This document shows, one piece after another, positions 1-64,000 of a DNA stretch of 64,000 nucleotides. Made by a program: the position numbers and the translations under genes. Below the pieces are notes generated by a model. The model was given only the letters and a program-made list of their open reading frames with translations. It searched no databases and was not told where the DNA came from. The stretch is from positions 104,797-168,796 of IMG/VR virus record IMGVR_UViG_3300035703_000012; one strand, given 5' to 3'. The DNA comes from a virus. The first letter of the stretch is position 1. Each line of letters starts with the position of its first letter.

Positions 1-2
1 TG

Positions 3-359
3 CCTGGCGATCGCCAGCGCGCCCTGCTCGACCAGCCGCGCTTCTTGCAGGAGCTGGCCTTCGTCTTGAGCCCCACCCCCATCGCCGTGCGGCCCGCACG
101 CGCAACGCCGCGGGTGCTCTTCCGGGCCGCCACCCAGCGGCCGTTTACGTCCATGCCCCTGCAGCCCCACCCCATGAGCTCCTTGCTCGACCTGCCCGGT
201 CTGGCGGCGCTCACCACCCTGCTGCAGGACGTGGGGGAGACGCTCTACCACGACGCCGAACCCGTCGAGGCCACCCTCGCAAGCCTGCACCTCGAGCTGG
301 TGCGCGCCCGCCACACGGCCGCAGCCGCGTTGCTGCGGGCCTGGAAAGGAGCCGCCTGA
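3..359 (+). CDS. Unknown protein, 5' end cut by the window edge
   Basis: The frame is open from the first bases of the window and no convincing start or ribosome site precedes it, so the true start lies upstream. About 118 residues are visible. The product is rich in Leu, Ala and Pro, and its C-terminal third is probably helical. No family is recognised. The stop TGA overlaps the ATG of the next gene (TGATG), which points to translational coupling within one operon. Confidence 0.6.
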   Translation, partial: PGDRQRALLDQPRFLQELAFVLSPTPIAVRPARATPRVLFRAATQRPFTSMPLQPHPMSSLLDLPGLAALTTLLQDVGETLYHDAEPVEATLASLHLELVRARHTAAAALLRAWKGAA

Positions 360-748
360 TGCGCACCTACTTGGCTGTGCTGCTGCTCGGCCGCACCAGC
401 CACGGCTTCTTTCTCGGCCCCGTGGGGCCGGCTGGCGAAGCCTGGTTGCAAGACCACTACGCCGCGCTCGATGTCGCCATGCAGCTCGGGGGCGTGCCCC
501 TGGGCTTCGTCGAGGAGCCGGACCCGGATGCCGAGAGCTGCACCGTCTTGGGCGTGGAGGACTGGCTCACGCAGGGCCTGCGCGCCATCGAGACGCTGCG
601 CGACGACGGGGATGTCACAGACGGCGACGCCGAGACACGCGCCCGGCTCGCCGAGCGGCGTGCGGCGCTGGAGATTGAACTGGATGCGGTGGAGACCCAG
701 CTGCGCGACGCGCTGGCGAGCTACCACCATGTGGAGATTTTGCGATGA
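359..748 (+). CDS. Unknown 129-residue protein
   Basis: The gene starts at an ATG that overlaps the stop of the preceding frame. The N-terminal half looks globular (hydrophobic strand MRTYLAVLLLG, then a Gly-rich loop). Residues about 90-125 form a charged helix rich in Arg, Glu and Ala, with coiled-coil character. No family is recognised. It ends in an ATGA overlap with the next gene, so three small genes in a row are coupled. Confidence 0.65.
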   Translation: MRTYLAVLLLGRTSHGFFLGPVGPAGEAWLQDHYAALDVAMQLGGVPLGFVEEPDPDAESCTVLGVEDWLTQGLRAIETLRDDGDVTDGDAETRARLAERRAALEIELDAVETQLRDALASYHHVEILR

Positions 749-1125
749 ACATGGAACGTGTGGCGGGTGTCCGCTTTGCCGGCTACGGGGAGTACCTCCA
801 GGCCGAAACGCTGGCGGCCAAGCTGACAGCCCTCAACCCCAAGCTGCCCGTGCAGCTGGTGCTGACTTCCTGGTACCCGCAAGAGGGCCTGGAGGACGTG
901 CCGGGACCCGAAAGCTTGGACGGCACCGAGCCCGTCTACGCCGACGTGCGCTGCGAGAGCCCCAGCCGGCTCGAGCACTTCGTCGAGCTGCTCGCGCGCA
1001 TGCGCGCCAAGAACCGGCAGCTCACGCAGCAGCTCAAGCAGCCTGCCGCCGAGGTGGCGGAGCCCGTCGAGGAGACGGGTGACGAGACGCCGTGGCTCAC
1101 GGCTTACCTCAACCAGGACTTCTGA
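745..1125 (+). CDS. Unknown 126-residue protein
   Basis: It starts at an ATG overlapping the previous stop. Residues about 75-100 form a basic and Gln-rich helix (RMRAKNRQLTQQLKQ). A short acidic stretch of Glu, Val and Pro follows, and the C-terminus is aromatic. No family is recognised. It is the last gene of the opening mini-operon: the next 130 bases are non-coding and carry a -10-like TACGAT at 1179-1184. Confidence 0.65.
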   Translation: MNMERVAGVRFAGYGEYLQAETLAAKLTALNPKLPVQLVLTSWYPQEGLEDVPGPESLDGTEPVYADVRCESPSRLEHFVELLARMRAKNRQLTQQLKQPAAEVAEPVEETGDETPWLTAYLNQDF

Positions 1126-1257
1126 AGCACCTCGTTTTTGGTGGTTTTGGCCGCTAGAAAGCCTGGCCGGAAACAGGGTACGATAGACGTGGCGCGAGCG
1201 GGATTTGCACCTGTGTGCGAGCCGTTTGCGGTGTCTTCGTTCCCAGGAGAGATGGCC

Positions 1258-2979
1258 ATGCGTCACCCGTTGTTGCTTGCGCTGAGTCTGAGCTGCCTGG
1301 TGGGCTGCCCTGCCGGAACCCCCATGGCGCTTTACATGGGCCCCAACGCCATGCCCATGAACTTCGCCATGCCCGGCACCGGCAACCTGCGGGCGCTGAC
1401 CACCAGCCTGGTGCTGAAGGTGGGCGACACGCTGGACCTCGCAACGCATGTCCGACACGCCGACAGCAGCCTCGTGACCACCCCCGTGCTGTGGACCTCC
1501 AACAGCGACGCTGTCGCGTCGGTGAAGGTCAACACCGGCGTGGTCACGGGCCGCAGCGTGGGTCGAACCATCCTGACAGGCCGCTTGGCGAACAACCTGG
1601 ACAGCGTCGTCGCCCTCGAGGTGAACGTCGTCGAGCAGCACACCGTGGCGCTCATCAAGGTGGAGCCGGCCACGCCCAAGCTGGAAGTCGGGCAGATGCT
1701 CAAGCTCAGCGCCCAGGTCATCCTCGCCGACGGGCAGATCAACGGCAACGTGGCCTGGGCCTCCTCCGACAGCACCATCGCCGTCGTCAACCCCACCACG
1801 GGCACGCTCTCGGCCCTGCGCGAAGGCAAGGTTACCATCCTTGCCACCTACAGCGCGGACCTGCGCTACAAGGGCCTGGCCGAGGTCGAGATCGTCAAGG
1901 CCCTGCCCACAACCCCCTTGCCGACAACCGCTCCCATCGTGTTCGGTCCCAGTGCCACGCCCATTCCCGCGGTCGTGACCCCGCCGCCCCCGGCCCTGAC
2001 GCCCGCGCCCGTGCGCACCCCCAGCCCGGCGCCCGCTTCAGGCGGCAGCGCCAGCGGCGAAGACGAGGTGGGCGTCACGGCGCCGAGCGCAGCGACCTTC
2101 CGCGCGCCAGGCTTCGTCATGGTGCGGGACTTCAGCAGCTACGCCGTGTTCTCCCTCGTCGACTTCAACCAGGTGGTCGTCGCGGACGGCACCACGCTGA
2201 CGGTGACGCGCAACGCCGGCCGGTCCTGGACCGTCTTCAAGAACGTCGGCACCCAGGCCATCCGCAGCATGCACTGGTTCTCGGCCTCGGAAGGCTGGGT
2301 AGGCGGCGACAACGGCACCTTGCTCAAGGTGAGCATCCAGGATGGCGTGCTGACCACCCAGGTGCACGACTCGGGCACGACCCAACCTGTCAATTCCATC
2401 TACTTTGCTTCCAAGCAAGTGGGTTGGTTCAAGGCTTCTTACTACTCAGTTGTTAACAAGCAAACCTTGGATGGAGGCGTTACATGGGAGCCCGTGCCCG
2501 GGAACGGCAACAGCTGGTATGACGACGGGTTTGGCGGGGCCGTTCAAGCAGCATACAACCGGCCAGGCTACAACGGGCATCACGAAGCGTTTCGAAGTTT
2601 TGATGGCATCGTGACCAAGGTCGTTTCAGATGATGCGTCGAAATTCTCCAACGTTCGAGTCGTTCCAGGCGCTGCGTTTCTCAATTCGGAATCAGGTTGG
2701 CTTTGCACCAAAGACTGGAAAACGTTCACGCCCATTTCGTCCAACTTGCAAACGCCGAGTCAGATTCTTAGAAAACAGCTGTACGACATCTACCCCATCT
2801 CGCCCACAACCTTGTTGGCGCGTGTCGATGGCGGCTACGCACTCAGCCGCGACGGTGGCGCGTTGTGGTCCGACCCGGTCAAGGACCTGAACAGCTTTTC
2901 AAGCGTGAAGCCGGTCAGCGAGACGCAGATGTGGGCTCACACGGACTACGGCGAGCTGTACCGCGCCGGTACGCCCTGA
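1258..2979 (+). CDS. Lipoprotein with two bacterial Ig-like domains and a propeller-like C-terminus
   Basis: This is a 573-residue protein. The N-terminus MRHPLLLALSLSCLVGC is a lipoprotein signal with lipobox LVGC, predicting lipidation of Cys17. Residues about 50-128 and 131-214 look like two Big_2 (Ig-like) domains, with WTSN.. and WASSD..IA cores followed by GxxxGxxxGxxxI. A Pro/Thr/Ala linker spans about 216-260. Residues about 280-573 repeat a VFK..GTQAIRSMHWFS..EGWVGG pattern typical of BNR/Ycf48-like propellers. The start at 1258 is preferred over 1252 because AGGAGA at 1245-1250 is correctly spaced for it. Bases 2400-2790 are visibly poorer in GC than the first half. It could be a surface adhesin or exclusion factor made in the infected cell, or a virion adhesion protein. 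The domain calls are by eye. Confidence 0.75.
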   Translation: MRHPLLLALSLSCLVGCPAGTPMALYMGPNAMPMNFAMPGTGNLRALTTSLVLKVGDTLDLATHVRHADSSLVTTPVLWTSNSDAVASVKVNTGVVTGRSVGRTILTGRLANNLDSVVALEVNVVEQHTVALIKVEPATPKLEVGQMLKLSAQVILADGQINGNVAWASSDSTIAVVNPTTGTLSALREGKVTILATYSADLRYKGLAEVEIVKALPTTPLPTTAPIVFGPSATPIPAVVTPPPPALTPAPVRTPSPAPASGGSASGEDEVGVTAPSAATFRAPGFVMVRDFSSYAVFSLVDFNQVVVADGTTLTVTRNAGRSWTVFKNVGTQAIRSMHWFSASEGWVGGDNGTLLKVSIQDGVLTTQVHDSGTTQPVNSIYFASKQVGWFKASYYSVVNKQTLDGGVTWEPVPGNGNSWYDDGFGGAVQAAYNRPGYNGHHEAFRSFDGIVTKVVSDDASKFSNVRVVPGAAFLNSESGWLCTKDWKTFTPISSNLQTPSQILRKQLYDIYPISPTTLLARVDGGYALSRDGGALWSDPVKDLNSFSSVKPVSETQMWAHTDYGELYRAGTP

Positions 2980-3010
2980 GGCGTAACCAGCGGACGGGTC
3001 TGCGGGCCTG

Positions 3011-3042
3011 CCCACTTTTTGCCCGAGGCTGCGCGCTACACT
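3011..3042 (+). promoter_or_regulatory. Putative promoter (CCCACTTTTT, 16-base spacer, TACACT)
   Basis: CCCACTTTTT at 3011-3020 is followed by 16 bases and then the -10-like TACACT at 3037-3042. The same arrangement occurs at 38028-38059 and, with small changes, at 30778-30809. The ATG of the next gene begins only six bases after the -10 and has no ribosome site, so the transcript may be leaderless. Confidence 0.5.
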
Positions 3043-3048
3043 GCGGCC

Positions 3049-3498
3049 ATGCCTCGTTACCTTGCTGATCAGATCGACCCGGCCACGCTGCACCTGGTGG
3101 TGGACCAGCCCTTTCTGGACCACCTCGAGGAGCTGACGCAGCGGGCGGTCGCGATCGCGCAATTCCAGCAGCTCGTCGTGCTCATCCACCACCAGACGGT
3201 GGAGGAGGAAGGCACGCGCAAGGAGAAGCTGGTCTACCGCACCTACGCGCCGGAGATGTTCCACCGGGGCCTGGTGCGCTGCCCGCGGGACGCCGACGCG
3301 CTCTGGGAGCAACAGAACCAGCGCCCGCGTTACTTCCCTTCGATCCTCGTGGCGCCTAGACAGCCCATGTGGAGCGCGCCCGAGGTGGTGGTCAGCAAGC
3401 CCAGCCTCTGCGAGGGCTGCCAGCACTACCTGCGCCGGCAGACCACCGGCGACTGCCACGGCCTCGCCTACCAGGCTCTGGAGCCGCCCGTTCCGTGA
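3049..3498 (+). CDS. Unknown 150-residue protein with a C-terminal Cys/His cluster
   Basis: The ATG at 3049 is chosen because it lies just downstream of a promoter-like element; upstream in-frame starts would fall inside that element. Residues about 118-138 hold CEGC, then H, then a further Cys-His, a possible small metal site. The start of the protein is helical and acidic. No family is recognised. It overlaps the next gene by GTGA and begins a run of four tightly coupled genes. Confidence 0.65.
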   Translation: MPRYLADQIDPATLHLVVDQPFLDHLEELTQRAVAIAQFQQLVVLIHHQTVEEEGTRKEKLVYRTYAPEMFHRGLVRCPRDADALWEQQNQRPRYFPSILVAPRQPMWSAPEVVVSKPSLCEGCQHYLRRQTTGDCHGLAYQALEPPVP

Positions 3499-3662
3499 GC
3501 GGCACCTACCTGCGCGTCACCGCGGACGAGTTCAAGCTGGTCTGCCCGCACTGCGACAGCACGCTCGAGGAGGTGTTCGTGCACCGGCTTTACGAGCTGA
3601 CCTTCGAGTGCCCTTACTGCCTGGCGGAGGTGCAGCTGTGCGTGACGCTCAGCCCGGCGTGA
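3495..3662 (+). CDS. Small zinc-ribbon protein, 55 residues
   Basis: It starts at a GTG that overlaps the previous stop (GTGA). Two CxxC pairs, CPHC near residue 18 and CPYC near residue 41, are about 20 residues apart. This is the classic spacing of a treble-clef or zinc-ribbon fold. The rest is short and mostly beta-like. The function is unknown; such proteins in phages often bind nucleic acid or host enzymes. The coupling to both neighbours supports it being real. Confidence 0.65.
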   Translation: MSGTYLRVTADEFKLVCPHCDSTLEEVFVHRLYELTFECPYCLAEVQLCVTLSPA

Positions 3663-3988
3663 TCCCCTTCTGGGTGACGCTGGTGGCAAAGCTGCCCAGC
3701 TCACACCTGCTGAAGGTGGCGCCTATGCGGCCGTGCCGGGTGGGGGCGATCGACTCGGGTTGCGAAGTGAGCTGGCAGCCCGTGCCGGGCGTGCTGGCTG
3801 TGGGCTACCGGGCCGAGCACCTGGAGGCCGTGCCCGCGCTGCTGCGCATCCCCGCAGGCGTGCTCGAAGCGCTGCCGGCCGAGGCCGTGAGCCTGCCTTT
3901 CTTGTGGATCTGGCCGGACCGCCAGCTGCACTCGTACCGCTGGGCGGACCTCGCCCAGGCCCTGACGCTGGAGGACCCCACACCATGA
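3659..3988 (+). CDS. Unknown 109-residue protein
   Basis: The start is a GTG overlapping the preceding stop; a longer upstream extension in this frame would run through the zinc-ribbon gene. The sequence is Leu/Pro/Ala-rich with an aromatic segment (PFLWIWPDRQLHSYRW) near the C-terminus. No signal peptide or recognised family. It ends in an ATGA overlap with the next gene. Confidence 0.6.
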   Translation: MIPFWVTLVAKLPSSHLLKVAPMRPCRVGAIDSGCEVSWQPVPGVLAVGYRAEHLEAVPALLRIPAGVLEALPAEAVSLPFLWIWPDRQLHSYRWADLAQALTLEDPTP

Positions 3989-4332
3989 CCCTGCCGCGCC
4001 TCGCCAAGATTCCAAGCCATGTCGGGCAGTACAGCGACATGCGCTGGCAGTACGACATGGCCCTGCCGCTCCCTGGCGCCACGGTGCAGACCATCCTGTT
4101 CGGGGAGATGGACCCGGCCGAGGCCGAGACACGGTTGCTCGCGCTGAAAGCGGCCTTTGAGGCGGATCAACGCGCGAGCCTGAACGCGCCGGCCACCTGG
4201 CACAACGTGGGCCTGTACGTGGCCCCCACCGGGCACGTCACGGGCGTGTACCAGCTGAGCACCCTGTGGGCGCCGCCCAAGCCCTACTGGGACAACTACC
4301 CAGACGAGCCCCCCACCTACCTGCCCGCTTGA
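3985..4332 (+). CDS. Unknown 115-residue protein
   Basis: The ATG overlaps the previous stop (ATGA). The middle of the protein has a helix rich in Ala and Glu (DPAEAETRLLALKAAFEAD), and the C-terminus is rich in Pro, Tyr and Trp. No family is recognised. A small hairpin overlaps its stop codon and may end the mini-operon that began at 3049. Confidence 0.6.
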   Translation: MTLPRLAKIPSHVGQYSDMRWQYDMALPLPGATVQTILFGEMDPAEAETRLLALKAAFEADQRASLNAPATWHNVGLYVAPTGHVTGVYQLSTLWAPPKPYWDNYPDEPPTYLPA

Positions 4333-4341
4333 GCGGGCTTT
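4323..4341 (+). terminator. Small hairpin followed by TTTC, weak terminator candidate
   Basis: GCCCGC at 4323-4328 pairs with GCGGGC at 4333-4338 around a TTGA loop, and TTTC follows. The stem overlaps the stop codon of the upstream gene. The T-run is too short for a strong intrinsic terminator. Confidence 0.35.
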
Positions 4342-4352
4342 CGAGGTCTTCT

Positions 4353-4730
4353 ATGCCCCTGGCCATCACCCCCGGGCGCACGCTGACCCTGCTGGGCACC
4401 CGCGACGAGCTGCTGCGGGAGCTCGCGCCGCTGGCGCCCCTGCACGTCATGCTGCGCCTGGTGGCCCCCACCACCACCAAGTACAAGGTCACGGCCGAGG
4501 CCCTGCACGACGCCCACCAGCAGCCCCGCTCGCTGGCCTGCCCGGCGCTGCTGCACGGCAAAGCCGTGGCCGCGGGGCTGGTCCAAGTTGGCATCCTGAC
4601 GCCCGCTGGTTTCCACACGGGCGAAGCCGCCTGTCACCACTGCCAGCACCAGCTGCTCTGCGCTGTGGACGGACAAACACGTCTTTTCAAGGCGCTGACC
4701 GCCCAAATACCGCAGGAAAACTCGGCTTAA
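4353..4730 (+). CDS. Unknown 125-residue protein with a C-terminal Cys/His cluster
   Basis: The ATG at 4353 is the first reasonable start after the upstream stop; only a weak GAGG lies before it. Residues about 93-106 read as a cluster of His and Cys (CHHCQHQLLC), suggesting a metal-binding knuckle. The N-terminal part is Leu- and Pro-rich. No family is recognised. A strong promoter follows the gene. Confidence 0.6.
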   Translation: MPLAITPGRTLTLLGTRDELLRELAPLAPLHVMLRLVAPTTTKYKVTAEALHDAHQQPRSLACPALLHGKAVAAGLVQVGILTPAGFHTGEAACHHCQHQLLCAVDGQTRLFKALTAQIPQENSA

Positions 4731-4741
4731 GCTTGTGATAA

Positions 4742-4770
4742 TTGACACATATTCGTTTGCTCGCTAGGAT
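4742..4770 (+). promoter_or_regulatory. Sigma70-type promoter
   Basis: TTGACA at 4742-4747 is a perfect -35 box. After a 17-base spacer, TAGGAT at 4765-4770 serves as -10. GGAGG and the ATG at 4784 follow at once, so the leader is very short. It probably drives the 4784 gene and the DHH phosphoesterase. Confidence 0.75.
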
Positions 4771-4783
4771 GCAGGAGGTGCCC

Positions 4784-5032
4784 ATGCCCGTACAAATCGC
4801 GGTGGACGACGCCGATGTCGAGGTCTTGCTCGAGATTCGAAAAAGCCTGCAAGGCCACCCCGTGCGCTACTGGTGGGAGCCTGCCGCCGGCAGACAGCAA
4901 CGCCCCGTGAAGCCCACTCACGTCAGCATTGTGGCCGAGGAGGCGCAGTTCGTGGAGTACGTCCTTTTCGAGCTCGCCAAGCACCGGCGGATGCGCCAGG
5001 CCCTGCACAAAACTTTGCCTCGTCTCTCGTAG
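4784..5032 (+). CDS. Unknown 82-residue protein
   Basis: The ATG at 4784 sits eight bases after an AGGAGG ribosome site and just downstream of a strong promoter. In-frame starts further upstream would lie within the promoter. The protein begins with an acidic strand (VQIAVDDADVEVLL) and ends in a basic helix. No family is recognised. It is first in a unit with the DHH phosphoesterase, 12 bases upstream of it. Confidence 0.65.
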   Translation: MPVQIAVDDADVEVLLEIRKSLQGHPVRYWWEPAAGRQQRPVKPTHVSIVAEEAQFVEYVLFELAKHRRMRQALHKTLPRLS

Positions 5033-5044
5033 AAAGGACCGATT

Positions 5045-6085
5045 GTGGAGCGCATTCTCGCCTTGTGCCACAACGACCTGGACGGCATCGCCGCCTCAGT
5101 CGCGCTCAACCAAGCCCATCCCGAGGCCCACGTCTGCATCCGCTACGTGGACTACGGCACCGTGAACCAGGCCTTGCTGAAGGGCCTGGAAGCCAAGCGG
5201 TCTTATGACCGCATCATTCTCGCGGACATCAGCTTCGAGGCCTACGACCCGCTCAAGCGTTACGCCGACGTGGCGACGCAGCAGCTCGTCAACCAGCAGC
5301 TGCCGGCGGCCATCGTGGCGTACACCCAGGCGGGCGGCGAGCTCGTGCTGCTCGACCACCACCCGCGGGCGCTGCACACGCGCACCATGTACGCGAACCA
5401 CCTGCACCCGGACTCCATCACGGAGACGCAGGACGCCCAGGGCACGGCCCGAGCGGGCTCCGAGCTTGCGGGCCGGTACTTCTGCCAGGTCTCGGGCTGC
5501 GACAACGAGGAGACGACAGCCGCCCTGCTCGAGTTGATGGAGCTGGCCGGCGAGTACGACACCTGGCGCAACCCCCACGGGTACGGCGGGTTGCTCGCCA
5601 TGGCCGTGATGCTCATGCACGACCCGCACCTCGTCAAGCAGGAGCTGGAGCTCGCGCTGCTCGAAAAGACGCTGTTTCCCGAGTTCAGCTACGCGCTGGC
5701 GCTCGAGGGCTCGCGGCTGGCGGACTACGTGCAGCTGGCCGAGGCCGAGTTCGAAGCGGTGCTGCAGGCTGCGCTGGCGACCCGCGTGGTGCACAGCCCG
5801 CTGCTCACCGAGGTGCACGTCACGGACTACCCGAGCCTGATCGCCGAGCGCGTCTACATGGAGACCCGCGGCGTCGTGCTGGTGCGCTACCAGGCCGACC
5901 GGCTGAAGGCCGACAAAATCAGCCTGCGGCGGCACCCGGCCTGCGCTGTGGACCTCAACGCGCTGCTCAACCCCTTCGGAGGGGGCGGGCACGCGGCGGC
6001 AGCCGGCCTCAAGCTTAAGCCCGGCGAGCTACCCGAGCTGGCGTTCACGCTCGCCAACGCGCTCACGGCCGTTCGCAGCGCCTGA
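5045..6085 (+). CDS. DHH-family phosphoesterase
   Basis: This is a 346-residue protein with the DHH superfamily motifs in order: HNDLDG at residues 9-14, a metal-binding D in ILADIS near 61, DHH at 104-106, and a C-terminal DHHA1-type GGGGHAAAAG near residue 320. DHH enzymes are Mn-dependent phosphoesterases such as RecJ exonuclease, oligoribonucleases (NrnA) and c-di-AMP hydrolases. The length and single DHH-DHHA1 layout fit the nano-RNase/c-di-AMP class better than full-length RecJ. The start is a GTG preceded by AAAGGA. A plausible role is recycling of short oligonucleotides from degraded host nucleic acid, or destroying a signalling dinucleotide. The sequence does not settle which. Confidence 0.8.
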   Translation: MERILALCHNDLDGIAASVALNQAHPEAHVCIRYVDYGTVNQALLKGLEAKRSYDRIILADISFEAYDPLKRYADVATQQLVNQQLPAAIVAYTQAGGELVLLDHHPRALHTRTMYANHLHPDSITETQDAQGTARAGSELAGRYFCQVSGCDNEETTAALLELMELAGEYDTWRNPHGYGGLLAMAVMLMHDPHLVKQELELALLEKTLFPEFSYALALEGSRLADYVQLAEAEFEAVLQAALATRVVHSPLLTEVHVTDYPSLIAERVYMETRGVVLVRYQADRLKADKISLRRHPACAVDLNALLNPFGGGGHAAAAGLKLKPGELPELAFTLANALTAVRSA

Positions 6086-6171
6086 GCCCTCCACCTCACG
6101 AACGCACCGTGCACCTGGCCCTTGGCAGCCGGGTTGCGGGGCGTTGCCCTTTGAAAGGAGTCTCCAGCCCT

Positions 6172-6591
6172 GTGGGCAACCGACAAATCACGCTGTCGAG
6201 CCGGTTCTTGATCGACTACTTCTTCGAGAACTTCGCGCAGACCCTGCCGCTGCTCATTCAGGAGAACGAAAAGCGCTTCAACGGCGCCCGGCGCAAGAAG
6301 AAGCTGCTGGAGCTGTGGTGGCACAACCTGTTCTCCATCGCCACCGAAGACAAGGCCACCTGCCCGCCTTACCGGAAGCGCCAGGCCGAAAAAAACGCCT
6401 GGTACGCCTGGTACGAAACCCACACGCTGTTCTGGTTCGAGGACCAGGTCTACTGGCCCGGCGACACCCGCCTGTGCGACCTCTGCGAGAACCGCCTGGT
6501 TTGCGCCCTCAAAGACGAGCCGATCGGCAAGTTCAAGTACGCGAAGCCGGCCCGCAGCCGCAAGTCACCTGCCGCTCCCCCACCCCTCTGA
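6172..6591 (+). CDS. Unknown 139-residue Cys-containing protein
   Basis: Two starts are possible. The GTG at 6172 has AAGGAG at 6155-6160, slightly far upstream; the GTG at 6109 has no ribosome site. I use 6172. The protein is rich in aromatic residues (NAWYAWYETHTLFWFEDQVYW). It carries CDLC and a further Cys near residues 105-114, which may bind a metal, and a basic C-terminal tail. No family is recognised. The next gene starts 11 bases after its stop. Confidence 0.6.
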   Translation: MGNRQITLSSRFLIDYFFENFAQTLPLLIQENEKRFNGARRKKKLLELWWHNLFSIATEDKATCPPYRKRQAEKNAWYAWYETHTLFWFEDQVYWPGDTRLCDLCENRLVCALKDEPIGKFKYAKPARSRKSPAAPPPL

Positions 6592-6602
6592 AGGAGCCTT
6601 TC

Positions 6603-8339
6603 ATGACCTCTCAACTCATCGTGGCCGACCGCATCCGGTCGACCATCAAGCGCATGTTTTCGGGCAGCCACGCCGAGGTCTTCTCCGAGCTGCTGCAGAA
6701 CGCCCAGCGGGTCAAGGCCACCCGCGTCGACTTCAGGATCGCGCGCACGGACGCCGTGACGCTGCACTACCAGGACAACGGTCCCGGGCTCGCCGATGCC
6801 GACGCGTTCTTCCGGCTGCTCGCCTTGGGTGCCAGCGGCTACGACGCCGAGACCGAGCAGGCTCAGAACCCGATGGGCTTCGGCTTCAACAGCCTGCTGG
6901 CCCACGAGGACGTCGACGCCGTGCTGGTGCGCTCGCGCGGGCTCAGCCTGCACATCGAGGCGGCCCGCTGGTGGCAAGACGCGAGCTACGCCGAGGGCTG
7001 GCGCGAGCGGCTCGTGCCGTGCGAGGACCAGTACGGCCTGGCGCTCTCCGTGCACTACAAGCCGACGGCCGGTCGCAACCACAGCTGGCAGACCTTCGAC
7101 GCCTACGTCGAGGGCGAGCTGCGCCGGCAGGCCGAGACCTACTTCGGTTTTTTCGGCGTGACCATCAACGAGGTGCCGGTGGCCCAGAAGCTGCCCAGCA
7201 GCATCGACCCGGCCGTGTGCGAGCCTGTGCTGTGCGTCGAGGGGCAGCTGGCAGACGGCACGCCCATCCGCTGGCTGCGTGGGAAGGAGAACAGCTTCTA
7301 CAACCTGTTCGTGCGCTGGTACGGGCAGATGATGTCCGAGAACCTGCCAAGTCGCATTCCCAATTGCTGGACGCTGTACCTGGACGTGACGCAGGGGCAG
7401 CCGGTGGATCTGGTCGCGCCCACGCGCAAGAGCGTGATCCGCAACGACAAGTTCGAGCGGGTGCTGGCCGAGGCCAAGGCCGTGCTGTTCCACGCGCTCA
7501 ACGCCCGGCCGACGCTGCCGGTCGCAGGCGTGCGGGCTCTTTACGACATGGCCCCGGACCTGTTCGATGCCCACAGCCGCTTCGGGCTGCTGCGCACGGG
7601 CCCGCTCTCGGAGGTCCGCGACCCCGAGGTCGTCACCCAGGCCGAGGTTGACAAGTTGCTGGCGGCCCAGAAGCTCTACAAGCTGGATTCCGACGTGCAC
7701 GTCGTGAGCGAGGGGCTGTACCGCACCACCTGCTGCACGGCAGAGGGCCTGGACAGTTTCTTGCCGTACGCCCCCAAGGGCCACACGCTCGCCCAGAGCG
7801 TGCTGCTGCCTGAAAACTGGGGCACGGTGCCGATGCTCACGTGTTTCTGGCGCAAGGGCCAGCCTTACGAGCGCCAGCCGGCTTACGGCTTCAAGCTGTT
7901 CGAGCCAGGCGAGGTCGCCTGGATGGCCGAGGGCGCCGAGCCTGACGACAGCGACTTCAAGGCGCTGCCGGCCAAGGCCGTGGTGCACGTGGGTGAAAGC
8001 AAGGAAGACAGCCTGGACGAGCTCGACGTGTGTGTCGGTCTCAAGGGCAGCTTCGAGGCGTACCTCGACGCCCACGCCAAGAACTGGCTGAGCGGCAACG
8101 CCGACGAGGAGGCCACGCAGGACGCCTGCTGGGACCTCAAGCGTCGGTTGCGCGGCAACGCCGTCGCGGCCAGCTTCACGCTGGCGAGCTTCACGCCGTT
8201 CCTGGCCGACGACGAGTTCGTTTTGGCCTGCAAGCTCGGCTACAAGAAGCTGGCCGAACCCGTCGATCGCCCCGAGCCCTCGCATGTGACCGTCACGACG
8301 AGCCAGGGCAGAAAGCTGAAGTTCGAGCTGTATGGCTAA
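6603..8339 (+). CDS. GHKL (Hsp90/MutL-type) ATPase, possibly rIIA-like
   Basis: This is a 578-residue protein. The N-terminal 100 residues contain the Bergerat ATP-binding fold: N-box ELLQNAQ (E29, N33), G1 box DNGPG (58-62) and G2 box NPMGFGFNS (89-97). The remaining 470 residues match nothing I recognise. T4 rIIA, a lysis-inhibition and exclusion-related protein, has a GHKL ATPase domain and similar size, so an rIIA-like role is a reasonable guess. MORC-like and Hsp90-like chaperones are alternatives. I do not see an obvious rIIB partner. A clear ribosome site (AAGGAG) precedes the ATG, and the gene overlaps the next by eight bases. Confidence 0.7.
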   Translation: MTSQLIVADRIRSTIKRMFSGSHAEVFSELLQNAQRVKATRVDFRIARTDAVTLHYQDNGPGLADADAFFRLLALGASGYDAETEQAQNPMGFGFNSLLAHEDVDAVLVRSRGLSLHIEAARWWQDASYAEGWRERLVPCEDQYGLALSVHYKPTAGRNHSWQTFDAYVEGELRRQAETYFGFFGVTINEVPVAQKLPSSIDPAVCEPVLCVEGQLADGTPIRWLRGKENSFYNLFVRWYGQMMSENLPSRIPNCWTLYLDVTQGQPVDLVAPTRKSVIRNDKFERVLAEAKAVLFHALNARPTLPVAGVRALYDMAPDLFDAHSRFGLLRTGPLSEVRDPEVVTQAEVDKLLAAQKLYKLDSDVHVVSEGLYRTTCCTAEGLDSFLPYAPKGHTLAQSVLLPENWGTVPMLTCFWRKGQPYERQPAYGFKLFEPGEVAWMAEGAEPDDSDFKALPAKAVVHVGESKEDSLDELDVCVGLKGSFEAYLDAHAKNWLSGNADEEATQDACWDLKRRLRGNAVAASFTLASFTPFLADDEFVLACKLGYKKLAEPVDRPEPSHVTVTTSQGRKLKFELYG

Positions 8340-8724
8340 CATCAACCTGGAAAGCTACCGCCTCAAGCAGGCCGAGGCCGGCACGCACGACCTCGAAACC
8401 GTCGTGGCGCGCTGGCTGAAGCAAACCACCGTCGGCAAGTCGCACGCCAGCCTGGCAAGCCCCAAGGCCCCCATGCTGGTGCTGCGGCACCGCGACGGCA
8501 GCCACAGCGCCCACTTCAGCGTGCGCTGCGACCTCTGGAACCACTTCGGGAACGAAACGGACAGCCGCGTCGTGCTGGTCTACGACGGACAGCACCCGCG
8601 CGTGCTGGCAGCCGTCTCGCCCTGCGAGAACTGCGTGCACGCCCTGGCCTGCAGCCTGGCGAGCGAGCGCCAGCACCAACACACCCCCGCTCAGTCGTGG
8701 GCTCAGTTGTCAGAAAAAAGCTAA
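8332..8724 (+). CDS. Unknown 130-residue protein
   Basis: It starts eight bases before the end of the GHKL ATPase gene, so the two are probably translated together. Residues about 45-90 are beta-rich (APMLVLRHRDGSHSAHFSVR) and are followed by CENC..C near residues 97-106. No family is recognised. It ends the operon: the next 96 bases are AT-rich and carry the thyX promoter. Confidence 0.6.
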   Translation: MANINLESYRLKQAEAGTHDLETVVARWLKQTTVGKSHASLASPKAPMLVLRHRDGSHSAHFSVRCDLWNHFGNETDSRVVLVYDGQHPRVLAAVSPCENCVHALACSLASERQHQHTPAQSWAQLSEKS

Positions 8725-8762
8725 AAACAAGCACATCAAGCAAGGCAAAAGTGACAAATCGG

Positions 8763-8792
8763 TTGACCTGAACAAAGGCCGATTGCTACACT
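8763..8792 (+). promoter_or_regulatory. Sigma70-type promoter for thyX
   Basis: TTGACC at 8763-8768 and TACACT at 8787-8792 are separated by 18 bases. TTG precedes the -10 hexamer. A GGAGG ribosome site and the thyX ATG lie shortly downstream. Confidence 0.65.
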
Positions 8793-8820
8793 TGGCCCAC
8801 GTGCTCGCAGGAGGTGTGCC

Positions 8821-9645
8821 ATGGCCCGGTGTGTCATTCCCGCCGCAGAGGCGCTGCTTGACCAGCCCCTGTCGGTGCTCGACGAGGGGTTCGTGCGCCT
8901 GGTCGACTACATGGGCGGTGACGCCCGCGTGGTGCAGGCCGCTCGCGTCTCCTACGGCGAGGGCACCAAGACCGTTCGCGAGGACGCCGGGCTCATCGAC
9001 TACCTGATGCGCCACGACCACACCAGCCCGTTCGAGCAGGTGGCGATCGTGGTGCACCTGAAGCTGCCTCTCTTCATCATGGCGCAGCTGGTGCGCCACC
9101 GCACGGCCAAGCTCAACAGCCTGTCCGCGCGCTACAGCAAGATGGCCGACCAGTTCTACACGCCAAGCTCCGCGGAGCTGCGCGCGCAGGGCAGCGGCAA
9201 CAAGCAGGTGGGCGAGGGCGCCTTGCCGGAGGACGCCGGCTTCAACCTGGCGTGCGCCATCGAGTCCCACACGACGCTCGCCTACGAGCGTTACGAGGAA
9301 TTGCTCGCCGAAGGCCTCAGCCGCGAGCAGGCGCGCATGGTCTTGCCGCAGAACCTCTACACCGAGTGTTACTGGCAGGCGGACCTGCACAACCTCTTCC
9401 ACTTCCTGCAGCTGCGGCTGCACCCGCATGCGCAAGCCGAGATCCAGGTCTACGCGCAGGCGCTGCTGGTGCTGGCCGAGGCCGTCGCGCCGCTGTGCAC
9501 GGCGTCTTTCAAGCGACACCGGCTCCACGGCCGACGCTTCTCGGCCGACGAGCTTGCCGCCTTGCGGACCTGGCTGACGCACGGTGCGCCCCCGGCGCTT
9601 TCCGAGCGTCAGGCGGGCGAGCTCAAGGCGAAGCTGGGGCTGTAG
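8821..9645 (+). CDS. thyX: Flavin-dependent thymidylate synthase ThyX
   Basis: This 274-residue protein makes dTMP from dUMP using methylene-tetrahydrofolate, FAD and NADPH. The signature RHRx7S is present: RHR at residues 92-94 and Ser102. A conserved early block with ARVSYGEGTK and SPFEQV also matches the family, and the length is normal. A GGAGG ribosome site precedes the ATG, and a dedicated promoter lies just upstream. With thymidylate kinase downstream and dUTPase and ribonucleotide reductase at the other end of the window, it forms part of a phage-run dNTP supply. Phages often carry ThyX when they need dTMP independently of the host. Confidence 0.93.
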   Translation: MARCVIPAAEALLDQPLSVLDEGFVRLVDYMGGDARVVQAARVSYGEGTKTVREDAGLIDYLMRHDHTSPFEQVAIVVHLKLPLFIMAQLVRHRTAKLNSLSARYSKMADQFYTPSSAELRAQGSGNKQVGEGALPEDAGFNLACAIESHTTLAYERYEELLAEGLSREQARMVLPQNLYTECYWQADLHNLFHFLQLRLHPHAQAEIQVYAQALLVLAEAVAPLCTASFKRHRLHGRRFSADELAALRTWLTHGAPPALSERQAGELKAKLGL

Positions 9646-9646
9646 C

Positions 9647-10150
9647 GTGCGGGCAAGCCGTGCCTGCCGCCAGCAGCTCGAGGCCGCGCAGCGGCCCCGG
9701 CAGTGCGCCGTGTCCGGGTGCACGGCCCACCAGCTGACCATCCACCACATCCAGCCCGTCGCCCTGGGCGGCGACCACCCTCACAACCTGACCTACATGT
9801 GCGAAGCCCACCATGCGCTCATCGAGCGCTACGTGTTCTGGGAGCGCGCCAAGCTTGCCCCTGCGGTGGCCAAGGAGCTGCTCGCGCTCGCGCGGGCCTT
9901 CGACGCCAGCCGGGTTCACCCGCTGGAGCTGCCCGTGGCCAAGGCCCGCAGCAAGGCGCTCTGGCAGCAGCTCGACGCCTTGCCTGCCGTGCAGGGCTTC
10001 AGCTGGTGGCAGGTCGCCTTCGAGCGGGCCTGCCACTGGGCGCGCCACCAGGTCTGCGTGCGGGAGGTCAAGCCCAAGCGGGCGTTGATCGAAGCGCCGT
10101 GGTTCTACCCGCGGCTGAAAGGATTTCCCCATGACGTTGCATCTCGGTAA
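9647..10150 (+). CDS. HNH endonuclease-like protein
   Basis: This is a 167-residue protein. Residues about 20-60 form an HNH core: a CxxxxC knuckle, IHHIQPVALGG with adjacent histidines, an Asn in PHNLTYMC, and a final C..HH. The rest (about 65-167) is helical and unfamiliar. The start is a GTG one base after the thyX stop with only a weak GGGG upstream, so the start is uncertain. It may be a free-standing homing-type nuclease inserted between thyX and tmk, or a structure-specific nuclease. It overlaps the next gene by 20 bases. Confidence 0.7.
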   Translation: MRASRACRQQLEAAQRPRQCAVSGCTAHQLTIHHIQPVALGGDHPHNLTYMCEAHHALIERYVFWERAKLAPAVAKELLALARAFDASRVHPLELPVAKARSKALWQQLDALPAVQGFSWWQVAFERACHWARHQVCVREVKPKRALIEAPWFYPRLKGFPHDVASR

Positions 10151-10586
10151 GGGCCGCAAGGTGCAGGCCCCCCTGAACCTGCCGCTGCCAAGCGACGCGA
10201 CCGCCTACGACATGCCGCCCGTGCAGGCCGAGACGCCGGTGGCGCAAGAAATCACGCTGGTGGGCGTCACCTTCTCGGGTTACGCCTTCGACACGCTGCG
10301 GCTCTACCAGCCCGTGCGGCTGGTGCCGGACCCTTACGGGCAGGTCGTGAAGCCCGAGACGGGCCACCCCGATCCGCACGCGCTCTCGGTGCAAGACGAG
10401 CAGGGCGGCCACATCGGCTACGTGCCCAAGGCGATCGCGCATGTCGTCAGCGCCTTCTGGCGCACGCACCCCACCATGCGGGTCGAGGCCCACGTGCTGC
10501 GCATCAAGGGCGGCACGGACGGGCTTTCGTACGGCGTGGACGTGCTCGTGCGCTACGCCCTCGACGACGACGCGCAGGTGGCCTGA
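10131..10586 (+). CDS. HIRAN-domain protein
   Basis: This is a 151-residue protein. Residues about 42-105 resemble a HIRAN domain: strand LVGVTFSGY, then YQPVRLVPDP, a HPDPHALSV segment and GGHIGYVPKAIAHVV. HIRAN domains bind DNA 3' ends at stalled or damaged forks, usually as part of helicases such as HLTF; here the domain stands alone. The ATG follows AAAGGA and lies inside the end of the HNH gene. Its place beside nucleotide and DNA genes fits a role in DNA handling. Confidence 0.6.
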   Translation: MTLHLGKGRKVQAPLNLPLPSDATAYDMPPVQAETPVAQEITLVGVTFSGYAFDTLRLYQPVRLVPDPYGQVVKPETGHPDPHALSVQDEQGGHIGYVPKAIAHVVSAFWRTHPTMRVEAHVLRIKGGTDGLSYGVDVLVRYALDDDAQVA

Positions 10587-10587
10587 C

Positions 10588-11268
10588 GTGCGCGGGCGCC
10601 TGATTGTCTTCGAGGGCCTCGACGGGGTGGGCAAGACCACCCAAGCCCGGCTGCTGGCCGAGTACCTGCAGGAGCAGGAGGGCATCCCCTGCGTGTACGC
10701 CAAGCAGCCAGGTCAGGTCTTCGAGGGCAAGCTGCGCGAGCTGATCCTCACGCAAACGGCCACGCCGCTTGCGGAGCTTTTCTTGTTCCTCGCGGATCGG
10801 CACCAACATGTCACGCAGGTGGTCAAGCCGCTGCTGGCCGCCGGCCAGTGGGTCGTGCTGGATCGCTACAGCGACTCGACGGTGGCCTACCAGTGGTACG
10901 GCCGCAGCGAGGCTGCCTTCAAGGCGGCCTTCGACAACGACCTGCCGCACTTCTTGCGGGTGGTGGCCGCCGCCGAGGAACGCCTGGAGCCGGACGCTCT
11001 GGTGCTGCTCGACGCCCCCGAGCCCGTGATCGCCGCCCGGCTTGCCCGGCGCGCCGAGACCACCCGCTTGGGCGAGGCCGCCGGGGCGGAGTTCCGCAAG
11101 AACCTGCGCGCCTACTACAAGCACGTGATGCCCTACATCCGGCGCTACCCGGTGCTGCCCGTGCGCTGCGAGGCGGACATCCCCGCGGTGCACGCCCAGG
11201 TGGTGTCGGTCCTGCTCGACCACTTCAAGCTGCGCTCGCTCGCGACCCCCGACGATGGACCTGAGTGA
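10588..11268 (+). CDS. tmk: Thymidylate kinase
   Basis: This 226-residue kinase phosphorylates dTMP to dTDP. The P-loop is EGLDGVGKTT at residues 9-18, the DRYSDS motif that contacts dTMP is at 92-97, and an Arg-rich lid (RLARRAETTRLGE) lies near 150. Length and order fit the bacterial Tmk family. The start is a GTG two bases after the previous stop; it begins the first beta strand directly, so a longer N-terminus is not needed. It works downstream of ThyX. It overlaps the next small gene by 14 bases. Confidence 0.88.
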   Translation: MRGRLIVFEGLDGVGKTTQARLLAEYLQEQEGIPCVYAKQPGQVFEGKLRELILTQTATPLAELFLFLADRHQHVTQVVKPLLAAGQWVVLDRYSDSTVAYQWYGRSEAAFKAAFDNDLPHFLRVVAAAEERLEPDALVLLDAPEPVIAARLARRAETTRLGEAAGAEFRKNLRAYYKHVMPYIRRYPVLPVRCEADIPAVHAQVVSVLLDHFKLRSLATPDDGPE

Positions 11269-11497
11269 TCCCCGCGCGGTGCTGCAGGCCTGGAACCAGG
11301 TCGAGCGCCGCTGCGGGTCGTACCGGCACGACGCCTGGCGCCACGCCGTCGCGCAAGGCTTCACCAACGCCGAGTTCGTCTCTCCCGACTACCCCTGCGG
11401 CCAGTGCTGCTTCGTGCTGGCCTGCACCCTGGAAGGACGCCATGACCCAACTGAAATCAGCCCCGGGCCCGACGGGTACCGCGGGCTTCACGGCTGA
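11255..11497 (+). CDS. Unknown 80-residue protein with a CGQCC cluster
   Basis: It begins inside the end of tmk and runs 56 bases into the next gene. Codon third positions are strongly G/C up to about 11440, supporting real coding. The protein has a helical start and a cysteine cluster, CGQCC and a further C, near residues 48-57, possibly metal- or redox-active. No family is recognised. The last 18 residues come from the overlap and look less gene-like. Confidence 0.5.
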   Translation: MDLSDPRAVLQAWNQVERRCGSYRHDAWRHAVAQGFTNAEFVSPDYPCGQCCFVLACTLEGRHDPTEISPGPDGYRGLHG

Positions 11498-12911
11498 GGA
11501 AGCCGACACGCTGCGCCAACGCTACGGCACCGCGCTGCAGCACATCATCCTGCCCAGCCGCGAGCATGCCAAGCCCGGCCACCCGTTCTACATGACCTTC
11601 GCCCAGGCCCTGCGCTACCGCGAGGTGGGCACCGACAGCGACATCGCCGTGGCGGCCGTGGGCTTCGTGCCCAAGAGCCCCGTGGGCAGCCTCTACCTCA
11701 ACGTGCCCGTCTGCAGCCGCATGAAGCTGCGCGAGTTTTCGGGCGTCGTCGTGCACGAGCTGCTGCACGTCATCCTCGGGCACGTGCACCTCGACACGGC
11801 TTTCCGCCGCCACCACCCCGAGCTCTTCGCCATCGCGATCGACTTAGTCGTGAACCAGACGGTGCTCAAAGACGGCTACGCCCTGCCCTTCGGCAAGGGC
11901 TACTTCCCCGATGACCCCGACCAGCTGGTCGATCCCGTCACGCTCGACTCCGTCGAGGCAATCGTGGGCAAACGGCCTCCGGCCGAGCAATCCGTCGAGT
12001 TCTACTGCGACTGGCTGCTCGAAAACCTGCCCCCGCAAGCCGGCCCTTCCGACGGGGGCGACAGCGGCGAGGACGAGGGGAAAGGCAGCGGCTCCCAGCG
12101 GCCCGGCCCGCAGGCCAGCAGTCAGCGCAAGCGCCAGTACCTGTACGACCAGACGGACCACGAGAACAGCCTGCTCGACGAGGAGGGCAACCCCCTGTCG
12201 GAGGCCGAACGCGAGATCGTGAAGCGCACGGTGGCGCAGGTGGTGAAAGAAGCCGTCGACAACGCCGGCGGGCTCGGCCAGCTGCCGGGGCACCTGCAGC
12301 GCGCCTGCCAGCAGGTCATCGCGGTGCTCGAGCCCAAGGTCAGCCTGGAGCACCTGCTGAGTTCCGCCATGGGCGGGGCCGGCCGCATGGAGCCGTATCT
12401 GCGGCGCAACCGGCTCAACCGCTACGAGCAGCCCGGCAAGCTCGGCTACAAGCCCAGCCTGGCGCTCGGCATCGTTGCGGACGTCTCGGGGTCGGTGGAC
12501 AACGCCGAGCTCTCGTACGCCTTCGGCGTGTGCCGCAAGCTCGCCCATCAGGCCGGGCTGGAGGTCTACATCCAGCAGGCGTCAGACGGCAACGTCGAGG
12601 ACATCCAGCCGCTCGACGCGGTGCTCGACGCCGACGGCGGCAAGCGGCTGGGCTACGGCGGGACCGACATGCGGCCTTCCGTGCTGGCCTTTCAGGAAGA
12701 GATCGAGCAGGGCGGGGCCTGCCGGGTGGGCGCCATCTTCGTGCTGACGGACGGCGAGCTCGACAGCCGCTCACGGGTGCTGCCGCACGAGGTGGACGTG
12801 CCCGTGTACTGGCTCTCGTACCGCAGCCAGAAGGTGCCCTTCGCGGGTCCCTACGCCGGCGAGTGGTACTGGTTCTCGCCGCAGTCCGGCGAGGTCAAGC
12901 GACTCGATTAG
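11442..12911 (+). CDS. Metallopeptidase plus VWA-domain protein (DUF2201-like)
   Basis: This is a 489-residue protein. The N-terminal half has a zinc peptidase motif HELLHVILGH (HExxH at residues 105-109 plus a third His). A charged linker full of Gly, Ser, Glu and Gln lies near 205-230. The C-terminal part has a VWA/MIDAS signature, DVSGS near 347, with a later TDGE. This matches the DUF2201 putative metallopeptidase/VWA family, which in bacteria is paired with a MoxR-type AAA+ ATPase. A MoxR gene follows at 15312, with a spike cassette between them. The ATG follows GGAAGGA. A chaperone-like or proteolytic step in particle assembly is possible but unproven. Confidence 0.75.
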   Translation: MTQLKSAPGPTGTAGFTAEEADTLRQRYGTALQHIILPSREHAKPGHPFYMTFAQALRYREVGTDSDIAVAAVGFVPKSPVGSLYLNVPVCSRMKLREFSGVVVHELLHVILGHVHLDTAFRRHHPELFAIAIDLVVNQTVLKDGYALPFGKGYFPDDPDQLVDPVTLDSVEAIVGKRPPAEQSVEFYCDWLLENLPPQAGPSDGGDSGEDEGKGSGSQRPGPQASSQRKRQYLYDQTDHENSLLDEEGNPLSEAEREIVKRTVAQVVKEAVDNAGGLGQLPGHLQRACQQVIAVLEPKVSLEHLLSSAMGGAGRMEPYLRRNRLNRYEQPGKLGYKPSLALGIVADVSGSVDNAELSYAFGVCRKLAHQAGLEVYIQQASDGNVEDIQPLDAVLDADGGKRLGYGGTDMRPSVLAFQEEIEQGGACRVGAIFVLTDGELDSRSRVLPHEVDVPVYWLSYRSQKVPFAGPYAGEWYWFSPQSGEVKRLD

Positions 12912-12920
12912 GAGGTTTCC

Positions 12921-13376
12921 ATGACCGACACCTGTTACGGCTCGCGCTACCGGAGCGGGCTTTCCACCACCGAAATCGCCAAGCTGGTCCGGCTCGACAT
13001 CAAGCAGGCCATCAAGGCGCGAACCCTGCCCAAGGGCAGGTACAGCGTGCGCTCGGCGTACTTTGCCAACGGGTCGAGCATCACCATCCGCATCCTGGAC
13101 CTTGCGTTGCAGGTCGTGAGCCCGCAGTGGGCGATGGTGGAGGTGATCGACCCCGGTCGCAACCGGGAGCCCGTGTACACGCCGGCGGCCGGCGAGGTCC
13201 TCAAGACGCTCGAGGGGCTGCTGGCGGCCTACAACTACGACGGGTCCGACCTCAACACGGACTACTTCCACGTCAACTTCTACACCAGCGTGGACTTCGA
13301 CTGGCGCCTTGTCGAGGCCCAGAAGGCCGGGCTGTGCCAGGCCTGCAAGCAGCTGCCCCTGCCCGAGGTCGCGTGA
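12921..13376 (+). CDS. LPD29-like domain protein
   Basis: This is a 151-residue protein. It begins LSTTEIAKLVRLDIKQAIK and continues with a GRYSVRS..ANGSSITIRI block and a YNYDGSDLNTDYFHVNFY block. That order resembles the large polyvalent-protein-associated domain LPD29 seen in phage and conjugative-element proteins; I judged this by eye. A CQAC pair lies near the C-terminus. A GGAGG ribosome site precedes the ATG, ten bases after the metallopeptidase stop. The stop overlaps the next ATG. Confidence 0.6.
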   Translation: MTDTCYGSRYRSGLSTTEIAKLVRLDIKQAIKARTLPKGRYSVRSAYFANGSSITIRILDLALQVVSPQWAMVEVIDPGRNREPVYTPAAGEVLKTLEGLLAAYNYDGSDLNTDYFHVNFYTSVDFDWRLVEAQKAGLCQACKQLPLPEVA

Positions 13377-13729
13377 TGCCCGCCCTCGTGCCGACCCGCT
13401 CGTCTGGGTTGACCCAGATCGTCAGCGCCAGCCTGGGGGCTGCCACCCGCAGGCGCTGGCACAACATGCGCGTGCTGTGGCAGGCCCTCGGCCGGCTGCA
13501 GCTGGGCGTGGACGCGCAGGGCTTCACGCTGGGCTACGCGGGCAGCCAGGTGCGGCTGCGGCACGACGGCAACGTCGATGTGTTCACGGCCCGCAACTTC
13601 TGGCTGCAGACCGGCGGCCTGGCCCAGCTCAACCCGACCAGCCCGCACCACGACAGCTACACCGAGGTGGGCAGCTGGTGCCAGGTCGAAGACCCCCTCG
13701 AGGCAGGAGGCTGCGCCCATGCCGAGTGA
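13376..13729 (+). CDS. Unknown 117-residue protein, possible structural cassette member
   Basis: The ATG overlaps the preceding stop (TGATG). The frame stays open far upstream, but only this start avoids overlapping two real genes. The sequence has a basic N-terminal helix and a beta-rich middle with TLGYAGSQVRLRHDGNVDVF. No family is recognised. It leads three genes that end in the PAAR-like protein, so a baseplate or spike role is possible by position only. Confidence 0.6.
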   Translation: MPALVPTRSSGLTQIVSASLGAATRRRWHNMRVLWQALGRLQLGVDAQGFTLGYAGSQVRLRHDGNVDVFTARNFWLQTGGLAQLNPTSPHHDSYTEVGSWCQVEDPLEAGGCAHAE

Positions 13730-14336
13730 CGTCTGCGAGATGATGTCGGACCTCGGCCTGGTCGCCGACGCCAGCGCGGCCGGCTACCACGAGGGCATCC
13801 GCAACCACGGCACGTGCCAGCTCGGCATGATCACCACAGCCCAGCCCCTGGCGTTCAGCCGGGCGCTGCTGCTCAAGCACGGGCTCGAGCGGCCGTACTG
13901 GAACCTGGCCTGCGAGTGCCCGGCGGGCATTCCTGCCTGGATGACGAGCTTCACCATCACGCCGAGCGTGGTGACGCCGCCCCCGCCCGGGTTCTTGCCC
14001 GTGGTGTTCACGCCCGGCGTGCCGCCGGTCCTGCCGGCGGTGCCGCCTGTGGCGACCACGGCCTTCGGGCTGACGACGCCCACCGTGATCCCCTTCTCGC
14101 CGCCTCTGGCCGAGCAGCAGATCGCGGCGCTGGCGGCGGTGCCGGGAGGCTTCGCCTCCTGGAGCATGCCAGGCACCGTGTATCAGTTCCTGGTGACGGG
14201 AAGCGTGCCGCCGGGGCTCGCGCCCGGGCTGTACCGCCACGCTTTCTACGTGACGGCGGCCCCGGCGTTCAACAGCGCGGCGCGCGAGCGCCTCGCCAAG
14301 TTCAGCTTCGGGCTGGTGGTGGGAGACACGCGATGA
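13719..14336 (+). CDS. Unknown 205-residue Pro-rich protein, possible baseplate component
   Basis: The ATG follows AGGCAGGAGG. A helical N-terminus is followed by an extended region of about 60 residues rich in Pro, Val and Thr (from about residue 85), then a beta-rich end. Such Pro/Val-rich extensions are common in virion proteins. No family is recognised. It sits two genes upstream of the PAAR-like protein, overlapping the next gene by ATGA. Confidence 0.6.
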   Translation: MPSDVCEMMSDLGLVADASAAGYHEGIRNHGTCQLGMITTAQPLAFSRALLLKHGLERPYWNLACECPAGIPAWMTSFTITPSVVTPPPPGFLPVVFTPGVPPVLPAVPPVATTAFGLTTPTVIPFSPPLAEQQIAALAAVPGGFASWSMPGTVYQFLVTGSVPPGLAPGLYRHAFYVTAAPAFNSAARERLAKFSFGLVVGDTR

Positions 14337-14944
14337 GCCAGGCCTACGTGCCGCGCAGCGAGCAAGTGAAGACCGCGCCGGAGAGCCCCATCGAGGGGCA
14401 GAAGGTCTGGCAGTGTGAGCTGGCGGACTTCGTCGACCAGCGTGTGACGCTGCCGGAGGTCGCCTTGCGCGTGACGGAGGTGGTGGCGGTGTACCAGGCG
14501 GCGCTGCCAGCGTTGCCGATCGGGCTCGGGGGTCAAAACCTCTGGCCCGACCTCGAACGGGTTTACACCCCGGCCTCCCAGCCCGTGCGCGTCACGGCCG
14601 ACGGCGAAACCGTCGGCACCTACACCAGCTTCGCGCTGGAAGCCCAGCCGCTGGATGACACGCTGCGTCACACCGTGACGCTCACATGGCCGCCGCCCAC
14701 CTTCACGCACCCCGTCACGGGGGCGCTGACGACCCGCGACGACCTGCCGCCCGACACCGCCCAGGTCACGGCCTGGCTGGTCTTCGAGGGGCCGCTGCCG
14801 ACGGCGGACTACGCCCTCGTGGCCGATGCCGAGAACCAGCTGAAAGTCCTGCACGTGCGCCAGCACTTCGACCGGCTGCTGCCGCTCAAGGCGCTGTGCG
14901 TGTACTACACCGCCGAGGTCGCCCCCGGCTTCGTGAGGGAGTAG
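14333..14944 (+). CDS. Unknown 203-residue beta-rich protein, possible baseplate component
   Basis: It starts at an ATG overlapping the previous stop. Most of the chain alternates short hydrophobic strands with Thr/Val/Pro turns (VTLTWPPPTFTHPVTG, VTAWLVFEG), suggesting a beta-sandwich. No family is recognised. The PAAR-like gene starts two bases after its stop, so the two are probably made together. It could be a spike or adaptor for the tip protein; this is inferred from position. Confidence 0.6.
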   Translation: MSQAYVPRSEQVKTAPESPIEGQKVWQCELADFVDQRVTLPEVALRVTEVVAVYQAALPALPIGLGGQNLWPDLERVYTPASQPVRVTADGETVGTYTSFALEAQPLDDTLRHTVTLTWPPPTFTHPVTGALTTRDDLPPDTAQVTAWLVFEGPLPTADYALVADAENQLKVLHVRQHFDRLLPLKALCVYYTAEVAPGFVRE

Positions 14945-14946
14945 CC

Positions 14947-15285
14947 GTGGGAAGCAAAGGCCTCGCACGTCAGTTCGACCCGGTCCAGAACAACGCCGAC
15001 ACGCACGGGTGGTGGTTCTCCGCCCCCGTTTACGGCTGGTTCTTCCTTGGCAGCCCCAACGTCTTCGTCAACTCGCGGGCTGCCATCCGCGAGGGCGACG
15101 GCGGCCCCCATGTGGCCTGCCCCGGCCCGAACAGCTTCAAGGCCGTTTCGGGGGCCAGCAAGACCCTCATCAACTCCAAGCCCGCGGTCCGCAACGGTGA
15201 CCGCACCGAGCACTGCAACAACCCCATGAGCACAGGCGCGGTGATGGAAGGTTTCACGAGCCCCAACACCTTCGCCGACCAGTGA
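14947..15285 (+). CDS. PAAR-like spike-tip protein
   Basis: This is a 112-residue protein with the repeated PAAR pattern: GSPNVFVNSRAAIREGD near 36-52, then SGASKTLINSKPAVRNGD near 70-86, and a closing SPNTF. His and Cys residues suitable for the tip metal occur between and after the repeats (HVACPG, HCNNP). PAAR proteins cap the central spike of contractile tails and type VI secretion systems. The GTG start lies two bases after the previous stop. Its presence suggests a contractile tail; the preceding two or three genes may be its partners. Confidence 0.75.
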   Translation: MGSKGLARQFDPVQNNADTHGWWFSAPVYGWFFLGSPNVFVNSRAAIREGDGGPHVACPGPNSFKAVSGASKTLINSKPAVRNGDRTEHCNNPMSTGAVMEGFTSPNTFADQ

Positions 15286-15311
15286 GTTTCACGAAAGGAC
15301 CATCCTCCCCC

Positions 15312-16694
15312 ATGACCCCGATCGTCAAGATGATGGACAAGAAGATCGCCACGGCCGCCGACGACTCCACCGGCGCGTACGCCCGCACGCTGGCCGCTCT
15401 GCAGGCCCTGGACGACGCGCGCATCGCCCAGGTCGCAACCGAGCTGTTCGGCGAGAACGTGCACCAGCGCATCATGTTCATCTGCTGGGTGAAGACCCTG
15501 CAGAACCGCCCCAACCGCAACCTCAACCCGCGCAGCTACCCTGTCAACCTCATCTCCGAGCCCGGCGAGGGCAAGTCCGCCATCGTCTACGCGATGCAGC
15601 CCGCCATGGAGAAGTTCCTGAGCCAGCTGGCGGGTGAGCCGATGGCCTTCCACGTCTGCGTGCAGACGCTGGCCGGCGTGAACGACCTCTCCGAGATCCT
15701 CGGCATCGTCCACCTCGACCCCGTGCGCGGCATCTCCAAGCTGTTCCCGCACGAGAACCTGCCGTCCGGCGACGATCCCGTCTTCGGGCTGCTGTTCATC
15801 GACGACTACAACCGCGGCGACGACCGCACCATCGCGGGCGTGATGGAGCTCGTCAACACGGGCCGCTACAACAGCTACGTGCTGCCGGCGGGCTTCTCGG
15901 TGGTGGCGGCCTCGAACCCGCAGGGCAAGGCCCACAAGGTGCGCACCGTCGACATGGCGCAGTTCACGCGCTTCGTGAACCTGCCCGTGGCCCCGCCGCG
16001 CAGCCAGTGGATCCAGAACCTGGCGGAGCAGGGCATCGACAAGGAGCTGATCGCCTACGCCGTGAAGTTCCGCGACGTGGCGGCCACCGCCAGCATCGCC
16101 AACTACCTGCCCGAGCCCCGCCCCGTGAACAAGCGCAACTTCGCCCTGTACGGCCACCTGCGCGGCGTGCTCAAGCACGACGAGATGGCCCACAACGAGG
16201 TGGCCTTCGCCATGTTCGGCCCCAACTCGATGCGCGACCTCTCGGCCATGCTCGACGGGCTCTCGCCGCTCGACGCGCACGAGATCCTCGGCGTGAACAA
16301 GCGCGAGAAGCTGGCGGGCATCCAGGGTGAGGAGCCGACGGTCGCAGGCCCGAAGGCGATCGCGCGCATGCGGCAGTTCGAGAAGGACCGCCACAGCGAG
16401 ATCACGGCCGTGTCGGTGCTGTACCTGGTCAACCACCTCAACAAGGAAGACACCCAGCTCTCGGACGAGCAGTTCGACGCGCTGGGCGAGTTCTTGCTGG
16501 CGCTGCCGGCCGAAACCGCCAACCTCGGGCTGCGCAAGCTCGTGCTGGAGGGCACGCCGCGTAAGGGCTACTACCTGCCCAAGCTCTCGCAGTGGCGCGC
16601 CGCCCCCGGCGAGCCCGGCGGTCCGCTCGTCAAGCGGATGATGGAGAAGCTGCACGAGCTCAAGCAGCAGCTGCACCATGAGCTCGGTGCCTGA
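15312..16694 (+). CDS. MoxR-type AAA+ ATPase
   Basis: This is a 460-residue protein. Walker A is EPGEGKS near 80-86, Walker B is LLFIDD near 160, and a sensor-1 Asn sits in VVAASNPQ. The insertion pattern around VMELVNTGRYNSYVLPAGF is typical of MoxR/RavA-type ATPases. These usually act with a VWA protein as a chaperone or metal-insertion pair, and the metallopeptidase/VWA gene at 11442 is the obvious partner. A GTG at 15282 overlapping the PAAR stop is an alternative start; I prefer the ATG because AAAGGA lies between them. The C-terminal 120 residues are helical and end in a basic coiled-coil-like tail. Confidence 0.8.
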   Translation: MTPIVKMMDKKIATAADDSTGAYARTLAALQALDDARIAQVATELFGENVHQRIMFICWVKTLQNRPNRNLNPRSYPVNLISEPGEGKSAIVYAMQPAMEKFLSQLAGEPMAFHVCVQTLAGVNDLSEILGIVHLDPVRGISKLFPHENLPSGDDPVFGLLFIDDYNRGDDRTIAGVMELVNTGRYNSYVLPAGFSVVAASNPQGKAHKVRTVDMAQFTRFVNLPVAPPRSQWIQNLAEQGIDKELIAYAVKFRDVAATASIANYLPEPRPVNKRNFALYGHLRGVLKHDEMAHNEVAFAMFGPNSMRDLSAMLDGLSPLDAHEILGVNKREKLAGIQGEEPTVAGPKAIARMRQFEKDRHSEITAVSVLYLVNHLNKEDTQLSDEQFDALGEFLLALPAETANLGLRKLVLEGTPRKGYYLPKLSQWRAAPGEPGGPLVKRMMEKLHELKQQLHHELGA

Positions 16695-17076
16695 AGCGCT
16701 GCGCCCCTGGCTTCCGCTGGGCGACCTGCTCGCCCGGCTGGAGGCCGGGGAGGTGCCAGCCAAGACCTCCGTGCACCACGACCCCCTCACGGGGGTCTAC
16801 CGGGTGCTCTTCTACAAGCACAAGCTCCTCAAGAAGCTCAAGTACCTCGGCTGCAGCGTGCCCCTGCACGACCCCGCTTTGCGCTTCGCCCGCGCGCTGC
16901 TGGACGGCGGCGGGGAGCTGCTGCAGCTCGAACTGCACCCCTTTGTGCCCGGCCGGACCCACGAGGTCTGGCTGGCGCTCGCAGACCCGAAAGAGACGCC
17001 TTGCGATGACGAACCGCTACCTTCAGATGGAGCGCGAGCTGGGGCCCGAGCCGACGGCCCGCATCTTGCTGGCTGA
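16678..17076 (+). CDS. Unknown 132-residue protein
   Basis: It starts 17 bases before the end of the MoxR gene. Residues 10-100 look globular, with a basic strand VLFYKHKLLKKLKYLG. The last 25 residues, read from the overlap with the next gene, are Gly/Ala/Asp-rich and may be poorly conserved. No family is recognised. Confidence 0.55.
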   Translation: MSSVPEALRPWLPLGDLLARLEAGEVPAKTSVHHDPLTGVYRVLFYKHKLLKKLKYLGCSVPLHDPALRFARALLDGGGELLQLELHPFVPGRTHEVWLALADPKETPCDDEPLPSDGARAGARADGPHLAG

Positions 17077-17251
17077 CGCCCGCTACCTGGTCGCCGAGGC
17101 CGCCGAGCCCGCCGCGCTGGCTGGCTTGCTCGCGCTGGTGCTGGACCACCATGCAGCCTGCTTGGCGTCGCTGGCCGCCAGCGAGCCCGTGCAGCTGCTG
17201 CTCGCGGCCCTGAACCGCCAGGTGCAGGCCCGCCAGCCCGTGACCTTCTAG
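17006..17251 (+). CDS. Unknown 81-residue helical protein
   Basis: The ATG at 17006 is the likely start, giving a 71-base overlap with the previous gene. The product is almost entirely Ala/Leu-rich helix with one DHHAAC segment. It is not hydrophobic enough to be a membrane protein. No family is recognised. Confidence 0.5.
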   Translation: MTNRYLQMERELGPEPTARILLADARYLVAEAAEPAALAGLLALVLDHHAACLASLAASEPVQLLLAALNRQVQARQPVTF

Positions 17252-17260
17252 GCGCCGCCA

Positions 17261-17743
17261 ATGCGCGTGGAGATCCTGTTCCGGCCGCACCCGCAAAAAA
17301 GCTTTCGCTACAACTTCGTGCCCAACGCGTTCCTGTGGTGCTACGCCACCGCCCTGGCCGAGCACCTGCGCGACGAGGCCGGTCAGCCGCTGGCCTTCAC
17401 AGCGCACACCGGGCAGAACGGCCGCTGGACCTTCGCTGGCATTGCCAACGTCGTGACGTGCGTTCCCGGCCTGGCCAACACGCACTGGCTCATGCACGAG
17501 CCGGAACGCTACCGGCACTTCGCCATGGCGCTGTGGGTGCTCGAGCACCTGTTCAAAGACGACATCAAGGTTTCGCCGATGCTCGAGAAGGACAGGTGCA
17601 CCCGCTGGACCGGGCTGGGCACGCCGGAGGCGTGGCGCACGCTCTGGTTCGACACCTGGCGGCTGGTGAACGCCCAGCTGGGCACGCCGCTGCCTGAGAG
17701 CCTGGCCGAGTTCCAGATGAACGCGGCGCTCGGCGCCGCCTGA
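17261..17743 (+). CDS. Unknown 160-residue protein
   Basis: The ATG lies nine bases after the previous stop without a strong ribosome site. The sequence is rich in aromatic and His residues (FLWCYATALAEHL, NTHWLMHEPERYRHFAMALWVLEHLF) and looks like a compact helical domain. No family is recognised. It precedes a widespread phage protein of unknown function by 11 bases. Confidence 0.6.
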   Translation: MRVEILFRPHPQKSFRYNFVPNAFLWCYATALAEHLRDEAGQPLAFTAHTGQNGRWTFAGIANVVTCVPGLANTHWLMHEPERYRHFAMALWVLEHLFKDDIKVSPMLEKDRCTRWTGLGTPEAWRTLWFDTWRLVNAQLGTPLPESLAEFQMNAALGAA

Positions 17744-17754
17744 AGGAGACCCCC

Positions 17755-18306
17755 ATGGGATACACCCACTACTGGTACCAAAAGCAGGACTGCCCGCCGT
17801 ACACCTGGGCGGTGCTCGTGGCCAAAGCTCGCCGGGCGTTGGCGCCCGAAGTGCCGTTGCTGTGTTACGAGGACACCAGCGACATCCCGAAGCCGGGCTT
17901 TTGGGTCACGGACAACGACGAAATCATCTTCAACGGCCGCGGCGACGACAGCTACGAGACCTTCTGGCTCAACCGCAAGCAAAGTTCTCTCGAACCCTGG
18001 CAAGAACACTACCGAGACGAGGGCGTTTTCAACTGCTGCAAGACCGGTCGTGCGCCTTACGACACCGCGGTCCAGCTGGTGCTGCTGCTCGCCGAGCAGC
18101 TGGCGCCCGAGGCCTACACGCTCAAGAGCGACGGCGACTTGCTCAACTGGCTCTCGGCCATCCACAAGCTCTCGCGCAGGCTGAGCGAGCCGCCTTATGT
18201 GCCTCAGTTCCTGCGCGACAGCCTGCTGCCGACCCTGCTTGAGCAGGACTTGTCAGAAACCGAGCGGACGTTGCTGCAAGAGATTCTCCCGGAGCACGCG
18301 GCATGA
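17755..18306 (+). CDS. Conserved phage protein of the MGYTHYW type
   Basis: This is a 183-residue protein beginning MGYTHYWYQ. It has the hallmarks of a widespread but uncharacterised phage and bacterial family: an NGRGDDSYETFWL block near residue 62, an FNCCKTGRAPYDTAVQLVLLL block near 95, and an SDGD..NWLSA block near 125. The function is unknown. An AAGGAG ribosome site precedes the ATG. The stop overlaps the DNA polymerase start, so the two are co-translated, perhaps only by convenience. Confidence 0.75.
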   Translation: MGYTHYWYQKQDCPPYTWAVLVAKARRALAPEVPLLCYEDTSDIPKPGFWVTDNDEIIFNGRGDDSYETFWLNRKQSSLEPWQEHYRDEGVFNCCKTGRAPYDTAVQLVLLLAEQLAPEAYTLKSDGDLLNWLSAIHKLSRRLSEPPYVPQFLRDSLLPTLLEQDLSETERTLLQEILPEHAA

Positions 18307-20384
18307 GCCACCTCTACATCACCACCGAGGCCCAGGCCGCTGAGGCGCTGACGGCTTTGAGCGGGGCCTCCGCGATCGCCCTCGACACCGAGACGGCTTA
18401 CCCGCGCGATGCGCGCAAGCAGGCCGTCTACGACAACAACTACAACCGCACCAGCAGCGGCGAGCTCGGCCCGCTGGACGCCCGCACCAGCGAGGTGCGG
18501 CTCGTCCAGATGAAAGGCGAGCGCACGCTGCCGCTGCTTTTTGATCTGTGGGCGCTGCCGGCCTCCAGCCGGGAGGCGCTCAAGTACTTCCTGGCGGGCT
18601 TCACGGGCACGTTCATCGGACACAACCTGAAGTTCGACCTCAAGCAGCTCTACGCCAGCCTGGGCGTCTGGCTCGACGAGACCGCCACCCTGGCGGACAC
18701 ACAGCAGGCCAGCCGGTTGCTCGCCAACTCGGTGGGCGCCAAGGAGCGCGGCAACAGCCTGGCTGCTGTGGCGCGCGACTTTCTGCGAATCCGGCTGGAC
18801 AAGACCCAGCAGGTCTCGGACTGGAGCGTGGCCCAGCTCTCCGCCGAGCAGCTGGCGTACGCCGCGCTCGACGTGGTGCACCTGCACCGCTTGTGGGCCA
18901 AGCTCAAGCAGTACCTGGTCGAGGATCTGGAGCAGGGCGAGCCTTTGCGGCTGGAGATGGCCGTCATCGGGCCCACGGCCCGCATGGAGTGGAACGGCTT
19001 GCCCTTCGACGGGGCGATGTACCGCAAGGTGCAAGAAGCCGCCCGCTTCGCCTTGCCCGAGCTGATCGCCAAAATCGGGGCCATCCTGGCGGCCGAGCAA
19101 GGGGTGAAGCGCACGCCCCACACCTTCGAGATCGCGCGGGCGGACGGCACCGTCGAGCGGCGCATCTTCCTGGTGCCGTACTTCGGCGGCAAGTCCGGCT
19201 TCGATTTGATGCAGGCCACCGCCAAGGTGCTGGCGTTGCTGCAGCAGCGCGGGCTGGTGGACGAGAAAGGCGAGGAGTTGACCAGCACCTCCAAGCTCGT
19301 GCTGGAGTCGCACCGCGAGACGGATCCGCTGGTCGCGGCCATGCTGGACTTCAAGATGCTGCTCAAGCAGTCGCAGTTCGACTACGACCAGTACGTGCAC
19401 CCGCTGACGGGGCGCATCCACCCGACCTTCAACATCTCGGGCGCCTCCACCGGCCGCTTCTCGGCCAAGGACCCCAACGTCCAGCAGATTCCCGCGAAGT
19501 TCAACCTCACGCACCCGGACGGCTCCAAGCTGAACTACCGTTACTGCTTCGCGTCCGACAGCCCGCATGGGCTGGTCGTGAGCTCGGACTTTTCGGGGCA
19601 GGAGCTCTCGGTGATGGCGGCCCTCAGCGAGGATCCCATCATGATGGAGACGCTCAACTCGGGCGGCGACATCCATTCAGAAGCGGCTGTCGGATTGTTT
19701 GGCATTGAGCTAAAAGATGCAAGACAGCCCATTCCCAACGGCAACGGCGCTACTTACCGCGATCGCGGGAAGCAAACCACATTCGCACTTGCATATGGCA
19801 AGACCGCAGAAGGCTTTGCCGAGATGTGGAAAATGCCATTGGAAGAAACAAAAACACTTATTGCTAACTTCCAAGCTAGGTTTCAGGTTCTAACAGATTG
19901 GCTGCGCGTCCAGGGCGACCTTGCCGAGACCTGCCAGTACTCGCGGCTGCCCATCGGCGCGATGCGCTACGTGGGCGGCGAGGGCGAGAGCACGGGGGCC
20001 AAGAACAGCCGCCGCCGGCAGGGCGGCAACTACATGATCCAGGGCAGCTCCAGCTGGATGACGCGCATCGCCATGATCGAGCTGGACCGCACCATCCGGC
20101 AGCGCCAGCTGCCCTTGCGCCTGATCGCCTCGATTCACGACGAGCTGCTGCTCGAGCTCGACGCCGACCCGGCCTGCCCCACCCGGCAGCTGAAGGCCGG
20201 CACCAGCGAGCTGACCCCCGAGCAGGCCGAAGAAGCCTGCCGCCAGACATGCGAGCCCACCCGCTGCGCGCACCACCTTATCGAGGTCGTGGGGCAGCAC
20301 ATGCAGGCCGCGGGCGAGACGCTGCTCGAAGGCCGGGTTCCGGCCAACTTCAGCACGGCCGTGGCCCGCCACTGGGAGCACTGA
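18303..20384 (+). CDS. polA: Family A DNA polymerase with 3'-5' exonuclease
   Basis: This 693-residue enzyme is the likely replicative polymerase. The exonuclease domain (1-220) has DTE in ALDTETAYP, NLKFD near 110 and YAALD near 190, so proofreading should be active. The polymerase domain keeps motif A DFSGQE (D and E at correct spacing), motif B RDRGKQTTFALAYG with R, K, F and Y each four apart, and motif C IHDE. There is no 5' nuclease domain, as expected for phage enzymes. Bases 19665-19905, covering motif B, are clearly AT-richer than the rest of the gene. The phage also encodes a sliding clamp and loader, which family A phage polymerases seldom use. Confidence 0.92.
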   Translation: MSHLYITTEAQAAEALTALSGASAIALDTETAYPRDARKQAVYDNNYNRTSSGELGPLDARTSEVRLVQMKGERTLPLLFDLWALPASSREALKYFLAGFTGTFIGHNLKFDLKQLYASLGVWLDETATLADTQQASRLLANSVGAKERGNSLAAVARDFLRIRLDKTQQVSDWSVAQLSAEQLAYAALDVVHLHRLWAKLKQYLVEDLEQGEPLRLEMAVIGPTARMEWNGLPFDGAMYRKVQEAARFALPELIAKIGAILAAEQGVKRTPHTFEIARADGTVERRIFLVPYFGGKSGFDLMQATAKVLALLQQRGLVDEKGEELTSTSKLVLESHRETDPLVAAMLDFKMLLKQSQFDYDQYVHPLTGRIHPTFNISGASTGRFSAKDPNVQQIPAKFNLTHPDGSKLNYRYCFASDSPHGLVVSSDFSGQELSVMAALSEDPIMMETLNSGGDIHSEAAVGLFGIELKDARQPIPNGNGATYRDRGKQTTFALAYGKTAEGFAEMWKMPLEETKTLIANFQARFQVLTDWLRVQGDLAETCQYSRLPIGAMRYVGGEGESTGAKNSRRRQGGNYMIQGSSSWMTRIAMIELDRTIRQRQLPLRLIASIHDELLLELDADPACPTRQLKAGTSELTPEQAEEACRQTCEPTRCAHHLIEVVGQHMQAAGETLLEGRVPANFSTAVARHWEH

Positions 20385-20385
20385 G

Positions 20386-20682
20386 ATGCAAGAACCCCTC
20401 TACGCGCCCACCGGCCAGCCCATCGTGGGCATCCGAGTGGCGCTCAAGGCGACCCGCATGCTGCAGGTCGGCCTGTGCAGCCTGACAGGGCAGGTGCGCT
20501 TCGAGAACCCCGCCCGCGAGAACCTCGTCGTCGATTGGGAGACCGAGCAGAGCCTGCTCGAAGACCCGCACGGCCTGGTCTACGTCGACGCCCGCGAACA
20601 CCTCTGGCGCGAGCACCAGCTCGTGCCGCACTCCCAGCTAGGAGCCCCTTCCCATGAAAACGTTGCGTGTCGTGCTGCTTGA
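20386..20682 (+). CDS. Unknown 98-residue protein
   Basis: The ATG is two bases after the polymerase stop. A beta-rich first half is followed by acidic, probably helical sequence. No family is recognised. The last nine residues overlap the next gene. Confidence 0.55.
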   Translation: MQEPLYAPTGQPIVGIRVALKATRMLQVGLCSLTGQVRFENPARENLVVDWETEQSLLEDPHGLVYVDAREHLWREHQLVPHSQLGAPSHENVACRAA

Positions 20683-21004
20683 ACGCGGCAAGCCGGCCGA
20701 GCCCAAGACCCTTCCTTACACCCTCGACGACCTCCAGGCTGCCGTGGGCGGCCTGCTGCAGAAAGTGACCCTGGCCCTGCCGGGCCTTGCCCCCGTCGAC
20801 GCCTACGTCAACGAGGAGGGCCTGCTGCTCGACCTGCCGCGCACCGCGGTGCTGCCCGTGCGGACCTACGGCGGTGGCCAGGTGCTCACGCCGCTGCACG
20901 GCCCGATTCTCTTCATCGGTCCGGCCGACGCCGAAGGCGAGACCCTGGACCTGCCCGAGGATCAGGTGCAAAAACTGGTAGATTTCTTTGCGGCAAGAGG
21001 TTAG
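20654..21004 (+). CDS. DUF3846-like protein
   Basis: This is a 116-residue protein. It starts with a short strand (MKTLRVVLLERG), then YTLDDLQAAVGGLLQKV, then VDAYVNEEGLLLDLPRTAV and a late GPILFIGPADAEGET..L..DQV. This order resembles DUF3846, a small domain common in phages and plasmids with no known function. AGGAG precedes the ATG. It ends the polymerase operon; an AT-rich promoter region follows. Confidence 0.6.
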   Translation: MKTLRVVLLERGKPAEPKTLPYTLDDLQAAVGGLLQKVTLALPGLAPVDAYVNEEGLLLDLPRTAVLPVRTYGGGQVLTPLHGPILFIGPADAEGETLDLPEDQVQKLVDFFAARG

Positions 21005-21006
21005 AA

Positions 21007-21052
21007 AACATCAAAATGTTTGTGCTGAAGCCCACAAAACCTGTGCTATAAT
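21007..21052 (+). promoter_or_regulatory. Extended -10 promoter of the clamp operon, with upstream inverted repeat
   Basis: TATAAT at 21047-21052 is a perfect -10 box and is preceded by TGC, forming an extended -10. No good -35 is visible. AACAT at 21007-21011 and ATGTT at 21016-21020 form a short inverted repeat just upstream that could bind a regulator. GGAGG and the clamp ATG follow. Confidence 0.7.
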
Positions 21053-21073
21053 CCGCCGAAGGAGGCGGCCAAA

Positions 21074-22222
21074 ATGATTGTTGAAGTCACCAACGCCAAG
21101 AACCTGGCCACTCCTCTGGGTCGCGCCTCCGGGGCCGCCGGCAAGCGCGGCGTGCCGCTCGAGCGCTGCGTGCTGCTCCAGGCCGAGGCCGACGTGCTGA
21201 CGCTGACCACGCTCTCGGCGCACAGCCACGAGCTGTGCCTGCGCGTGCCCGACGCCCACGTGGTGGTCGACGGCCAGGTGCTGCTGCCGGCCGAGACGCT
21301 GCATGGCGTCTTTGCGGGCGCGGCCCAGGAGCCTGCCACCTTGAGCCTGCAAGAAGCCGACCAGCAGCTGCTCGTCAACTTCGAGGGCGACAGCCACCTC
21401 AACGTGTTCAACGAGCCCCCGGCGGCTTTCCCCAAGACGCTGGTGCTGCCACCCGTGGCGGGCGTCGTCGACGGGGCGCAGCTGGCGGGTGCGCTCGCCT
21501 GCGCGCAAACCCTGCTGGAAGGCGGGGAGTTCGTGGCCCTGGCCGCCCGGGACGACCAGCTGCACGTCTACTCGCGCTCGAACCGCAAGCAGCTCTACTC
21601 GCGCAGCGTCATCGACCTGCACGAGTCCGTGGCGGACTGGGCCTGCGAGTTCACGGTCGACGTGCTGAGCCACCTGATGCACCCGCTCACAGGGCCCGTC
21701 ACGCTGCGGCTCGACCCCGACGACCCGGCCCCGCTGGTGTTCCAATCCGGGCACGAGTACCTGCTCATCCGGCAGGTCGCGGGCAACGTCACGGCCGTGG
21801 CCGCCATCGACGCCGCCCTCGATGCCGCCACGCCCAACTACGGCGTGGTCAAAGCAGCCAAGCTCGCGAACGACGTGAGCCGGGTGTGCCGGCTGTTCAA
21901 GCCGGACAGCCAGACCGGCCGGGGCTACCAGCTGAGCCGGCAGGGCGCCTACTTGCAGGCCCGCTGCGAGAGCTCGGTGGTGGGCAAGCGCGAGTACCAG
22001 ACCGAGCTGCTTCAGGCCGAGGGCGAGCTCGCCTCCGTGCTGGTGGACCCCGAGCTGCTGGGCCGGGCGCTCGACGCCCTCGACACGGTGGACCTTACGC
22101 TGGAGTACCTGACGCAGACCGTCGCCGACGGCCTGGGCGGGGAGGTCAGCTACGTGCACCTGCGGCTCTCCAACTGGGACCAGCCCGAGCTGCGGCGCAT
22201 CATGGTGCCGACGATCCTATGA
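21074..22222 (+). CDS. dnaN: DNA polymerase III beta-type sliding clamp
   Basis: This is a 382-residue protein of bacterial beta-clamp length. Three repeated beta-rich units are visible. The C-terminus matches the clamp pattern: VDPELLGRALDAL, a VDLTLEYL strand, and a closing PELRRIMVPTIL that parallels the usual PMRL end. It would encircle DNA as a dimer and tether the phage polymerase. Sequence identity to known clamps looks low, so the call rests on layout and the C-terminal block. It has its own promoter and a strong ribosome site. The DnaX-like loader encoded at 27194 would open it. Confidence 0.75.
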   Translation: MIVEVTNAKNLATPLGRASGAAGKRGVPLERCVLLQAEADVLTLTTLSAHSHELCLRVPDAHVVVDGQVLLPAETLHGVFAGAAQEPATLSLQEADQQLLVNFEGDSHLNVFNEPPAAFPKTLVLPPVAGVVDGAQLAGALACAQTLLEGGEFVALAARDDQLHVYSRSNRKQLYSRSVIDLHESVADWACEFTVDVLSHLMHPLTGPVTLRLDPDDPAPLVFQSGHEYLLIRQVAGNVTAVAAIDAALDAATPNYGVVKAAKLANDVSRVCRLFKPDSQTGRGYQLSRQGAYLQARCESSVVGKREYQTELLQAEGELASVLVDPELLGRALDALDTVDLTLEYLTQTVADGLGGEVSYVHLRLSNWDQPELRRIMVPTIL

Positions 22223-22890
22223 TGCCGCTTGCCATGTGGTTGAAGCTGCGCTTCGTGCGCAGCCTGCTCGCCAAGCTGGTGGGCTGGACCTGGGAGGACC
22301 TCGCGGCCTTCGCCATGCAGACGCACGGCCGCTTCGAGCTCAGCCGCGCGGAGGTGGTGGCGCTCTGCGCCCTGCTCAAGCACGCGGGGCTCTCCAAGCC
22401 GGCTGCCTGCCACTACCAGCAGTTGCCGGCCAGTGGTCCGTGCCCGCCGGGCGATCTCGTGTTCCGGCGCAACGTGGCAAGGCCCTGCAACGAGACCTGC
22501 TACCACGCGGGCGATCGCGGGCTGCAGCTGCGCTTCGCGTCGCAAGACGAGCACCTGGCCTGGGTCGGGCAGCTGCTCGACAGCGACGGCCGGGCCAGCT
22601 GGCACACGCTGCTGCGCCGCGAGCAGGCACGGTTGCGCTACAGCGCCCAGCCGGAAACCAGCCACCCGCTCACACCGGCCGCCGCGCAGCGCCAGGCCCG
22701 GACGCAGCGCCGGCTGGCAGCGGAGAGGCTGCCGCTGCCCGACAACGCCACGCTGGAGAAGCGTTACTGGGGGCTCGAGCCAGGCGACCGGCTGGTGCAC
22801 CCGCAGCGGCCCGCGCTGGTCGTGACCCAGGTGCGGCTCAACGCCGGTCAGCCCCCCACCCTCACGCTGGAGGAGGCCCCCGCGCCATGA
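22219..22890 (+). CDS. Unknown 223-residue protein
   Basis: The ATG overlaps the clamp stop. The first 75 residues are helical (MWLKLRFVRSLLAKLVGWTWEDL). A Cys/His segment near 68-94 (CHYQQL..CPPGD..CNETCYH) may bind metal. The second half is Arg/Gln-rich and ends with a beta strand pair. No family is recognised. ATGA coupling to the glycosylase gene suggests a shared role in DNA metabolism. Confidence 0.55.
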   Translation: MMPLAMWLKLRFVRSLLAKLVGWTWEDLAAFAMQTHGRFELSRAEVVALCALLKHAGLSKPAACHYQQLPASGPCPPGDLVFRRNVARPCNETCYHAGDRGLQLRFASQDEHLAWVGQLLDSDGRASWHTLLRREQARLRYSAQPETSHPLTPAAAQRQARTQRRLAAERLPLPDNATLEKRYWGLEPGDRLVHPQRPALVVTQVRLNAGQPPTLTLEEAPAP

Positions 22891-23534
22891 CTTGCACGCT
22901 TTGTCCGCTCAGCCAGCGCCAGCAGCTCGGCGGCGTGGGCCCCGCCAACGCCCGCTTGATCCTGGTTGGGGGCCACCCCAGCCAGGAGGACTTCAAGGGC
23001 CAGGCCCCGTTCAGCCTGCCCACCGAACGTTCGGGCAAGCGCCCGGGGGCGCAGGCCATGCTGCCCGCGCTGCTGCGGTACCTGGGGCTCGACCTCGACG
23101 AGGTCTACCGGGTGCACGCCCTGCGCTGCAACCCCCACGCCAGCGCCCACACGCTCAAGCCCGCGCACCTGCGCACCTGCCGCGAGCGGCACCTGGAGCC
23201 CGAGCTCGGCTCCGTGGAGGCCGACCTCGTCTGGGTGCTGGGCCCCGATGCCGCAGCCAGCCTCTTGCCCGACCTCACGGGCGGGGTCTTCGCCCTGCGC
23301 GGCGAGTGGCACACCGTCAAGCTGGGCGGACGCTGGCGCCGCCTGCGCGTCACCTTCGATCTCGGCTACGTCAACCGCTGCAGCCTCTTCGAACCCGTCA
23401 TCAAGAACCATCAGCTGGAACGTGCCGGCCGCTGGAACCCGCCCGGGTCCGTCGGCTGGTTCTTTTCCCAGGACCTGCGTGCCCTCAAGGAGGCCTTGGA
23501 GGAAAACCGTGCCGACATCCGTCATGCTGGATAG
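22887..23534 (+). CDS. Uracil-DNA glycosylase, family 4-like (Fe-S type)
   Basis: This 215-residue enzyme should remove uracil from DNA. It opens with CTLC and then GVGPANARLILVGGHPSQEDFKGQAPF, the family 4/5 substrate-binding block. Two further cysteines (LRCNPHA and LRTCRERHL) complete a likely [4Fe-4S] site. A late H in GEWHTVKLG corresponds to the second active-site region. The ATG overlaps the upstream stop. With dUTPase and ThyX also encoded, it argues that this phage keeps normal thymine DNA rather than uracil DNA. Confidence 0.75.
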   Translation: MTCTLCPLSQRQQLGGVGPANARLILVGGHPSQEDFKGQAPFSLPTERSGKRPGAQAMLPALLRYLGLDLDEVYRVHALRCNPHASAHTLKPAHLRTCRERHLEPELGSVEADLVWVLGPDAAASLLPDLTGGVFALRGEWHTVKLGGRWRRLRVTFDLGYVNRCSLFEPVIKNHQLERAGRWNPPGSVGWFFSQDLRALKEALEENRADIRHAG

Positions 23535-23928
23535 CGTCATCCAGCGCTACACCGAGGCGCGCAGCCAGGCCCAGGCCCTGCAGCGCCGCCTCAAGACCAA
23601 GCGCGAGCAGCTCGAGGCCCTCGAGCACCGCCGCTATTTGCACCACGAGCAGCACCACCCCTGGGTGACCAAGGTGTCGGATCGCTACGGCCGCAAGGCC
23701 GAGCTGCTCGCGTTGCTCGCCGACGACGCCGAGGTGCGGGCGCTGCGGGCCGAGGTGGACGCCCTCGAAGAGCGCTGCGAGGCAGCCGAAACACAGCTTG
23801 CAACCATGCGGTTCTCGCAGCGGGAGCGCCAGCTGCAAAGCATGCAGCAGCTCGATGCAACCCTTGGCAGGTTTCATCGGGCGGTGCATGCCTTCGGGCT
23901 CGCCGTCGAGCACTTCAAGCAGCCATAA
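23509..23928 (+). CDS. Coiled-coil protein, 139 residues
   Basis: The GTG at 23509 is preferred because GGAGG lies six bases upstream; an ATG at 23524 is the alternative. Residues about 8-115 are heptad-like and charged (RSQAQALQRRLKTKREQLEALEHR, VRALRAEVDALEERCEAAETQLATM), predicting a long coiled coil. No catalytic motif. It overlaps the glycosylase gene by 26 bases. Confidence 0.6.
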   Translation: MPTSVMLDSVIQRYTEARSQAQALQRRLKTKREQLEALEHRRYLHHEQHHPWVTKVSDRYGRKAELLALLADDAEVRALRAEVDALEERCEAAETQLATMRFSQRERQLQSMQQLDATLGRFHRAVHAFGLAVEHFKQP

Positions 23929-23933
23929 GCCGC

Positions 23934-24113
23934 ATGCAGAGCGTCACGCTGCACTACGTGCAGCAGCATTACTGGGACTGCCCCGCGTGCCACACCCGGC
24001 ACGTGCAGCCCCTGTATGACTGGGTGGCGAGTCCGCCGCCCGCCGTGGGGGAAACCGTGGAGTGCCGGTCTTGCCAGACCCTCAGCCGGGTCGAGGCGGA
24101 AAGCCTCGGGTAA
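23934..24113 (+). CDS. Small zinc-ribbon protein, 59 residues
   Basis: A short frame runs from an ATG five bases after the previous stop to a TAA overlapping the next ATG. It has two CxxC pairs, CPAC near residue 16 and CRSC near residue 43, the spacing expected for a zinc ribbon. Codon use is as GC-rich as its neighbours, and the tight junctions on both sides support it. The function is unknown. Confidence 0.6.
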   Translation: MQSVTLHYVQQHYWDCPACHTRHVQPLYDWVASPPPAVGETVECRSCQTLSRVEAESLG

Positions 24114-24508
24114 TGCCGACCAGCAACTACTTCGAAGTTCGCCATGTGCCCACCTTCCTGGAGTGGGTCGATTCCATTCCCGGCCTGGAGGCCGAGACCC
24201 GCCGCATCGCCATCCGGCCGGGACGTCACGCCACCGTCTGGCGGCTGGTGTTTCCGGGCAGCGAGTGGCTTATCAAGGCCGCCAACGGCACGGACCTGAT
24301 CGACCTCTTCGAGGAGGTGGTGCCGCACCTCCTGGACGACGGCGTGGCCGTGTTCAAGGAGACCTACCAGGTGGGCGGCAGCATGCGGGGCCTCGCCATT
24401 GCCGTGAACGGCACGGGCGGCCTGGTCAAGCTGACGCTCGACGACATCTACGGGCTTGCCCGTCAGCGCTTTGGAGGCGCTCCCATCTACCATGAGCACG
24501 ACTTCTGA
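24113..24508 (+). CDS. Unknown 131-residue protein
   Basis: The ATG overlaps the TAA of the zinc-ribbon gene (TAATG). A mixed alpha/beta sequence has a basic strand HATVWRLVFPGSEWLIKAANG and a C-terminal helix. No family is recognised. It overlaps the first of two related genes downstream by 17 bases. Confidence 0.6.
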   Translation: MPTSNYFEVRHVPTFLEWVDSIPGLEAETRRIAIRPGRHATVWRLVFPGSEWLIKAANGTDLIDLFEEVVPHLLDDGVAVFKETYQVGGSMRGLAIAVNGTGGLVKLTLDDIYGLARQRFGGAPIYHEHDF

Positions 24509-24929
24509 ACCCACGCTCAGCCGACAAGCCTACATCAACAGCCTTATCGCCGAGTGGGAAGCCATCTTCCTGCGCGTGCAGACCCGCATGGCCCCGCCCG
24601 ACGGCAAAGACGTGTCGGACCTTTTTGATGTCGCGACTGACTTGCACAAGCACATCTACATGATCGTTGAGTGGTGCCCGCACCACGGGGCTTTCCGGCT
24701 GCAAGGCTACACGGAGAAGTTTTTGATTGCCGAGGCGTATACCGGCACCTGCGCCGACCTCAGCTACGAGTTCTTGCCGCTGGTGGTCTACAACCTCAAC
24801 ACCCAGGTGGAGCTGCACCCACAAATCACGGGCTTCATGTTCGACGGCCGCACCCACGACGGCTTCCGCAGTCCGTGCAAAGGCGGTCTGTACGGCCGCT
24901 GGCTCGACTACGAGCAGGTGACGCCATGA
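24492..24929 (+). CDS. Unknown protein, first of a tandem pair
   Basis: This is a 145-residue protein related to the next gene. Both share an initial helix with EW..IF, a central VEW/VKWEV segment, a TY..E/K block, LPxxxYxLxTxVEL/F and a closing DGFR. The base composition of this pair is less GC-rich than the replication genes around it. No family is recognised. The ATG overlaps the preceding gene; GGAGG lies a little far upstream. Confidence 0.6.
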   Translation: MSTTSEPTLSRQAYINSLIAEWEAIFLRVQTRMAPPDGKDVSDLFDVATDLHKHIYMIVEWCPHHGAFRLQGYTEKFLIAEAYTGTCADLSYEFLPLVVYNLNTQVELHPQITGFMFDGRTHDGFRSPCKGGLYGRWLDYEQVTP

Positions 24930-25333
24930 CGGCCCAAAACATCGGCTTCCTGAGCCGTATTCTGGAAGAGTGGCGCTGCATCTTCGCCCAACTGCCCACC
25001 CTAGATGACAGCTGCTCTTCTCAGTTTTTTGAAGACCTGATTCACGCCAAAGAGGACTACCTGCTGGTGAAGTGGGAGGTCCGCTCCAACTCCATCAACT
25101 TGGCCACCTACGCCACCAAGCAGGAAATGGAAGAGGATCTGGTTGAGCAGATGCAGCTCAACACCTACGAGACCACCTGGCTGCCCGTGATGGCGTACCG
25201 GCTGTCCACCGAAGTTGAGTTCGAAGTGACTCCCAGAGGATTTGATTTCCATGTACGACACCCCCGACAGGTCGACGACGGTTTCCGTGCCACCTTCACC
25301 GAGCAGCAGCTGGAGCGTCAAGCACCCGTCTGA
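24926..25333 (+). CDS. Unknown protein, second of a tandem pair
   Basis: This is a 135-residue paralogue of the upstream gene, sharing its EEWRCIF, VKWEV, WLPVMAYRLSTEVEF and DGFRAT blocks in the same order. It starts by ATGA overlap with its sister and runs 83 bases into the helicase gene. The pair probably arose by tandem duplication followed by divergence. The function is unknown. Confidence 0.6.
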   Translation: MTAQNIGFLSRILEEWRCIFAQLPTLDDSCSSQFFEDLIHAKEDYLLVKWEVRSNSINLATYATKQEMEEDLVEQMQLNTYETTWLPVMAYRLSTEVEFEVTPRGFDFHVRHPRQVDDGFRATFTEQQLERQAPV

Positions 25334-27185
25334 GCTGGTAAAAGCCGGCTACGAGGCCGAGCCCCCGGCGACGCTGGAAGGCACGCCGGCCTTTCTCGCT
25401 TGGCAAGCTGAGCTTGCGCAGTGGATCGAAAGGCTGCCGGGCCTGCGCACGCCAAGGCTGCCCGACGGCAGCGGGGGCACGCCGCCCAAGCCACACCAGC
25501 TGCGCCATGCGGCCATCGGGCTGCAGCGGCGCTCGACGCTCTTTGCCTGGTCGATGGGCACGGGCAAGACCGCCCTCTCCATCCTGCACATCCTCGGCTG
25601 GTACGGCCGCCAGCTCTTCGCGGGCCTGCCGAAAGGCCCCGACGTGCTGGCTTACTGGCTCGCCAAGCGCGGCGAGGAGGCCACGCACGCGTATTTGCTC
25701 AGCCGCTGCACGCTGCCGCCCGGCAGCATCCAAATTGTCCTGCCCCGGCACGTGCGCAACGTCTGGGTGAAGGAGCTCGCGCGCATGAACCTGGGCTGGG
25801 CCTGCGCCATCATCGAGCGCGAGGACCAGCTCGCCACCTGCCAGGCCCCCATCTGGATCTACCACTACGACTGGCTGCGCGAGCAGAGCACCAAAGGCAA
25901 GGCGATGAAGCGGGCCCAAGGCGGCCTGCGCTTCAAGCCGGACGGCGCGGGGCTCACCTTCTGGGGCCACCCGCTGGCCAAGGTCGTCGCCAAGCGCCAC
26001 CCGCCCAGCCTGCTCATCCTCGACGAGGTGCACCGGCTGCGCGAGGGCACCCTCCGCACGCAGCTGCTGGCGCTGGTGCGGGCCAAGGCCAAGCGGGTGC
26101 TCGCTCTCACGGGCACGCCGATGGATGGTTGGGTGCACCAGGTGGCAACCCTGCTCGGCATCACGCACCGCGAACACTCACCGCTCTACCCGTTCGACAA
26201 CCAGGACTTCGCCAAGCGCTTCACGCGCACGGGCGCCATCACCGTGGCGATCGCCACGGGCGCCGAGAGCGGCGAGGCCCGCATCCGGCCGGTGCCGGGC
26301 ATCAACCACAGTCAGATTCCCGCCTTCTTGAAGGCCACCCGGCACCTGATGCACCGGCTCAACTTGCAAGACCCCGAGGTCAAGGCCAACGTGGCGTACC
26401 CGCCCGTGAAGTCCCACAAGCTCGTCTTGACGATGGACTTCGCGCAGCAGGTCTTTTACCAGGACCACTACCGCGAGGGCCTCAAGGCCATCCAGGACAG
26501 CTTCAAGCACCACAGCGGCGCGCGGCTGCGCATGAACATGCTCAGCCTGATGAACGGCCTGCGGCTCGCCTCGTCGGCGCCCTGGAGTCAGGGCTTCCAG
26601 CCGGACCGCACGGCCCTGCTCGAGGCGCTGCTCGCCATCGTCGGCAAGCACGCCGCAGAAGGACGCAAAGGGCTGATTGGCACCACCTTCATCGAGGAAA
26701 GCCGCATGCTGCATGCGGCCTTGCAGCAGGCCGGGTTCAAGGGCGTGCGGCTGTACGCCAGCGACCCTGCGCTCAGCCGCAACAAGACGCTCTCGGCGTC
26801 CGCCCGCGAGGAGCTGCTGGAGACCTTCCAGGACGACCCTGCCTGCGTGTACCTCATCGCGAACAAGGAGCTGGTGGCTGAGGGTCTCAACCTGGCCGAG
26901 ACGGCCAGCTACACCGTGAGCTGCTCGAGCGGCTACCGGCCGTACGTCGAGACGCAGTGGCTGCACCGGGTGGTGCGGCCGGGGCAGGTGCACCCGCACG
27001 TGGACGCCTACCGGCTCATGAACGCGGGCACCATCGACCTGTACATCGACCAGCTCTTGCAGCGCAAGCTGGCCGCCACCGCCGCCATGGTGGATCTCGA
27101 CTTCAGCTTGCAGCAGGACGACGCGGGCACAATGCTCGACCCCGTCGACCTCGCCGTGATGCTGCTCAACGACCAAGCCGCTTAG
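25251..27185 (+). CDS. SNF2-like superfamily 2 helicase/translocase
   Basis: This is a 644-residue protein with SF2 motifs: Walker A SMGTGKTAL at 101-109, DEVH in LLILDEVHRLR near 258, LALTGTPMDG as motif III, and a C-terminal RecA-like half ending in HRVVRPGQ as motif VI. The spacing and TGTPM fit SNF2-type dsDNA translocases rather than DnaB. It may remodel protein-DNA complexes or replication forks. The ATG at 25251 lies ten bases after AGAGGA; a TTG nine bases upstream is possible. The clamp loader follows eight bases after its stop. Confidence 0.78.
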   Translation: MYDTPDRSTTVSVPPSPSSSWSVKHPSELVKAGYEAEPPATLEGTPAFLAWQAELAQWIERLPGLRTPRLPDGSGGTPPKPHQLRHAAIGLQRRSTLFAWSMGTGKTALSILHILGWYGRQLFAGLPKGPDVLAYWLAKRGEEATHAYLLSRCTLPPGSIQIVLPRHVRNVWVKELARMNLGWACAIIEREDQLATCQAPIWIYHYDWLREQSTKGKAMKRAQGGLRFKPDGAGLTFWGHPLAKVVAKRHPPSLLILDEVHRLREGTLRTQLLALVRAKAKRVLALTGTPMDGWVHQVATLLGITHREHSPLYPFDNQDFAKRFTRTGAITVAIATGAESGEARIRPVPGINHSQIPAFLKATRHLMHRLNLQDPEVKANVAYPPVKSHKLVLTMDFAQQVFYQDHYREGLKAIQDSFKHHSGARLRMNMLSLMNGLRLASSAPWSQGFQPDRTALLEALLAIVGKHAAEGRKGLIGTTFIEESRMLHAALQQAGFKGVRLYASDPALSRNKTLSASAREELLETFQDDPACVYLIANKELVAEGLNLAETASYTVSCSSGYRPYVETQWLHRVVRPGQVHPHVDAYRLMNAGTIDLYIDQLLQRKLAATAAMVDLDFSLQQDDAGTMLDPVDLAVMLLNDQAA

Positions 27186-27193
27186 GAGGGCGC

Positions 27194-28405
27194 ATGACCC
27201 AGTCTCTAGCCAGCCAGAACCGCCCCCTCTCGCTGGCGACCTACGTGGGGCAGCGCCACGTCACGCGGGCGCTGGCCCGCATGCTGGCGCACCAGCCGGG
27301 GCTCGACGGCAAACCTTTGCTCGTGCCGCAGGTCCTGCTCATCGCGGGGCCTTCCGGCACGGGCAAGACCACCCTGGCCCGCATCCTGGCAAGCGCCAGT
27401 ATGTGCCCAAAACCCGACGCCGCGACGGGAGAGGGCTGCCAGCAGTGTGCCGACTGCAAGGCGGCCCAGAGCGGCATCGCCAACCACCTCAACTTCATGT
27501 TCATCGACGGCTCGGGTTCGGGCCTCAAAGCCACCATCGAGGAGGACCTGACGCAGTTCGCCCATGCCAAGCCGCTCGGCCAGGCCCGCAAGCGGGTCTG
27601 CATCGCCGACGAGGCGCAGGCCATGAGCAAGCAGGGTCGCGAGGCCCTGCTGACGCTGACGGAAAACCTGCCGGCGAGCACGATGCTCATCTACACCACG
27701 ACGGAGCCCGAGGCGATCGACGTGGCCATCCGCAGTCGGGCGACATGTTTGTACCTGCACCACCTAGAGCCCCCGGAGATGGCCGAGGCGGTGCTCGCGG
27801 CCCTGCCCAGGCTGGCAGACCACCAGGACGCCCTCACGCAGCTTGCCACCTACGCCCAGGGCTCGATGCGCATGCTGTGGGGGTATGTCGAGCAGCTGCT
27901 GGCGCTCGGCGAACCGCCCAGCGACGCCCTGGTGGCCCAGCTGGTGGGTGGCGCCTCCAGCGCGCAGCGCGCCGAGCTCTGGGAGGCCCTCGCGGCCCAC
28001 CAGCTGCAGGCCGTGCGCAAGACCTGGCAGCGGCTCACGCTGAAAGGCCAGCCCGGCATCGTGTTCGGGCAGCTGGTGGAGGACCTGCTGCGGCAGGCGG
28101 CGGACGCCCCGGAGGCCCGCGACTGGGCCGAGGCGGCCAAGCTGATGGGCCAGGCCCAGCTGCTCAAAGACGCCCATGCCTACGAGCTGGCGCTGCTGGC
28201 GCTGGCGGCCCCGCCCGTCCGGCCCGCCCCGGTAGAGCTCGACGAGCTGGCAGCCCGCGTGGCCTCCCAGGTGCTGACGCAGCTGCAGCCCGCCTGGAAG
28301 GAGGAGCGCGACAGCGACGCCGCTGTGTTCGAGCAGGTGCTCGAGGCCGAGGCGGGCGTAAGCCTGGCGACGCTGCAGGACATCCTGTTTGGAGACGGCG
28401 AATGA
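27194..28405 (+). CDS. dnaX: DnaX-like clamp loader ATPase
   Basis: This is a 403-residue AAA+ protein. Walker A is GPSGTGKTT at 52-60. A zinc module of four cysteines (71, 82, 85, 88; GEGCQQCADC) has DnaX spacing. Walker B is CIADEAQAMS and sensor 1 is STMLIYTTTEP. After the AAA+ domains it has a helical collar-like region and a short tail. It should load the phage beta clamp. GGAGG precedes the ATG. The next gene overlaps by ATGA and may encode a second loader subunit. Confidence 0.82.
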   Translation: MTQSLASQNRPLSLATYVGQRHVTRALARMLAHQPGLDGKPLLVPQVLLIAGPSGTGKTTLARILASASMCPKPDAATGEGCQQCADCKAAQSGIANHLNFMFIDGSGSGLKATIEEDLTQFAHAKPLGQARKRVCIADEAQAMSKQGREALLTLTENLPASTMLIYTTTEPEAIDVAIRSRATCLYLHHLEPPEMAEAVLAALPRLADHQDALTQLATYAQGSMRMLWGYVEQLLALGEPPSDALVAQLVGGASSAQRAELWEALAAHQLQAVRKTWQRLTLKGQPGIVFGQLVEDLLRQAADAPEARDWAEAAKLMGQAQLLKDAHAYELALLALAAPPVRPAPVELDELAARVASQVLTQLQPAWKEERDSDAAVFEQVLEAEAGVSLATLQDILFGDGE

Positions 28406-29226
28406 CCCAGGTCTTCATCGGCACCCGGCAGGACCTGCAGGCCTTCACGCAGGAGCTCGGCCGGTGGGTCGTGCCGGAGAGCCCAGCTGCGTTCCAGCAG
28501 GCCTGGCGCATGACGGGGCTGCTGCCCCAGCCGGCCGTGTTCCTCAACCCGGTCTTTCCCAGCCGCAAGGCCGAGTGGCTGACGCCCCGGGGCGATCGCC
28601 ACCTGGCCTTCGAGGGCGAGCCGACCGCCGCCTGGAAGGCCTGGCTCAAGCTCCACAAGCGCAAGCCCGAGCGCATCAGCTTCAGCCCCGAGGTCGTGGC
28701 CAGGCTGCTCACGCAGGGCCACGCCGAAGCCAACATGCCGAAGCTCACGCCGGAGGCGGCGGCCTTCGTGGCCGAGGCCTTTCCCTACGGCCTGTCCGCC
28801 GTGCAGGCCTTCACGCAGGTGCTGGTGGCTGCCGAGCTGCCGGAACCCGTGGGGCTGGCTGCCGTGCAGGCCATCTGGCCCTTCGACGCGGGCCTGGTGA
28901 AGCGCTACGACGTGGCCCTGTCGGAATTTCAGCGCCAGCTGGGCCGCCCGGAGGGCCTTGCGCTGGCGCTCAGAGTGCAGGAAAAGAACGCAGTTCCTGC
29001 GCTTCACGTCCTAGAAAATGTGTATTGTAAACAGCGTCCGGAGCTACTAAAATACATGTGGATGGTGCGTAAAGCCTTCGATTTGAAGCGCTACAGCGCA
29101 CGGATGGCACTGTTTTTGTTTGCTTGGGCGTGCTACCAGGAGGCCCAGTGCCCATCACTTGCGACGGACCCTACATCCGCCTGGAGGCGCCTGACCTTGC
29201 GCTCCCGGCTCTGGAGCATCCCTTGA
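28402..29226 (+). CDS. Unknown 274-residue protein, possible clamp-loader delta-like subunit
   Basis: It starts by ATGA overlap with the DnaX-like gene. It lacks a P-loop. The layout is an alpha/beta N-terminal half followed by a helical C-terminal region (SEFQRQLG through FAWAC), which loosely resembles a loader delta subunit. That call rests mainly on position. Bases 28975-29075 are AT-richer than the rest. The last 26 residues overlap the next gene, so the natural C-terminus is uncertain. Confidence 0.5.
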   Translation: MTQVFIGTRQDLQAFTQELGRWVVPESPAAFQQAWRMTGLLPQPAVFLNPVFPSRKAEWLTPRGDRHLAFEGEPTAAWKAWLKLHKRKPERISFSPEVVARLLTQGHAEANMPKLTPEAAAFVAEAFPYGLSAVQAFTQVLVAAELPEPVGLAAVQAIWPFDAGLVKRYDVALSEFQRQLGRPEGLALALRVQEKNAVPALHVLENVYCKQRPELLKYMWMVRKAFDLKRYSARMALFLFAWACYQEAQCPSLATDPTSAWRRLTLRSRLWSIP

Positions 29227-29492
29227 TCGGGTCATGTCTGACGTCCAGCGGCGCGCTGCTGGCGGCGGCATGGGAGGCACCGACGGTGCCTTGGGTGGGC
29301 GAGGACATCGCCTACTACCTGTATGAAGGCGTCGCGCATTCCACGCAGTCGGATTACCGCTACTTTGCCAGCCAGGGGCTGGCCGGGATGGTGATGCGAC
29401 CCCACGTGCGGAGGCGGCTCCACGTCTCGATGACCGATGCGACTCTGCTGAACAGCTTACTGAAGGAGAACGAACGCACATGTCCAACATGA
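29148..29492 (+). CDS. Unknown 114-residue protein
   Basis: The GTG at 29148 follows AGGAGG at correct spacing and is preferred to upstream codons. The protein has a hydrophobic helix (GALLAAAWEA) and a Tyr-rich stretch (DIAYYLYEG). No family is recognised. It overlaps the preceding gene by 79 bases and SSB by 13. Confidence 0.55.
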   Translation: MPITCDGPYIRLEAPDLALPALEHPLIGSCLTSSGALLAAAWEAPTVPWVGEDIAYYLYEGVAHSTQSDYRYFASQGLAGMVMRPHVRRRLHVSMTDATLLNSLLKENERTCPT

Positions 29493-30517
29493 ACAGCGCG
29501 GCGCTGCGCGCGCAGCTTGCCGCCATCGCCAAGGAGCCTCCCAAGGCCCGCACCGGCAAGGCCAACGCCCGCGTGAAGTCGGTGTTCGCGCCCAAGCCCG
29601 AGCTCATCTTCGCCAAGGCGGGGGAGTTCACCTGGAAGATCAAGAACGCGAAGGGCAACGACATCACCTACACGAGCCCGAGCCTGCGCGTCGTCATCTT
29701 CGACCAGGACTTCACGTTCCGGGAGATCGGGCAGAACGAGCAGGGGGGCTGGGCCGTCAAGTGCGGCGTCGTCTCCCACAAGACCCAGGACGAGCACGGC
29801 GAGGCCGTGGACGGCAACGGCTGGTGGAAGCTGCCCTTCTGGGACCGCCAGGAGGTCTTCGCCCGCTACCAGCCCGTGGGCATGAAGCTCGACCCCGAGA
29901 CCCAGGCGCCCATGGCCTGCGAGACCTGCACCCTGCGCAAGGAGAACACCTGCAAGGACACGGGCAGCCTCAAGGTGCTCATCCTCGAGGTGCTCGACCC
30001 CAAGACCGAGGAGTGGAAGACCCCTGAGGTCTTCGACGCCGCGACGGGCAAGTTCGTGCAGAAGCCGCTGGTGGCCTCCATCCGCACGAGCCGGAAGGAC
30101 TTCGATCCGTTCCGCAAGTACGCCATCAGCCTGTACACCAACCACGAGGCCGCGACCAACCAGGTCGTGACGGAGCTGCGCGTGTCGGACCCTGACACCT
30201 ACGGCAACCACCGCATGCTCTACCGCGAGGAGGACCTGCTGACAGGCTCCGACCAGCTGGCAGGCTACGAGGCGCTCTACCAGGAAGCTTTCGACGCCTG
30301 GGACGCGGAGCGCAAAGCGCGCATCGAGGCCTACAAGGCCCAGAACCCCGCCCAGGGGGCGCAGGGCAACCGGCCGCAGGCCAAGCCCGAAGCCGCCAAG
30401 GCCACCATCGCCGAGCTGCCCAAGCGGCCGGCTCCCAAGCCCGAGGCCAAGCCAGTTGCCAAGCCGTCGGCTCCGCCGGCGGACGAGGACGAGGCTTTCG
30501 ACGACATCCCGTTCTGA
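29480..30517 (+). CDS. ssb: Single-stranded DNA-binding protein
   Basis: This is a 345-residue protein. Its very C-terminus, DEDEAFDDIPF, matches the acidic tip of bacterial SSB that docks partner proteins. Before it lies a Lys/Pro/Ala-rich flexible linker (about 275-335). The N-terminal 270 residues would form the ssDNA-binding core and contain a CETC..C..C cluster near 150-160, which may bind zinc as in T4 gp32. It is larger than bacterial SSB and not an obvious OB-fold homologue by eye, so the call rests on the tip, linker and context. AAGGAG lies upstream, and a strong terminator follows. Confidence 0.72.
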   Translation: MSNMNSAALRAQLAAIAKEPPKARTGKANARVKSVFAPKPELIFAKAGEFTWKIKNAKGNDITYTSPSLRVVIFDQDFTFREIGQNEQGGWAVKCGVVSHKTQDEHGEAVDGNGWWKLPFWDRQEVFARYQPVGMKLDPETQAPMACETCTLRKENTCKDTGSLKVLILEVLDPKTEEWKTPEVFDAATGKFVQKPLVASIRTSRKDFDPFRKYAISLYTNHEAATNQVVTELRVSDPDTYGNHRMLYREEDLLTGSDQLAGYEALYQEAFDAWDAERKARIEAYKAQNPAQGAQGNRPQAKPEAAKATIAELPKRPAPKPEAKPVAKPSAPPADEDEAFDDIPF

Positions 30518-30530
30518 GGCGGGAACACGC

Positions 30531-30562
30531 GGGCAGGGAGGGGCGACCTTCCCTGCCCTTTT
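30531..30562 (+). terminator. Rho-independent terminator after ssb
   Basis: GGGCAGGGA at 30531-30539 pairs perfectly with TCCCTGCCC at 30550-30558, followed by TTTTGCTTTT. This ends the clamp-to-SSB transcription unit. Confidence 0.85.
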
Positions 30563-30581
30563 GCTTTTGTGAGGAGGCGCC

Positions 30582-30773
30582 ATGACCCCTGAACTCAGCT
30601 GGCGGCGCATGCGCCAGCTTCGCATGCGGCTCGCCGTGCAGCGGGCCATCCTGGCCAAGCGCTGCTCGCCGTGCCTCGGCAGGCTGCACGCCTACCCGCA
30701 ACCAGTGCAGCCGAGCTTCTACGACCCCGTGCTGACGGACGCCGTGGGCACGGCCTGGCTGTGCGGGCTGTAG
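30582..30773 (+). CDS. Unknown 63-residue basic protein
   Basis: A good GAGGAGG ribosome site precedes the ATG, just after the ssb terminator. The first 30 residues are strongly basic (WRRMRQLRMRLAVQRAILAKR), with a CSPC pair following. It may bind nucleic acid. No family is recognised. Confidence 0.55.
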   Translation: MTPELSWRRMRQLRMRLAVQRAILAKRCSPCLGRLHAYPQPVQPSFYDPVLTDAVGTAWLCGL

Positions 30774-30777
30774 CTCG

Positions 30778-30809
30778 CGCAGTTTTGCAGCTGCACGGGT
30801 TGCTACGCT
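30778..30809 (+). promoter_or_regulatory. Putative promoter (CGCAGTTTTG, 16-base spacer, TACGCT)
   Basis: CGCAGTTTTG at 30778-30787, a 16-base spacer and TACGCT at 30804-30809 match the elements at 3011 and 38028. TTGC before the -10 gives an extended -10 look. It drives the secreted protein gene. Confidence 0.5.
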
Positions 30810-30833
30810 GCGGGCAGCCTGGGAGGGTGTGCC

Positions 30834-31421
30834 ATGCGCGTGCGGTTGAGGTGGTGGCTCGTGGGGTTGAGCTTGCTGGCGATGCCAGCCCGGGCCTTTG
30901 AGGTCGCAGGCTTTCACGGCCTGGCCTTTGGCATCCCCTTCGCCAAGGCGCTCGCGGCGTTCGAGACGAGCTGCACGCCCAAGGCGCTGCGCGACGACAT
31001 GAAGGTCTTCGTGTGCGACCACTGGCTCGGCCAGCCCACCTTGCTGCTGCCCCTGCCGAGGGCGGGCAAGCTGGCAGGCGTGGTCGTGGCGTTGCCCGAA
31101 CAGGCGGACCCCATCCCGGGCTACGCGCGCATGCGCGCGAAGCTGCAGCAGGAGCTGCACGATGAGGGAACCGAGCAGTTCGTCACGCACACCAGCGACG
31201 ACGACACGGATTTGTGCCCCGAGCGCGCCTGGCAGCTCCGGCGCGTGCGCCAGGGCCAGGGCATGCTCGTGACGCGCTGGGTGGACGCCCAAGGCAACCA
31301 CGTCATGCTGCGCACGGAGTTCCACCCGCCGCGGCGCTGGTGGGTCAACGTGCTGTTCCTCGCCTCTGCCAAAACGCTCGGGCTTGAAACACCCCAGCCT
31401 GTCATAAAAGTAAGTCTTTGA
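30834..31421 (+). CDS. Exported protein with signal peptide, unknown function
   Basis: This is a 195-residue protein. Residues 1-21 (basic start, LVGLSLLAMPARA) form a Sec signal peptide with likely cleavage after ARA. The mature part has two or three cysteines suitable for disulphides and a beta-rich core. It would sit in the periplasm. It has its own promoter and no operon partner, as expected of a moron-type gene that alters the host envelope. No family is recognised. The next promoter begins right after its stop. Confidence 0.65.
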   Translation: MRVRLRWWLVGLSLLAMPARAFEVAGFHGLAFGIPFAKALAAFETSCTPKALRDDMKVFVCDHWLGQPTLLLPLPRAGKLAGVVVALPEQADPIPGYARMRAKLQQELHDEGTEQFVTHTSDDDTDLCPERAWQLRRVRQGQGMLVTRWVDAQGNHVMLRTEFHPPRRWWVNVLFLASAKTLGLETPQPVIKVSL

Positions 31422-31423
31422 GC

Positions 31424-31452
31424 TTGTAAAAAGTATCAAAATTAGCTAGGCT
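31424..31452 (+). promoter_or_regulatory. Sigma70-type promoter
   Basis: TTGTAA at 31424-31429 and TAGGCT at 31447-31452 are separated by 17 bases in an AT-rich gap just after the secreted-protein stop. It probably drives the 31507 gene. Confidence 0.65.
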
Positions 31453-31506
31453 TGGCGCAGGAATTACCCCTGTCAAGGCAAGTTGACGGCCACGAAGGAG
31501 CTGCGC

Positions 31507-31959
31507 GTGAGCGACACCCCCACCCCGACATGGATCAAGCTGTTCACCCTGGCCTTCAACGGCCCCACGTTCTACCGGCACGAACCGTCGGGCCGCGTGG
31601 CGCTGTGCGCCCAGCCGGAGCCGCCGGCAGACGATGCCATCACCTGGCTGGACCTGGACCGTCCGCTCAGCATGGGCGTGTCGCCCGACCGCGAGTGGGG
31701 CTACATTCCGGTGTTCAAGCCCAACTCGGACGAGCACGCCTACGCCTACGCCTGGGTTTACCACCTTTTCCAGCTGTCGAGCAGTCTGCGCTGGCCCGTT
31801 GTGGCGCACAACCGCGTGTTCCGCATCGACCTGATGCAGCCGGACGCGCAGAGCGCGACACCGGAAGGCGACGAGGCGTTGCGGGCGGAAGAAGAGGCCA
31901 TGATCGCAGCGGCCATCGCGGCTGCTCAGGCGCCGATGGAGTTCGGCTCTGACGCCTGA
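31507..31959 (+). CDS. Unknown 150-residue protein
   Basis: The GTG at 31507 follows AAGGAG and is preferred to the TTG at 31483. An N-terminal beta-rich part has many aromatic residues (WIKLFTLAFNGPTFYRH). The C-terminus is an Ala/Glu helix. No family is recognised. It has its own promoter and terminator, so it is a single-gene unit. Confidence 0.6.
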   Translation: MSDTPTPTWIKLFTLAFNGPTFYRHEPSGRVALCAQPEPPADDAITWLDLDRPLSMGVSPDREWGYIPVFKPNSDEHAYAYAWVYHLFQLSSSLRWPVVAHNRVFRIDLMQPDAQSATPEGDEALRAEEEAMIAAAIAAAQAPMEFGSDA

Positions 31960-31976
31960 ATCCTTGTTAGGTCTTG

Positions 31977-32004
31977 CCGCCCGGCGTGTGTCGGGCGGTT
32001 TTTT
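31977..32004 (+). terminator. Rho-independent terminator
   Basis: CCGCCCG at 31977-31983 pairs with CGGGCGG at 31992-31998 around an eight-base loop, followed by six T residues. It isolates the 31507 gene from the helicase operon. Confidence 0.85.
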
Positions 32005-32019
32005 GTAGGAGACGCTCTG

Positions 32020-33534
32020 ATGCGCATCGAGTACCACGCGCATGCGTGCCGGCTCGTCGAGAAGCCCAGCCCGGCCGTGGAAGAGCGGCTGCGCGAGCTG
32101 ACGGTGTACGAGCCCAAGGAAGACTTCAGTTTTGCCAAGCAGCGAGCGCTCAAAAAGCGTGGCTTTGGCGTGAAGATCGACCCCCGTCGCTACCTGTACC
32201 ACAAGGGCAGCCGCACCTTTCCCACGGGGTTGCTGCAAGAAGTGCTGGAGGCCTTTCCGGGCAGCACGCTCGAGCAGGTGCATTCGTTTCAAGTGCCAGG
32301 CGCTAAGCCTTTCGCGCTGGCGCCCAGCGCCCGCACGCCGCGGCCTTACCAGCAAGAGGCCTGGCAGGCTTTGACCGAAGCCGGCCGCGGCGTCGCCATC
32401 TTACCGACGGGCTGCGGCAAGACGATGCTGGCTGCCATGCTGGCTTCGAGCTACCCGGGCTGCCGGGTGCTCATCACAACGCCCAGCTCGCGGCTGCTGC
32501 ACCAGAACCGCAACGACATGGCGCTGCAGCTCGGCTGTGAGGTGGGCATCCTCGGGGATGGCGAGCGGGAGCTCGCGCCCTTGTGGGTGGCCAACATCCA
32601 GAGCCTGGCCTCGCGCATCGAGGCGGAGGACGCGGAGGTGCTGCAGGCGCTGGCGGCGGTCGACGTGTGGATCTGCGACGAGTCGCACGGGGCGGCGGCC
32701 ACAAGCTACCGCCTGCTGTCGCAGCATTTGCCCGCTGCCCACGTGCGCTTTGGCATCACGGCCTCGTGGCTGCGGGAAGATGGCTGTCAGCGCGTCATGG
32801 AGGGCGTGCTGGGCAGCGAGGTGGTGTATGAGTACACCTACGAGCGCGCCTTTGCCGAGGGCTATCTGACGCCCATCCAGGTGCTGATGCGCTGGATGCC
32901 GCACCCGACCCGGCTGCAGGGCCGCAAGCCCCCTTACAAGCAGGCCTACGACCGCCGCATCGTGGGCTATTCAGCGCGCAATTTGCGCGTGTGCCTGGAC
33001 GTGGCCGAGCTCGTCGAGGCGGGGCTGACGCCGTGCCTGGTGATGGTCAACCGCATCGAGCATGGCAAGCACCTGGCCCAGCTGCTCGACGCGCCGTTCA
33101 TCAACGGCAGCCAGCAGACCAAGGCCGTCGACCAGATGCTCGCGCGGTTCTGCGCGGGCGAGGTGCCGGTGCTGGTGGCGAGCTCCATCCTCAACGTGGG
33201 CGTGGACCTGCCGATTCTGGCCTCGGCCGTGAACGCCGCCGCGGGGGATTCCCGCGTGGCGGCCCGCCAAAAGCCCGGCCGCGGCCTGCGGCTGTTCGCC
33301 GGCAAGGCCCGCTTCTGGTTCGTGGACTACCTCGATGACGAGCCGCAGTACTTCAGAAAGCACAGCATCACGCGCAGGTTTACCTATAAAAGCATCTTCC
33401 CAAGCCGGGTGCGGGATGTTAAATTCGAGAATGTCAAGCTCTTAAAAAGTGCAGATTGCACGAAGGGCGGTGCCGGTGAAACCCCTGAGTCACGTGGAGC
33501 GCCGAGTGCGGCTGGTGCTGGCGAGCTTTGCTGA
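32020..33534 (+). CDS. UvsW-like superfamily 2 helicase
   Basis: This is a 504-residue protein. Residues 1-100 form an N-terminal accessory domain. The helicase core has RPYQQEAW as Q-like motif, Walker A PTGCGKT at 129-135, DESHG as motif II, TAS as motif III, SSILNVGVDLP as motif V and GRGLR as motif VI. This layout fits T4 UvsW and related branch-migrating helicases. It may process recombination intermediates or R-loops. The last 40 residues, from an AT-rich stretch near 33380, overlap the next gene. TAGGAG precedes the ATG. Confidence 0.78.
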   Translation: MRIEYHAHACRLVEKPSPAVEERLRELTVYEPKEDFSFAKQRALKKRGFGVKIDPRRYLYHKGSRTFPTGLLQEVLEAFPGSTLEQVHSFQVPGAKPFALAPSARTPRPYQQEAWQALTEAGRGVAILPTGCGKTMLAAMLASSYPGCRVLITTPSSRLLHQNRNDMALQLGCEVGILGDGERELAPLWVANIQSLASRIEAEDAEVLQALAAVDVWICDESHGAAATSYRLLSQHLPAAHVRFGITASWLREDGCQRVMEGVLGSEVVYEYTYERAFAEGYLTPIQVLMRWMPHPTRLQGRKPPYKQAYDRRIVGYSARNLRVCLDVAELVEAGLTPCLVMVNRIEHGKHLAQLLDAPFINGSQQTKAVDQMLARFCAGEVPVLVASSILNVGVDLPILASAVNAAAGDSRVAARQKPGRGLRLFAGKARFWFVDYLDDEPQYFRKHSITRRFTYKSIFPSRVRDVKFENVKLLKSADCTKGGAGETPESRGAPSAAGAGELC

Positions 33535-34123
33535 GCACGGGCCCATGACCAGCGCGATGCTGGCGGGGCACCTGGGCGTGCCCTCGGCCGAGGCGCCCCT
33601 CGAGGGCCGCAAGCTGCGGCACATCCTCGGAGACCTGGCTTTGTCGGACTGGATTGCCCGCACGGGCCAGACCGTCAAGCACCGCCGCAGCAGCCTGCCC
33701 GTGTTCCAGCTGACCTCGGACGGCCAGGCGCATTTGCAGAGTTTGCAGACGCGCTTCCAGGCCGCCCAGGCCCGGCCGGCGCGCAGCAGTGGGCTTTCCA
33801 CCTTGTTGCAGCAGGCCCGGCCCGTGGCCCGGCCCAACCCCGCTTTTTTCCAGCCGGTTTCCCGGGTCGTGCCGGCCCCGGAGAAGTCCGCGCCTGTGCC
33901 CCCATATCCCATCGTCGGGCATGCCCCGCAAGCCGACCGCCCGCTGCCGTTGGCCGACAAGCTCGCGTGTCTGCAGCACTCGGCAAGCCAGCGCAACAGC
34001 CAGGACCTCAAGCTGATCACCGAGGTGCTGCTGGAGCTGCACGCGCGGCTGCAGCGTTTCGAGCGCTGGCTCGGCGCGGTGCACGCGCACACCCAGGAGG
34101 TCCTGCCAAAGGAAGCCTCCTGA
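33476..34123 (+). CDS. Winged-helix-like protein, 215 residues
   Basis: Of several in-frame GTGs I choose 33476, nine bases after GAAGGG; a small hairpin (GTGCA/TGCAC, 33449-33461) lies just upstream. Residues about 1-70 look like a winged helix (RRVRLVLASFAEHGPMTSAMLAGHLG). A Pro/Ala linker and a C-terminal helix follow. It could be a regulator or a replication adaptor, since it sits between the helicase and the primase. No specific family is recognised. Confidence 0.55.
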   Translation: MKPLSHVERRVRLVLASFAEHGPMTSAMLAGHLGVPSAEAPLEGRKLRHILGDLALSDWIARTGQTVKHRRSSLPVFQLTSDGQAHLQSLQTRFQAAQARPARSSGLSTLLQQARPVARPNPAFFQPVSRVVPAPEKSAPVPPYPIVGHAPQADRPLPLADKLACLQHSASQRNSQDLKLITEVLLELHARLQRFERWLGAVHAHTQEVLPKEAS

Positions 34124-34141
34124 GGAGCCTTTGGAGGATAG

Positions 34142-35416
34142 ATGTCCAAGATCGAACTCATCAAGCAGGCCGTGGCCATGCCCGACCTGCTGCACTGCCG
34201 GGAAGGCAGCTACGTGCCCTGCCCCGACGTGCGCTGCCCCTCGCGCGGCAAGGGCGACCGCAAGACCCGCATCCACCGCGACGGCTGGCACTGCTTCCGC
34301 TGCGCGGCGACGGGCAACGTCTTCGACTGGTTGATGCTGACGCGCGGCTACACCTTCAAGGAGGCCCTGCACGAACTCGCCATGAAGGCCGGCATCGAGC
34401 TGACGGCCAACAAGGAGCGCAGCCAGGCCCTCAAGCAGGTGGTGCTGGCTGCCAACCGTTACCTGATGGCGCGCAAGGACCAGCTGCGCTACATGCACGA
34501 GGCCCGGGGACTCTCCTGGGGCGTGATCCTGCGCCAGCAGCTGGGCTACCTCGACGCCGACGGCGAGGTGCTGGCGGCTTCAGGCGTGGATGCGGCCACC
34601 TTGCTCGCGCTGGGGTTGCTCGCGCCGTCGCGCTACGACGCTTCGGGCTACCGCTCCGTGATGGCCGAGCGCTACCTCGTGCCCGTGCGCAACAAGCGCG
34701 GGGAGGTGGTGCAGCTCAAGGGCCGGCTCGACCCGTCGGCGCACCCGGGTTCGCAGGTTCCCAAGAGCTTGTGCTTGGCCAAGCAGCCGGAAGCTGCTCC
34801 CAAGGACTGGGGTGCGGTCTCGGCGTGGGACTACCTGTGCCTCGAAGAGCACCTCTACCAGGCCGAGAAGGCGGGTTTCGTGGTGCTGTGCGAGGGCGAG
34901 CTCGACGCGCTGACGGTGCACGACTGGGGCCTGCCGGCCGTGGGTCTGCCCGGGAACGAGGGACTCGAGGGGCACCTCTACAAGTTCAAGAACGTGCGCT
35001 GCATCTACGACGCGCGCGACAACGACGAGGCCACCGAGGCCAAGCTCAAGGCGCAGCTCTACAGCATGCAGATTGCCTTGCCGCACGCCGTCATCAAGCG
35101 GGTGCAGATTCCACACCTGGAGGGCCGCGAGAAGGTCGACGTCAACGACCTGAAGGTGCGCTTCGGCTACGACAAGGCCGACTTCCAGCAGCTGCTCGAC
35201 ACGGCGGTGGACGCCACCGAGCTCATCATCAGCTGGCTCTCGCCCGACTACGGGGCTGACAAGCAGGCACTGGCGCAGAAGCTCTTTGCCGTGGTGCCAC
35301 CCGAGCGCAAGCAGGGGGTGCTGCAGAAGCTGGCGGATGCGACGGCGCTGCCGATCGACATGCTGGCCTTCGGGCTCGACCCCAAGCTGCTGCAGGAGCG
35401 GCCCCGTGCGGTATAG
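34142..35416 (+). CDS. DnaG-type DNA primase
   Basis: This is a 424-residue protein. The N-terminal zinc domain has Cys27, Cys32, Cys51 and Cys54, with a basic HRDGWHCFRC. The TOPRIM domain has VVLCEGELDALT near 246 with the catalytic Glu, and YDARDND supplies the Asp pair. A shorter C-terminal helical region would bind a helicase or polymerase. It makes RNA primers for lagging-strand synthesis. GGAGG precedes the ATG. No DnaB-like partner is encoded nearby. It overlaps the RNase HII gene by 11 bases, which would remove the primers it makes. Confidence 0.85.
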   Translation: MSKIELIKQAVAMPDLLHCREGSYVPCPDVRCPSRGKGDRKTRIHRDGWHCFRCAATGNVFDWLMLTRGYTFKEALHELAMKAGIELTANKERSQALKQVVLAANRYLMARKDQLRYMHEARGLSWGVILRQQLGYLDADGEVLAASGVDAATLLALGLLAPSRYDASGYRSVMAERYLVPVRNKRGEVVQLKGRLDPSAHPGSQVPKSLCLAKQPEAAPKDWGAVSAWDYLCLEEHLYQAEKAGFVVLCEGELDALTVHDWGLPAVGLPGNEGLEGHLYKFKNVRCIYDARDNDEATEAKLKAQLYSMQIALPHAVIKRVQIPHLEGREKVDVNDLKVRFGYDKADFQQLLDTAVDATELIISWLSPDYGADKQALAQKLFAVVPPERKQGVLQKLADATALPIDMLAFGLDPKLLQERPRAV

Positions 35417-36092
35417 CGCGGGCCTCGACGACGCGGGCCGGGGCAGCCTGGCAGGGCCGCTGGTGATCTGCACGCTGTGGCACCCGAACCCGGACTACGT
35501 GCGGGCCATCGGGGCGACGGACTCCAAGGACACCACCGTGGCCGAGCGGGCGCTCTTCGTGCGCAAGCTCAAGCATGACGGCAGGGCGTTGCTGGGGTTC
35601 GCCGCGGCGGAGGCCGCGATGATCAACGTGGTGGGCACGCTCAACACAGAGCACCAGGTCACGCGCTCGGCCATCGACCAGCTGCTGCATTTGCTGGGCG
35701 TCGAGCCCGGCGGGCTGCACGTGCGCATCGACGGCAGCACGCGCGTGAAGGCGCTCGATCCCGCGCTCAGCGTCGAGTACCTGCCGCAGGGCGATCGCTA
35801 TGATCCGCTCATCGCGGGGGCCTCGATGGTGGCGCGCGCCTTGCTCGACGCCTTGATGGCCAAGCTGGACGCCCAGCACCCTGGCTGGGGCCTGGCGCGG
35901 CACCAGGGTTACTACGCCCCCGACCACATCGAACGCCTGATCGAACACGGCCCGCAGCCCTTTCACCGGCTGCGGGCCGCCAAGACGGCCGTGCTGAACC
36001 ACGTGCTCAAGCACAAGCTTCCCCCACCCGCCTGGCTGACGCAGCCGGCCTGCGCCCTTGGAGGCCTGAATGACCTTACTGTTGGATCCTGA
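35406..36092 (+). CDS. rnhB: Ribonuclease HII
   Basis: This 228-residue enzyme cleaves RNA in RNA-DNA hybrids. The hallmark GLDDAGRGSLAGPLV differs from the usual DEAGRG by Asp for Glu at the second acidic position. TDSKDTT, the Asp of RIDGST, and the Asp of SMVARALLDAL complete the active site. The GTG start follows AGGAG. It likely removes primers laid down by the primase that precedes it. The C-terminal 25 residues overlap the helicase gene. Confidence 0.82.
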   Translation: MRYSAGLDDAGRGSLAGPLVICTLWHPNPDYVRAIGATDSKDTTVAERALFVRKLKHDGRALLGFAAAEAAMINVVGTLNTEHQVTRSAIDQLLHLLGVEPGGLHVRIDGSTRVKALDPALSVEYLPQGDRYDPLIAGASMVARALLDALMAKLDAQHPGWGLARHQGYYAPDHIERLIEHGPQPFHRLRAAKTAVLNHVLKHKLPPPAWLTQPACALGGLNDLTVGS

Positions 36093-38022
36093 ACAGCGCG
36101 CGGCGGCCGAGGCGCCCGCCAGCGGCATCACCCTGGTGCAGGCCCGGGCCGGCTCGGGCAAGACCCGCACCATCCGGGCCCGCGTGCCCTACCTGCTGCG
36201 GCTGCGCGACAGCCAGCACCTGCCGAACTCGCGCATCCTGGTGATGGCCTACAACCGCCGCATCGCGGGCGAAATCACGGAGCTTTTCGACCAGGAGCTG
36301 ATCCCCTCCGACCGCCGGCGCGTGGAGGTGCGCACCTTCCATGGCATGGCGACCTCGATGCTCTACAAGTTCAAGCGCCACACGCCCATCCAGGCCGGGC
36401 GCTTCGACATCCCCAAGACGCACGAGCTCATCCAGGCCCTGACAGACTGGGCGCAGCGGCTCGACCCCCACTTCACGGGCGCGCAAGTCTCGGCCTGCTT
36501 GGGCCTCGCGGCCTGGGCCAGCGGCCGCGGGCTGTCGCTCGAGGAGGCCTTCGGCGCCCAGGGGGCCCTCGCGCAGGCCGCGGGAATGCCCTTCACAGAG
36601 GTGGAGCGCTGGGTCGAGCGGTTCTGGCAGCAGCGGCTCGCTGCGGGCCAGCTGACGCACGACGACACGCTGCCGCTCGCGAACGCGATGCCGGCGGCCT
36701 GCTTTCAGCAGCTCGGCTTCATGGACGTGCTGGCCGACGAGCTGCAGGACCTCAACTTCCAGCAACGCCAGCTGGTCATGAACTTCATGCGCTTCGCCGA
36801 GAGCTTCACGGGCCTAGGCGACCCCGCGCAGTCCATCAACGGCTTCATGGGCGCGGACCCCCGCGTGTTCGAGCAGCTGAAAGAAATCTTCGCAAATCGC
36901 GAATGCCGGGAGTACTACCTCACGACGAGCTACCGCTGCGCCGACCCCATCGTGCAGCTGGCCAACCGCGTGCTGCAGCACGACCTCAAGCAGGGCGTGC
37001 TGATGAAGGGCATCGGGCAGGCTGGTCCGGGCGTGACGGTGACGACGCAGGGGGCGGCCGGGCTCGTGGAGTTCTTGCAGCAGCGTCAGCTTTCCGGCGA
37101 GCGCTGGAAAGACATGGCCGTGCTCTTTCGCACGCGCAAGCAGGCTTTCGAGCTCGAGACGACGCTCGCGGCTTCGGGCATTCCCTACGCGCTCGCGAAC
37201 GCGAGCTTCTTCGAGCAGCGCGAGATCCAGGACCTGCTGGCGTACGTGCAGTGCCTGTACCACCCCCGGCCGAGCTACGCGGCCTGGCGGCGGGTGATCA
37301 CGCACTGCGAGGGGCTGGGGGCCTACACGGCCGAGAACGCCTGGGAGGTGTGCCAGGGGCAGCCCTTCGCGCAGCCCTTCACGCCGCCTTCCGTGCGCGG
37401 CCACGCCAAGCGCTCCGAGGCCTGGACCCGGCTGCAAGGTGTGATTGCGCAGTGCCAGCAGCAGCGGGGGCACACCGCCTCGCTGTTGCAAACGCTCAAG
37501 CAGGTGTTGATGCCGCGCTGGGTGGCCTTCGTGCAGGGCGACAGCGAGCGGGTGGCCGAGAGCGTCGAGACGGTCAACGCCTTCATCACGTGGGTGACGG
37601 CGCTGGGCACGGCGCAGCAGAAGGCGGACTGCGGCTGGGCCGTGCTGGAGGCCATCGAGGCCTACGAGCAGGGCAACCGGCACAACGACCCGGACGCCGA
37701 CGCCGTGCGGGTGCTGACGGCCCATGCCTCGAAGGGGCTGGAGTTCCAGACGGTGGCGCTGTGGAACGTGGGGCTCGGCACCTTCCCCCTCAACACGCGC
37801 ACGCCGGAGGAGGCCGAGGCCGAGAACCGGCTGCTGTACGTGGCCGTGACGCGGGCCAAGCGGGCATTGGGGCTCATCTGCCTGTCGGAGTCGGCGGGCG
37901 AGGCCACCAGCCTGGTCAAGCACGTGCGGCAGGCCGAGGAGGCTGTGACGCGTCTGATGTTCGACCTCGACGCTTTTTCGGAGGATCGCATGTTGGACTT
38001 TCACGACCGCCTGGCCAGCTGA
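36070..38022 (+). CDS. UvrD/PcrA-like superfamily 1 helicase
   Basis: This is a 650-residue protein. Motif I is ARAGSGKT at 25-32, motif II is ADELQDLN near 222, motif IV-like YRC follows TTSYRCADP, motif V is TAHASKGLEF near 555 and motif VI is VAVTRAKRA near 595. The length is close to UvrD. It unwinds DNA 3' to 5' and could serve in repair, recombination or as the main fork helicase in the absence of a visible DnaB. The ATG has a GGAGG site and overlaps rnhB. The stop is followed by a promoter for the HU gene. Confidence 0.85.
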   Translation: MTLLLDPEQRAAAEAPASGITLVQARAGSGKTRTIRARVPYLLRLRDSQHLPNSRILVMAYNRRIAGEITELFDQELIPSDRRRVEVRTFHGMATSMLYKFKRHTPIQAGRFDIPKTHELIQALTDWAQRLDPHFTGAQVSACLGLAAWASGRGLSLEEAFGAQGALAQAAGMPFTEVERWVERFWQQRLAAGQLTHDDTLPLANAMPAACFQQLGFMDVLADELQDLNFQQRQLVMNFMRFAESFTGLGDPAQSINGFMGADPRVFEQLKEIFANRECREYYLTTSYRCADPIVQLANRVLQHDLKQGVLMKGIGQAGPGVTVTTQGAAGLVEFLQQRQLSGERWKDMAVLFRTRKQAFELETTLAASGIPYALANASFFEQREIQDLLAYVQCLYHPRPSYAAWRRVITHCEGLGAYTAENAWEVCQGQPFAQPFTPPSVRGHAKRSEAWTRLQGVIAQCQQQRGHTASLLQTLKQVLMPRWVAFVQGDSERVAESVETVNAFITWVTALGTAQQKADCGWAVLEAIEAYEQGNRHNDPDADAVRVLTAHASKGLEFQTVALWNVGLGTFPLNTRTPEEAEAENRLLYVAVTRAKRALGLICLSESAGEATSLVKHVRQAEEAVTRLMFDLDAFSEDRMLDFHDRLAS

Positions 38023-38027
38023 AAACG

Positions 38028-38059
38028 CCCACTTTTTCAAGGGGTTTCTTCGGCACACT
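38028..38059 (+). promoter_or_regulatory. Putative promoter (CCCACTTTTT, 16-base spacer, CACACT)
   Basis: CCCACTTTTT at 38028-38037 is identical to the element at 3011. After 16 bases comes CACACT at 38054-38059. It lies in the 66-base gap before the HU gene. Confidence 0.5.
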
Positions 38060-38088
38060 GGGCCTGTTCCCTGTGCAGGAGAAACCCC

Positions 38089-38367
38089 ATGAACAAGAAA
38101 GAACTCAGCCAGATGGTCAGCGCGGCGATCGAGCGCTCCTCGGGTCGGGCCGTGTCGCAGACGACGATCACCCAGGTGATTGAGGCCCTGATGGCCGTCA
38201 TCCAGGTCAGCTTGCAGAACGACGAGCGCGTGCACGTGCGCGGCTTCGGCACCTTCGCCACCCGCACGCGCAAGTCGCGGCAGGCGCGCAACCCCAAGAC
38301 GGGGGCGCTCATCGAGGTGCCGGCCAAGCGCGTGCCCGTACTGCGCTTCGGCTTCAAGCTGGACTAA
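38089..38367 (+). CDS. HU/IHF-family DNA-bending protein
   Basis: This is a 92-residue protein of HU length. It starts MNKKELSQMVSAAI and carries FGTFATRTRKSRQARNPKTG and IEVPAKRVPVLRFG, the DNA-binding arm and core of HU/IHF. The arm has the proline and basic residues needed to bend DNA. AGGAG precedes the ATG. As a single-gene unit it is probably made in quantity to organise phage or host DNA. Confidence 0.9.
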   Translation: MNKKELSQMVSAAIERSSGRAVSQTTITQVIEALMAVIQVSLQNDERVHVRGFGTFATRTRKSRQARNPKTGALIEVPAKRVPVLRFGFKLD

Positions 38368-38400
38368 TTTTATCAAGTCTTAGGCTTGGCCGAGTAAAGA

Positions 38401-38445
38401 CCGAACTTTTTGCTCGTTTCCTCTTGGAAAAAGCAGGAAGTTCGG
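38401..38445. repeat. Inverted repeat CCGAACTT/AAGTTCGG in an AT-rich gap
   Basis: CCGAACTT at 38401-38408 is repeated in inverted form at 38438-38445 with 29 bases between. It lies in the 176-base gap after the HU gene, between the TAGGCT-like element at about 38380 and the next promoter. It may be an operator or a weak terminator. Confidence 0.4.
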
Positions 38446-38482
38446 TTAAGCTTGTCTGCGAACCGGCAAATTCATAAAAAGT

Positions 38483-38511
38483 CTTTTTCCGCAACTTCTG
38501 AAGTTCACAAT
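38483..38511 (+). promoter_or_regulatory. Putative promoter (CTTTTT, 17-base spacer, CACAAT)
   Basis: CTTTTT at 38483-38488 and CACAAT at 38506-38511 are 17 bases apart. The T-rich -35 is like those at 3011 and 38028. It precedes the 38544 gene. Confidence 0.45.
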
Positions 38512-38543
38512 TCGTCTTGAACAAGAGAAAGGGAAAGCGCGCC

Positions 38544-39146
38544 GTGCCAAACAGGGTTCGCAATCTTCCGGCTCAACCCAGCGTGCTGAAGTGCGAAAAC
38601 ACGATTCGCTTCGTCAGCCTGAAGAACAGAAAACTTCATCGGGCCGAAGTGCTTCAGCACGTCCGTGAAGATGCGGCCGAACCTGTGTGGAAATCCGAGC
38701 TGCTGGCGCGAGCCCTGGAAGATAACTTGCGCTGCTTTGTTCCGCTTTCCACTTACAACATCAAAGAGCTGTGTCAATCTCGACGGCTGTGGCTGGAAGA
38801 CTGGCAAGGCTGGACGCCCTCGCGGCTGGACGAACAAGAAATACGCCAGTCCGGTGTCTGGGTGCCTGCCTCGGCGCTGCCCGATCAGGCCTACCTGCGC
38901 ACGGGCGAGTACCCGCGCCAGGGCCTGCCCGAGATCACCCGCGTACAGGAAGCCGGCTGGCACCTGGCCTGCTACCACTACGGGCTGCGCCAGGCCAGCC
39001 GCTGGTGGGTGGAAGGTCCTGCCGGCTGGCTGACGCTGGACGCCGAGCCTTCGGCGCAGACGGTGGTGCTGCCGGCCGGTGCCGACGACTTCTTGCCGCG
39101 CTGGTTGCGGCGCCAGGCACTTTGTCAGGTGCAGACAGTGGTCTGA
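38544..39146 (+). CDS. Unknown 200-residue protein
   Basis: The GTG at 38544 follows AAAGGG; a TTG at 38517 is possible but lies almost on the promoter. The first 90 residues are basic and only moderately GC-rich. The second half is Trp/Arg-rich with WLEDWQGW and WHLACYHYGL. No family is recognised. It has its own promoter and a terminator downstream. Confidence 0.55.
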   Translation: MPNRVRNLPAQPSVLKCENTIRFVSLKNRKLHRAEVLQHVREDAAEPVWKSELLARALEDNLRCFVPLSTYNIKELCQSRRLWLEDWQGWTPSRLDEQEIRQSGVWVPASALPDQAYLRTGEYPRQGLPEITRVQEAGWHLACYHYGLRQASRWWVEGPAGWLTLDAEPSAQTVVLPAGADDFLPRWLRRQALCQVQTVV

Positions 39147-39174
39147 ACTTTACGCCTTTTGTATGGTGCCAGTC

Positions 39175-39205
39175 CCGGGTTCTGACAGGTTCAGGCCCGG
39201 CTTTT
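39175..39205 (+). terminator. Probable intrinsic terminator
   Basis: CCGGG at 39175-39179 pairs with CCCGG at 39196-39200, and an inner CTGA/TCAG extends the stem with a bulge. CTTTTG follows. It closes the 38544 unit. Confidence 0.6.
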
Positions 39206-39262
39206 GTGTTTGAGACAACACCCTTGAAAATCCTTGAAAAATCTGGAAGAATTGTGAAATAA

Positions 39263-39280
39263 GGCGCGGCTGCACGCGCC
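39263..39280 (+). promoter_or_regulatory. Leader hairpin GGCGCG/CGCGCC before the 39305 gene
   Basis: GGCGCG at 39263-39268 pairs with CGCGCC at 39275-39280 around a six-base loop, just before the AAAGGAG ribosome site. Upstream, CCTTGAAAA occurs twice at about 39221-39240. The gap 39206-39304 is AT-rich and probably holds the promoter, though no clear -35/-10 pair stands out. Confidence 0.4.
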
Positions 39281-39304
39281 AATTTAGGACAAAAGGAGAC
39301 CGCA

Positions 39305-39820
39305 ATGCCTAAAAAGCCGGACGTTGGAGCGGAGCTCTACGAGTTTCTGACCGGCGAGGGGCTTGGCTGGACCGTCGGTGAAGTCGCCAAAAAGTTCCAC
39401 CTGCGCGCCCCGTTGGTGACCCACTACGTGGTGGAGCACTGCGTGGGCCGGGGTCTGCCGCTGCCCGCGTTCAAGCTGGTTGCGGACAAGACGCTGAGCA
39501 AGAAGGTCAAGCGCGGCAGCAAGGAGCGCGACATCCGCATCAGCCAGCTCGGGTTGGAGAAAGCCGACCTCGGCGACGAGCTGCGCTTCAAGCTGCTGTT
39601 CGAGCCACGCCAGCGCATGATCGTGGTGCTGCCGGAGGATTCGGCCATCAGCACCGCAGAGGATCTGCTGGCGGCACTGCAGGGCGAGCCCGTGGTGCCG
39701 GCCCCCAAGGCCGAGTCCGCCGCCAAGCAGACCGAGAAGAAGGCGCCCACGCGCGGCAAGCTCAAGGCGCTGCGCGCGCCGACGGTGAATGTGAAAGAAA
39801 TCGCTGCTTCAAAAGCGTAA
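39305..39820 (+). CDS. Basic protein with possible helix-turn-helix, 171 residues
   Basis: The start MPKKPDVGAELYEFL leads into WTVGEVAKKFHLRAPLVTHYVVEHC, which resembles a helix-turn-helix. A strongly basic stretch follows (KTLSKKVKRGSKERD), then a beta-rich ELRFKLLFEPRQRMIVVLPED, and finally a Lys/Ala-rich tail. This looks DNA-binding, perhaps a regulator or nucleoid protein. No named family. AAAGGAG precedes the ATG. Confidence 0.55.
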   Translation: MPKKPDVGAELYEFLTGEGLGWTVGEVAKKFHLRAPLVTHYVVEHCVGRGLPLPAFKLVADKTLSKKVKRGSKERDIRISQLGLEKADLGDELRFKLLFEPRQRMIVVLPEDSAISTAEDLLAALQGEPVVPAPKAESAAKQTEKKAPTRGKLKALRAPTVNVKEIAASKA

Positions 39821-39854
39821 AAAACACCAAATTTTAAGCGCTCAAGCGTAAAAA
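39813..39854. repeat. Direct repeat AAGCGTAAAAA at the 39858 promoter
   Basis: AAGCGTAAAAA occurs at 39813-39823 and again at 39844-39854, 31 bases apart (about three helical turns). The second copy ends four bases before the -35 box. This arrangement fits two binding sites for one regulator, possibly the basic protein encoded immediately upstream. Confidence 0.5.
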
Positions 39855-39857
39855 TTG

Positions 39858-39886
39858 TTGACTCGCCATGCGGGCCGTGCCACAAT
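39858..39886 (+). promoter_or_regulatory. Sigma70-type promoter
   Basis: TTGACT at 39858-39863, a 17-base spacer and CACAAT at 39881-39886 form a good sigma70 promoter. It drives the 39923 gene and the two nuclease genes behind it. Confidence 0.75.
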
Positions 39887-39922
39887 CGAGGCACGGCCTG
39901 TTGCTTTGCAAAGGAGCCCTGC

Positions 39923-40288
39923 ATGACCTCCAAGGTCCTTCGCTGGTTGAACAGCCAGCCCTTGCCCACCTCGCTGGCAGACGTAGCCGTGCTGGAGCGC
40001 CAGCTCTACGCCAGCGTCGAGGCAAGCCCCGACATGGACCAGCTGCACCACCCTGCCCACGTGCAGCGGCTGTGGGCGACGTTGCGCCTGATCGACGCGC
40101 TGGCGCTGGAGTTCGGCGCCGACGCGCTGGCGGCGGACGCCAAGAGCTTCGAGGGGCTGCAGCGCGTGGTGGCGGGTGAGGTCAGCCCCGCGCTGTTCTG
40201 GCGCCGCTGGTACGACCGTTTGAAAGCCCATCGCCTCGCCTTGTGGGAGAACGCGCTGCGTGCCGAAACCTACGCGCAAGCCGCCTAA
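39923..40288 (+). CDS. Unknown 121-residue helical protein
   Basis: AAAGGAG precedes the ATG. The whole chain is predicted helix, Ala/Leu/Arg-rich, with several Trp residues and no motif I recognise. It overlaps the next gene by 29 bases and is the first gene of the nuclease operon. Confidence 0.6.
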   Translation: MTSKVLRWLNSQPLPTSLADVAVLERQLYASVEASPDMDQLHHPAHVQRLWATLRLIDALALEFGADALAADAKSFEGLQRVVAGEVSPALFWRRWYDRLKAHRLALWENALRAETYAQAA

Positions 40289-40928
40289 AGACGCCTGGCG
40301 GCACTTCTTGCGCCAGGTCGCCAAGCTTGCGAGCGAGTGCGGGGTGGCGCCGGGCGGCTACAAGCTTGCCAAACTGCAGGCCAAGACGGGCAAGCGCTCG
40401 CAGGCCTGGAAAAGCTTCGAGCGCGCCATCGCCGAGCTGGCCCAGGCCCACGGCTTCGCGGCCGAGCGCATTTCGCGCGGGGCCGACCTCGGGGCGTCCG
40501 ACATCGACGTGCGGCTGCCGAAGGTGCCGGAGCTGCGCATCGACTGCAAGTACCGCCAGGACGGCTTCAGCCACCACAGCCTCTTCGAGGGCGCCGAGAA
40601 CCTGTACTGCCAGGAGCCCGGCCAGTGGCTGGCGTTGCCGACCAAGGCCGGCCAGGCCACCGGGAGCCTGGTGACGTTGCGCAGCGAGAAGTTCTTCGAG
40701 CTGCTGGCCCGTGCGTACGCCGAGCGCACGGACGCCGTGCACGGCTGGGCCTGCCCGCGCTGCCAGCACCCCACGCAGCTGCGCACGACCTACGGGGCTT
40801 TCGGGCTGGCCGAGCAGCACTGCGAGCACTGCGCGCTGATCTTCTGGGTGCCGCTCGCGGCCCTTCCCGCCTCTTTGTCCGACACCCCCGACACCTTCGT
40901 TGAAGTGACACTGCCCGAGGCCGTGTAG
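40260..40928 (+). CDS. PD-(D/E)XK-type nuclease, Holliday-junction-resolvase-like
   Basis: This is a 222-residue protein. Residues about 75-100 read GADLGASDIDVRL..ELRIDCKYR, an acidic-then-(D)CK arrangement typical of PD-(D/E)XK nucleases such as archaeal Holliday junction resolvase. The N-terminal 60 residues are a basic helical region. The C-terminal part has CPRC and HCEHC, a likely zinc ribbon. The GTG start lies inside the upstream gene. It may resolve branched phage DNA before packaging. Identification is by motif only. Confidence 0.55.
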   Translation: MPKPTRKPPKDAWRHFLRQVAKLASECGVAPGGYKLAKLQAKTGKRSQAWKSFERAIAELAQAHGFAAERISRGADLGASDIDVRLPKVPELRIDCKYRQDGFSHHSLFEGAENLYCQEPGQWLALPTKAGQATGSLVTLRSEKFFELLARAYAERTDAVHGWACPRCQHPTQLRTTYGAFGLAEQHCEHCALIFWVPLAALPASLSDTPDTFVEVTLPEAV

Positions 40929-40936
40929 GAGTTTCC

Positions 40937-42190
40937 ATGACCACCCCCGCCCTTTCCAAGACCGTCAGCTACTCGGGCCTGACCGTGTACGACGAGTGCT
41001 CGATGCTCTACAAGCTGCAGCGCGTCGACCGGGTGCTGCCGCCGATGGCCGACACCGAGGCCACGCGCATCGGGCAGTTCTGCCACACCTCGCTCGAGGA
41101 CTACTACGGCGACGAGACGGGTGCGCTGGAGAGCCCTTACCAGGCGCTGACCCGACCGGGGGGCATCTGGGACCAGGAGCTCGAGGCGTGCCAGCTCGCC
41201 ATGTTGCGACCGAAGCTGCAGGCCTACGCCCACCACACCACGGCCCTGTACGAGCGGGCCTCGGCCAGCTACAAGGGCAAGGACGCCATCCGCAAGAAGG
41301 ACGGCGGCGTCAGCGCGGCCCCGCACATGACCAAGGCCTGGACGGACTACGCGCGCCAGCACGGCTTGCCGCAGCTCGCCGACCAGATCGACCGCACGGC
41401 CGCCAAGGTGGCGCCGCACCGCTGGGAGGCCGTGAGCCTGGCGCAGGTCTACGCCGAGAGCCTGGGCATCATGTACCCCTACCAGCACCCGGCCGACATC
41501 GACGCCGTGGTGGCGATCGAGTTGCCCATCTCCGAGGTGCAGTTCCACGGCGCCGGCGAGGACAACCAGCCGCTGTACGACGCGCTGGGGCAGCCCGTGC
41601 CCACCAGCCGCGTGCGCGGGCCGCACCCGATGTACGTCGACCCGGACGGCCGCACGCCCGTGCTCAACGTGCTCTACCCCTTCTACCTGCCCGCGCTGGG
41701 GCCGGACGGCAAGCTGATGTCCGACGGCCAGGGCGACTTCGTGCGCCGCGACGACCTGCTCTTCACGGGCTACATCGACCTGGTGGCGCGCAACCCCAAA
41801 GGCGAGCTGCTCATCATCGACCACAAGACCAACGCGGGCGAGGTGCCCTCGCGCCACAAGATCAGCCGGCACGAGCAGATGCTCATCTACGGCTTCATGG
41901 TGACGCTGCTGGGAGGCGAGCAGCCTGCTTACGTGGGCATGAACCACCTGCGCTCCGGCCGGCTGATCCTCGCCGAGTTCTCGATGGCCCGCGCCCAGAT
42001 CGCCATGGAGCGCTTGCTCTCCATCGTGGCGGGCATCGAGAAGAAGGTCTTCGTGCGCCAGAACCCCGACGGCTACCACAGCCGCTGCGTGGTCAAGCCC
42101 TTCCGCGAGGGCGAGCCGCCCCGGCTCTGCGCGGGCCTGCCCCACTGTCACCCGGAGGTGGCCCAGCTCTACGACAAGATGCCCGGCTGA
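40937..42190 (+). CDS. RecB-like PD-(D/E)XK nuclease
   Basis: This is a 417-residue protein. It begins SYSGLTVYDECSMLYKLQ, the usual start of RecB/AddB/Cas4-type nuclease domains, with the active-site His in GQFCHTSLEDYY. FTGYIDLVAR near 276 supplies Asp, and LLIIDHKTN near 294 supplies D-x-K. A Gln/Tyr helix (HEQMLIYGF) follows, as in that family. Residues 90-250 are an insertion. Two C-terminal Cys/His may bind a metal cluster. It could trim DNA ends during recombination. GGAG precedes the ATG. Confidence 0.78.
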   Translation: MTTPALSKTVSYSGLTVYDECSMLYKLQRVDRVLPPMADTEATRIGQFCHTSLEDYYGDETGALESPYQALTRPGGIWDQELEACQLAMLRPKLQAYAHHTTALYERASASYKGKDAIRKKDGGVSAAPHMTKAWTDYARQHGLPQLADQIDRTAAKVAPHRWEAVSLAQVYAESLGIMYPYQHPADIDAVVAIELPISEVQFHGAGEDNQPLYDALGQPVPTSRVRGPHPMYVDPDGRTPVLNVLYPFYLPALGPDGKLMSDGQGDFVRRDDLLFTGYIDLVARNPKGELLIIDHKTNAGEVPSRHKISRHEQMLIYGFMVTLLGGEQPAYVGMNHLRSGRLILAEFSMARAQIAMERLLSIVAGIEKKVFVRQNPDGYHSRCVVKPFREGEPPRLCAGLPHCHPEVAQLYDKMPG

Positions 42191-42198
42191 CGCCGGGC
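42181..42198 (+). repeat. Perfect 7-base-pair hairpin over the nuclease stop codon
   Basis: GCCCGGC at 42181-42187 and GCCGGGC at 42192-42198 flank a four-base loop. There is no T-run, so it may stabilise the mRNA end rather than terminate. The rest of the 79-base gap carries a TTTATC element near 42227 and a GGAGGAG ribosome site. Confidence 0.45.
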
Positions 42199-42269
42199 AC
42201 GCCCTTCCTGGTTCGCTCCTGCCTGGCTTTATCGTCGCTCGCGACATCACCCGCCAAGGAGGAGCCTGG

Positions 42270-42659
42270 ATGCCCGCACCCAACCCCAAGCGCGACAAGG
42301 TGCTCAAGTACCTGCGGCAGTCGTTTCCCTACAAGGACGCGCTGACCAGCTGGGACGGCCGCGTGTACCCGTACGAGCTGGTGCGCGAAGCCGTCTACAA
42401 CCTGCGCGACAACGGCCCCGAGTTCTTGCGGGTGCTGCACTACTACCTGTTCACGCCGCTCTCGCGCACGCGCATCGCCGAGGAGGTCTGCTACGACGCG
42501 AGCACCGTCAAGCGGAAGCTCGACATCGCCGCCGACCACATCATGCAGTACCTGGAGCACCACGACCTGCCCACCCACGCGCTCTTCGAGGTGCGGGATC
42601 CCGACAGCCGCGAGGTGGAACAGCGGCGCTTTCCCAAGACCTTCCACACCCTCATCTGA
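42270..42659 (+). CDS. Sigma-region-4/ArpU-like HTH protein
   Basis: This is a 129-residue protein. Residues about 55-90, LRVLHYYLFTPLSRTRIAEEVCYDASTVKRKL, resemble the helix-turn-helix of sigma70 region 4 and of phage late-gene activators (RinA/ArpU type). The N-terminal part is basic and Tyr-rich. It could switch on late genes. The family call is tentative. GGAGGAG lies before the ATG. The stop overlaps the next tiny gene. Confidence 0.6.
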   Translation: MPAPNPKRDKVLKYLRQSFPYKDALTSWDGRVYPYELVREAVYNLRDNGPEFLRVLHYYLFTPLSRTRIAEEVCYDASTVKRKLDIAADHIMQYLEHHDLPTHALFEVRDPDSREVEQRRFPKTFHTLI

Positions 42660-42736
42660 TGCCCAGTACCTTCACCTGGTGGGATGTCATCCTCGTGGTG
42701 ACCCTGCTGGGGGTGCTGGTGTCCGAACAGCTCTAG
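42659..42736 (+). CDS. 25-residue single-pass membrane peptide
   Basis: A tiny frame starts by TGATG overlap with the HTH gene and reads MPSTFTWWDVILVVTLLGVL and five more residues. It is almost entirely one hydrophobic helix, with a Trp pair near the start and a Glu near the end. It has no ribosome site of its own, so it would depend on coupling. The product type resembles small phage membrane peptides that modulate host enzymes or lysis. It may also be a chance frame. Confidence 0.45.
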   Translation: MPSTFTWWDVILVVTLLGVLVSEQL

Positions 42737-42746
42737 CGGCGTGCTT

Positions 42747-43349
42747 ATGGACCATGTAGACGACTTTGCCGACCTTCCCATCGCGGACCTCGCCGAGCAG
42801 CCCATGCAGCTCGACGCGCAGCAGCACCGCAACCAGAAGTTCCTGGAGCTGGCCCAGGGCCTGCGCCAGCTGCCGCTGGGCAAGGGCCGGCAGGTCGCCA
42901 AGCTGGCGCAAACAGGCCAGAGCCTGCCCGTCATCGCGGAGAAGGTCGACAAGCCCATCGAGGAGGTCGCCCCGCTGGTCAAGGCCGTGAAGGCCCTGCC
43001 GGCCGAGGAGCAGCGGCCCTTCGCCGCCTTCGTCGGTCAGGCCGACCGCTCGGTCTTCGACCTCGAGCAGGGCTTGCAGGTGCTGCACGACGAGCTGGCC
43101 GCCATGCTCAAGCTCGTGGAGCACAACGATGAAATCAAGCTTCAGACCATCGCGGAGATGCGCCAGCTCTTCAAGCTGGCCAAGGACGTGATGCGGGACG
43201 CCACCTACCTCGAGCGCATCAAGAAGCGCCACGAGGAGGACATGGCCCTGGTCTTGCAGCACCTCGACCGCCTCAACCCCGAGGTGGCCGCGGAGCTGTT
43301 CAAGGCGCTGGAGGCTGAACGTGCCAAACGCAAGCTGCTAGGAGGTTGA
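42747..43349 (+). CDS. Unknown 200-residue coiled-coil-like protein
   Basis: The start could be the ATG at 42747 or the GTG at 42741; neither has a clear ribosome site. The acidic N-terminus (DHVDDFADLPIADLAEQ) is followed by a ParB-like-looking repeat GKGRQVAKLAQTGQSLPVIAEKVDKPIEEV, which may be a helix-turn-helix. Long charged helices follow to the end. No definite family. It is immediately followed by a phage protein of a recurring type. Confidence 0.55.
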   Translation: MDHVDDFADLPIADLAEQPMQLDAQQHRNQKFLELAQGLRQLPLGKGRQVAKLAQTGQSLPVIAEKVDKPIEEVAPLVKAVKALPAEEQRPFAAFVGQADRSVFDLEQGLQVLHDELAAMLKLVEHNDEIKLQTIAEMRQLFKLAKDVMRDATYLERIKKRHEEDMALVLQHLDRLNPEVAAELFKALEAERAKRKLLGG

Positions 43350-43351
43350 CC

Positions 43352-44221
43352 ATGGCGGTGCTCAAGGCCGCGGAGCGCAACGCGCTCCCGGAGGACCAGT
43401 TTCTCATGCCCGAGGAGCGCAAGCTCCCCGTCCACGATCGCGGCCACTGGATGTCCGCGCGCGGGCGCATCTTCAACGTGAAAGGAATCTCGGCCGCCCG
43501 GCGCAAGCAGCTCATCGCCCGCTGGGAAGAGCGCGGGCGCGAGAAGGGCTGGCTCAAGACCGAGACGCTCTCGGACATGCCGCACGAGGGCCACGCCCTG
43601 ACGGGCCTGTGGTACGACTACGTGCTGGCGGTCGACATGTTCCACCACATCGAGGAGCTCGAAGAGCTGGTCGAAGAGGGCATGCACTGCGCCTGCACGC
43701 CGGAGCTGCAGGCCGCCTTGCCCGAGCTCTACGCCTCGATCGAGCAGGTCGAAGCCAAGCTGCTGGGCTGGCTGGAAGCCTGGGGCGACGCCTTGATGCA
43801 GCAGCCTGCCCCGACAGCGGAGAACCCCTGGCTCGAGCGCGCCGTGGCTTTGGCCGAGGACGGCTACCACATGCTGGCGGACTTCACGCGCAAGCCCGTG
43901 GGGCTGACGCCGCCTCCGGCGGCCCGCAAGGCCTTCGCCCGGGGCCTCAAGCTCTACGAGGAAGGCCGCGGCGGCGACGGCCTGCAGCCGGCCACCATCC
44001 GCTGGGCGCGCAAGGTCGTCGCGGGCGAGGCCCTCACGGAGGAGAAGCTCCGCAAGATGAACGCCTGGTTCGCCCGGCATGCCGTCGACAAGAGACCCGG
44101 CTGGGACAAGGCCGGCGAGGAGACGCCCGGCTTCGTGGCCTGGCTGCTCTGGGGTGGGGACGCGGCCCGCGACTGGGCCAAGCGCAAGGTCGACGAGCTT
44201 GACCGGCTGGTGGGGGCCTGA
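43352..44221 (+). CDS. Phage protein with DUF6582-like N-terminus and ARHxVDK..GW..LWGGD C-terminus
   Basis: This is a 289-residue protein. Its N-terminus (ALPEDQFLMPEERKLPVHDRGHWMSARGRIFNV) resembles DUF6582. Its C-terminus has RGLKLYEEGRGGDGL, MNAWFARHAVDKRPGW and AWLLWGGDAARDWAKRKVDEL. This end recurs in many phage proteins, often near head or maturation genes, and its function is unknown. An acidic helical region joins them. The ATG at 43352 follows GGAGG. Both domain links are from memory of the motif patterns. Confidence 0.6.
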   Translation: MAVLKAAERNALPEDQFLMPEERKLPVHDRGHWMSARGRIFNVKGISAARRKQLIARWEERGREKGWLKTETLSDMPHEGHALTGLWYDYVLAVDMFHHIEELEELVEEGMHCACTPELQAALPELYASIEQVEAKLLGWLEAWGDALMQQPAPTAENPWLERAVALAEDGYHMLADFTRKPVGLTPPPAARKAFARGLKLYEEGRGGDGLQPATIRWARKVVAGEALTEEKLRKMNAWFARHAVDKRPGWDKAGEETPGFVAWLLWGGDAARDWAKRKVDELDRLVGA

Positions 44222-44224
44222 GCC

Positions 44225-44617
44225 ATGAAAGCAGCACTTTGGGATGAGGCCCTCGCCAACACGGCCTTCCGGCACGTGCTGGCCACGGGCGAGTCGTTGC
44301 AGGTGGTCTTGATGAGCCTGCCGCCGGGTGAGACTATCGGACACGAAACGCACCCCACCGACCAGCTGCTGATCGTGGCCGGCGGTGAAGCCCGCTTCCG
44401 GGTGGCCGAGCAGGAGGGGTCGCTCAAGATGGGCGACAGCCTCTTCGTGCCGGGTGGCGTCGCGCACAACGTGCAGGCCGCCGGCGAGAAGGAGCTGCAG
44501 CTCATCAGCGTCTACGCGCCGCCCGAGCACGCGCTCGACACGCACGAGGGCACCAAAGAAGAGGCCGAGCAGCACAGCGATCGCCTCAACCCCTGGATGA
44601 AGCGCCTGCCGGGCTGA
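44225..44617 (+). CDS. Cupin-domain protein
   Basis: This is a 130-residue protein with the two cupin motifs: G(E)TIGHETHPTDQLLIVAGGEARF near 38-60 and GDSLFVPGGVAHNVQAAG near 75-90. Three His and a Glu in metal-site positions suggest an active metal cupin. The substrate is unknown. The gene follows its upstream neighbour by three bases. Cupins are rare in phages and may modify sugars or small molecules; the context gives no substrate. Confidence 0.75.
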   Translation: MKAALWDEALANTAFRHVLATGESLQVVLMSLPPGETIGHETHPTDQLLIVAGGEARFRVAEQEGSLKMGDSLFVPGGVAHNVQAAGEKELQLISVYAPPEHALDTHEGTKEEAEQHSDRLNPWMKRLPG

Positions 44618-44637
44618 CACCCAGTACAGCTCCACGC

Positions 44638-44676
44638 CAACGACACCCCTGGCCTGCGCCGGGGGTGTTGTCGTTG
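44638..44676 (+). terminator. Long hairpin after the cupin gene
   Basis: CAACGACACCCC at 44638-44649 pairs with GGGG..TGTCGTTG ending at 44676, with a three-base bulge. A palindrome AGGTTAACCT follows at 44677-44686. There is no T-run, so termination may need Rho. The remaining gap to 44736 is AT-rich and probably carries the promoter for the membrane protein. Confidence 0.5.
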
Positions 44677-44736
44677 AGGTTAACCTGTTGGCGCGCATGG
44701 GAAAGTAAACTTTAGAAAACTCGAAAGAGGTGTTGC

Positions 44737-45354
44737 GTGAGCTGTGCAAGTAATGTCAAGTTCAACTTTTCTATTTTTGTAGCTGGACTTTTTTCACCTG
44801 TGTACTTGGTGGTCAGCCAATTTATGACATTTATAGTGCCGTCAGGGATAATGTTTACTTTTTTGTTTCTTCTAAACGCTTTAAGCCTTGGAGTCTTTTC
44901 TGACTTATTTATTTTCGCAATAGAATTATTAATAGACTCTTTTCAAACCCAAAAAACTCTTAATTGTTTGCTGGGGTTTTTTGGGATTCTGATCGGCTCA
45001 TTTGGTGCACTTTTTTGGTTTGATGAAAGTGATCCGCGTAAAATTCCTGAAATCACTGAAAATCGCTTCAGTTTTTTGGCGGGAGCTGCAATTGGTATTG
45101 GTGCAAGCTTGGTGGTTTATTGTTATCTCATAGACCGCATCTGGTCTAGATCAATTTTTACAAGCAATAACCCCGGTATGCTCCTGCTAATCCAGCTGTG
45201 GCCGTTGGCCTGCGTGCTGTACGCAATACTTTGCTACAACAGAGTGTGGCTCGGTCACTGGAACGCGACAATCGAAGGGCCTGCTGTTTTACAGACGCCT
45301 GAGCAAGCAGTATCTTCTACGCGCAGTGCCCGCGGGCCTGAAACTCGTGGATGA
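44737..45354 (+). CDS. AT-rich membrane protein, probably acquired
   Basis: This is a 205-residue protein with about five hydrophobic segments (residues roughly 10-30, 35-65, 78-95, 112-132 and 148-168), so an inner-membrane protein. Its DNA is far AT-richer than everything around it, with runs of T and A, which suggests recent transfer. The GTG start follows AAAGAGG. It has no operon partners and runs tail-to-tail into the giant gene with a 38-base overlap, so its last dozen residues are read antisense to that gene. A superinfection-exclusion or other moron role is a guess. Confidence 0.65.
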   Translation: MSCASNVKFNFSIFVAGLFSPVYLVVSQFMTFIVPSGIMFTFLFLLNALSLGVFSDLFIFAIELLIDSFQTQKTLNCLLGFFGILIGSFGALFWFDESDPRKIPEITENRFSFLAGAAIGIGASLVVYCYLIDRIWSRSIFTSNNPGMLLLIQLWPLACVLYAILCYNRVWLGHWNATIEGPAVLQTPEQAVSSTRSARGPETRG

Positions 45355-48300
45355 ACGGGTCCGGCGCGTCGCTGCGGCCCGGCGCCTTGGTCGGGTCGAT
45401 CAAGCAATCGGGCAGCCAGCCCTCGAACGCGTGGTACGTCACCTCCAGGATGTTGTCGCGCAAGCTGGCCGACACCTGGCTGGGTTTTTTGGGCCTCGGC
45501 TTGTGAGGATCCACCGCGGGGGCGGGCGCCACGGGCGCAGGCTGGCTCACGGTGGCCTTGCCACGCACCTCCACGCGGCTGGGGCGTCGCGCGGGCTTCG
45601 CCGCGCCGGCCTGGGCCCGGCGGTGCAGGCGCACCACCTCGCTGGTCAACGGCCGAACGGGTTCTTCGGGGTTGGCGTGCTCGGGCTTGGACTTGCTCCG
45701 GGTGGTTGCGGCGTGCGCCGGCTTCACGCCCAGCGCCAGGTCCAGCACGCTCTCGAACGCCACCTGCACGCCGAACAGACCCTGCTGGGCCTGGGTGGTG
45801 CGCGCCACCCGCGGTGCGGCGCTCTGCTGGGCCGGCTGGGCCGGCTGGGCGGACTGCCGACGCAAAAAGTGGTAGAACCCGAGCGTCTTCAGGTTGTGCA
45901 GGCGGTTTTCCTCGTAGCGGCCGATGTCCTCGTCTCTCTTCACGGCGTTGGGGCCCGCGTTGTACTTCGCCAGCGAGAGCGCCACGTTGCCGCGGGTGGC
46001 CCGCATGATGCTCGCCAGGTAGCGCGCGCCCGTGTAGACGTTGCGCTCCGGGTCGTACGGGTCGCGACCGACGCCGTAGGCCGCGCCGGTGCTGGGCATC
46101 AGCTGCATCAAGCCTTGCGCACCGGCCGGACTCAGCGAACGGGCGTTGCCCTCCGACTCGGTGAGCATTAGGGCCTTGAGCAGGCGCCAGTCGAGGCCGT
46201 TGTCCTTGGCTGCACGCTGCAACAGCCCGTCCCAGTCGTTCATGCTGCTGGCGAGCTTGACCTCGCGCGGCGTCAGCGGACGGCCCACCCTGTTGCCCGT
46301 GGGCGATGCCCCCGTCACCGTGGGGTTCTGCATCGTCTGGAAGAATGGCGACTGGCTGGGGTCCATCCGCTGCCAGACCTTGCCCACGAGCTTGTCCACC
46401 ATCACGTGGGCGTGCGCCCCGGTCGACTTGCCGGTGGAGCCCATCAGGCCCAGCACCTGGCCCCTGCGCACCTCCTGACCGACCTCCACGGTGCGGCTGT
46501 CCTGCATGTGCGCCACCGACACGCGGAAGCGCTCTCCGCCTGACGTCGTTTCGATCGTCACCATGTGGCCGTAGCCGCCTGCCCAGCCCGCTTCCACGAT
46601 CTTGCCGTCCCCGACGGCCAAGATGCGTGCGTCGCGCGGGTTCTCGGGCACCATGTCAAGGGCTAAGTGAGGCTTGTGCACGTGGTCGAGCGGGTGGTAG
46701 CGCATGCCGTAGCCGCTCGTGATGATCGCCCGGCTGGTGAACAGACCGCCGCCCGGCAACACCTCGCCCGGCGTCAGCGTGGGGCCGCCCCCGGCGGCCG
46801 ATGCGGCCGCAGACCGCCCTTGCGGGCTCTCCCCGAAGCGCAAGATGCTGCCGAGCATGTTCATCAGCCGCGGGGCAAAGGCCCCCGGCACGGCCCCCAG
46901 GCCGGTGGCGTCGCCATCCCGGTTGCGGATGGTCTTGCCGCCGAGATCCTCGCGGTGGCGCAGCTTGGGGCGCTTGCTCTCGTCGATGCGCACGGAAGGC
47001 TGGCTCGTGATGGGGTTGCCGCTGCTGTCGAGATGCCCCCAGTGCACGGGCTTGTTCTCGTCGATCATGGCGTAGGCCCGCTGCAGCGCCTCGGCCCGCA
47101 AGGCCAGCATCGCATCCGTGCCCGCGCCCACCGTGGAGAGCGAGGCAAACTGCCGATAGCTCTCGCCGTAGGGCGACACCGCGCTGCTCATGTGCGTGTC
47201 CGTCGGGAAGCTCGGCCGGTTGTCGAGCATCTCGCTCGGCAGCAGGTGGTTGAGCAGCGCCATCGGGTTCATCGACTTGGCAATCTGCTGCTGCTGCGTG
47301 TACTGCTCGTAGATGGCGTCTTGCATGTGCCCGAGGAACACGGGCGACATCCGTGCAAAGGCGTACCCGCTGCCGGGAGGCGCGTCGGCGGCCGGCATCC
47401 GCCAGGCGCTCGCGTTGGTCGAGGGGCTGAGAAAGCCCGTGGCCTCGCCCGGGCTGTAGAGCTGGTGCACCGCCGGCGACGTCGTCGCGTCCCGGTAGCC
47501 GACGTAGTCGATGAACCAGCGCACCGTGGACTTGATGAACCCCGGGCTGACAAAGCCCAGGGCCGCGCCTGCACTGGCACCCGCCAAGCCGGCGGCACCG
47601 ATGGCCCACAGCGGCTGGGTCATGAAGGCGGCGGCTCCCAGGCCCAGGATTCCCAGCGTGCCTGCGGCCAGGCTCATGGCCCAGCCGCGGTCTTCCGCCA
47701 GCTCCGAGCCCGTGCGCGGCTGCCTGGAGGCCTTCTCGTACGCCCAGGTGTTCAGGGCGTTGAACGTGGCCGGCAACGCGTTGCCCAGCTGCGCCATCGC
47801 CCGTCCCGACCAGCTTTTCTGGCTTTCGGCCAGCTTTCGCGCAAGCTCGGGGTTGTCGGTGTTTTTGGAGTTGAGCAGGTAGTCCGCGCCGAAGCCCAGC
47901 AGCCCGCCGGCAACCGCACCCACCGCGATGCCGACGGGACCGGCCGCGGCACCCGCCATCGCAAACGAGAGCGCGAACGAGGTGGTCAATCCGAACCCGT
48001 AGTGGCTGGCGAGCATGCCCACGCCGATGGCGGCTGCGCCAAGCCCAAGTCCTAAAAACCCAGCAGCAACTGCGGCGCCGCCAAAAGCGGAGATCGTGAG
48101 TCCCAGCGCCTCGGCGCCGAAGATAAAGCTGCCTGCCACAGCCGAACCGGCCAGGCCGAGCGTGGCACCTTGCTGGCCGTAGTAGTGCGCGACCTCCGTG
48201 TCGAAGCCGCCAGCCACAAGGCCGCCCGCGTAAAAAGTCCCGTAACCCAGCAGCATGCTCGCACCCTGCACGAAGCCCGCCGTGCGCGCGCCGATGTAGC

Positions 48301-51300
48301 GCGTGTTGGCCCCCTGCTGGGCCGGCGTGCGCATGTTCTGCATGTCAAAGCGCGCCGAGATCGCGCTGTTCGTCACCGCAGGAACCCGGCCCGAGTTGGC
48401 CACGGACACGCGCAGCATCTCGGTGCCGCCTTGCAACAAGCTTGCCACCGCGCTTTCGGCCGCGATCATCCGCATTCCGTCGTTGCGGGTGCTCAGCGCG
48501 GTGCTGGCAGCCAGGTAGTTGGAGAACTCGTCGCGCTTCGAATCCACCGCCGCCAGCGCGCGCAGGCTGGCCATGCCCTTGGCCGCCATGTTGAGCTCGG
48601 TGTACAGGCTCAGCGCGTTGAAGTAGAAGCCGCCGCTCAGCAAATTGTCGCCGATGCCCGTGCCGACCGCCATGGCGTAACCGCGGCCCGTGAACAGGTC
48701 CTGCACGGCCTCGGTGACGGCGTCGCGTCCCACCGCAAACGCGCCGGGGCCGAACGAACGCGTGTTGATGTCGTTCAGGGTGCCGCGCAACGCGTTGACG
48801 CCCGCCTCGAGCCGCGTGGCGTCCAGCGGCGAGATGGTCCCGCCCGTGCTGTGGCTGCGCTCGTAAATGAGGTTGACCAGCGCCTCGAGCTGCCGCTGGT
48901 CGTTGGCGTCCAGGCCGTGGCTGCGCAGGTGCATCAAGACCGCGTTTTGCTCGGCCAGCGAAAACACCGCCACGGGCGTCAAAGACGATGCACCAACAGC
49001 CCCGCGCACGGAGTCGATCATCTGCCGGCTGTAGCTCGCAGCCGTCGTGCGGCTCAGGTAGGCGCGGTAGAAAGCACCGCCGTCGAAGTTCAAGAACCCG
49101 CCTTGCAGGGCACGGGCCGCCACGTCCAGCCAGCCGGCTGCCAGCATGTAGCCGCGCCCGCCCCCCAGCGTCACCACCAAACGGCTGCCGCCCGTGGCGT
49201 TCATGCCGGTGTAGCCGAGGCTCTCCACGATGTCGCCCGTGCGCGGCGTGGCGCCCCCGCCGGTGGTGAAGCCGCGGATGTTGCTCGCGTCTTCTTGGAA
49301 CGCCGTCAAGGCCCCGTCCAGGTAGGTCAGCACCTGCTGGCCGCTCACACCCGCCAGGCCGGGTGCGTGCGCGCTCAAGCTGGAGCCCAGGCTGGTGGCC
49401 AGGTCGTGGATGGTCATGGCGCTGAGGGCCGTGCGCATCTGCGCGGAGGTCTGTCCGGCCCCGACCTGGGTGGTCACCCAGCGCTGCAGCATGTCGCGCA
49501 GATCCGTCACGTTGGCCACGCGCTGGTTGATGCTTTCCGCGCCCCGGTAGCCGTGCTTGAACCAGCTGTCGAGCTCGGTCAGGGTGCTGTGGCGCAGGCT
49601 GTCGCTGGCCCGGATGCCGTCGAGCACGGGGTCGCCCAGCGGCAGGGGGGCCATCGCGGCCGTGCGGCGGTTGACATCGACAATCATGCGCTCGACGTGG
49701 CTGCCGAGCTCGCGCATCTGCCGGAGCCGGTTGTCCACCATGTTGATGAGGTCGTTGCCGCGGGGCGTGGAGCCTGTGGTGATGATGGCGCGCGGAAGCC
49801 GGCTGAGGTCCGTCGTGTGCAAGGCGTGCGTGAGGTTTCGCATAAAGCCCTGGTCCAGCACGGCGTTGGGCGTGAAGTGGTTCATGTGCACCGTTACAGG
49901 GGTGACGGCGCCTGCCGCGTTGATGGTGTTGAACGTGCGGGTCTGGCCCGCGCCTGCAGGATCCATGAAGTGCATGGCCGCCCCGCCGTAGGTGTAGAAC
50001 TGCGAACCGATGCGGTAGGTCCACAGCCGGCTGCTGGCCCTGTAAGCCGCCCACAGGCTTCCGTAGTTGACGGTGTGCCCGGCCTGCCGGCGTGCCACCG
50101 TGCTTGACGAAGGCGTGGTCGGCGCCAGGCCCATCGCGTTGGCGGAAGGATCCCAGCTCCAGGTCTGGTAGAAAAGGTTGCTTGCATCCGGGGCGTTGAA
50201 CAGGTTTGAGATGAACCGACCAGGTCGTGTGGTGGCGCCGCCGGCTGCGGCGATGCGCACGTTTCGTGCGTGGTACAACGCGTAGTAAGCCATCGCGCCG
50301 CTCACGGCCCCCATGAAGAGGCCGAACGCAGCCGGCAAGTTGGAGCCCTTGCTGCCGCCCATCAGCTCCTCGCGCGACAGGCCCACGGGGCGCATCATGT
50401 CGTTGCCGTTGCCGCTGATGCTGTACTCGTACTCCTCGAGATCGCCGCTGGCGTTGCCCGCCACCGACCGTGCGTTGAGGCGCAGGTCCTCGCTGAACTG
50501 CTTGCCAAACCCCATCGTGTAAGTGAAGAAGCCCTTGAGCAGCATGCCAGAAGGCTTGCCGGGCGCCATGTTCTCGTAGATGTTGGCCTCGCCCTGCGCG
50601 TTGCGGTGGTCGAAGTAGTTGAGCAACCGCCCGTTGTTGCCGTCGGCCGTGAAAAACGCCACCATGTATCGACGCCGGGCCAGCTCGGCCTGGGCCGCAG
50701 GCCCCATGGCGTCCAGCCCCATCTGCTCGTTGTAGAGGGCGCCGACCTTCAGGCTGATGGCCGGCCCGCGCACGAAGCGCTGGCGCGTGCGCACGGGGTT
50801 GCCCTGCCGGGCGACGCCCGCCACCTCCCGCACGGCCGCCACGTCTTGGTTGCGGTCCTTGACGTTCTGCTGGCCTTCGACCAGGGAGTACTGGAACACG
50901 CCCGCAATCAAGGACTTGAACAGCGAGTCCTGCGCGAAGACCGAGGTGTGACCCGATTCTTGCTGCTGCGAGGGGTTGAGCAGCGTGTAATCCTTGCCCC
51001 CGATGTTCTGCACGGAAGCACCGAGGCTGCTGGTGCCGGCGAACAGCGTGGTCGCCAGGGTGTAGTAGTAGCCCAGGGAGGTTGTGAGGCTGTAGGCGAG
51101 CTGGCTGCCGAGAACCGCCAGAGGTTCGCCCGAGTGGGCCTTTTCCCAGACCGTGGCGCGAACAGCATCCGGAAAAAACGCGTCTTCCTGGCGGAAGCGC
51201 ATCATTTCCTCTTGAGGCTGGCTCGGCAGGCGGATGCCGAGAATCTGCGTGACGAAGTGTCGCGCGAGCCCGTGCGTGAAGTGGTTGCGAACAGGCGCCA

Positions 51301-54300
51301 TGAAGAAGTCGTCGTCGCGGGGCGCGAAGAAGCTCACGACCGAATCGGCCAGGCCTTGTGCCCCGCCGTGGGTGCCCTTGCTGGCGAAGGCCAGCAGCGT
51401 GGGGCCAGCCACGAACGCCACTGCCGCCACATCCGTGAGCAGGCTGAAGCGCCGGCGGGGCGAGCCTGGCGCGTAGTGACGGCCGTAGTAGGTGCGGTTG
51501 TAGAAGTCGTCGGCAAAGCGCGCGCTGGGCGAGCCCGGGGCCGCGTGCAGCGTCGCTGCGCGCCGGCGCGCGGCAAACGACCACTCCTGGATGCCGTACA
51601 TCCAGCGCACCAGGCCCCGCAGACGCTGCTGCGTCGCGTTCGGGGTGTTGCCGCCGTGCCAGGGCCCGCTCGGGTTGTTGAAGCTTGCATCGAACGCGGC
51701 CACGCGCTCGTGCGCGAGCGGCGTGCTGCGGCGGATGTTGTTGAACTCCGCGAACGCGCTGGCGTTGCCCATGAACCCCACGAGCAGGTTGGCAGCCGTG
51801 AGCCGCGCGAACTGCAGCACCGCCTGCGATGCCACGAAAGGCAGGGTGGCCGTCGCCCGGATGGCGGAGTACCCGTAGCCGAGTAGCCGGGTGTACGCGT
51901 CCGGCGCCAGCGCGTGCGGCGGCGTCAGCGGCGCCAGCGTGCGGCCGAAGCGCGCGGCCATCCAGCCCATAAAACCGTGCAACCCACGCACGACCAGGTC
52001 CAGGCCGCGCAAAGCGAGCAGCGGCAGCAGCAGGCTTTCGACCATGTTGCCCGGCTCGTACTTGAAGTGGTAGGCGCCGGGGTCGCTTTGCGCCGCGTTG
52101 GCCGTGTAAAGCCCGACACCCGCCCCCACCGCCAGGCCCACGGGCAGGGTGAAGCGCGAAACCAGCCCCATCAGCGACAGCATGGCATGGGTGCCCGCCA
52201 TCGCCAGTCCGCCAGCCACCAGGCCCCGCTGCACGGGGCTCGACTCGCCTTCTTCGCGGTGCAAATAAAGCGGCAGCTTGTGCCCCGTGCCGAACTGGAT
52301 GTTGACAGGCCCCTGCAGCGTCAGGCTGAAGTGCGTGTCCGCCCCAACGTACAGCGCCGACGCGGTAGACGTGCTGATGAACGGCACGGGAACCGGCATC
52401 TGGAAGCTGACGGCAAACGCCCCTCTGCCCGAGAGCTCGCGGCGCATCGGGTGCGGCAGGCTGTACATGCCAAGCAGCCCCAGCTCGTGCCCCAGGCGCT
52501 GGATGCCGCCCGCGCCGTGCTGCTTGTGCTCCTGCCGGATGCGCGCCATCAAGCCCGCGAACCGGTCGTCCGCCATGCCCGGCAGGGCCGTGCGCAGGTA
52601 CAGCTCGGCGTCGGCTTCGCTCTTGCCCTGCTTGAAGAGCCGGGCCGTGTTGAGCAGGACCTGCGCCTGGTACGACACCAGGGTGCTGGCTTCCGTGCTG
52701 TAGCCCGCGTAGGCGTAGCGCGCCTTTTGCGGCAAGTGCGAGGCGACGTAGGCGTTGTAGCCGGCAGCAGCCAGACCGAGCAGCGCGCCGTAGGCGCGCA
52801 CCTTGTTCGAGGTAAACAGCCCCAGCGCAGGCCGGTTGGCTGAAGGAAAGAATACGGCGGCTCCCGCGAAGCCGAAGGCCGCGCCTGCCGCCAGGCCGTA
52901 GGTGTAAGGCGTCTGCTGGGTGGCGTTAAAGCCGGTCGAAAAAGCTTTTTGCGTGGAGTACCAAGCGGCGCTCAGCGGAATGTCAATCAGTTTGCTCAGC
53001 GGGTTGTCTCCAAGCAGCAAACGTGCAAACCAGACCTGACCGGCCTCGGTCTGGACCTGCAGCTGGGCCTGACGGGCTTGCCCGGCGCCGTTGTCGGTGA
53101 TTTCAAGAATCCGGCTGCGGGTGTCGAGCACCGCTCCCATCTGTGTGAACACGTCGATGGTGGCTGCCTGACCGACCAGGCCTGAGATCTGGTCCAGGGC
53201 GACACCGGCCAGCAGCAGCGGCGCCAGGAGGCCGACGCCCATGCGCCCGCGTCCCGGCCGGGTGAACATCTCTCCGAAGCCGCCCACAAGCGTTTCGCCT
53301 ACGCTGCGGCCGTAGTGGGTGAGGCCTCCGCGTATGCCGTGGCGTCGCATGTCATAGAGCAACGCAGGGGGCGCAAAGGCAATCCGAGCCAGCCCCTTGA
53401 GTCGCTCGTTGCTGCGGGCGAACGTGTTGAAGCTGCCCATGATGCCTTCTTCCGTGTGCATGAACAGACGCAAGAGAGGCCGGTCGTTGACCCAGGTGTT
53501 CCAGATCTCCGTGCCGCGAATCAGGTTCTGCGCAAACGAGCCGCTGGCGTTGGTGTGGAAGTGGTCGGCAATCTCCTCGAAGACGTTCGCCATGCCGCCT
53601 TGCGGGATGATGCTGTCGTAGACCTCGCCGATGCGCCCCATGATCTCGCGCGTGGCGATGCTGAACAGGCTGTTCATGGTATTGGCGGCGCTCTGCGTGA
53701 GGATCTGCCCGACGGCTGCCACACCCCGCGTGACGCTGGAGAACCCGCCTGTAACGGGCGAGCTCAGGTGGTACGCGAGGGCGGTGTCGAACGACGCACG
53801 GGCCCTCGCGGCCATGCCCAGCGCCGGCAAGGCCACCAGGCGGAACAGCGCGGCCGTGAGGAACATGCTCGTGATCAGGTCGGTGCCGATTTTGGTCAGG
53901 TTTTCGACGGGGCCCGCCTTGTACACCTGTTCGGGCAGCAGCTCGTGACCGCCCCCGCGCAGGCCCTCGTCGAGGTACCGGGCGCCCAGCAGCGCCGCGT
54001 TGGTGAACACGCCGCGGTCGCCCATCTGGGTGGGGCCCATCCCGAAGAACATCGTCGGCCAGAAGCTCGCGCCGAACGTGCGCTGGCCCAGCCCGTAATC
54101 AAACCGCTTCATGGCGCCCGTCATGAAGTTGTCGGGGTTTTCCTGGAGGTACATCCCGTCTTGCTTGACGCGGTACAGGCTCAGCAGCCCGCCGATGTAG
54201 CTGCGCAGGAACGGGCTGCCTTGCGTCTCGCTCAGGTGCACGGCTTCGGCCGCTTGCTGCTGCAAGGCCTCGTAGCCCTTGCCGCGCCCTCGGTAGTAGC

Positions 54301-55666
54301 GGCTTAGGCCGTACATGAACGCGCTGGTGTCCTTGAAAGTTCGCAGCGTCACGATGGGCTGGAAGTCGATGTCCGAGCGGTGGCTGGGCGTGAGCAGCTC
54401 CACCCCGACCGGGCGCGCGATGCGCACGAAGCCGTTGTCGCGGGCCACGTAGCCCGTCAAGTAAGGCTGGTTGGTCTGGTACTCGCGCACCACCCGGGTG
54501 CCGGCCTGGTCCGTGTGGATGGCCCGTGCGCCGTACATGCGCGCCAGCTCCGCGTCCTTGCCGACGTACAGCGCGTCCGAGACGCTGACGCCGTCGGCGG
54601 GCTTCAGGAACTGGGCCTTGAAGCGCATGGAGCCCGCGATGATGTCGTCCTTGCGGCTGCTGGCGATGAGGTTGAAGTGCGACATCTGCTGCGAGCCCAC
54701 GCTGACGAGGTGCGAAAGGGCCCGCTCGTTGTGGTGGCGCACGTGCACGCGGTTGCCGTACTCCTGCTGCAGGTAGCTGATGAGCGCCTGGGTGGCCGCC
54801 AGCGACTTGGCTGGCAGCGCCGCGCCCGTGACGTCCACCTGATTGATTTCCAGCGTGACCTGCAGCTTCGGGTTGGCCTGCAGCGCCGCGCTGAGCACGG
54901 GCCCCATCTCGGGGCTGAAGTTGGCCGAAGACACGTAGAGATCGCCGTCTTTGGCCAGCGCTTTCACCCGCTCAGCCAGCGCCGGCGCCACGTCCGTGTC
55001 GGGCCCCGAGAGCAGGAAGTGCTGGAGCCCCGTCGGCTTCTTGCCGGCGTCGGCGCCCTCGTTGAACTTCCAGTTGAGGATGCGCTCGACCTCGGCGACC
55101 TCTTTGGGGTCTGTCAGGATCTTGTAGAGGTTGACCTGGTTGATGCGCCGCGCTTCGCCCCACTCGTTGGTCTTGCTCGAGTGGCCGAAGCCCGTCTCCG
55201 TGGCGTTGGCCGTGAGCACCAGCGCCACCTTCTGCGCGCCGTTGCTGAACAGGGCCAGCTTGTCGTGGAAGTAGCTGCCTCCGCGCAGGCGGTAGCTGGC
55301 GTCGCCGTGCTGGACCGTGCCGCCCGGCTGGTTGTCGCCGTCGGGGCGGTAGATGTGAGCCCGCGCGTTCTTGTAGGCCTCCGGTGAGATCCAGCCGTCC
55401 GGGTCTTTCTTGTCGATGCCCGTCGAGCCGTAGAAGAGCTTGAAGTCCTTGCCGGCCGGCGCGCGCAGGATGCTGCGCTCGATAGTGCCCAGGCCGGTGT
55501 CGCGCACGCTGAAGGTGCTGTAGCGGACCTTGTCCGAGCCCTCGATGAGCCGGACGAGGCCCTGCTCGAAGGCGGCGTCCGCCCGACCGGACAGCGCGAG
55601 AGAACGCCCGCCTTCCAGGCTGAGACGTCCACTGCCGTCCGCTTCGGTGAGGCTCCAGCTGCCCAT
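45317..55666 (-). CDS. Giant multidomain protein with PLD-like, M23 peptidase and lytic transglycosylase domains
   Basis: This 3,449-residue protein is the only minus-strand gene. Residues about 64-354 look PLD-like: FHDKLALFSNG followed by LTANATE matches an HKD motif, while a second HFN..GSM site lacks the Lys. From about 600 to 2710 there are many hydrophobic stretches, notably 1145-1190, 2465-2595 and 2662-2708, the last two long and Gly/Ala-rich. Residues about 2975-3100 are an M23 peptidase with the H..D site, a VAHMQ strand and HAH near 3085. Residues about 3150-3270 are an SLT lytic transglycosylase with Glu in TESEGN, GLMQLMPST and AKYNAGP. A low-complexity Pro/Ala/Lys tail ends it. 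The ATG at 55666 follows AAAGGA. It is probably a virion protein that opens the cell wall, perhaps ejected with DNA or acting as a tape measure. Confidence 0.8.
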   Translation of the reverse strand: MGSWSLTEADGSGRLSLEGGRSLALSGRADAAFEQGLVRLIEGSDKVRYSTFSVRDTGLGTIERSILRAPAGKDFKLFYGSTGIDKKDPDGWISPEAYKNARAHIYRPDGDNQPGGTVQHGDASYRLRGGSYFHDKLALFSNGAQKVALVLTANATETGFGHSSKTNEWGEARRINQVNLYKILTDPKEVAEVERILNWKFNEGADAGKKPTGLQHFLLSGPDTDVAPALAERVKALAKDGDLYVSSANFSPEMGPVLSAALQANPKLQVTLEINQVDVTGAALPAKSLAATQALISYLQQEYGNRVHVRHHNERALSHLVSVGSQQMSHFNLIASSRKDDIIAGSMRFKAQFLKPADGVSVSDALYVGKDAELARMYGARAIHTDQAGTRVVREYQTNQPYLTGYVARDNGFVRIARPVGVELLTPSHRSDIDFQPIVTLRTFKDTSAFMYGLSRYYRGRGKGYEALQQQAAEAVHLSETQGSPFLRSYIGGLLSLYRVKQDGMYLQENPDNFMTGAMKRFDYGLGQRTFGASFWPTMFFGMGPTQMGDRGVFTNAALLGARYLDEGLRGGGHELLPEQVYKAGPVENLTKIGTDLITSMFLTAALFRLVALPALGMAARARASFDTALAYHLSSPVTGGFSSVTRGVAAVGQILTQSAANTMNSLFSIATREIMGRIGEVYDSIIPQGGMANVFEEIADHFHTNASGSFAQNLIRGTEIWNTWVNDRPLLRLFMHTEEGIMGSFNTFARSNERLKGLARIAFAPPALLYDMRRHGIRGGLTHYGRSVGETLVGGFGEMFTRPGRGRMGVGLLAPLLLAGVALDQISGLVGQAATIDVFTQMGAVLDTRSRILEITDNGAGQARQAQLQVQTEAGQVWFARLLLGDNPLSKLIDIPLSAAWYSTQKAFSTGFNATQQTPYTYGLAAGAAFGFAGAAVFFPSANRPALGLFTSNKVRAYGALLGLAAAGYNAYVASHLPQKARYAYAGYSTEASTLVSYQAQVLLNTARLFKQGKSEADAELYLRTALPGMADDRFAGLMARIRQEHKQHGAGGIQRLGHELGLLGMYSLPHPMRRELSGRGAFAVSFQMPVPVPFISTSTASALYVGADTHFSLTLQGPVNIQFGTGHKLPLYLHREEGESSPVQRGLVAGGLAMAGTHAMLSLMGLVSRFTLPVGLAVGAGVGLYTANAAQSDPGAYHFKYEPGNMVESLLLPLLALRGLDLVVRGLHGFMGWMAARFGRTLAPLTPPHALAPDAYTRLLGYGYSAIRATATLPFVASQAVLQFARLTAANLLVGFMGNASAFAEFNNIRRSTPLAHERVAAFDASFNNPSGPWHGGNTPNATQQRLRGLVRWMYGIQEWSFAARRRAATLHAAPGSPSARFADDFYNRTYYGRHYAPGSPRRRFSLLTDVAAVAFVAGPTLLAFASKGTHGGAQGLADSVVSFFAPRDDDFFMAPVRNHFTHGLARHFVTQILGIRLPSQPQEEMMRFRQEDAFFPDAVRATVWEKAHSGEPLAVLGSQLAYSLTTSLGYYYTLATTLFAGTSSLGASVQNIGGKDYTLLNPSQQQESGHTSVFAQDSLFKSLIAGVFQYSLVEGQQNVKDRNQDVAAVREVAGVARQGNPVRTRQRFVRGPAISLKVGALYNEQMGLDAMGPAAQAELARRRYMVAFFTADGNNGRLLNYFDHRNAQGEANIYENMAPGKPSGMLLKGFFTYTMGFGKQFSEDLRLNARSVAGNASGDLEEYEYSISGNGNDMMRPVGLSREELMGGSKGSNLPAAFGLFMGAVSGAMAYYALYHARNVRIAAAGGATTRPGRFISNLFNAPDASNLFYQTWSWDPSANAMGLAPTTPSSSTVARRQAGHTVNYGSLWAAYRASSRLWTYRIGSQFYTYGGAAMHFMDPAGAGQTRTFNTINAAGAVTPVTVHMNHFTPNAVLDQGFMRNLTHALHTTDLSRLPRAIITTGSTPRGNDLINMVDNRLRQMRELGSHVERMIVDVNRRTAAMAPLPLGDPVLDGIRASDSLRHSTLTELDSWFKHGYRGAESINQRVANVTDLRDMLQRWVTTQVGAGQTSAQMRTALSAMTIHDLATSLGSSLSAHAPGLAGVSGQQVLTYLDGALTAFQEDASNIRGFTTGGGATPRTGDIVESLGYTGMNATGGSRLVVTLGGGRGYMLAAGWLDVAARALQGGFLNFDGGAFYRAYLSRTTAASYSRQMIDSVRGAVGASSLTPVAVFSLAEQNAVLMHLRSHGLDANDQRQLEALVNLIYERSHSTGGTISPLDATRLEAGVNALRGTLNDINTRSFGPGAFAVGRDAVTEAVQDLFTGRGYAMAVGTGIGDNLLSGGFYFNALSLYTELNMAAKGMASLRALAAVDSKRDEFSNYLAASTALSTRNDGMRMIAAESAVASLLQGGTEMLRVSVANSGRVPAVTNSAISARFDMQNMRTPAQQGANTRYIGARTAGFVQGASMLLGYGTFYAGGLVAGGFDTEVAHYYGQQGATLGLAGSAVAGSFIFGAEALGLTISAFGGAAVAAGFLGLGLGAAAIGVGMLASHYGFGLTTSFALSFAMAGAAAGPVGIAVGAVAGGLLGFGADYLLNSKNTDNPELARKLAESQKSWSGRAMAQLGNALPATFNALNTWAYEKASRQPRTGSELAEDRGWAMSLAAGTLGILGLGAAAFMTQPLWAIGAAGLAGASAGAALGFVSPGFIKSTVRWFIDYVGYRDATTSPAVHQLYSPGEATGFLSPSTNASAWRMPAADAPPGSGYAFARMSPVFLGHMQDAIYEQYTQQQQIAKSMNPMALLNHLLPSEMLDNRPSFPTDTHMSSAVSPYGESYRQFASLSTVGAGTDAMLALRAEALQRAYAMIDENKPVHWGHLDSSGNPITSQPSVRIDESKRPKLRHREDLGGKTIRNRDGDATGLGAVPGAFAPRLMNMLGSILRFGESPQGRSAAASAAGGGPTLTPGEVLPGGGLFTSRAIITSGYGMRYHPLDHVHKPHLALDMVPENPRDARILAVGDGKIVEAGWAGGYGHMVTIETTSGGERFRVSVAHMQDSRTVEVGQEVRRGQVLGLMGSTGKSTGAHAHVMVDKLVGKVWQRMDPSQSPFFQTMQNPTVTGASPTGNRVGRPLTPREVKLASSMNDWDGLLQRAAKDNGLDWRLLKALMLTESEGNARSLSPAGAQGLMQLMPSTGAAYGVGRDPYDPERNVYTGARYLASIMRATRGNVALSLAKYNAGPNAVKRDEDIGRYEENRLHNLKTLGFYHFLRRQSAQPAQPAQQSAAPRVARTTQAQQGLFGVQVAFESVLDLALGVKPAHAATTRSKSKPEHANPEEPVRPLTSEVVRLHRRAQAGAAKPARRPSRVEVRGKATVSQPAPVAPAPAVDPHKPRPKKPSQVSASLRDNILEVTYHAFEGWLPDCLIDPTKAPGRSDAPDPFIHEFQARGHCA

Positions 55667-55683
55667 TGGTTTCCTTTGTAACA

Positions 55684-55712
55684 CCTATAAAGTAGAAGTT
55701 TCTGGGTGTCAG
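55684..55712 (-). promoter_or_regulatory. Sigma70-type promoter for the giant gene
   Basis: On the minus strand CTGACA (55712-55707) and TATAGG (55689-55684) are separated by 17 bases. The ribosome site AAAGGA and the ATG at 55666 follow closely. It is divergent from the dUTPase operon across a roughly 110-base AT-rich gap. Confidence 0.65.
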
Positions 55713-55775
55713 GGCTTGAAAAAAGATACAAATTTTGTTTTGCTTGAACCCTCAAATCTGAGAAAAGGAGTCCCC

Positions 55776-56243
55776 ATGTCCGACCCCATTCCCCTGTTTG
55801 TCCAGGTCCTTCCGGAGGCTGTCGCCCGGCTCGCGCAGCACGGCGTGGCCCTCGACCTCACACCGGGCTACGACCACCCGGGCGACTCCGGCCTGCGGCT
55901 CTTTGTGACGGAGCCCGTCACGCTGCCGCCCGGCGAGCCTGTGCTCGTCAAGCACGGCATCGCGGTGCTGCCGCCGGCGGGCCACGAGACCCAAATCCGG
56001 CCGCGCTCGAGCACGCTGTTCAAGCGCAAGCTGCACGTGGCGTTCGGCACCATCGACGCGAGCTACCGGGGCGAGCTGATGAGCTGCGTGCTCAACCTCG
56101 GCCCGGAGCCCGTGACGCTGCTGCCCGGCGAGCGCGTCAGCCAGCTGGTCGTCGCGCCGGTGGCCTACGCGCAGGTCACGCCCGTGGCGACGCTGCCCGA
56201 GACCGTCCGCGGCGCGGGTGGCTACGGCTCGACGGGAGGCTGA
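55776..56243 (+). CDS. dut: dUTPase
   Basis: This 155-residue trimeric enzyme hydrolyses dUTP to dUMP and pyrophosphate. All five motifs are present: GDSGLRLF, PRSSTL, GTIDASYRGEL, GERVSQLVV and the C-terminal RGAGGYGSTG arm. It supplies dUMP to ThyX and limits uracil in DNA. AAAAGGAG precedes the ATG. It heads the + strand operon that runs toward the ribonucleotide reductase; its promoter must lie in the AT-rich divergent gap, although I see only a weak TTGAAA there. Confidence 0.93.
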   Translation: MSDPIPLFVQVLPEAVARLAQHGVALDLTPGYDHPGDSGLRLFVTEPVTLPPGEPVLVKHGIAVLPPAGHETQIRPRSSTLFKRKLHVAFGTIDASYRGELMSCVLNLGPEPVTLLPGERVSQLVVAPVAYAQVTPVATLPETVRGAGGYGSTGG

Positions 56244-56244
56244 C

Positions 56245-56412
56245 GTGAAAAAGCAGACCTTCGAGCAGCAGCTCGAGCACCTGGCCGTCGAGGGCCTGGT
56301 CAATGGCTGGCTGTCGTTGCCGGATGCGGCCGAGATGTCCAAGCTCAGCTACTACGAGCTGGGCCAGCGCGTGGGCGCTTACTACCAGGCCCAAGAGGAA
56401 GTGGCCGCTTGA
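56245..56412 (+). CDS. Unknown 55-residue protein
   Basis: The GTG follows GGGAGG two bases after the dUTPase stop. The short protein is helical with a likely helix-turn-helix pattern (LSLPDAAEMSKLSYYELGQRV). The stop overlaps the next ATG. No family is recognised. Confidence 0.55.
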   Translation: MKKQTFEQQLEHLAVEGLVNGWLSLPDAAEMSKLSYYELGQRVGAYYQAQEEVAA

Positions 56413-56948
56413 TGCGCGCTGTCCCTGACGGGTACGAGCCGCTGACCGAGCAGGCTTCTTGGGTGCGGTGGCTGGGCCGGCGAGCAGCTGAAAACCAAAG
56501 CCTGACGGCGGTGTACCCCCAGTTTCTTGCGCATGAGGCACTGACAGCTCCCCGCGCCGGGGTCGTGTTGGTGACGCACGTTGCGCGCACCCTGACGCCC
56601 GACCCCCGGCAGGCCTTCGGCAACTTCAGCCTGGGCAACCTCGACGACATGGACCGGCATCTGCAGCTGAGCTTCGGCAAGAACACCTGGCAGCACATGG
56701 TGCAGGCCTTCACCTGCAGGCCCCTCGGTAACGCCAACGCACAGTTTTTGGCAAACCAGCTGTGGCGGGTCTTGCGCTTTAACTTTCCGGAACAAGCTAG
56801 CAACCTGCACTGCGACAAAACCCGCCTGCACCGGGAGCGGCCTTTCAAGCAGCTGACGCGGCTTTCCGCCAACCAGCGCTGCAAAACGCTGGCCTCCCTG
56901 GCCTGGCTGGTGGGCACGCACTACCTCGAGGCCCAGAACCGGCTCTAG
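56412..56948 (+). CDS. Unknown 178-residue protein
   Basis: The ATG overlaps the previous stop (TGATG). The sequence is a mixture of helices with several Trp and His residues and no motif I recognise. Its second half is basic (DKTRLHRERPFKQLTRLSANQR). A hairpin follows before the reductase gene. Confidence 0.6.
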   Translation: MRAVPDGYEPLTEQASWVRWLGRRAAENQSLTAVYPQFLAHEALTAPRAGVVLVTHVARTLTPDPRQAFGNFSLGNLDDMDRHLQLSFGKNTWQHMVQAFTCRPLGNANAQFLANQLWRVLRFNFPEQASNLHCDKTRLHRERPFKQLTRLSANQRCKTLASLAWLVGTHYLEAQNRL

Positions 56949-57000
56949 CTTCCCCGCTCAGATTCCTCCTTTGGTTCTTTGCCACACTGAGTCTCCTTTC

Positions 57001-57022
57001 GGGCACCGCGTCGGTGCCCTTT
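57001..57022 (+). terminator. Strong short hairpin upstream of the reductase gene
   Basis: GGGCACCG at 57001-57008 pairs perfectly with CGGTGCCC at 57012-57019 around a three-base loop, followed by TTTG. It may end the dUTPase operon. Nothing resembling a cobalamin riboswitch is visible here. Confidence 0.55.
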
Positions 57023-57051
57023 GTCATCCCCTTTTGTGTGAGGACTGGGTC

Positions 57052-60000
57052 ATGTCAGAGCCCGATCGCAGCCCGGAGGCTGCTCCTTTTTACGTGCGTC
57101 CCCTCGACAAGAAGATGGGCACGGCCCTGGCCCGGCGCACGGTGTTCCGCACCCAGGACCAGGAAGACTGGGGCCGGGTGGCCGCCCGCGTGGCCGAGGG
57201 CAACACCAGCCTGGTGCCCGGCAGCGAGGCCGACTTCGCCCCGATGCGCGACGCGATCGCCAAGGGCGCGCTCCTGATGAGCGGCCGGCACCTGCAGCAC
57301 GGCGACCCCGGCCAGAAGCACCGAAACATGGAGGTTTATACAAATTGCGCCGTGGCGGCCTCGAGCTTCATGACCTTCTACCTGCTGCTTAACGGCTCGG
57401 GCGTGGGCCGCGACTACAGCGATGCCATGATGCGCGTCGACTGGGAGCAGGCCCCGGAGCTCGTGCTGGTGTGCCGGCCTGATCACCCCAACTTCGACGC
57501 CGCCGTGTTCGTGGCGCCCGCCGAGGCGCTGCAGCGGCTTGCGGGGCAATCGCACGTCTACTTCATGGTGCCAGACTCCCGCGAGGGCTGGGCCATGGCG
57601 GCCGAGAAGTATGAGGTGATGACGTACGAGGCCGTGCACGCCGAAAGCACGCTCGTGCTGGACTTCTCGTACGTGCGGCCGGCCGGCAGCCCCATCGCCG
57701 GCATGCAGAACCGGCCTGCCTCGGGCCCCGTGCCCACGGCCCAGGCCTTCGCGAAGATCGCGCAGGTGAAGGGCCAGGGCCTGCCGCGCTGGAAGCAGGC
57801 CATGCTGGTCGACCACGCCCTGGCCGAGTGCGTCGTGGTGGGCGGGGCCCGGCGCTCCGCACGCATGAGCACCAAGTACTGGGCCGACCCCGGCGCCATC
57901 GAGTTTGCGCACATCAAGGCGCAGCACGGGCTGTGGAGCTCGAACAACAGCATCATCGCCACGCAGGCGCTCTTCGACGGGCTCAAGCAGAAGAACAGCT
58001 GGGCGCAGCAGGTCTTCAAGGCCGTCACGGAGGCCAGCTACTGGGACCTGACGGGTGAGCCTGGTTTTATCTGCGTCGACAACTTTGCGCCTGATCCGAT
58101 CGACTACAGCATCTATGCCGATGGCAACTACGTGGGATCGGAGCTGTACGAGCTGCAGCCCAGCACTCGGCCGTACATGGCCGAGCTGGCGCAGGCCGCG
58201 CAGCACATGCCGTACAGCCACTTGACTAACCCGTGTGTCACCGCTGACACGTGGATCCAGACTACAGAAGGTCCGCGCCAGGTGGCCGAGCTCATCGGCA
58301 AGCCCTTCACGGCGCTGGTCGGACAGCAAGGCCACGCCGCCACCGGTTTCTTCCAGACGGGCGTCAAGCCGGTCTTCCGGGTTGAGACCCAGCGGGGCTA
58401 CAGCTTGCGGCTGACAGACAACCACCAGGTGCTGGTCGAGCGCAAGCGGTCCAGGAAGCTCGACGGTGGGTTCAATATCGAGCACGCCTGGGTGGAGGTC
58501 AAGGACCTCAAGCCCGGCGACAAGCTTGTCATCGACAACCACCGGGGCACGTCTTGGGAAGGCGACGGTTCTTTCGAGGAAGGCTGGCTCCTGGGGCAAA
58601 TCGTGGGCGATGGCGGCTACAACGCCGACAAGTCGTACAAAGCCTACGTGCGCTTCTGGGGTCCCAACAAGGAAAAGCTTCAGCAGGTCAGCGCCCAGTA
58701 CGCCATGGCGGCCGGGTTGAAGTCGCGCAGCGACTGCACGGGCGTGAACAACGCTCACCACCAAACCAGCCAGTACGGTTCTGTGGCGCTGGAGCGGCTG
58801 GCTTCCAGCTACCTCAGCCCCCAAGGCAAGCAGCTGATGCCTGCCCTTGAAAAGACCAGCTCGGGCTTCTACCGAGGCTTCTTGCGTGGCTTCTTCGATG
58901 CCGACGGCACGGTCCTGTTCAACACCGAGAAGGGCCGTTCCGTTCGGTTGGCGCAGTCCGACCTGGGTCGGCTGCAGGTGGTCCAGCGCATGCTGGCCCG
59001 TCTTGGGATTGCCTCCACGCTGTACCAAAATCGCAGGGCTGCTCGTCAGTCTTTGCTGCCGGACGGCCGAGGCGGGCTCAAGCTTTACCCGACCAAGGCC
59101 GTGCACGAGCTGGTGATTGCCCGGGACAACCTCCTGGTTTTTGCCGAGCAGGTGGGATTCAACGATCCGGCCAAAGCTGAAAAGCTGGAGGCCTGCGTCT
59201 CGAGCCTGGGTGTAAAGCGTCAGGCTTACCGCGACGCGTTCACCAGCCAGGTCACGGCGATCATGCCGGACGGCGTCGAGCCGGTGTATGACTGCACCGT
59301 CGACGACGTTCATCGCTTTGATGCCAACGGCCTGGTGGTGCACAACTGCGGTGAGATTTCGCTCAACATCCTCGGCGGGTTCTGCGTGATCGGGGACGTG
59401 GTGCCCTACCACTGCGACACGCTGGAGGAGGCGGAAGAGACCTTCCGCATCGCCGCGCGGGCGCTCATCCGGGTCAACACGATGCGCTCGGTGTACCCCC
59501 GCGAGGTGGCCCGCACCAACCGCATCGGCGTGAGCTTCACGGGCATCCACGAGTTCGCCTTCAAGCAGTTCGGGCTGGGCTTCCGCGAGGTGCTCGACGA
59601 GCACGGCGCGGGCAAGCCCTTCTGGGAGGCCCTGGCGCGCTTCTCGCGGGCCGTGAAAGCCGAAGCGAAGGCCTACGCCACGGAGCTCGGCATGGCCGTG
59701 CCGGTGACGGACACGACGGTCAAGCCGGCGGGTTCGACCTCCAAGCTGTTCGCGCTCTCGGAGGGCGCCCACCTGCCTTCAATGCGGGAGTACCTGCGCA
59801 ACATGCAGTTCCGCAGCGACGACCCGCTGGTCGAGCAGTACCGGGCCAAGGGCTACCCCGTGCGGGAGCTGCGGACCTACCAAGGCACCAGCATCGTGGG
59901 CTTCCCCACCCAGCCGACCATCTGCCGGCTCGGGATGGGCGACAAGCTCGTGACGGCGGCCGAGGCCACGCCCGAGGAGCAGTACCGCTGGCTGATGCTG

Positions 60001-60327
60001 CTCGAGAAGTACTGGATCCGCGGCGTGGACGAACAGGGCCAGCCCCTGCCCGACACCGGCAACCAGATCAGCTACACGCTCAAGTACGACCCCGCCCAGA
60101 CCACCTACAAGGACTTCGTCCGGATGATGGTCAAGTACCAGAGCCAAATCCGCTGCTGCTCCGTCATGCCGACGACGGACACCTCGGCCTACGAGTACCT
60201 GCCCGAACAGCCCTTCCGGTCGGTGGGCCAGTTCCAGGCCATCATCGGGGCCATCACGGACCCCGAGGCCCTGGAGGACATCGACATGGAGCACCTGCAG
60301 TGCCAGTCGGGCGCCTGCCCCATCTAG
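57052..60327 (+). CDS. nrdJ: Class II (adenosylcobalamin-dependent) ribonucleotide reductase with intein
   Basis: This is a 1,091-residue precursor; 720 remain after splicing, close to monomeric RTPR-type NrdJ (about 740). It reduces ribonucleotides to deoxyribonucleotides using B12. NPCGEISL is the active-site Cys/Glu block, split by the intein just before the Cys. Upstream are the NCAVAAS Cys and GSGVGRDYS segments, and the C-terminus CQSGACPI holds the dithiol that regenerates the enzyme, as in RTPR. The ATG at 57052 lies after GAGGA. With ThyX, Tmk and dUTPase it lets the phage run its own dNTP supply, provided the host has B12. Confidence 0.9.
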   Translation: MSEPDRSPEAAPFYVRPLDKKMGTALARRTVFRTQDQEDWGRVAARVAEGNTSLVPGSEADFAPMRDAIAKGALLMSGRHLQHGDPGQKHRNMEVYTNCAVAASSFMTFYLLLNGSGVGRDYSDAMMRVDWEQAPELVLVCRPDHPNFDAAVFVAPAEALQRLAGQSHVYFMVPDSREGWAMAAEKYEVMTYEAVHAESTLVLDFSYVRPAGSPIAGMQNRPASGPVPTAQAFAKIAQVKGQGLPRWKQAMLVDHALAECVVVGGARRSARMSTKYWADPGAIEFAHIKAQHGLWSSNNSIIATQALFDGLKQKNSWAQQVFKAVTEASYWDLTGEPGFICVDNFAPDPIDYSIYADGNYVGSELYELQPSTRPYMAELAQAAQHMPYSHLTNPCVTADTWIQTTEGPRQVAELIGKPFTALVGQQGHAATGFFQTGVKPVFRVETQRGYSLRLTDNHQVLVERKRSRKLDGGFNIEHAWVEVKDLKPGDKLVIDNHRGTSWEGDGSFEEGWLLGQIVGDGGYNADKSYKAYVRFWGPNKEKLQQVSAQYAMAAGLKSRSDCTGVNNAHHQTSQYGSVALERLASSYLSPQGKQLMPALEKTSSGFYRGFLRGFFDADGTVLFNTEKGRSVRLAQSDLGRLQVVQRMLARLGIASTLYQNRRAARQSLLPDGRGGLKLYPTKAVHELVIARDNLLVFAEQVGFNDPAKAEKLEACVSSLGVKRQAYRDAFTSQVTAIMPDGVEPVYDCTVDDVHRFDANGLVVHNCGEISLNILGGFCVIGDVVPYHCDTLEEAEETFRIAARALIRVNTMRSVYPREVARTNRIGVSFTGIHEFAFKQFGLGFREVLDEHGAGKPFWEALARFSRAVKAEAKAYATELGMAVPVTDTTVKPAGSTSKLFALSEGAHLPSMREYLRNMQFRSDDPLVEQYRAKGYPVRELRTYQGTSIVGFPTQPTICRLGMGDKLVTAAEATPEEQYRWLMLLEKYWIRGVDEQGQPLPDTGNQISYTLKYDPAQTTYKDFVRMMVKYQSQIRCCSVMPTTDTSAYEYLPEQPFRSVGQFQAIIGAITDPEALEDIDMEHLQCQSGACPI
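58234..59346 (+). mobile_element. LAGLIDADG intein within the reductase
   Basis: The intein is 371 residues, from Cys1 (CVTADTWIQ) to a C-terminal HN followed by the extein Cys. Block B is TDNHQVLV, block F is VYDCTVDDVHRF and block G is ANGLVVHN. A homing endonuclease of the LAGLIDADG class lies between, with motifs LLGQIVGDGG and GFFDADG, both with the catalytic Asp. It splits NP|CGEI, a known hot spot for reductase inteins. The intact motifs suggest active splicing and possibly active homing. Confidence 0.92.
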
Positions 60328-60374
60328 CAGGCGCTCAGCCCCTACGTTTCATCCCGCACCCCGAGGAGGTTCCG

Positions 60375-60455
60375 ATGCTCCAAGAGACCGAAAACAACCA
60401 CAAGCTCGACGACGAGGCGTTCCACGCCCTGCTGGTCGAGTCGCTCCAAAGCTGA
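60375..60455 (+). CDS. 26-residue peptide
   Basis: An ATG ten bases after GAGGAGG opens a 26-residue acidic, probably helical peptide (MLQETENNHKLDDEAFHALL then six more). The good ribosome site and its place between the reductase stop and a strong hairpin support it being translated. The function is unknown. Confidence 0.45.
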   Translation: MLQETENNHKLDDEAFHALLVESLQS

Positions 60456-60459
60456 CGCC

Positions 60460-60501
60460 ATGGGGGCGCCGATCTGGGTTAACCCAGATTTGTGCCCCCA
60501 T
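60460..60501 (+). terminator. Large two-tier hairpin after the reductase operon
   Basis: An outer stem ATGGGGGC (60460-60467) with GCCCCCAT (60494-60501) encloses a perfect 18-base palindrome ATCTGGGTTAACCCAGAT (60472-60489), with symmetric four-base bulges. CACCTTTT follows. It is a likely terminator; the inner palindrome could also bind a protein. Confidence 0.7.
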
Positions 60502-60548
60502 CACCTTTTGCCTACACGCCGCCCTGCATCCCGTAGAAAGGCCCGCAC

Positions 60549-61034
60549 GTGTCTGTTGCCGCCCGCATCACGCACCGCACCTGCACCATCTGCAACAAGA
60601 ACTTTCAAACCCAGGGCCACCGCAAGTACTGCAGCGGTTACTGCACGAAGGTCGCCGGCCGCGTCCTGTCCAAACCCCAGCGCCTGAGCACGGGCGAGCT
60701 GGCGCCTGCTTACCAGCTGGCGCACTGCCAGCGCTGTCGCATGCCCTTCGCCACCCAGCGCGCGAACCAGACGCACTGCGCGACCTGCCGGAAAAGCATG
60801 CCTGAGAGCTTGCCCAGCGCCAGCGTGCTGTGCGCGGTGACGCCCGCCTGGGATCCGCTCGACGACGCCGAGGCCGCGGAGGCGACCCCCGTCGTGCAGA
60901 CGCTGGCCTGCGTGCGCTGCGCGCACTGGGTGGCGACACCCGGCGCCGAGCTGGGTTACTCCTGCCAGGTCAGCCAGTACATGCGCTGCAAGCCGTACCG
61001 GCCCGGCAGCCAGCCCCTCACGCCGAGGGCCTAG
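60549..61034 (+). CDS. Zinc-finger protein with several CxxC pairs
   Basis: This is a 161-residue protein with at least three Cys clusters: CTIC..C..C near 12-32, CQRC..CATC near 60-80, and CVRC..C..C near 120-146. Each has the spacing of a small zinc finger or ribbon. The protein is basic overall. The GTG start follows AAAGG. It probably binds nucleic acid or a host protein. No specific family is recognised. Confidence 0.65.
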   Translation: MSVAARITHRTCTICNKNFQTQGHRKYCSGYCTKVAGRVLSKPQRLSTGELAPAYQLAHCQRCRMPFATQRANQTHCATCRKSMPESLPSASVLCAVTPAWDPLDDAEAAEATPVVQTLACVRCAHWVATPGAELGYSCQVSQYMRCKPYRPGSQPLTPRA

Positions 61035-61047
61035 AAAGGAATTATTC

Positions 61048-61401
61048 ATGGCAACGAGCTACCACCACGCGAAGAGCAGCGTGGCCAAGTGGGGTGGCGT
61101 GGTGGAGGACTACCTCGCCATCCACACCTGGTTCGACGAATCCAAAGCCCACATGGCGGACTTCCGCCACCGGGCGCTGCGCCACCACACCGAGGGCATC
61201 TTCATGGCCGAGCGCCTGTTCGGGCCGGCCATCACCAACGCCGACGGCAAGGTCGTGCCCACCCGCTGGATCGGGGAGCAGCACGTCAAGGAAGACTGCG
61301 GCTTCATCCCCAGCATCGAGGACTGGTTCAAGCACATCGTGCCCCAGCGCTGGATGGGCCAGCCCCCTGCCCGGCTGGAAGCCGAGCTGGTGCTGCAGTA
61401 A
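61048..61401 (+). CDS. DUF6915-like phage protein
   Basis: This is a 117-residue protein with the pattern I associate with DUF6915: YHHAKSSVAKWGG..EDYLAIHTWFDESKAHMADFRHRALRHHTEGIF, then PTRWIGEQHVKEDCGFIPS and PQRWM. It is rich in His and aromatic residues, suggesting a possible metal site. The function is unknown; homologues occur in many phages among early small genes. AAAGGAATTATTC precedes the ATG. Confidence 0.7.
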   Translation: MATSYHHAKSSVAKWGGVVEDYLAIHTWFDESKAHMADFRHRALRHHTEGIFMAERLFGPAITNADGKVVPTRWIGEQHVKEDCGFIPSIEDWFKHIVPQRWMGQPPARLEAELVLQ

Positions 61402-61412
61402 AGAAGGCTTCC

Positions 61413-61637
61413 ATGAAGACCCGCAAGCTGTACGTGGTGCTCGAGGTGGTTGAGCACCAAGCAGACTACACCCCCAGCGACTTCGCTACGGACATCGCGT
61501 GCATCATGCACGACGTCACAGAACCTAACGAGTCTTGGAGCTACAAAGACTGCACCATCTACGACAGCGTGGCCGAGCTTGTGGTGGGCGAGAGCTGCGA
61601 CGCGCTGGAAGGCGTCTTGGAGGCCAGCGCCACGTGA
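61413..61637 (+). CDS. Unknown 74-residue acidic protein
   Basis: GAAGG precedes the ATG, 11 bases after the previous stop. A short beta-alpha protein (KLYVVLEVVEHQ) with an acidic second half and three Cys. Overlaps the next gene by GTGA. No family is recognised. Confidence 0.55.
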   Translation: MKTRKLYVVLEVVEHQADYTPSDFATDIACIMHDVTEPNESWSYKDCTIYDSVAELVVGESCDALEGVLEASAT

Positions 61638-62002
61638 CGCCCAAAACCAAGCAAGCCATTTTCGAAGCCCTGCGCCGACAGGGCTACCGCCACGCCCGTG
61701 TAGGCTTCTCCGGCGAGCTGGGGCACGGCACGTTCGAGCGGGCCGTGTTTACGCCCGACCCGGACGCGCACCAGGACCTTGACAAAGCGCAGGGCTACGA
61801 CCTGTTCGACCTGGAAAGCGACTGCGAAGCAGCGCTCAACACCCTGCACACCGCCCGCAACTGGAAGCACGCGGAAGGCAGCGACGGCGCGTTCGACCTC
61901 GATGTAGCAGCCGAGACGGTGACGCTCACGCTCACGCTGTACTACCCCAGCGACGAGGACGACGAAGACACCGTGGCAGTCACCCACTCTTACGCGCTGT
62001 GA
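61634..62002 (+). CDS. DUF6878-like protein, first copy
   Basis: This is a 122-residue protein that looks like a diverged relative of the next gene. It has an N-terminal KQAIFEALRRQGYRHARVGFSGELG block, an acidic middle, and a GAFDLDVAAETVTLTLTLYY end matching GTVSLDVLAGKVELSMNQRY there. The GTG start overlaps the previous stop. The function is unknown; the pair may be a tandem duplication. Confidence 0.55.
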   Translation: MTPKTKQAIFEALRRQGYRHARVGFSGELGHGTFERAVFTPDPDAHQDLDKAQGYDLFDLESDCEAALNTLHTARNWKHAEGSDGAFDLDVAAETVTLTLTLYYPSDEDDEDTVAVTHSYAL

Positions 62003-62022
62003 GCGTAGAAAGGAATTACCCC

Positions 62023-62493
62023 ATGAACACCGTGCCTGAAATCGAGCTCTCTGCAAGCAACCTCTTTGACGTACACAAACAGGCCTTGTTCAGCGCGCTG
62101 AAAGCCGCCGGCATCACCTGGGTCGAAGTCGAGTTTGAAGGCAGCGGAGACTCTGGCGCCATTGAAAACGTCGAGTACACCTGGCTCGACACCGTCGCCG
62201 ACGAAACCACACAAAAGCTGGCCATGGGCCTGCAGCTCGAGTGGTACACCAGCCAGGGCAGCCGTTACGACGCCAGCCGAAACACGTGGGTGCGTGACTG
62301 GGCGCTAGTCAAGACGCCTTTGAGCGACGCCGTTGAAGACTTCGCCTACTCCGTGCTCGGCCGCGAGTTTGGCGGTTGGATGGACAACGATGGAAGCTAC
62401 GGCACCGTTTCGCTGGATGTGCTGGCAGGCAAGGTCGAGCTGTCGATGAACCAGCGCTACACCAGCAGCGACTTGCACGAACGGACGTACTGA
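62023..62493 (+). CDS. DUF6878-like protein, second copy
   Basis: This is a 156-residue protein with KQALFSALKAAGITWVEVEFEGSGDSGAIENV, the block I associate with DUF6878, and an acidic beta-rich C-terminal half with VEDFAYSVLGREFGGWMDNDGSYGT. AAAGGAATTACCCC precedes the ATG. Proteins of this type occur in plasmids and phages with no known function. It is related to the upstream gene. Confidence 0.65.
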   Translation: MNTVPEIELSASNLFDVHKQALFSALKAAGITWVEVEFEGSGDSGAIENVEYTWLDTVADETTQKLAMGLQLEWYTSQGSRYDASRNTWVRDWALVKTPLSDAVEDFAYSVLGREFGGWMDNDGSYGTVSLDVLAGKVELSMNQRYTSSDLHERTY

Positions 62494-62555
62494 TGCCCAA
62501 AAAGCCGGGCGGTCGGCGCTTTACTGTAGGGATCCTGCTTTGAAAGGATTTCGCC

Positions 62556-62771
62556 GTGGACGCCGACACGCCCTGGTACGACAGCCCCATCTTCCAGGTC
62601 ATCCGCAAGACCGTGGCGGATATGCACGCTGCAGGCACGGTTTCAGAGGAAACCTTGGCAGCGTTTGCGGAGATCACCCGCCTGGAGGAACCAAACAACG
62701 GACATGGCAGCCCGGCAGCTTTGCCCGGCTGCGACGTGTCCACGCAAAGCTCTGCCAATCCGCCTCTGTAG
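62556..62771 (+). CDS. Unknown 71-residue protein
   Basis: The GTG follows GAAAGGA. An acidic helical start (MDADTPWYDSPIFQVIRKTVADM) leads to a Pro/Ser-rich tail. No family is recognised. The 62-base gap upstream contains an AAAGC..GCTTT inverted repeat and a TACTGT element that could be part of a promoter. Confidence 0.5.
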   Translation: MDADTPWYDSPIFQVIRKTVADMHAAGTVSEETLAAFAEITRLEEPNNGHGSPAALPGCDVSTQSSANPPL

Positions 62772-62781
62772 GAGACCTTCG

Positions 62782-62991
62782 ATGACCAAGCTCGCGCAGC
62801 GCACCTACCGGGTGTGGATTTTAGACGCCGACTCCGGGACTGCGCTGCTGGAGCCCCGGTTGCTCAAAGCTGAGCAGGCGCAGCAGGCGGCTGAAATCAC
62901 GGCGGATTGGCTCGAGGCGGAAGGTTACAACGGCCGCTGGCGGGTTGTCATCGAGCTGCCCAAACGGAAGGCCAAGAAGAAACATGCTTGA
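62782..62991 (+). CDS. Unknown 69-residue basic protein
   Basis: GGAGA precedes the ATG, ten bases after the previous stop. A beta strand (RTYRVWILDAD) is followed by a helix and a basic tail ending KRKAKKKHA, suggesting nucleic-acid contact. It overlaps the next gene by eight bases. Confidence 0.55.
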   Translation: MTKLAQRTYRVWILDADSGTALLEPRLLKAEQAQQAAEITADWLEAEGYNGRWRVVIELPKRKAKKKHA

Positions 62992-63325
62992 CCTCAAGCC
63001 CATTCAAGACCGGTTGTCCGCGGTCACGCCGGGTGCGTGGCATCCCGTTGAGTTTCCATCGGCAAAGTACGTGGGTGTCACCGCTGAACACTGGGACGGC
63101 TGCGACATGGGCTACCACGTCTGCTCCACTGAGGATTGTGACCCAGAGGACGCGCTGCCCAACGCTGTGTTCATCGCCCACGCCAAGGCCGACGTGGCCG
63201 CCCTCGTGGCCGAGGTGGAGCGGCTGCGGGCGGCCATCGCGCTGCACCGCGATCGCTGGCGCAGCGGGGTTGGCAGCGGGGCCTGGGTGCACCGCAAGCT
63301 GTGGGAGACGTTGGATGCCGATTAA
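62984..63325 (+). CDS. Ea22-like phage protein, first copy
   Basis: This is a 113-residue protein with the layout of Ea22-like early phage proteins: MLDLKPIQDRLSAVTPGAW at the start, a beta-rich middle, then AVFIAHAKADVAALVAEVERLRAAI, a short coiled coil. The function of this group is unknown. The start of a second copy is seen at 63789. The stop falls 11 bases inside the HNH gene. Confidence 0.65.
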   Translation: MLDLKPIQDRLSAVTPGAWHPVEFPSAKYVGVTAEHWDGCDMGYHVCSTEDCDPEDALPNAVFIAHAKADVAALVAEVERLRAAIALHRDRWRSGVGSGAWVHRKLWETLDAD

Positions 63326-63650
63326 GCCAGAGAACCGCCACAAGTACCCGCCCAACTGGCAGGAGCTGCGCATGCGGGTGCTGGCACGCGCCGGCCACTG
63401 CTGCGAGCTGTGCTTCTTGCGCAACGGAGTCTACGCCCGGCGTGGGCCGGGCGGCCCGATCGAATCCGAGCAGCTCACCAGGCCTGACGACCCCAAAGGA
63501 TGGACGCGCATCGTCCTGACGATCGCCCACATCAACCAGGACCCGACCGACAACCGCCTGGTGAACCTGCTGGCGCTGTGCCAGCGGTGTCACCTGCGCA
63601 TCGACGCCCCCTACCGGGCGAAACCCAAAGAGCCGCAGGTGCAGGCGTGA
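63315..63650 (+). CDS. HNH endonuclease
   Basis: This is a 111-residue protein. CCELC starts a zinc knuckle near residue 33. The HNH core reads TIAHINQDPTDNRLVNLLALCQRCHLRID, with the first His, the Asn in DNRLVNL and the final His, and CQRC completes the zinc site. The N-terminus is basic. This small free-standing HNH type is common among phage early genes. The stop overlaps the next GTG. Confidence 0.78.
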   Translation: MPIKPENRHKYPPNWQELRMRVLARAGHCCELCFLRNGVYARRGPGGPIESEQLTRPDDPKGWTRIVLTIAHINQDPTDNRLVNLLALCQRCHLRIDAPYRAKPKEPQVQA

Positions 63651-63796
63651 ACCAAGAGCCAGACACCATCCCGATCCCCCTGCTCGCCCGAATCCTAACC
63701 GCCTGCCACGAAGCGGGCGCCAAGCACGTGACGCAAGCGCAGATCGACGCGCTGATTGCAGCGGTCGCCCCGCTGCTGAGGAGGCCAAATGCTTGA
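63647..63796 (+). CDS. Unknown 49-residue protein
   Basis: A short frame starting at a GTG overlapping the HNH stop, with two amphipathic helices (LLARILTACHEAGAKHV and QIDALIAAVAPLLRRP). It overlaps the following ATG by eight bases. The coupling at both ends supports translation. No family is recognised. Confidence 0.5.
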   Translation: MNQEPDTIPIPLLARILTACHEAGAKHVTQAQIDALIAAVAPLLRRPNA

Positions 63797-64000
63797 CCTG
63801 GAACCCATCAAGGCCCGGCTTGCGGCGGCTACGCCGGAGACGTGGAAAAGCACAAGCTTTGCAGATCAATACGCCGATAAATACGGGGCGTGGATCCCGT
63901 CCAAAGGCTGGTATAGCCAGGTTAGTGGGCCGATGTGGCATGAGAAATGGCCGGGCGGATGGGCGGCTTGCGTAGACGCCGACCTCATCGCCAACGCCCC
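63789..64000 (+). CDS. Ea22-like phage protein, second copy, cut by the window edge
   Basis: Seventy residues are visible. MLDLEPIKARLAAATPETW closely matches the start of the 62984 protein, and DADLIANA near the edge corresponds to its AVFIAHAKAD block. The middle (ADQYADKYGAWIPSKGWY) differs and its DNA is less GC-rich. The rest lies beyond the window. The two copies flank the HNH gene, so the region may have been duplicated or shuffled by that nuclease. Confidence 0.65.
   Translation, partial: MLDLEPIKARLAAATPETWKSTSFADQYADKYGAWIPSKGWYSQVSGPMWHEKWPGGWAACVDADLIANA

What the first reader, a model, noticed from the sequence alone, without database searches (positions are those of the whole stretch)
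45317..55666. A 3,449-residue single-gene transcription unit with an unfamiliar domain plan
One gene fills over 10 kb on the opposite strand to all neighbours. It joins a PLD-like N-terminus, about 2,000 residues rich in hydrophobic stretches, an M23 peptidase and a lytic transglycosylase. I know of no named phage protein with this plan. The membrane-like middle and wall hydrolases suggest an ejected virion protein that builds a channel across the envelope, like T7 gp16 but far larger. A tape-measure role is the main alternative. At 1.5 angstrom per residue it would imply a tail near 500 nm, but tape measures are usually helical.
Basis: partly seen in the sequence, partly recalled or inferred. 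Interest (0 to 1): 0.88.

Follow-up and report, generated by a model that had tools for sequence, protein, structure and literature searches.

The report
Giant phage entry protein, nuclease-like head
A contractile-tailed phage encodes a 3,449-residue protein that joins a nuclease-like head, a long membrane-prone body and two wall-cutting enzymes; it belongs to a fast-evolving, previously unnamed family of giant late proteins that probably enter the bacterium with the phage DNA, although nobody has yet found one in a virus particle.

Summary
One ORF, window 45317-55666 (-), encodes 3,449 aa: a PLD-like head, a hydrophobic-rich body, and intact M23 and SLT domains. The window is part of a 168.8-kb phage record, a myovirus distantly related to Microcystis phage Ma-LMM01. 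The gene opposes all its window neighbours but lies on the same strand as the head/tail cluster elsewhere in the record. Sequence searches found no relatives. Synteny found a family: a giant late gene beside or downstream of terminase and convergent with the same exonuclease/replication genes in five other phage records (2,667-5,784 aa, including Ma-LMM01 gp120). The closest relative (G006, 2,942 aa) matches collinearly at the PLD head, one body motif and the SLT domain. Hydrolases come and go, and in one member the head is swapped for a staphylococcal nuclease. Most likely it is an ejected virion protein that opens the wall and crosses the inner membrane, perhaps with a second giant (PLD plus RNA-polymerase-type DFDGD motif). 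A tape-measure role is less likely: it lies outside the tail module, varies in length by modules, and relatives' tails are too short. No virion data exist, and channel formation is inferred. New variant of a known kind.

The parts
45317..55666 (-). giant gene P0001, 3,449 aa, ATG start
55672..55677 (-). AAAGGA ribosome-binding site
   Evidence: read from sequence
55052..55282 (-). PLD-like half 1 (res 129-205), HxK = H134/K136, 'LTANAT' in the place of GSxN
   Evidence: leave-out HMM E=3.4e-6; G006 relative score 93 vs 500 shuffles max 67
54629..55012 (-). PLD-like half 2 (res 219-346), HxK motif degenerate (SHLV)
   Evidence: alignment A8; hhalign 129-346 vs G006 64-268
46817..54589 (-). long body (res 360-2950), hydrophobic-rich, no database family
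52217..52339 (-). body motif 'FSLTLQGPVNIQFGTGHKLPLYL' (res 1110-1150), shared with relatives
   Evidence: 0/500, 1/500 and 1/500 shuffles reach the score against G006, G001 and My-WqHQDG; collinear in hhalign
47549..48109 (-). most hydrophobic block (res 2520-2706), four TM-like segments
46391..46669 (-). Peptidase M23 domain (res 3000-3092)
   Evidence: Pfam PF01551 E=2.9e-17; PDB M23 hits
45926..46222 (-). SLT lytic transglycosylase domain (res 3149-3247)
   Evidence: Pfam PF01464 E=2.4e-22; matches G006 giant 2699-2801 E=1.6e-9
40937..43349 (+). convergent neighbours g180 (exonuclease), g181, g182: the syntenic anchor of the family
   Evidence: homologs at the same place in Ma-LMM01, G001; g180 and g182 in G003, g180 in G006
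57052..60327 (+). ribonucleotide reductase gene on the other flank (intein-containing); the same order giant(-)-RNR(+) in G001

Best explanation
P0001 is a late, virion-associated ejection protein of an Ma-LMM01-related myovirus. It is made late and packaged, then leaves the particle with or ahead of the DNA. Its C-terminal SLT and M23 enzymes cut glycan strands and peptide cross-links of the wall. Hydrophobic segments of the body insert in the inner membrane and help protein and DNA cross. Its N-terminal PLD-like module, swapped for a staphylococcal nuclease in a relative, is the part that reaches the cytoplasm or acts on nucleic acid. It probably works beside a second giant of the same phage (record 64129-74199, PLD-like plus a DFDGD RNA-polymerase-type motif). 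Shown: gene, domains, catalytic residues, family by synteny, module swapping. Inferred: virion presence, ejection, membrane channel, nuclease activity, partnership.
For: Tailed contractile phage with sheath, baseplate, head and portal genes all on the strand of P0001. Positional orthologs sit directly after TerL in G006 and G003 and one gene away in Ma-LMM01 (gp118-gp119-gp120), always convergent with the same exonuclease/replication genes. Collinear sequence matches to the G006 giant at head, body motif and SLT. Intact M23 and SLT. PLDc_2 over cut-off in the My-WqHQDG homolog (5.6e-13) and seen in G006 (9.4e-5). SNase in place of PLD in L016, whose body is 71% identical to My-WqHQDG. TM-like segments are enriched in P0001 and scarce in the second giant. 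The second giant has a DFDGD motif conserved in Ma-LMM01 gp080 and My-WqHQDG. Precedents: N4 ejected vRNAP and channel proteins (PMC12633501); P23-45 vRNAP fused to a metallopeptidase/TM-bearing TMP (PMC10770324).
Against: No virion proteomics or infection data for any member. The body (about 2,500 aa) has no significant similarity even to syntenic relatives, apart from one motif. The second PLD catalytic motif is degenerate. TM-like content is modest. AF2 models of the head are low confidence (pLDDT 36). Hydrolases are absent by Pfam from the My-WqHQDG homolog and from G001 for M23, so they are not essential to the family's role.
Confidence: 0.66

Rival explanations
1. P0001 is the tape-measure protein: it sets tail length, is ejected first, and its hydrolases and hydrophobic segments open the envelope, as in P23-45.
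For: Tape measures often carry M23/SLT and hydrophobic segments; the SLT region's best PDB sequence hit is a tape measure (9b45) and weak PHROG tape-measure matches exist. No tape measure is firmly identified in this group: g60 (866 aa, helix-rich, between tube and baseplate) is only a positional candidate.
Against: The gene lies outside the tail module, at the terminase/replication junction, in all six phages. Length ranges from 2,667 to 5,784 aa, and two members with 71% identical bodies differ by about 940 aa through a head-module swap. MaMV-DH01 carries a 98.7% identical copy of the 2,898-aa gp120 but its tail is 230-260 nm (PMC9927357), against about 435 nm at 1.5 A per residue. Gly 11% and Pro 4.8% argue against a continuous helix.
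Confidence: 0.13
2. P0001 is a packaged cargo/effector whose main task is inside the host (nuclease or 'polyvalent' conflict protein); the wall hydrolases only aid its own passage.
For: Swappable nuclease-type heads (PLD, SNase), very fast sequence evolution, huge variable members such as G003 (5,784 aa); polyvalent proteins are a known theme (PMC5512222).
Against: The second PLD motif is degenerate in P0001; the hydrophobic body and two intact hydrolases point to the envelope; the polyvalent-protein paper's text does not mention PLD, M23 or SNase.
Confidence: 0.14
3. P0001 is not a virion protein but a lysis or intracellular remodelling factor made late.
For: M23 and SLT also occur in endolysins; several PHROG hits are endolysin families; virion presence is untested.
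Against: 3,449 aa with a PLD-like head is unlike any endolysin; hydrolases are missing in several syntenic relatives, whereas lysis is needed in all.
Confidence: 0.05

Closest known systems
Ma-LMM01 gp120 (YP_851134, phrog_29513) and My-WqHQDG WOL31340
   Same: Same genomic place (terminase side, convergent with the g180-g182 homologs), giant size, PLD-type HxK near the N-terminus, TM-like segments
   Different: No significant full-length sequence similarity; no M23/SLT in WOL31340; gp120 matches no functional PHROG. Both annotated only as hypothetical.
G006 giant (IMGVR_UViG_3300020057_001228, 2,942 aa)
   Same: Directly after TerL, PLD-like head, body motif and C-terminal SLT all collinear with P0001
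   Different: No M23 by Pfam; otherwise very divergent body
T7 gp16 internal virion protein (phrog_342)
   Same: SLT domain; proposed ejection and envelope crossing
   Different: Only the C-terminal SLT region matches phrog_342; podovirus core protein; no PLD or M23 (own knowledge)
N4 gp50/gp51/gp52 ejection proteins
   Same: Giant ejected polypeptide working with channel-forming proteins (PMC12633501)
   Different: gp50 is a single-chain RNA polymerase; P0001 has no polymerase motif; no sequence relation found
Thermus phage P23-45 gp96 (vRNAP-TMP fusion) with gp64 nvRNAP
   Same: Giant with metallopeptidase and TM segments, plus two RNA polymerases per phage (PMC10770324)
   Different: Here the polymerase motif lies in a separate giant (record 64129-74199) and the hydrolases in P0001; P0001 is outside the tail module

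Membership tests
Terminase-linked giant family (Ma-LMM01 gp120-like) | Late-strand giant on the terminase side, convergent with the exonuclease/replication block | tested here: met
Terminase-linked giant family (Ma-LMM01 gp120-like) | Sequence homology to at least one other member | tested here: met
   G006: PLD head 0/500 shuffles, body motif 0/500, SLT E=1.6e-9, collinear
Terminase-linked giant family (Ma-LMM01 gp120-like) | Significant full-length homology to gp120 itself | tested here: inconclusive
   Best profile scores not above shuffled controls
PLD superfamily | HxK motif followed by GSxN-like strand in half 1 | tested here: met
   H134/K136, LTANAT; leave-out HMM E=3.4e-6
PLD superfamily | Second HxK motif (needed for catalysis) | tested here: not met
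   SHLV in place of HxK; so PLD-like, activity doubtful
Peptidase M23 | Profile match with zinc-binding and catalytic His/Asp | tested here: met
   E=2.9e-17; H3000/D3004/H3085/H3087
SLT lytic transglycosylase | Profile match with catalytic Glu | tested here: met
   E=2.4e-22; E3170
Tape-measure protein | Encoded in the tail module between tube and baseplate | tested here: not met
Tape-measure protein | Length matches tail length | tested here: inconclusive
   No tail measured for this phage; mismatch in relative MaMV-DH01
Ejected internal virion protein (T7 gp16 / N4 type) | Present in virions and ejected into the host | not testable with these tools
   No proteomics available
Virion RNA polymerase | DxDGD or T7-type polymerase motif | tested here: not met
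   No D.DGD in P0001; it is in the second giant

The most novel reading that the evidence does not exclude
Ma-LMM01-related contractile phages carry a two-giant entry machine. One giant (P0001/gp120 type, 2.7-5.8 thousand residues) cuts the wall, crosses the membrane and carries a swappable nuclease head. The other (gp080 type) joins a PLD-like nuclease to a two-barrel-type RNA polymerase. Together they couple envelope crossing, attack on host nucleic acid and first transcription.
Probability: 0.28. Interest if true: 0.85.

Novelty: new variant of a known kind. Interest (0 to 1): 0.62.

Why it matters
Giant ejected proteins are known mainly from short-tailed (N4, T7, crAss-like) phages and one siphovirus. 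A syntenic, rapidly evolving giant family with exchangeable nuclease heads and wall hydrolases in contractile phages, including the long-studied Ma-LMM01, would assign a testable function to some of the largest unannotated phage genes. It would also give a system for asking how proteins over 300 kDa pass a tail tube. In Ma-LMM01-type phages, where no phage polymerase has been reported in the papers read here, the partner giant points to an overlooked virion polymerase.

Tried and rejected
Direct DNA/tblastn searches of P0001 in INPHARED and pattern scans of IMG/VR and GTDB found nothing. The two giants of this phage show no significant mutual similarity. Profile-profile comparison with gp120-type proteins first looked promising (E=0.004), but shuffled controls scored as high, so I do not use it. 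The same holds for a body-motif HMM built without P0001. My first guess that phrog_6700 is gp120 (same length, 2,898) was wrong: gp120 is phrog_29513. AF2 on the head, alone and with three sequences, gave pLDDT 36; Foldseek on it is uninformative. Pfam Rpb1_2 and PDB profile searches gave no support for RNA polymerase homology of the second giant or gene 82 beyond the DxDGD motif. WOL31396, first taken as the gene-82 homolog by position, is not one.
Full report
What is there. The ORF at window 45317-55666 (-) is real: 3,449 codons, an ATG with an AAAGGA site, steady codon-position GC, and a chance probability near 10^-35 for a random frame. Pfam finds only Peptidase_M23 (3008-3092, 2.9e-17) and SLT (3149-3247, 2.4e-22). 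Catalytic residues of both are intact.

Where it lies. The window is positions 104797-168796 of a 168,796-bp virus record. The rest of the record holds a myovirus late cluster on the (-) strand: terminase, wedge, sheath, capsid, protease, portal. P0001 is on that strand, embedded in (+) strand replication/nucleotide genes. So 'opposite to all neighbours' means a detached late gene.

Kinship. Capsid and one other gene (gene 82) match only Ma-LMM01-type cyanophages and, for the capsid, Microcoleus phage My-WqHQDG. A proteome comparison finds shared TerL, portal, capsid, protease, sheath, tube, wedge, polymerase, helicase, primase and exonuclease homologs. P0001 itself finds no homolog by BLAST in these phages beyond stand-alone M23 proteins.

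Finding the family by place. In Ma-LMM01 the 2,898-aa gp120 follows terminase gp118/gp119 and converges on gp123-gp125, the homologs of g182, g181 and g180, which converge on P0001 here. My-WqHQDG has a 4,151-aa gene there. A scan with the second giant found G001 (194.6 kb) and G002; a TerL scan found G003, G004, G006 and G007. G001 has a 2,667-aa gene (-) beyond the g180-g182 homologs, followed by RNR (+) and then TerL (-), the same order as here if the record is circularly permuted. G006 (2,942 aa) and G003 (5,784 aa from the first ATG) have the giant immediately after TerL, converging on g180 homologs.

Homology beyond place. P0001 132-260 against the G006 head scores 93, versus a maximum of 67 in 500 shuffles. 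An HMM of half-1 PLD segments from G006, G003, G001 and My-WqHQDG, with P0001 left out, finds P0001 139-191 at 3.4e-6 as the best of about 200 phage proteins. A body motif (P0001 1110-1150) matches G006 (0/500), G001 (1/500) and My-WqHQDG (1/500). SLT matches G006 2699-2801 at 1.6e-9. hhalign orders all three collinearly, and the head score exceeds 60 window-shuffled controls. The segments for the head HMM were chosen after seeing the motif, so its E-value is optimistic; the shuffle test against G006 does not depend on that choice. Two wider tests failed: an HMM of the whole head region and one of the body-motif region, each built without P0001, did not find it. Elsewhere the body is too diverged to test. 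Membership of gp120 itself rests on place, size and PLD-type motif.

Modules move. PLDc_2 is over Pfam's cut-off in My-WqHQDG and weak in G006. L016 is 71% identical to My-WqHQDG over 2,963 residues but carries a staphylococcal nuclease domain (3.9e-12) where My-WqHQDG has its hydrophobic/PLD part; the first about 22 residues before it are conserved. G003 has SLT then M23, P0001 M23 then SLT, G006 SLT only, and My-WqHQDG and L016 neither; G001 has no M23 anywhere. In P0001 the first HxK is intact (H134/K136) and the second degenerate (SHLV), so nuclease activity is doubtful here.

The partner. Record 64129-74199 encodes 3,356 aa with a weak PLDc_2 match (3.8e-4) and 'LGDFDGD', conserved at the corresponding place in Ma-LMM01 gp080 and My-WqHQDG, with a related motif in G006 and orthologs in G001/G002 with PLDc_2. 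Gene 82 and Ma-LMM01 gp064 share 'NPLxWxAANEGDADGDQ'. A virion plus non-virion RNA polymerase pair is known from P23-45, where searching virion proteins for DxDxD was how the vRNAP was found. Here the polymerase assignment is by motif, conservation and context only.

Mechanism. Best reading: an ejected late protein that cuts wall and crosses membrane, with a nuclease-type head. Steps shown: domains, late-strand family, module exchange. Steps inferred: packaging, ejection, membrane insertion, partnership. The tape-measure rival is weakened by gene place, modular length changes and the 230-260 nm tail of MaMV-DH01, whose copy of gp120 is 98.7% identical to the 2,898-aa protein. It stays open because no tape measure has been proved in this group.

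Verdict. Real, unusual, and more interesting as a family than as a single gene; not categorically new, because ejected giants are an established kind.

Noticed in passing
record 64129-74199 (L008:229-10299 +), outside the window: Second giant (3,356 aa): PLD-like head and conserved LGDFDGD motif, beside the portal, ortholog of Ma-LMM01 gp080; candidate virion RNA polymerase not reported for Ma-LMM01-type phages in the papers read here.
   Followed up: partly
record 77649-82076 (L006:5849-10276 +): Gene 82 (1,475 aa) and Ma-LMM01 gp064 share 'NPLxWxAANEGDADGDQ': candidate non-virion RNA polymerase.
   Followed up: partly
L016:638-10264 and L017 (IMG/VR): Relative of My-WqHQDG WOL31340 in which a staphylococcal nuclease replaces the PLD part at the N-terminus, after a conserved ~22-residue N-terminal segment that could be a targeting tag.
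   Followed up: partly
L096:254-17608 (-), G003: A 5,784-aa (or longer) positional ortholog with SLT and M23 at about residues 2500-2850 and about 2,900 further residues of unknown, partly repeated content.
   Followed up: no
window 57052-60327 (+): B12-type ribonucleotide reductase gene interrupted by an intein with a LAGLIDADG domain.
   Followed up: no
window 44737-45354 (+): AT-rich, 205-aa multi-pass membrane-protein ORF that overlaps the stop of P0001 by 38 bases; composition unlike the rest of the phage.
   Followed up: no
L005:8708-9454 (-), record about 62.5-63.3 kb: Integrase-like gene (PHROG integrase, E=1.7e-15) next to the portal gene.
   Followed up: no
window 63122-63221 (-): Single predicted tRNA-Ala (ggc), unusually long (100 nt), near the record end.
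   Followed up: no
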